Assembly (NCBI GenBank): GCA_013815575.1
Contig: JACDFX010000007.1
Span: 1-16,949 of the forward strand
DNA length: 16,949 bases
From: Rubrobacter sp.
Lineage (GTDB): Bacteria > Actinomycetota > Rubrobacteria > Rubrobacterales > Rubrobacteraceae
Direction of reading: 5' to 3'
This document shows positions 1 through 16,949 of the stretch, in pieces. Every line of letters starts with the position of its first letter. The stretch's first letter is position 1. The translations under genes and the position numbers were made by a program. The notes beneath the pieces are model-generated. The model saw nothing but the letters and a program-made list of their open reading frames with translations. It was not told where the DNA came from and made no database searches.

Positions 1-1
1 C

Positions 2-961
2 GGTACCGGCTTCGCCTTCGACGTGATCGTGGACCGCGCCCTGGATATCGGCCGCTGTGAGATGGGCGGGCGCTCTCTGGGCTGGCTCTCGCCGGTAGGC
101 TTCGCGGGCCCGTGGTTCGCCGAGACCGAGGGCCTGGGATTCTTGCGCAACTGGGGTGGCGGCCTGCTCACGACCGCGGGCCTCGACCACGCCCTCTCCA
201 TGGCCGAGGACACCGCCGAGCACTACCACTACCCGCCGAAGAAGACCGAGGGCCACGGCCTGCACGGGCGCGTCTCGAACCTCCCGGCCAGGCTCGTCGG
301 CTACGGAGAGCGGTGGAGTGGCGACGAATGCGTCCTCTGGGCCGAGGGCGAGGTGCGTCAGGCGGCGGTCTTCGGCGAGAACCTCGTGCTCCGTCGACGC
401 GTCGAGGCGAGGGTGGGGGAGTCCAGGTTCAAGATCCACGACGAAGTCGAGAACGCGGGCTTCGACCCGACGCCGCACATGTACCTCTACCACGTCAACG
501 TCGGCTGGCCCGTAGTGGACGATGGCGCGGAGCTCCTCGCGCCCGCCAGTAGCGTCTCCCCGCGCGGCGACTACCCGGCCGAGGGCTACGAGAAGTTCCA
601 CGGCCCCGAAAAGGGCTACGTCGAGCGGGTCTTCGAGCACGACCTCGCCGCGGAAGAGGACGGAACCGTGCCGGTCGGCGTGGCCAACCGGGGCGCGGGC
701 CTCGGTCTCTACCAGCTCTACAGGAAGGACCAGCTCCCCTACCACTTCATCTGGCGGATGCTCGGCGAGGGGACCTACGCCGTCGGTGTCGAGCCCAGCA
801 CCAACCGTACCGCGGGACGGCTCGACGCCAGGGAGCGCGGGGAGCTAATCCAACTCTCCCCTGGAGAGAGGCGCCTCTACGACCTGGAGCTCGGCGCCCT
901 CGACGGAAGAGAGGAGATCGACCGCTTCGCCTCCCGCGTCGGAGCCCTGGGCCCGGGATAG
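2..961 (+). CDS. DUF4432 family aldose-1-epimerase-like protein (5' truncated)
   Basis: The reading frame is open from the first complete codon, so the true start lies left of the window. About 320 residues are visible and the gene ends with TAG. The sequence reads like the DUF4432 family, a branch of the galactose mutarotase fold: an N-terminal VDRALDIG stretch, then WLSPVGFAGPWF, then GHGLHGRVSNLPAR, then YLYHVNVGWPVVDDGAELLAP. In mutarotases histidines and a carboxylate catalyse anomer interconversion; the His of HGLHGR and of LYHVN are the obvious candidates here. No signal peptide can be judged because the N-terminus is missing. A role in presenting a sugar for the oxidative sugar-acid pathway encoded further right is possible, but the gene is about 3 kb away and on the other strand from frmAB, so that is inference. 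The family call is firm; the substrate is unknown. Confidence 0.8.
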   Translation, partial: GTGFAFDVIVDRALDIGRCEMGGRSLGWLSPVGFAGPWFAETEGLGFLRNWGGGLLTTAGLDHALSMAEDTAEHYHYPPKKTEGHGLHGRVSNLPARLVGYGERWSGDECVLWAEGEVRQAAVFGENLVLRRRVEARVGESRFKIHDEVENAGFDPTPHMYLYHVNVGWPVVDDGAELLAPASSVSPRGDYPAEGYEKFHGPEKGYVERVFEHDLAAEEDGTVPVGVANRGAGLGLYQLYRKDQLPYHFIWRMLGEGTYAVGVEPSTNRTAGRLDARERGELIQLSPGERRLYDLELGALDGREEIDRFASRVGALGPG

Positions 962-966
962 AAACG

Positions 967-995
967 TCCCGCGGCCCTTGGACATCGACGCGGGA
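967..995. terminator. Candidate bidirectional terminator between convergent genes
   Basis: Arms TCCCGCG (967-973) and CGCGGGA (989-995) form a perfect 7-bp stem with a 15-nt loop. The hairpin lies in the 57-nt gap between the stop of the DUF4432 gene and the stop of frmB, which converge. There is no clear T-run on either side, so it is called on position and symmetry only. Confidence 0.35.
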
Positions 996-1018
996 GGCCG
1001 GGGGCAAGTGTCCGGCGG

Positions 1019-1870
1019 TCAGCCTTCCAGGGCCGCGGCGTGGTGTCGGATGTGGTCCTCCATGAAGGTGGAGATGGTGTAGTAGGAGTGGTCGTAGCCC
1101 TCGCGGCGGTTGAGGGTCAGGGGCTGCCCCGACTCGGCGCAGGCCTCCTCCAGGACTTCGGGGAGGAGTTGCTCTTCGAGGAACTGGTCGGAGAGGCCCT
1201 GGTCCACGAGGATGTTCCGTCCGTCGGCGAATGGATGCCCGCGCACTATTTCGCTCGCGTCGTAGGCCTTCCAGGCCTCCCTGTCCCCCCCGAGGTAGCC
1301 GGTAAAGGCCTTCTCGCCCCAGGGGACTCGGGTCGGGGCGGAGATGGGGGCGAAGGCCGAGACGGAGCGGAAAAGGTCGGGGTTCTTGAGGGCGCAGACG
1401 AGGGCGCCGTGGCCACCCATGGAGTGGCCGAAGACGCCGGCGGCGTCGGGCCGGGCGGGGAAGTGCCCACCGACGACGAGCGGCAGTTCTTGCGTGAGGT
1501 AGGAGTACATTCTGTAGTGTTGGGACCAGGGCTCCTCGGTGGCGTCCACGTAGAAGCCGGCGCCGGTGCCGAAGTCCCAGTCCTCGTCCTCGCCGGGGAC
1601 GTTGGCGTCCCTCGGGCTCGTGTCCGGCGCGACCAGCATCAGGCCGTGTTCGGCGGCGTGGCGTTGGGCTCCGCCCTTGATCATGAAGGTCTCTTCCGTG
1701 CAGGTCAGGCCGGCCAGGTAGTAGAGGACCGGGACGGGCCCCTCCGTGGCCTGGGGGGGCGTGTAGACGGCGAAGCGCATCCCGCCGTCGCAGGCCTCGG
1801 AGTGGTGGCTGTAGAAGCCGGTCTTGCCGCCGAAGCTGGCGTGTTCGCTGTGGGTCTCTATGTTCGTCAT
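1019..1870 (-). CDS. frmB: S-formylglutathione hydrolase (esterase D family)
   Basis: It hydrolyses S-formylglutathione to formate and glutathione, the second step of glutathione-dependent formaldehyde oxidation, in the cytoplasm. The 283-residue length matches human esterase D and E. coli FrmB. Visible family marks are YYLAGLTCTEE near residues 50-60, the nucleophile motif GHSMGG with Ser150, a probable acid at Asp228 in DQGLSDQFL, and the catalytic His261 in DHSYY. The spacing of Ser to His (111 residues) is that of esterase D. ATG at 1870 begins 4 nt after the frmA stop, so the two genes are almost certainly co-transcribed and translationally coupled. The ring of downstream sarcosine oxidase and demethylation genes supplies a plausible formaldehyde source. 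No internal damage is seen. Confidence 0.95.
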   Translation of the reverse strand: MTNIETHSEHASFGGKTGFYSHHSEACDGGMRFAVYTPPQATEGPVPVLYYLAGLTCTEETFMIKGGAQRHAAEHGLMLVAPDTSPRDANVPGEDEDWDFGTGAGFYVDATEEPWSQHYRMYSYLTQELPLVVGGHFPARPDAAGVFGHSMGGHGALVCALKNPDLFRSVSAFAPISAPTRVPWGEKAFTGYLGGDREAWKAYDASEIVRGHPFADGRNILVDQGLSDQFLEEQLLPEVLEEACAESGQPLTLNRREGYDHSYYTISTFMEDHIRHHAAALEG

Positions 1871-1874
1871 ACGG

Positions 1875-2984
1875 CTAGAACGTCACGACGCTGCGGATGG
1901 ACTCGCCGCTGTGCATAAGGTCGAAGGCCGTGTTGATCTCTTCGAGGGGCATGGTGTGGGTGATCATGGAGTCAACCTCGATCTTGCCCTCCATGTACCA
2001 GTCCACGATCTTCGGAACGTCCGTCCTGCCCCTGGCCCCCCCGAAGGCCGACCCCTTCCACGTCCTGCCGGTGACGAGCTGGAACGGGCGCGTGGAGATC
2101 TCCTCCCCCGTCCCCGCCACCCCGATGATGACCGACTGCCCCCAGCCCTTGTGGGCGCACTCTAAAGCCTGGCGCATCACGTTGACGTTGCCGATGCACT
2201 CGAAGGAGTAGTCCGCCCCGCCGCCCGTCAGGTCCACGAGGTAGGGTACGAGGTCCCCCTCGACCTCGCTCGGGTTGACGAAGTGGGTCATCCCGTACCG
2301 CTCGGCTATGGCCTTCTTGGCCGGGTTGAGGTCGACGCCCACGATCTTGTCGGCCCCGACCATGCGCGCGCCCTGCACGACGTTCAGGCCGATGCCCCCG
2401 AGGCCGAAGACGACGACGCTGGAGCCTGGCTCGACGCCTGCCGTGTAGACCACGGCCCCGAGGCCTGTCGTCACGCCGCAGCCGATGTAGCAGACCTTGT
2501 CGAAGGGGGCGTCCTCGCGGATCTTGGCCGCCGCGATCTCCGGCAGCACGGTGTAGTTGGAGAACGTCGAGGTCCCCATGTAATGGTAGAGCTCCTCCCC
2601 GTTCAGCGAGAGTCGGCTCGTACCGTCCGGCATTACGCCGCGCCCCTGCGTGGTCCGGATGGCCTGGCACAAGTTGGTCTTCGGGTTGAGGCAGTACTCG
2701 CACTCCCGGCACTCGGGGGTGTAGAGCGGGATGACGTGGTCCCCCTCCTTGAGGCTCTTGACCCCGGGTCCCACGCCCACCACGATGCCCGCCCCCTCGT
2801 GGCCCATCACGGTGGGAAACAGCCCTTCAGGGTCGGCCCCGGAGAGCGTGTACGCGTCCGTGTGGCACACCCCGGTGGCCTTGATCTCCACCAGGACCTC
2901 GCCCTCCTTCGGGCCTTCCAGGTCAACAGTCTCGATGCTCAACGGTTTCTCGGCCTCGAAGGCGACCGCTGCTCTTGTCTCCAT
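1875..2984 (-). CDS. frmA: S-(hydroxymethyl)glutathione dehydrogenase / class III alcohol dehydrogenase
   Basis: Zinc-dependent NAD(P) dehydrogenase that oxidises S-hydroxymethylglutathione, formed spontaneously from formaldehyde and glutathione, to S-formylglutathione; class III enzymes also reduce S-nitrosoglutathione. Its 369 residues are the usual length. Catalytic zinc ligands are Cys40, His62 (GHEGAG) and Cys169 (IGCGVTTG). The structural zinc lobe has Cys92, Cys95, Cys98 and Cys106. The Rossmann nucleotide motif GLGGIG is at 194-199 and VGVDLNP follows. The ATG at 2984 has a strong Shine-Dalgarno GGAGGAGGAG just upstream, on the complement of 2986-2995. It is the first gene of frmAB. 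A mycothiol-dependent homologue (MscR) would be the alternative in an actinobacterium, but pairing with an esterase D type hydrolase argues for glutathione. Confidence 0.95.
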
Positions 2985-3087
2985 CTCTCCTCCTCCACTA
3001 CCCGGTTACGGCCCAACACAATAGCACGGAGTGAAGGCCAAACTGGAGACGGGGACCACGCCGAGACGCGGAAAGGGCGGACGTGCG

Positions 3088-3136
3088 GATCTACGTGTTC
3101 CCTCGCGCCGATCAACGTGGCGTATCTATCGGCGCG
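3088..3136 (-). promoter_or_regulatory. Candidate frmAB promoter overlapped by a 9-bp palindrome
   Basis: Arms CGCGCCGAT (3104-3112) and ATCGGCGCG (3128-3136) form a perfect inverted repeat with a 15-nt spacer. Reading the minus strand, TTGATC (3115-3110) and TAGATC (3093-3088) are separated by 16 nt and could be -35 and -10 boxes for frmA, with the palindrome lying over the -35. That would be a repressor or activator site, perhaps formaldehyde-responsive. The -10 is poor (3 of 6), so this is tentative. The rest of the 261-nt frmA/hydrolase gap holds only the two hairpins listed next. Confidence 0.3.
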
Positions 3137-3157
3137 GTAACCGAGTCTTACTAAATA

Positions 3158-3192
3158 ACGGCGGGGCTATTTCCCCCCTCCTGCCCCGCCGT
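3158..3192 (-). terminator. Candidate terminator of the alpha/beta hydrolase gene
   Basis: Arms ACGGCGGGGC (3158-3167) and GCCCCGCCGT (3183-3192) form a perfect 10-bp stem with a 15-nt loop. On the minus strand the stem is followed by TATTTAG, a weak T-rich tail. It lies 54 nt past the hydrolase stop and before frmA, so it probably separates the two minus-strand transcripts. Confidence 0.5.
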
Positions 3193-3198
3193 CTATCT

Positions 3199-3225
3199 TT
3201 CGTGCAGAATCTTCGTCCGCACGAA
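3199..3225. repeat. Inverted repeat TTCGTGC / GCACGAA
   Basis: Perfect 7-bp arms at 3199-3205 and 3219-3225 with 13 nt between. A further CGTGCA core follows at 3250-3255. It sits between the hydrolase stop and the 10-bp hairpin, so it could be a second stem of the terminator region or a protein-binding site. No function can be assigned. Confidence 0.3.
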
Positions 3226-3245
3226 TATCCGCCGCCGGCGGCAAT

Positions 3246-4163
3246 TTATCGTGCAAGGTCGGACGGGGATTGGGGTCTTATCTGGCCCTCTACTCGGGTG
3301 AGGAACTCGTCGAGCGTGGAGAGGAAGCGCTCGTGTTCTTCGGCGAACGGGTAGTGCGAGCTCCGCCCGAAGAGGACGAGCTCCGAGTTCGGTATGCCCG
3401 CGTGGAGATCCCGCTCCTGGCCCGCGGCCATGCCATCGTACCGGCCGGCGACGACGAGCGTAGGCCCGGTTATCCCTCTGAGACGTGGACGCAGGTCCCA
3501 CGTGGCGAGCGGGCCGGGCACCGGGGCGTTCGGTTGGCCCCACATGGCTGCGTTCGCCTCCACGTCCATCTTCGACAACGCCCGGTTCAGCCAATCGGGC
3601 CACGGGTCGAGCCGGCAGGAGTAGCGCCGGTGGAAGAGATCCATGGCCTCCCCGTATTCCGGGTCGTCGAAGGTGCCCGCCGCCTCGTGCTTGCGGATAG
3701 CACTCCGCGCTTCACGTGGCAGCTTCTCGTAGAAGTCTTGCCGACGATCGAGCATCGTTCTTCCGCCCGCCACGGCCCCGACGAGGACCAGGCTCGCGAG
3801 GCCGCCCGTCCCGCCCAGCGCGTGCTCCATCGCCAGGAGGCCGCCCCACGAGTGGCCTAGAAGGTGGACGGCGTCGAGCCCGAGTTCGCGCCGGACTACC
3901 GCAAGCTCCTCCAGAAAAAGCCCGACGCTCCACGGGTTGGGAGCCGCGGTACGGGTAGAGTTGCCGCAGCCGAGCTGGTCGTAGAACACGACCGGGCGTC
4001 CGGTTCGCGCCAGATCCGCCAGGGGTTCGAGGCTGTCGTGCGGGAGTCCGGGTCCTCCGTGCAGCGCCAGCACGGGAAGCTTGCGCTCCGGAGGGCTTGC
4101 CGGGTCGCCGAAGACCCGATACCAGGTCTCGAAACCGTCGAAAGAGATCCTGCCTTCGCCCAT
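3246..4163 (-). CDS. Alpha/beta hydrolase, proline iminopeptidase-like (peptidase family S33)
   Basis: A 305-residue cytoplasmic alpha/beta hydrolase. It has the oxyanion motif HGGPG at residues 35-39, YDQLGCGNS near 61-69, the nucleophile elbow GHSWGG with Ser105, an acid at Asp243 in AGRYD, and a catalytic His270 in SSHYPFAEE. HGGPG together with YDQLGCGNS is the signature of prolyl aminopeptidases and close relatives (tricorn-interacting factor F1, amidases, epoxide hydrolases), which cleave N-terminal proline or small amides. The true substrate cannot be read from sequence. ATG at 4163 is chosen; GTG at 4166 is equally possible. Neither has a close ribosome site: GGGGAGG lies about 25 nt upstream on the minus strand (4195-4189), and no in-frame start sits nearer to it. 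It is monocistronic, divergent from the UxaA-family gene, and separated from frmA by hairpins. Confidence 0.85.
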   Translation of the reverse strand: MGEGRISFDGFETWYRVFGDPASPPERKLPVLALHGGPGLPHDSLEPLADLARTGRPVVFYDQLGCGNSTRTAAPNPWSVGLFLEELAVVRRELGLDAVHLLGHSWGGLLAMEHALGGTGGLASLVLVGAVAGGRTMLDRRQDFYEKLPREARSAIRKHEAAGTFDDPEYGEAMDLFHRRYSCRLDPWPDWLNRALSKMDVEANAAMWGQPNAPVPGPLATWDLRPRLRGITGPTLVVAGRYDGMAAGQERDLHAGIPNSELVLFGRSSHYPFAEEHERFLSTLDEFLTRVEGQIRPQSPSDLAR

Positions 4164-4320
4164 CACAAGCCAGGCCGCACGACGTCGTCCTCCCCGGTCG
4201 TTTGGACCGTCGGGGACCCATCATACCCCGGAGGGGATCGCGGCTCTCGCCGCGGACGGAACGGCAAGATACTCTGGGGTAGACTTGCTCCGAACAGTCC
4301 CTAGAGCGATGGGAGGCAGC
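4164..4320. promoter_or_regulatory. Divergent intergenic region, hydrolase / UxaA-family gene
   Basis: This region must carry promoters for both flanking genes. On the minus strand TATGAT (4225-4220) is a good -10 hexamer (5 of 6) about 50 nt ahead of the hydrolase start, but no -35 stands out. A compact inverted repeat, CGCGGC (4239-4244) and GCCGCG (4249-4254) with a 4-nt spacer, is a candidate operator midway between the genes. On the + strand TAGACT (4280-4285) is a weak -10 candidate for the dehydratase gene. None of these is certain. Confidence 0.3.
4311..4316 (+). promoter_or_regulatory. Ribosome binding site deciding the UxaA-family start
   Basis: GGGAGG lies 4 nt before GTG 4321. 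The in-frame ATG at 4309 overlaps this site and has no Shine-Dalgarno of its own, so GTG 4321 is preferred as the start. The frame remains open further upstream to 4081, but that stretch overlaps the opposite-strand hydrolase and is unlike SAF-domain sequence. Confidence 0.55.
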
Positions 4321-7125
4321 GTGAACCCCAACAAAGACCGCTTCGACTTCGATGAGGTCGGCAGGCTTCCCGCCGCCGGTGACAACGTGGCGATAGCGAC
4401 CCGCCGCCTGGAGGTGGGGACCCGTTTCTCTTACGAAGGCTCTGAGCTCGAGGTGCCGCACACCGTCCTCGAAGGCCACCGCTTCGCCGTCGAAGAGATA
4501 CCCGAGGGCGAAGACCTCCTCTCCTGGGGGCTGCCTTTCGGGTGGGCCACGAAAGATATCGCTCCGGGAGACTATGCTTGCAACGAGAAGATCCTGCACG
4601 TCCTGCACGAGCGTTTCAGGCCCACCTCTACCCGTTCCACCGAAGACCCTGAGGGGACCTCGGACCAGGGCGGGGGACGCGTCCCGGGCGGCTACCGCAA
4701 GGCCGGCCTCGATCTGCCCGAGACCGCCAACTTCCGCGACGCCGAGCTCGAACCCTACGTCCTGGACGAGGAGGGTTTTCGTCCGGGTGAACAGGTGCCG
4801 CCCTACGACGAGCCCCGCGCCTTTATGGGCTACCGGCGCGGCGGAGGACGGGGCGTCGGGACGCGCAACTACCTCGTCGTGCTGGGCGTCAACTCGCGGC
4901 TCACGGGCTTCGTGCGGGCACTTGAGTGGGAGATGAACGGCGTGGCGGACGGCTACGAGAACGTGGATGGCATCGTTTGCGTCGCCCACACCGAGGGGGG
5001 AGAGGGCCGGACGCCGAACAACCTGGATCTTCTGCTGCGCACCTTGAGCGGCTTCATGGTCAACCCCAACGTGGGGGCGGTGCTCGCCATCGACGGTGGC
5101 GACGAGGGCGCCGTTGCCAACGGGACGCTCCGCCGCTACGCCGAGGAACACGACTACCCTCTGGACGAAGTCCCGCACGAGTTCATGAGCCTGGAGGGGA
5201 GCTTCCGGGCCGACCTGGAGCGGGCCAAGGCCCGGGTGATGGACTGGATGGAGAGCGTGAACGCCGCCCGGCGCACGGAGGAGCCGCTCTCGGAGCTCAA
5301 GATAGGACTTCAGTGCGGCGGGTCGGACGCGTTCTCGGGCGTCTCGGCCAACCCGCTCGTCGGGTGGGTCTCGAAGGAGGTCGTGCGGAACGGCGGGGCG
5401 GCCAATTTGGCTGAGACGGACGAGCTGATCGGGGCCGAGCGTTACGTCCTGAAGAACGTGAAGAGCGCCGAGACGGCGCGTCGCTTCCTCGGGGCGGTCG
5501 AGCGGTTCAAGGAGCGGGTCGGCTGGCACGGGCACACGGCGGAGGACAACCCTTCGGGCGGCAACAACTTTCGCGGGCTCTACAACATCTCCATAAAGTC
5601 CATCGGGGCCGCGAGGAAGAAGGACCCGGAGGTGAGGGTGGACCACGTCATCGAGTACGCGGAGCCCATGCGCGGTGGCGGCTTCTACTTCATGGACAGC
5701 CCCGGCAACGACCTGGAGAGCGTGGCGGGTCAGGTCGCGTCGGGGGCCAACATGATCTTCTTCACCACAGGCAACGGCTCCATCACCAACTTTCCCTTCG
5801 TCCCGACCATAAAAGTCGTCACCACCACTGGCCGCTACGACCTCCTCTCCAAGGACATGGATGTCAACGCCGGCGCCTACCTCGATGGCGTCCCAATGGA
5901 CGAGCTCGGCGAGGAGATGTTCGAACGGACCATCACCGCCGCCTCGGGCGAGAAGACCGTCGGCGAGCGGGCCGGGCACGCCCAGGTCTCCATCTGGCGC
6001 GACTGGAAGCAGACGGGACCGGATAATCTGGAAAAACTGGAGAACGCCGCCGAGCCCGACGGCGAGCCGCTACCCGTGAAAACCGGTGTTCCGGAAGTGA
6101 ACTTCTCCTTCGAGGCCATAAAGACGCGGCGTGGTCCCGTCACGGACCAGGTCGGGCTGGTGATGCCGACGAGTTTGTGCTCGGGCCAGATCGCACGCCG
6201 CATAGCCAACCGCCTCAACGAGCAGGGTGGGGGCTTCGCCGGGGACAAGGTCACCCGCTTCGTCGCCCTGCCGCACACGGAGGGCTGCGGCGTCTCCGCC
6301 GGCTCCGCCGAAGCCATCTACTCCCGCACCGTGCTCGGCTACCTCGCCAACCCCACCGTCCGGCTCGCCCTCCTACTCGAACATGGCTGCGAGAAGACCC
6401 ACAACGACTACTTCGAGAACCGCCTCGCCGAACGCGGCCTCGACCGCGACCGATTCGGCTGGGCCAGCGTCCAGCTAGACGGCGGCATAGAGAGCGTGGT
6501 CCAGAAGGTCGAAACCTGGTTCTCGGAGCACCTGAAGGCCTCCGACGATTTGGAGTACGAGGGCGCCGGACCCGGCGCCCTGCGGCTCGGTCTCCACGCC
6601 GCCGGCCCCTTGCCTGACGAAGCGGCCCGCGCCCTGGCCGAGACGACGCTCGCCGTCGTCGGCTCGGGCGGCACGGTCGTCGTCCCGGAGACGGCGGCGG
6701 TGCTCGGCTCGAAGATCTACCTGGACGCCGTGCTCGGGGAGCACCCGGTCCAGAATACCCTGTCCTACGGGCAGGCCTTCGAGAAGTCCGGCTTTCATGT
6801 CATGGAGTCGCCGACGGACCACTGGGTCGAGACGGCGACGGGGCTCGGGGCGACGGGGGTGGAGTTAATGCTCGCTCACGTCGCCGGGCGGCCGTTGCAG
6901 GCGCACCGCATGATCCCACTGGTCCAGGCCTCCTCAGACCCCGAAACCATCCGCAAACACGCCGACGACCTCGACACCCTTCTCGACGAAGGCCCAAACG
7001 GTTGGACGGAAAAGATACTGGAGACCGTCGCGGCCGTTGCCTCCCGCGAGTACACGCCCAGGCTCTTCGAGGCGGGCAACACGGACTTCCAATTCACCCG
7101 CGGGCTTCTCGGCGTCTCGATGTAA
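4321..7125 (+). CDS. UxaA/GarD-family sugar-acid dehydratase with tandem, reciprocally degenerate duplication
   Basis: This 934-residue protein is nearly twice the usual ~500 residues of altronate (UxaA) or galactarate (GarD) dehydratases, which remove water from aldonic or aldaric acids to give 2-keto-3-deoxy acids. Residues ~1-100 form the SAF-like domain. Copy 1 begins at FMGYRRGGG (168). Its first half lacks the family cysteines: HTEGGEG at 223-229 replaces HTxGCG, and DGGDEG near 258 replaces the GCE motif. Its second half is intact, with QCGGSD (Cys332), MDSPGND (458) and DMDVNAG (512-518). Copy 2 begins near 611: its first half is intact (Cys620, HTEGCG with Cys656, HGCE with Cys690), but its second half has decayed (HAAGPLP at 759-765 in place of QCGGSD; MESPTDH at 828) and lacks about 50 residues. 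It stands alone on the + strand, convergent with a 2-keto-3-deoxy-acid operon it probably feeds. The substrate is unknown. Confidence 0.88.
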   Translation: MNPNKDRFDFDEVGRLPAAGDNVAIATRRLEVGTRFSYEGSELEVPHTVLEGHRFAVEEIPEGEDLLSWGLPFGWATKDIAPGDYACNEKILHVLHERFRPTSTRSTEDPEGTSDQGGGRVPGGYRKAGLDLPETANFRDAELEPYVLDEEGFRPGEQVPPYDEPRAFMGYRRGGGRGVGTRNYLVVLGVNSRLTGFVRALEWEMNGVADGYENVDGIVCVAHTEGGEGRTPNNLDLLLRTLSGFMVNPNVGAVLAIDGGDEGAVANGTLRRYAEEHDYPLDEVPHEFMSLEGSFRADLERAKARVMDWMESVNAARRTEEPLSELKIGLQCGGSDAFSGVSANPLVGWVSKEVVRNGGAANLAETDELIGAERYVLKNVKSAETARRFLGAVERFKERVGWHGHTAEDNPSGGNNFRGLYNISIKSIGAARKKDPEVRVDHVIEYAEPMRGGGFYFMDSPGNDLESVAGQVASGANMIFFTTGNGSITNFPFVPTIKVVTTTGRYDLLSKDMDVNAGAYLDGVPMDELGEEMFERTITAASGEKTVGERAGHAQVSIWRDWKQTGPDNLEKLENAAEPDGEPLPVKTGVPEVNFSFEAIKTRRGPVTDQVGLVMPTSLCSGQIARRIANRLNEQGGGFAGDKVTRFVALPHTEGCGVSAGSAEAIYSRTVLGYLANPTVRLALLLEHGCEKTHNDYFENRLAERGLDRDRFGWASVQLDGGIESVVQKVETWFSEHLKASDDLEYEGAGPGALRLGLHAAGPLPDEAARALAETTLAVVGSGGTVVVPETAAVLGSKIYLDAVLGEHPVQNTLSYGQAFEKSGFHVMESPTDHWVETATGLGATGVELMLAHVAGRPLQAHRMIPLVQASSDPETIRKHADDLDTLLDEGPNGWTEKILETVAAVASREYTPRLFEAGNTDFQFTRGLLGVSM
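4822..7122 (+). repeat. Protein-level tandem duplication inside the UxaA-family gene
   Basis: Copy 1 spans about 4822-6090 and copy 2 about 6151-7122. Matching landmarks are HTEGGEG (copy 1) with HTEGCG (copy 2), LKIGLQCGG with LRLGLHAAG, LAETDELIGAERYVL with VPETAAVLGSKIYL, and MDSPGNDLESVAG with MESPTDHWVETATG, in the same order. No clear DNA-level repeat is evident, so the duplication is old. Confidence 0.7.
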
Positions 7126-7131
7126 GAGGCA

Positions 7132-7170
7132 GGGCCCGCGAACACGACGCCACGCTCCGGACGCGGGCCC
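7132..7170. terminator. Candidate bidirectional terminator between UxaA-family gene and SDR gene
   Basis: Arms GGGCCCGCG (7132-7140) and CGCGGGCCC (7162-7170) form a perfect 9-bp stem with a 21-nt loop. It lies in the 97-nt gap between two convergent stop codons, where a shared terminator is expected. No T-run follows on either side. Confidence 0.5.
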
Positions 7171-7222
7171 CGGATTTCCAGGGCGTGGAAGGAGTGCGCC
7201 ACGTCGAGAAGGTGTGAGCCCC

Positions 7223-7993
7223 TTACCGTCCCAGCCAGCCCCCGTCCACCGGCAGGATGGTACCGTGGATAAAGTCCCCCGCCGCCGATGAGAGCAGCAC
7301 CACCGCCCCCTTGAGATCCTCCGGCTCCCCGTACCGGCCCGCAGGTATTCGCGCCAGTAGCGCCGCTGAGCGCTCCTCATTCTCCCTGATGGCGCCCGTC
7401 AGTTCGGTGGTGTAGTAGCTGGGCGCCACGGCGTTGACGTTTATGCCAAGCGGCGCCCACTCGTTCGCCAAGGCCCGCGTCAGGTTCGCGATGCCGGCCT
7501 TCGAGGCGGCGTAGGAGGGGACGGTGATGCCACCCTCGTAGGAGAGGACGGAGGCCGTGTTGATTATCTTTCCCCCGCCCCCCTGCTCGACGAAGCGTCT
7601 GGCGGCGGCCTGGGAGAGGTAGAAGGCGGCGGAGAGGTTTACCTGGATGACGCCCTCCCAGTCGTCTTCGCCGAACTCCAGGGCCGCACCACGCCGAATG
7701 ATCCCGGCGTTGTTGACGAGGATGTCGAGGCGCCCCATCTCCGACACGCAATGGGCCACGATCTCCGCCGCCCCCTCCGCCTTTGTCTGCAGGAGGTTCC
7801 TGTTCATGGCGTGGAAGCGGCGGCCGGTGGCGGCGACTTTGTCTTCCGTTTCTTCCATCGGGACGATGTCCAGGCCGATCACGTCCGCGCCGGCCTCGGC
7901 GAGGCCGAGGGCCATGCCCTGGCCGAGGCCGCGGGCCGCACCCGTGACGAGGGCGACCTTGCCGTTCAGCATGAGGTTGTCGAGGACGCCCAC
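7223..7993 (-). CDS. KduD-like short-chain dehydrogenase/reductase
   Basis: A 256-residue classical SDR. It has the cofactor motif TGAARGLG at 17-24, NNAG at 94-97, Ser148, and the catalytic Tyr161-x3-Lys165 pair in YAASK. The C-terminal RIPAGRYGEPEDLKGAVV and VDGGWLGR are typical of the KduD group (2-dehydro-3-deoxy-D-gluconate 5-dehydrogenase) and of gluconate 5-dehydrogenases. It likely oxidises or reduces a hydroxyl of a sugar acid or keto-deoxy sugar acid with NAD(P). GTG at 7993 is taken as the start because it overlaps the cupin stop by one base (TAGTG) and has GGAG about 11 nt upstream; ATG at residue 8 is an alternative. It is the last gene of a five-gene minus-strand operon. Whether the substrate is a free sugar, an aldonate or a keto-deoxy acid cannot be decided here. 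Confidence 0.88.
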   Translation of the reverse strand: MGVLDNLMLNGKVALVTGAARGLGQGMALGLAEAGADVIGLDIVPMEETEDKVAATGRRFHAMNRNLLQTKAEGAAEIVAHCVSEMGRLDILVNNAGIIRRGAALEFGEDDWEGVIQVNLSAAFYLSQAAARRFVEQGGGGKIINTASVLSYEGGITVPSYAASKAGIANLTRALANEWAPLGINVNAVAPSYYTTELTGAIRENEERSAALLARIPAGRYGEPEDLKGAVVLLSSAAGDFIHGTILPVDGGWLGR

Positions 7994-8478
7994 TAGAAGC
8001 AGAGCTCCATCTGCTCGATGCCCTGTTCCTCGCAGAACCTCGTGTAGCGTTCGAGCTTGGAGAAGACGTCGTCCTGGTAGATGAGGTTGTCCGAATCGTC
8101 CAGGTACTGAACGGTGCCTTCGAGGATGAAGAGGGTCTGCATCTCCTCGACGCCCTCGTCAACCACCAGGGTGTGTATGTCGCCGGGGGGTTCGTAGACG
8201 AGGGTGCCGGGCCTCGCGACCCAGTCGCGCTCCAGGTAGTGCCAGGAGCCCTTGGTGCAGTAGCCTATCACCTGGCCGCCGGTGTGGCGGTGGCGGTTCA
8301 CTCTGCCGGAGCCCTGGACCTTGAGGAGGTTGATCCAACGCCCCGTGGCAAGGTCGAAGCGCAGGGGCTTGAACCAGACCCTCTCGCCCTGCGGGACCCA
8401 GGGGATCTCGTCCACGCTTATGGCCCTGTCCGGTAGCGCCGAGCCTTCGGTGAACGCCTTGAGGCCCTCGTCGATCAT
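7993..8478 (-). CDS. Cupin-domain protein, 2,4'-dihydroxyacetophenone dioxygenase-like
   Basis: A 161-residue single-domain cupin. Motif 1 is GRVNRHRHTGGQVIGYCTKG, with metal-ligand candidates His63 and His65 and Gln69 where many cupins have Glu. Motif 2 is PPGDIHTL, with His102. The overall pattern, including the WHYLERDWVARPGTLVYEPPG strand and the C-terminal LERYTRFCEEQG helix, resembles the 2,4'-dihydroxyacetophenone dioxygenase and ChrR-like group, which bind Fe or Zn. In a sugar-acid operon a ring- or side-chain-cleaving dioxygenase is unexpected; an isomerase, epimerase or lyase acting on a keto sugar acid is an equally good guess. It is not recognisably KduI. The ATG at 8478 overlaps the preceding VOC stop (ATGA) and the gene's own stop overlaps the SDR start, so all three are translationally coupled. 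Confidence 0.78.
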   Translation of the reverse strand: MIDEGLKAFTEGSALPDRAISVDEIPWVPQGERVWFKPLRFDLATGRWINLLKVQGSGRVNRHRHTGGQVIGYCTKGSWHYLERDWVARPGTLVYEPPGDIHTLVVDEGVEEMQTLFILEGTVQYLDDSDNLIYQDDVFSKLERYTRFCEEQGIEQMELCF

Positions 8479-8939
8479 CGCCCGTCTCCCCTCCGTGGCT
8501 TCATGTACAACGCCGCGCCTGGGGGGCCGCCGACCTTCCGGATGTCCCCGATAAGCCCCCGGTCGAGCGTGTTCACGTCCCGCCAGTTGACCTCGACCAG
8601 ATTGCCCGACGGGTCCCGCAAATACATCTGCACCGCCCCGCCAGGCAGCTCCCTGACGGTCGAGTAGTTGCCGCTCTCCACGCGGGCGCCGGTCTCCCCG
8701 GCCTTCCTGAACGCCTCCTCGAAGTCGTCAACGTCGACGGCGAAGTGGTGCCCCACGGGGGCCGGCTCCTCGTCGTGGAAGAGGTGAAGCTGCAAGTCGC
8801 CGACCCGCAGCCAGCGCACCGGGCCTGAGAAGTCCGGGGAGGGGATCTCGTCCATGCCGAAGAAGTCCTTGTAGAACCGGGCCGACTCCTCCAGATCCCT
8901 GGCGCCGATGCTGACGTGGGTGAAACCGGTCGCCTTCAC
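8475..8939 (-). CDS. VOC-family metalloprotein (glyoxalase/dioxygenase fold)
   Basis: A 154-residue protein with two beta-alpha-beta-beta-beta modules of the vicinal oxygen chelate superfamily. The N-terminus FTHVSIGARDLEESARFYKDFFGMDEI is the classic first module. Metal ligand candidates are His8, His65 (HHFAVDV) and Glu116 (DPSGNLVEVN). Members include glyoxalase I, methylmalonyl-CoA epimerase, extradiol dioxygenases and antibiotic-binding proteins, so a reaction cannot be named. The context, between a keto-acid semialdehyde dehydrogenase and a cupin, suggests work on an alpha-hydroxy-keto or dicarbonyl intermediate. The start is GTG 8939, not the longer open frame reaching 9047, because the VOC fold begins here and AGGAGG lies just upstream. 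The gap to the preceding gene is 7 nt and it overlaps the next gene by 4 nt. Confidence 0.85.
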   Translation of the reverse strand: MKATGFTHVSIGARDLEESARFYKDFFGMDEIPSPDFSGPVRWLRVGDLQLHLFHDEEPAPVGHHFAVDVDDFEEAFRKAGETGARVESGNYSTVRELPGGAVQMYLRDPSGNLVEVNWRDVNTLDRGLIGDIRKVGGPPGAALYMKPRRGDGR

Positions 8940-8942
8940 GAT

Positions 8943-8948
8943 CCTCCT
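8943..8948 (-). promoter_or_regulatory. Ribosome binding site for the VOC gene, overlapping the ALDH stop
   Basis: On the minus strand AGGAGG overlaps the TAG stop of the aldehyde dehydrogenase (TAGGAGG) and lies 3 nt before GTG 8939. The spacing is short, but no other start in the region fits the VOC fold, and the arrangement points to coupled translation. Confidence 0.55.
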
Positions 8949-10395
8949 ATAGCGGCAGGACGGAGACGGTCTTCCACGCGGAGTAGAAGTCCAGGGCCGC
9001 CGGGCCCTGCTCCCGACCGCCGACCCCCGACTCCTTGTTGCCTCCAAACGGCACCTGGAACTCCAGGCCAGCCGTCGGCAGGTTCACGTTCACAAGTCCC
9101 GTCTCCGAGCGGGCCATGAACTCGTGGGCGTAGCGCAGAGACTTCGTGGCTATGCCGGCGGTCAGGCCGTACCGGGTGTCGTTGGCGAGCTCCACGGCGT
9201 GGTCGAAGTCGCGGGCCTTTATGACCGCCAGCACGGGGCCGAAGATCTCCTCCTGCGCCGTCACACTGGAGTTGTCTACGTCCGCGATGATGGCCGGGGA
9301 GATGAAGTAGCCCTCGTCCTCCGAACCCGTCGCCCCGCCTTCGATAACGACCCTTCCTTCGCCCTTAGCCGTCTCGAGCGCCTCCAGGATACTGTCGTAC
9401 TGGCTCTTGTTGACGACGGGGCCGACGGCCACGCTCTCGTCCATGGGGTCGCCCACCTTCATGGCCTCCGTGGCGCTCTTGAGCCTTTCGAGGAACTCGT
9501 CGTAGACCTCTTCGACTACGATGGCGCGGCTGGCGGCGGTGCACTTCTCGCCGGCGAAGCCGAAGGCGCTAAAGGAGATCTTGGCCGCCGCGTCCGCGAG
9601 GTCCGCGTCCTCCATGACGACGAACGGGTTCTTGCCGCCCATCTCAAGTTGGACCTTCTTGCCTATCGCCCGCCCCTGGATGCCGAGGCCCGTCGCCGTC
9701 GAGCCTGTGAAGGAGAGGCCCTTGACGCGCGGGTCGGTCACCAGCGCGTCGCCCACGGTGGAGCCGGGGCCGGTCACAAGGTTGACGACGCCGTCGGGGA
9801 GACCGGCCTCCGAGAGGATGCCGACGAGGGCGGCGGCGTTTAGGGCGGCGTTGGCGGCTGGCTTTATGACTATGGCGTTGCCGCAGATAAGCGCCGGGGC
9901 CATCTTCCAGGACGGTATCGCCAGCGGGAAGTTCCACGGCGTTATGAGGCCGACCACACCTAACGGCTCCCTCATGGAGCTGTGGGTCACGCCCGGCCGG
10001 GCCGAGGGGGGCGAGATGCCCGCCAGGCGCCAGCCTTCGGAGCCGTAGTAGCGGAAGATGGCCGCCGCGCGGCCGACCTCCATGCGGGCCTCCTTCATCG
10101 GCTTGCCCGCCTCGCGGGCCATCAGCGTGGCGAGCTCGTCCTCCCTGGACTCGATGATGTTCGCGGCCTCCATCAGGATGGCGCCGCGGGAGGCCGGGAG
10201 CATCGCCTTCCACCCCGGGAGCGCCTTGGTGGCCGCCTCGATGGCCCGTTCGGTCTCGGCCCTGTCCGACTTCGGCGTCGTCCCGAGGACTTCTGAGGGG
10301 TTCGAGGGGTTTACCACCTCGGAGGTCTCGCCCGAGTCCGCGGGGACCCACTCGCCGCCGATAAAGTTCAGGGCTTCTGTCTGGGATTCGATCAT
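8947..10395 (-). CDS. NAD(P)-dependent aldehyde dehydrogenase, probable alpha-ketoglutarate semialdehyde dehydrogenase
   Basis: A 482-residue aldehyde dehydrogenase of normal length. Visible catalytic elements are PWNFP with Asn155, KPA (178-180) in the cofactor site, FTGST at 229-233, the general base Glu251 in LEMGGKNP, and the nucleophile Cys285 in FAGEKCTAASR. The C-terminal FGGNKESGVGGREQG followed by FYSAWKTV is typical of the alpha-ketoglutarate semialdehyde dehydrogenases (YcbD/GucD-like) and of related succinate-semialdehyde enzymes. Directly after an FAH-type keto-deoxy-pentonate dehydratase, whose product is alpha-ketoglutarate semialdehyde, that role is the best fit; the product alpha-ketoglutarate enters the TCA cycle. 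ATG 10395 has GGAGGG upstream with a good spacing. It is the second gene of the operon, 62 nt after the first, and no terminator is seen in that gap. Confidence 0.9.
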   Translation of the reverse strand: MIESQTEALNFIGGEWVPADSGETSEVVNPSNPSEVLGTTPKSDRAETERAIEAATKALPGWKAMLPASRGAILMEAANIIESREDELATLMAREAGKPMKEARMEVGRAAAIFRYYGSEGWRLAGISPPSARPGVTHSSMREPLGVVGLITPWNFPLAIPSWKMAPALICGNAIVIKPAANAALNAAALVGILSEAGLPDGVVNLVTGPGSTVGDALVTDPRVKGLSFTGSTATGLGIQGRAIGKKVQLEMGGKNPFVVMEDADLADAAAKISFSAFGFAGEKCTAASRAIVVEEVYDEFLERLKSATEAMKVGDPMDESVAVGPVVNKSQYDSILEALETAKGEGRVVIEGGATGSEDEGYFISPAIIADVDNSSVTAQEEIFGPVLAVIKARDFDHAVELANDTRYGLTAGIATKSLRYAHEFMARSETGLVNVNLPTAGLEFQVPFGGNKESGVGGREQGPAALDFYSAWKTVSVLPL

Positions 10396-10457
10396 GGTTA
10401 CCCTCCGTTGGTAGACGCTCGTCTTTTTTCTACCCGATTTACGGCCGTCTTATCTCG

Positions 10458-11276
10458 CTACGAGACCACGCTGTTTACAAGGACCAGCTCCCCGACGGAG
10501 ACCTCGACCCGGTCCCCCGGCGTCAACGTGAACTCCTCCTCGGGCACGATACCCGTGCCCGTCATCAGGAAGGCCCCCGACGGCAGGGAGAGTTCCCTGC
10601 CCAAGTACCCAGCGAGCTCCTCGAAAGAGCGCTTCATCCTGGAAGTGGAGACGTCTCCCTCGAAGACGACGTGGCCCTCCCTGGAGATGCCCAGCCGGAT
10701 GGGGAGGTCCCGCATACCGTCGGGGCCGGTGAGCACGATGCCGGGTCCCAGGGCGCACGAGCCGTCGTAGACCTTGGCCTGCGGCAGGTAGAGCGGGTTT
10801 TCGCCCTCGATATCCCGCGAGGAGACGTCGTTGCCGGCGGTAAAGCCGACGATCTCCATCCGGCTGTTCAGGACGAGCACGAGCTCCGGCTCCGGCACGT
10901 TCCAGCGGCTGTCCCGCCGGACGCGCACGCCGTCCCCGTTGCCGACGACCCGCCAGCCGTGCGCCTTGAAGAAGAGTTCCGGCCGTTCGGCGTCGTAGAC
11001 CCTTGCGTAGGCATCCGCATCGGCCGACTCCAGCTCGCGGGCCTCCCGGCTCTGCAGGTAGGTTACGCCGCTCGCCCAGACCTCCTGGTACGGCTCGACC
11101 GGGGGCAGCAGGGGATCTTCTTCTGCGGAGCCCCCCGTGCGCAGGTCTTTCAGGGCGTCCGCGGCCTCTGACGCCGGACTTTCGAGCAGCCGGCCCAGCG
11201 CGAAGTCCTCGGGCAGGTAGTGTCCGTCCAGTGCCCAGCGGGGGCCGCCGGCGGTACGGTGGCGGGACAGGTACAC
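10458..11276 (-). CDS. Fumarylacetoacetase-family 2-keto-3-deoxy-sugar-acid dehydratase (KdaD/XylX-like)
   Basis: A 272-residue FAH-fold enzyme and first gene of the operon. The stretches WASGVTYLQSREARELES, VYDAERPELFFKA, DSRWNVPEPELVLVL and NDVSSRDIEGENPLYLPQAK are those of the 2-keto-3-deoxy-arabinonate/xylonate dehydratase group. That group removes water from the five-carbon keto-deoxy acid to give alpha-ketoglutarate semialdehyde. The divalent-metal site should include Glu129 and Glu131 (VPEPEL) and Asp150 (NDVSSRD). With the ALDH gene next to it this makes the lower half of a Weimberg-type pathway. GTG 11276 is preferred, because GGAGG lies 10 nt upstream and homologues start near YLSRHR; GTG 11318, with a short GGAGATC site, would add 14 residues. 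Its transcription is probably controlled by the structured leader upstream. Other FAH-family activities (acylpyruvase, hydratase) are less likely given the conserved block. Confidence 0.85.
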   Translation of the reverse strand: MYLSRHRTAGGPRWALDGHYLPEDFALGRLLESPASEAADALKDLRTGGSAEEDPLLPPVEPYQEVWASGVTYLQSREARELESADADAYARVYDAERPELFFKAHGWRVVGNGDGVRVRRDSRWNVPEPELVLVLNSRMEIVGFTAGNDVSSRDIEGENPLYLPQAKVYDGSCALGPGIVLTGPDGMRDLPIRLGISREGHVVFEGDVSTSRMKRSFEELAGYLGRELSLPSGAFLMTGTGIVPEEEFTLTPGDRVEVSVGELVLVNSVVS

Positions 11277-11286
11277 GGTGGCGGGT

Positions 11287-11291
11287 CCTCC
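11287..11291 (-). promoter_or_regulatory. Ribosome binding site favouring the inner FAH-gene start
   Basis: GGAGG on the minus strand (complement of 11287-11291), part of a longer AGGAAAGGAGG run, stands 10 nt before GTG 11276. It lies inside the longer candidate reading frame from 11318, whose extra 14 residues look non-conserved. Confidence 0.5.
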
Positions 11292-11357
11292 TTTCCTGAC
11301 GTGACCCCAAACTATCACGATCTCCGTCCCGTCGCCCGAGGGTTTCGGGAGGGCACA

Positions 11358-11384
11358 GAAAAGCCCGGGGGGAACCCCCCGGGC
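11358..11384 (-). terminator. Intrinsic terminator upstream of, and pointing into, the FAH operon
   Basis: Arms GCCCGGGGGG (11363-11372) and CCCCCCGGGC (11375-11384) form a perfect 10-bp inverted repeat with 2 nt between. On the minus strand the stem is followed by TTTTCT, a proper U-tract; on the + strand it is not. No minus-strand protein gene of normal size ends just upstream, so the terminator lies in the 5' leader of the FAH operon, about 80 nt before its start codon. This is the layout of an attenuator or riboswitch expression platform. Confidence 0.7.
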
Positions 11385-11489
11385 CTCAGAACCGTGTTGG
11401 AGGGAAGTGCTCTCGTGGTCGGTGTGACGTCGTCACCATCAGGCCGTAGCCAGGCGCTGCTACTACAAGCGCAGAGGCGTGCTGCTGGC
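11358..11489 (-). ncRNA. Candidate structured leader RNA / attenuator of the FAH operon
   Basis: Reading the minus strand toward the FAH gene, consecutive stems can be drawn. P1 is GCCAG (11489-11485) with CTGGC (11453-11449). Inside it P2 is GCGCT (11472-11468) with AGCGC (11458-11454) and a 9-nt loop. P3 is GTGAC/GTCAC, part of a near-palindrome at 11424-11436. The intrinsic terminator follows. The 3' arms of P2 and P1 abut directly, while the 5' side has a 12-nt bulge, as in many aptamers. A 17-codon frame (11439-11386) ending exactly at the base of the terminator is also present but lacks a ribosome site. No known riboswitch class was recognised. A further small hairpin, CCCGA/TCGGG (11335-11349), lies between the terminator and the FAH start. 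Confidence 0.4.
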
Positions 11490-11490
11490 A

Positions 11491-11553
11491 TGAATTACAA
11501 CTGTAGTATTAGTTCGTGGACACCTTCCTCTCAAATTCCTTACAGGTAATTCA
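11491..11553. repeat. Paired inverted sites TGAATTAC / GTAATTCA in the divergent promoter region
   Basis: TGAATTAC at 11491-11498 is followed by AACTGTA, and its inverse GTAATTCA at 11546-11553 is preceded by TTACAG. Both therefore read TGAATTAC-n-CTGTA in opposite orientations, about 55 nt apart. The left copy also contains TACAACTGTA, an imperfect palindrome of the kind bound by GntR-type regulators. The sites lie in an AT-richer stretch between two divergent operons and are good candidates for operator sites of a shared regulator that is not encoded in this window. Confidence 0.4.
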
Positions 11554-11581
11554 CACCAAGCGTTAAAGAGATGCGTATACA

Positions 11582-11620
11582 GCAACCATGGTTGCGTTTA
11601 AGTTTGGCGCATGATACATT
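11582..11620 (+). promoter_or_regulatory. Candidate promoter of the one-carbon operon with palindromic operator
   Basis: GCAACCATGGTTGC (11582-11595) is a perfect 14-bp palindrome. Overlapping its right end, TTGCGT (11592-11597) can serve as a -35 box, with a 17-nt spacer to TACATT (11615-11620). TACATT is preceded by TGA, giving an extended -10 element. Transcription would start near 11627, about 100 nt before the methyltransferase gene. A repressor bound to the palindrome would block the -35, so the operon is probably regulated. The -35 match is modest (3 of 6). Confidence 0.5.
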
Positions 11621-11712
11621 CCTGAGCGTGAAGAGAAAAGAACAGGGGGCTAGGCTGAAGATTCTGAAGAAACGCACCTAGAAAGACGGTTACCGGTCAC
11701 AGGAGTCCCGGT

Positions 11713-11720
11713 GAGGAGGA
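11713..11720 (+). promoter_or_regulatory. Ribosome binding site supporting a TTG start at 11727
   Basis: GAGGAGGA with a GGAGG core at 11715-11719 stands 7 nt before TTG 11727. This spacing is ideal, and the next in-frame ATG (11760) has no such site, so the rare TTG is taken as the start. Confidence 0.65.
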
Positions 11721-11726
11721 GTTCTC

Positions 11727-12938
11727 TTGCGCATACCCTACGACACCCCAAGGATCCACATGTACACACGGATCCGCAAGTCTCCCTACTTCTACGCCCA
11801 CCAGCGCCACGGCGTCCAGTCCTACACGGTCTGCAATCGCCAGTACCATCCCAGGCACTACGACGACATGATTTCCGAGTACTGGAAGCTCGTCAACGAC
11901 GTCACCATGTGGGACGTAGCCGTGGAGCGGCAGGTCGAGATCACCGGCTCCGACGCTTTCACTTTCACCAACATGCTAACCCCGCGCGACCTGACGAAGT
12001 GTGAGGTCACGCAGTGCAAGTTCGCGCTCAACACCGACGTCGACGGCGGCATCATCAACAACCCTGTGTTGCTGCGTCTGGGAGCGAACCACTTCTGGTT
12101 GTCCGTGGCGGATGGAGACGTGCTGTTGTGGGCCAAGGGCATAGCAAGCGTTCTGGATCTGGACGTGCAGATTCGGGAGCCCGACGTGGCGCCGGTCCAG
12201 ATTCAGGGGCCGAAGTCCAGGGACCTCATGGTCGACCTCTTCGGCGAGAAGGTCCTGGACATCAAGTACTACTGGATGGCCGAGTACGAGCTCGACGGTA
12301 TGGACGTCGTCGTGTCGCGGACCGGCTACACAGGCGAGGTAGGGTACGAGATCTACCTCAGGAACGCCAGCCAGTATGGCATGAAGTTTTGGGACACGGT
12401 GCTCGAGGCAGGCAAGCCCCACAACCTCGCGGTAATCGGGCCGTGCCAGATCCGGCGCGTGGAAGCCGGTATCCTCAGCTACGGCTCCGACATAGCGCTG
12501 GACAACAACTTCTACAGCGATTACGCGTTCCTGAACCCCTACGAGGTAGGGTTGGAGTACACGGTGGAGTTGGACCAGGAGGCCGACTTCATCGGTAAAG
12601 AGGCCTTAAAGCGTGTCGCGGACGAGGGGGTCAGCCGCAAGGTGGTCGGGGTCGAGATCGAGGGCGATCCGCTGGTAGGGTACATAGAGGACTACCTGCA
12701 GGTCGTCCAGGACGGCTCGCAGATCGGGCAGGTCTCCTCGGCGTTCTGGTCCCCCCGACTGAAAAAGAACATAGGGTTCGCCCTGGTGCCCATCGAGCAC
12801 GCCGACCTTGGAACCGAACTCACGGTCAGGTCCAACGTCGGTGATGTCGCGGCCAGGGTCGTGGAGAGGCCCTTCATAGATCCGAGGAAGCAGACTCCCA
12901 AGACGGATCTGAGAAGGGAGACGACCAAATCATACTGA
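11727..12938 (+). CDS. GcvT/DmdA-family tetrahydrofolate-dependent methyltransferase (demethylase)
   Basis: A 403-residue protein of the glycine-cleavage T-protein fold, with the sequence style of the DmdA (dimethylsulfoniopropionate demethylase) branch: EYWKLVNDVTMWDVAVERQVEITG (51-74), GGIINNPVLLRL (107-118), EPDVAPVQIQGPKS (151-164), SRTGYTGEVGYEIYL (197-211), IRRVEAGILSYGSDI (242-256) and DFIGKEAL (287-294). DmdA moves a methyl group from DMSP to tetrahydrofolate, giving 5-methyl-THF. The Asp-Asp pair that activates folate in true GcvT reads Asn-Asn here (111-112), which favours methyl rather than aminomethyl transfer. It is the first gene of an operon with a MetF-like gene and sarcosine oxidase, so glycine betaine, dimethylglycine or another N- or S-methyl donor is a plausible substrate. 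DMSP itself is not proved. It is cytoplasmic, with no signal peptide. The TTG start is supported by a strong ribosome site. Confidence 0.82.
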   Translation: MRIPYDTPRIHMYTRIRKSPYFYAHQRHGVQSYTVCNRQYHPRHYDDMISEYWKLVNDVTMWDVAVERQVEITGSDAFTFTNMLTPRDLTKCEVTQCKFALNTDVDGGIINNPVLLRLGANHFWLSVADGDVLLWAKGIASVLDLDVQIREPDVAPVQIQGPKSRDLMVDLFGEKVLDIKYYWMAEYELDGMDVVVSRTGYTGEVGYEIYLRNASQYGMKFWDTVLEAGKPHNLAVIGPCQIRRVEAGILSYGSDIALDNNFYSDYAFLNPYEVGLEYTVELDQEADFIGKEALKRVADEGVSRKVVGVEIEGDPLVGYIEDYLQVVQDGSQIGQVSSAFWSPRLKKNIGFALVPIEHADLGTELTVRSNVGDVAARVVERPFIDPRKQTPKTDLRRETTKSY

Positions 12939-12996
12939 GTCGGAGTTTCGCCGGGGTCAGGCACGGGCCCGTCAAACTTCTACAGGAACCGTCGAG

Positions 12997-13863
12997 ATGA
13001 GCGACGTAAGAAACGAAGCTCTGGTCGAAGCGCTGGCGCAACCCAGGTTCGAGCTGATACCGATGGAGGGAGCGAGGGAGCGGGCGGCTCACCTTCCAGA
13101 AGGCGCGAAAGTCACCGTAACCTGTTCGCCGACGCAGGGCATCAAGAGCACCCTGCTGCTCGGTGAGGAATTACTGGAGAGGGGTTTCCGGATCGTGCCG
13201 CACATCGCGGCACGACTCGTGGCCGATAGGACGCATCTGGAAGCGATAGTGCGACGGCTGGACGACCTGAAAGTGAGGGAAGTCTTCGTTATCGGGGGCG
13301 ACGCGAGAAAGCCGGTCGGCCCGTTTTCGGGCGCTTTCGAGCTGCTCTCCGCGATGGCGGATTCGGGGCACGACTTCGAGCACGTCGGCGTAGGCGGGTA
13401 TCCCGAAGGCCATCCCATCATCGACGATGGGATCCTCCGTCAGGCGCTCCTGGATAAGCGGCCTTTCGCCACCTACGTCGTCAGCCAGATGTGCTTCGAT
13501 CTCGGCGCGATCCTGGACTGGGTCGCCGACATCCGGCAACAGGGAATAGGGCTGCCCGTCTACATCGGGCTACCAGGCGTAGTGGAGCGGAAGAAGCTGT
13601 TGCAGATCTCGCTGAAGATCGGCGTGGGCGACTCGGCGCGATTCCTCACCAAACACACCAACCTGGTGACGAGATTTCTGAAACCCGGTGGCTACAGTCC
13701 CGACGAGTTGGTCAAAGAGTTGGCCCCGTACGTTGGAGACCAGAATTACAACATCGCGGGGTTTCATATCTACACTTTCAACCAGGTGGAGAGCACGGAA
13801 AAGTGGAGGCGAAAGATACTCAATTTTGAACAGGCTGACAGCGCGGTGGGCACGCCGCAATGA
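12997..13863 (+). CDS. Methylenetetrahydrofolate reductase family protein (MetF-like)
   Basis: A 288-residue TIM-barrel protein of the MTHFR family. Family marks are FELIPMEGA (18-26, with Glu19 placed like the catalytic Glu of FEFFPP in MetF), VTVTCSPTQGI (39-49), VPHIAARLVADR (67-78), FVIGGD (97-102), GYPEGHP (134-140), SQMCFD (163-168) and FHIYTFNQ (256-263). FAD-dependent members interconvert 5,10-methylene-THF and 5-methyl-THF. Lying 58 nt after a DmdA-like gene, it probably works in the oxidative direction, turning the 5-methyl-THF made by demethylation into 5,10-methylene-THF. The same pairing of a THF methyltransferase with metF is known for lignin O-demethylation. It differs enough from housekeeping MetF to be called a catabolic paralogue. 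The ATG start has AGGA about 10 nt upstream. Confidence 0.87.
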   Translation: MSDVRNEALVEALAQPRFELIPMEGARERAAHLPEGAKVTVTCSPTQGIKSTLLLGEELLERGFRIVPHIAARLVADRTHLEAIVRRLDDLKVREVFVIGGDARKPVGPFSGAFELLSAMADSGHDFEHVGVGGYPEGHPIIDDGILRQALLDKRPFATYVVSQMCFDLGAILDWVADIRQQGIGLPVYIGLPGVVERKKLLQISLKIGVGDSARFLTKHTNLVTRFLKPGGYSPDELVKELAPYVGDQNYNIAGFHIYTFNQVESTEKWRRKILNFEQADSAVGTPQ

Positions 13864-13939
13864 TGGCTAGGTCGACCCCTCTCTCCTCCTTGTTCTCGAC
13901 CGGCGCCGACGGCTACGTGCGGGCCAGGAGATAAATCGG

Positions 13940-15250
13940 GTGAGGATGTTCAATAACCGCAACGGCTCAGAGAACGGCCACCGGGCGAACGGTTACCGCA
14001 AGCCCGCCCGGTACTCGGCGTTGGACCTCGTCCGCCACGGCCTCTCGGGATCGGATTGGCCGCGGGCCTGGCACGCGCACGACCTCAGGCCCAGCTACGA
14101 CGTCGTTATAGTCGGGGGCGGCGTGCACGGCCTGGCCACCGCTTACTACCTTGCCAGGGAGCACGGCATCACCAGCGTGGCTGTCCTCGACAAGGGCTAC
14201 ATCGGCAGCGGTGGGTCGGGGCGCAACACCGCGATCATCCGCTCGAACTACCTCACGCCCGAGGGCGTGCGCTTCTACGACCGCTCCGTCAAGCTCTACG
14301 AGACGTTGTCTGCGGATTTGAACTTCAACGCGATGTTCGCCCAGCGCGGACACCTCACCCTCGCCCACAACGACAGCTCGCTGCGCACCATGCACTGGCG
14401 CGCCGAGGTCAACAAACTCGAGGGGATAGACTCCGAGGTCATCGGGCCGGACGAGATAAAGTGGCTCGTCCCCTACATGGACACCTCGGAGAGCGTGCGA
14501 TATCCGATCCTCGGGGCGCTCTATCATCCGCCGGGTGGGATCATCCGCCACGACGCCGTAGTCTGGGGCTACGCCCGCGGCGCGGACGCCTTGGGCGTTC
14601 ACATCCACCAGAACACAGAGGTTACGGGCATCGACGTGGCCGGCGGCAGGGTCAGGGGTGTCAAGACTAGCCGCGGCGACATCGCCACGCCCATCGTGGT
14701 CAACTGCACGGCCGGGTGGTCCACCCTGATCTCGGACATGGCCGGCGTGAAGATGCCGATCAGCACCTTCCCCTTGCAGGCGGCTGTCACCGAACCCGTG
14801 AGGCCCTTCCTCGACCCGGTCATAGTCTCCGGCACGCTGCATGTGTACGTGAGCCAGACCGACCGGGGGGAGCTGGTCTTCGGCGCCAGCGTGGACCCGT
14901 TTACCTCCTACTCGATGCGGGGTTCGCTCGAGTTCACCGAGGGTCTGGCCGGCCATGTGCTCGAGCTCATGCCTTCGCTGGCCAGGATGCGCGTGCTCCG
15001 CCAGTGGGCCGGTCTTTGCGACATGACGCCGGACTTCTCCCCGATCATGGGCACGACGCCCGTGGCGGGCTTCCTGATCGACGTGGGCTGGGGCACCTAC
15101 GGGTTCAAGGCGGGCCCCGTCTCGGGCGAGACGATGGCCGAGCTCATCGCCACAGGCAAGACGCCGGAGCTCATCGCCCCCTTCGGCCTCGACCGGTTCG
15201 CAAAGGGTGACCTGATGGGCGAGAAGGGAGCCGCAGCCGTTGGGCATTGA
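13940..15250 (+). CDS. soxB: Sarcosine oxidase, beta subunit
   Basis: A 436-residue FAD-dependent subunit of heterotetrameric sarcosine oxidase, which oxidatively demethylates sarcosine to glycine, yielding hydrogen peroxide and 5,10-methylene-THF (or formaldehyde without folate). The dinucleotide-binding motif YDVVIVGGGVHG is at 53-64. GSGRNTAIIRSNYLTPEG (93-110) and RHDAVVWGYARGAD are typical of SoxB, and His204 in RHDAV is the likely covalent FMN attachment site. QWAGLCDMTPDFSPIMG and GWGTYGFKAGPVSGE near the C-terminus complete the family pattern. The protein carries about 21 extra, asparagine- and glycine-rich residues before the usual start (RYSALDLVRHGL). GTG 13940 is chosen because GGAG lies 9 nt upstream. 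It is 76 nt after the MetF-like gene. Confidence 0.94.
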   Translation: MRMFNNRNGSENGHRANGYRKPARYSALDLVRHGLSGSDWPRAWHAHDLRPSYDVVIVGGGVHGLATAYYLAREHGITSVAVLDKGYIGSGGSGRNTAIIRSNYLTPEGVRFYDRSVKLYETLSADLNFNAMFAQRGHLTLAHNDSSLRTMHWRAEVNKLEGIDSEVIGPDEIKWLVPYMDTSESVRYPILGALYHPPGGIIRHDAVVWGYARGADALGVHIHQNTEVTGIDVAGGRVRGVKTSRGDIATPIVVNCTAGWSTLISDMAGVKMPISTFPLQAAVTEPVRPFLDPVIVSGTLHVYVSQTDRGELVFGASVDPFTSYSMRGSLEFTEGLAGHVLELMPSLARMRVLRQWAGLCDMTPDFSPIMGTTPVAGFLIDVGWGTYGFKAGPVSGETMAELIATGKTPELIAPFGLDRFAKGDLMGEKGAAAVGH

Positions 15251-15271
15251 GCGCATGGTCGGGGGTGAGGC

Positions 15272-15598
15272 GTGATCCTGCTGCCCTGCCCGTACTGCGG
15301 ATCTCGTAACGTTTCGGAGTTCCGTTACGTCGGCGAGCTTTCGACGCGCCCCGACCCGAACGCGACCAATGCCGAAGAATGGAGGGCTTTCCTCTACGTG
15401 CGGGCCAACCCGGCGGGCTGGACGACGGAGACCTGGTTCCACCGCGCCGGTTGCAGGCAGCACTTCGTCGTCGAGCGGCACACGGTGACAAACGAAGTGC
15501 GGACCTCACGGTTGCCCGCCGCGCAACTGCGCGATAGGGAAGACGAGCGGGCCACCGGCGGGAACGTCGCGAACGACAGCGGGGGTGCGACCTATTGA
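15272..15598 (+). CDS. soxD: Sarcosine oxidase, delta subunit
   Basis: A 108-residue small subunit of heterotetrameric sarcosine oxidase that binds zinc and stabilises the complex. The zinc site is readable as Cys6 and Cys9 (PCPYCGSRN) with His57 and Cys61 (WFHRAGCRQ). The FRYVGE and EEWRAFLYVRANPAGWTTETW stretches are characteristic of SoxD. The C-terminal 25 or so residues are polar and probably disordered. GTG 15272 follows a G-rich ribosome site (GGGGGTGAGG). The gap to soxB is 21 nt, and the SoxA gene starts at or just after its stop, so the unit is a tight soxBDA operon. Confidence 0.94.
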   Translation: MILLPCPYCGSRNVSEFRYVGELSTRPDPNATNAEEWRAFLYVRANPAGWTTETWFHRAGCRQHFVVERHTVTNEVRTSRLPAAQLRDREDERATGGNVANDSGGATY

Positions 15599-15630
15599 CG
15601 CAGGCGGTGCCGACAATCGCCAGGAACTCC

Positions 15631-16949
15631 ATGTCCATGCGCCTCGACCTCCAACCGGGCGAGGTGATCGACCGCGGACGGAGGTTCAGGTTTACGTGGA
15701 ACGGTGAGGCGTACCCGGCGTACGAGGGGGACACCATCGTCTCGGCGCTCGCCGCTTGCGGCGAGCGGATCTTCTCCCGCAGCTTCAAGTACCATCGCCC
15801 CCGCGGGCTCCTGACCGCGAGCTTCCTGGACCCCGGCTGCATGGTGCAGGTCGGCGACGAGCCGAACGTCCGGGGCGCGCACCGCCGCGTGGAGCCGGGC
15901 ATGGTCGTTAGCCCCCAGGCCGTCTGGCCTTCGTTGCGCTTCGACGCGAAGTCGGCCAATGGGGCCTTCGGCCGCTTTCTCTCCGCCGGTTTCTACTACA
16001 AGACCTTCATCAAACCGCGACGGCTATGGCCCATCTACCGGAGGGTCCTGCGGCGCTTCTCCGCGGGCGGCGTGGTCTCCCCTGAATCATCTCACGAGTA
16101 CTTCGACAAGCGCTACGCCCACCCCGACGTGGTCGTCGCCGGCGGCGGTCCCGCCGGGATGGCCTCCGCCGTCGCCGCGGCCGAGGCGGGGGCGCAGGTC
16201 CTGCTGGTGGAGGAAGAGTATGAGCTCGGCGGACATCTGCGTTGGGGAAACGAGGCCGAGTTGGCGGCCTTGCGCGATCTGCGCGGTGAGGTGGCCCGCA
16301 CACCCGGCATCGAGGTTATGACCAACTCGGTGGTCAACGGGCGCTACGACGACAACTGGGTCGCGGTATTGCAACGCAACCTGCCCCACGTGGTGGAGCG
16401 GCTCGTCAAGGCCCGGGCGAAGACGTTGGTGGTTGCGCCCGGCCTGATCGAGCGCCCCTACGTCTTCGAGGGCAACGACACGCCTGGGGTCATCCTCTCG
16501 ACCGCAGCGCGGCGCCTGATCAATCTGCACGCGGTCAAGCCTGGAGGGCGGGCGGTCGTCTTCTCCGCGAACGAGAGCGGCGACGCGGCGGTCGAAGACC
16601 TCGAACGCGCCGGCGTCGAGGTCGCGCGCGTCGTGGACGCCCGCCGCGGCGGCGACATCGTCCGGGTCAACGGCGGTGGCAGGGGCGTGCGTTCCGTGGA
16701 GTGCGCCGACGGCGCGAAGATAGACTGCGACCTGCTCGTCACGGCCGTCGGCTGGACCGCACCAACCTCGCTCGCGAACATGTCCGGCGACCGACCGGTC
16801 TATGACGAGCGGGCGGCCCGCTTCTTCTCCTCGAAGCTCCCAGAAGACGTGCTGGTGACCGGTGGTATCACGGGCGACGGGACGCTCGACGAGCTACTCG
16901 CCCACGCGCGCGCCACCGGTCGTGAAGCCGCGCGGCGGGCCGCGCGGAC
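15631..16949 (+). CDS. soxA: Sarcosine oxidase, alpha subunit (3' truncated by window end)
   Basis: The frame is open to the last base; 439 residues of an expected ~950-1000 are visible. The N-terminal ferredoxin-like domain reads IDRGRRFRFTWNG, YEGDTIVSALAACG and SFKYHRPRGLL, the standard SoxA opening. The NAD-binding motif VVAGGGPAGMASA follows, with GGGPAG at 171-176, then EEEYELGGHLRWG. The missing C-terminal half should carry a GcvT-like THF-binding domain. In the complex, SoxA binds NAD and folate and couples demethylation to 5,10-methylene-THF formation. ATG 15631 (AGGA 5 nt upstream) is preferred, since homologues begin about 12 residues before IDR. TTG 15595, which overlaps the soxD stop and has GGGGGTG upstream, is a real alternative adding 12 residues. 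A SoxG gene would be expected beyond the window. Confidence 0.92.
   Translation, partial: MSMRLDLQPGEVIDRGRRFRFTWNGEAYPAYEGDTIVSALAACGERIFSRSFKYHRPRGLLTASFLDPGCMVQVGDEPNVRGAHRRVEPGMVVSPQAVWPSLRFDAKSANGAFGRFLSAGFYYKTFIKPRRLWPIYRRVLRRFSAGGVVSPESSHEYFDKRYAHPDVVVAGGGPAGMASAVAAAEAGAQVLLVEEEYELGGHLRWGNEAELAALRDLRGEVARTPGIEVMTNSVVNGRYDDNWVAVLQRNLPHVVERLVKARAKTLVVAPGLIERPYVFEGNDTPGVILSTAARRLINLHAVKPGGRAVVFSANESGDAAVEDLERAGVEVARVVDARRGGDIVRVNGGGRGVRSVECADGAKIDCDLLVTAVGWTAPTSLANMSGDRPVYDERAARFFSSKLPEDVLVTGGITGDGTLDELLAHARATGREAARRAAR

Follow-up and report, generated by a model that had tools for sequence, protein, structure and literature searches.

A double-length UxaA/GarD-family protein of Rubrobacter with its conserved cysteines split over two unlike copies

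The gene, its two copies and its neighbours

The window analysed here is the whole stretch of 16,949 nucleotides at positions 1 to 16,949 of the Rubrobacter sp. contig JACDFX010000007.1. It holds a forward-strand gene at 4321..7125, whose open frame runs from a GTG to a stop ending at 7125 and codes for a double-length UxaA-family protein of 934 aa, and a ggagg read in the sequence at 4312..4316 on the same strand is its likely ribosome-binding site. PF04295 (137.1 bits) and PF20629 (305 bits) both score far above cut-off in this protein, and the Pfam domains GD_AH_second and GD_AH_C match it in two stretches apiece. A SAF-like domain core at residues 19-86 (4375..4578, +) was assigned from PDB matches, as SAF had no Pfam match. 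It is followed on the forward strand by copy 1, with a second domain that is without the three cysteines (S1, 4816..5268, GD_AH_second) and an intact C domain (C1, 5290..6009, best GD_AH_C stretch 323-562), and then by copy 2, with a second domain in which the three cysteines are present (S2, 6139..6555, GD_AH_second) and a degenerate C domain delimited by hhalign (C2, 6574..7116). A genome profile search located GD_AH_second at 4828-5262 and again at 6157-6537. With an N-terminal SAF (beta-clip) domain and the GarD fold, the window protein belongs to the known UxaA/GarD superfamily, in which the split of the cysteines over two copies is a new variant; the galactarate dehydratase equivalog TIGR03248 scored 183.6, below its cut-off of 730.85.

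The sequence-only reading had described two UxaA/GarD copies behind one SAF-like domain, and this arrangement was borne out by the two Pfam stretches of each domain and by the homology of the copies. Lack of such homology had been named beforehand as a possible refutation, and self-comparison by hhalign aligned copy 1 with copy 2 over 308 columns at 22% identity (probability 99.5, E 4e-22). The quoted motifs and the coordinates of the frame were all found in place. Copy 1 has HTEGGEG at residue 223, DGGDEG at 258, QCGGSD at 331 (with Cys332, the site's fourth cysteine, at 5314..5316, +), MDSPGND at 458 and DMDVNAG at 512, and copy 2 has Cys620 (6178..6180, +), Cys656 of HTEGCG (6286..6288, +), Cys690 of HGCE (6388..6390, +) and HAAGPLP at 759. 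In the hhalign alignment the copy 1 counterparts of Cys620, Cys656 and Cys690 are Arg193, Gly227 and Asp261, HAAGPLP of copy 2 is paired with the CGGSD that contains Cys332, and about 55 residues of C1 are unmatched in C2. As had been claimed, copy 1 is without the three first-half cysteines and keeps QCGGSD, and copy 2 is the opposite, minus those residues. Neither unit has all four conserved cysteines, which are split one and three across the copies, and all four are counted over the whole protein; the absence of this cysteine set was the one feature of sulfolactate sulfo-lyase (SuyB) considered, and the whole protein keeps the set, whereas copy 1 alone does not have it. Two descriptions of decay held in part. 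QCGGSD is indeed gone from the second half of copy 2, but the place of DMDVNAG, also described as lost, still holds DLD, and that of MDSPGND still holds MESP. The first half of copy 1, described as eroded, has lost its cysteines but is still constrained, and S1 is not simply dead, because its HTEG is invariant in 55/55 rows.

To the right of the 934-aa gene, all on the reverse strand, lie genes for an SDR of the KduD type (7223..7993; TIGR01832, 340.2 bits over a cut-off of 338.85), an aldehyde dehydrogenase that is nearest to alpha-ketoglutaric semialdehyde dehydrogenase (8947..10395; NF042993, 529.6 bits, below the cut-off of 770) and a FAH-family protein (10458..11318; PF01557, E 4e-18). 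From these matches we infer that the right-hand neighbours would fit a non-phosphorylating sugar-acid route. Elsewhere in the window (1019-2984 and 11727-15250) were found a class III alcohol dehydrogenase (TIGR02818, over cut-off) with a putative esterase, which together look like a formaldehyde-removal pair, and on the far side a GCV_T, MTHFR-like and DAO group that looks like a demethylation cluster.

Conservation and spread of the fused form

The best 120 listed homologs are 77-90% identical to the window protein at 97-100% query coverage, and together with the query they have Cys at positions 332, 620, 656 and 690 in 121/121 rows. Similarity to the window protein was the basis on which all 311 unique rows were collected, and they are no neutral sample; all four cysteines are present in each of the 264 fused rows that cover the four positions, a set in which some genes may occur twice with slightly different ends and which does not include the Pantoea form. 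The other four places are without Cys in 219/219 rows covering all eight. A non-Cys residue at one of positions 620, 656 and 690 occurs in seven rows, each a partial sequence that leaves at least one of the four positions uncovered. In 55 aligned fused rows each of the four cysteines is invariant (55/55), and invariant columns make up 13.2% of S1, 35.0% of C1, 22.3% of S2 and 9.4% of C2. The cysteine pattern exceeds chance.

A contig scan of genomes found 171 relatives, of which 80 were kept, across at least eight phyla; all 80 kept loci match along the gene length, one of them (L041) ending at residue 818 with its contig. They come from Rubrobacteraceae, Poribacteria, Entotheonella, Chloroflexota, Latescibacterota, Gemmatimonadota, an acidobacterium, Trueperaceae, Paenibacillus, Alicyclobacillus and Ammoniphilus. 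In the sample of the window's phylum, 8 of 9 genomes of the genus (counting the window's own) and 17 of 30 from other genera of the family have the fused form, some of the latter cut by contig ends; two further genomes of those 30 have a single-copy match only. Among the 357 other genomes 29 matched, and those matches that were listed span a single copy. A fused form 41% identical to the window protein, with the same cysteine split, is encoded on a Pantoea soli plasmid (L232, 6983-9610). This plasmid is typed mobilizable and the gene adjoins those for GntR, FAH and a 2-keto-3-deoxygluconate permease, which suggests horizontal transfer.

Separate A and B genes and the origins of the A-type unit

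A PF04295 search of the Alicyclobacillus tolerans genome revealed neighbouring UxaA genes. One such pair, named A and B here and separated by a SAF gene, has its cysteines split as in the window protein. Within the Alicyclobacillus order, which we take to be Alicyclobacillales, a search of 59 genomes found the domain in 40 and an A/B pair in 16, and 16/16 of these pairs read A-SAF-B, the B gene of L211 being cut at a contig end. In a sample of 398 genomes of the wider phylum 107 matched B, and among the matches listed those over most of the length of B are from A. tolerans and L152, the latter at a contig edge. Triplets in A-SAF-B order are also found on haloarchaeal plasmids, where they are annotated merely as UxaA family hydrolase; 14 plasmid records had a long match, nine were examined, and L240 has a small extra ORF before B. 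Such A-SAF-B triplets with complementary cysteine loss were found in the present analysis.

Complementary loss was flagged in 24 of the 25 pairs (16 from the Alicyclobacillus order and 9 haloarchaeal), or in 23 of the 24 fully readable pairs when L211, whose B is cut before the fourth place, is excluded. The exception is the B protein of Haladaptatus sp. YSMS36 (L239), in which a single Cys occupies the fourth place, in GIVCSDLSESS, without CGGSD. The 25 pairs exclude three loci with B-like ORFs, namely L150, where A is broken, L152, which lies at a contig edge, and L226, where the ORF is short. At L150 (1-7001, A. tolerans) there is a second SAF-B pair, with a B 97% identical to the first and an A in fragments over several frames, and at L226 (9321-10050) a SAF gene is followed by a 145-aa ORF made up of the cysteine-bearing second domain alone, with no C domain. 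Another A. tolerans locus, L145 (4991-7298), has two UxaA-like genes around a SAF gene, both without the first three cysteines, and is perhaps a heteromer that dropped the cysteine cluster altogether.

A tree was built from A-type and single-copy units after removing the Cys columns, and in it fused copy 1, the Alicyclobacillus-type A and the haloarchaeal A each form a clade at 100/100. The rows were 17 of the 55 aligned fused proteins with the Pantoea form, 11 of the 16 Alicyclobacillus-order pairs, 4 of the 9 haloarchaeal pairs and 28 single-copy units; two L145 units, L147 and L152 were left out, as was every B and F2 unit, and a first tree had left out L145_s4991 and L211_B. A single clade of all three A-type groups was rejected by an AU test run after that first tree had been seen (p-AU 0.0077), and pairwise unions were not clearly rejected (Alicyclobacillus-type with haloarchaeal A, p 0.126; Alicyclobacillus-type A with fused copy 1, 0.058; haloarchaeal A with fused copy 1, 0.0495). 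Because of the rejection of a single clade, and because the residues replacing the cysteines differ between lineages, the A-type unit is assigned at least two origins by this comparison. In the one fused protein tested for it, L148, each copy is scored far lower by the profile of the other copy than many single-copy enzymes are; because of these low scores the fused form may have arisen by fusion of two paralogs as well as by duplication, and both fit.

A putative composite site and its known counterparts

If a site within one unit needs four cysteines, both units of the window protein would be dead. Conservation across phyla argues that the protein is not, which leaves either a site shared by the two copies or a copy 1 active without the first three cysteines. 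The shared site is favoured, since with a copy 1 of this kind there would be no explanation for the three cysteines that are invariant in copy 2. We therefore regard it as likely that the window protein is a single-chain pseudo-heterodimer, a UxaA/GarD sugar-acid dehydratase with one composite iron site. The pseudo-heterodimer had been proposed in the sequence-only reading, and it is supported by the separate A/B pairs with the same loss, by the deep conservation of complementary loss between homologous copies in the fused form and by the multiple origins of the A-type unit. The usual homodimer would have become one chain with two unlike halves, and in place of the two equal sites of equal subunits there would be one live and one dead. 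At the live site the intact halves would touch, S2 contributing Cys620, Cys656 and Cys690 as iron ligands and C1 contributing Cys332 of QCGGSD and the substrate-handling residues, and the mirror site of S1 and C2 would have decayed into a scaffold. One site would need one SAF domain, and the window protein has exactly one. The reaction would be dehydration of a sugar acid, an aldonate or aldarate, to a 2-keto-3-deoxy acid. One iron held by four cysteines is proposed in PMC6336799, in which Cys-to-Ser mutants were assayed; the metal here may be such a single iron or a cluster held by three cysteines.

Several observations count against the composite site, namely single-copy units with the fourth cysteine only, the lone Cys of L239, the L145 pair and the invariant HTEG of copy 1, as do the timing of the AU test, its weak pairwise results and the predicted fold of a C1+S2 fragment (318-748), which reached an intermediate pTM of 0.73 without a control. 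The first of these bears on the possibility that copy 1 alone is the enzyme, working without a cysteine cluster as those single-copy units may do, and that copy 2 is structural or regulatory, its cysteines holding a structural iron or zinc. Among 79 single-copy ORFs of the family, 69, including UxaA and GarD of E. coli, carry the complete set of four cysteines, two have a gap in that alignment and all four in another, and eight are without the first three and keep the fourth; the genome of the window itself encodes one of these eight (L001, G000 contig C328). A unit with only the fourth cysteine can thus exist outside an A/B pair, and its persistence where the other three are lost suggests that this cysteine has a role of its own. 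C1 is also the most conserved part of the protein, and PMC6336799 describes the four cysteines, the set against which the sequence-only reading measured the copies, as conserved in UxaA/GarD enzymes except sulfolactate sulfo-lyase. Nevertheless, a copy 1 acting by itself would leave unaccounted for both the retention in copy 2 of precisely the missing cysteines (in HTEGC and HGCE) despite loss of the fourth and of the C domain, and the recurrence of the split in separate-gene pairs. S2 is also more conserved than S1 and C2, and we consider activity of copy 1 alone unlikely. A real composite site formed between two 934-aa chains by domain exchange seems quite improbable; the sequence is compatible with either case and the separate-gene pairs would indicate no more than that separate polypeptides can build such a site together, but the full-length single chain is modelled as one confident body (pTM 0.90), in favour of assembly within one chain. 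A decaying gene or assembly artefact without composite function, to which the low identity and partial degeneration of the second copy might point, is scarcely credible, given that the frame is open and preceded by a ribosome-binding site and that every relative covering these positions, in whichever phylum, has the same cysteines.

On balance, a UxaA/GarD dimer has probably undergone complementary half-decay on at least two occasions, one in the fused chain of many phyla and at least one in the separate A and B genes of Bacillota and haloarchaea. In that case the subunits of ordinary UxaA and GarD homodimers would probably share their site too, with the three-cysteine cluster from one subunit set against the CGGSD domain from its partner. 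The family would then offer a natural experiment on poorly understood iron enzymes, in which the half with the metal ligands was parted from the catalytic half more than once, and this split would point to the location of the site and to the residues serving each half. Well over 100 protein clusters, called 'UxaA family hydrolase' or 'altronate dehydratase' if they are named at all, would be single-site pseudo-dimers, and some separately encoded UxaA proteins would be one subunit of a heteromer, inactive when expressed alone.

D-altronate dehydratase UxaA and galactarate dehydratase GarD combine PF04295 and PF20629 with a SAF domain (PDB 6u7l), and the window protein differs from them in its double length and in its four cysteines split over two unlike copies. 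The D-arabinonate dehydratase C785_RS13685 is of the same superfamily (PMC6336799), and its Cys134, 173, 208 and 276, compared by published positions only, have the same order and nearly the same spacing as 620, 656, 690 and the lost place 760, but all four lie in one ordinary chain. A heteromeric L-fuconate dehydratase, A19U_RS0100650/0100655, is named there as unpublished data; by that description it resembles the window case as a UxaA/GarD enzyme from two gene products, but these may be just a SAF and a catalytic subunit, as in SuyAB. The A-SAF-B triplets share complementary cysteine loss with the window protein and differ from it in consisting of three polypeptides, with SAF between A and B and other replacement residues; most haloarchaeal B proteins are also nearly full length (371-393 aa, one 340), unlike copy 2. 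Pseudo-heterodimers with one live and one dead site include the C1/C2 domains of mammalian adenylyl cyclase and the LacAB isomerase, enzymes unrelated to the window protein in which a single site is made up of contributions from two homologous units.
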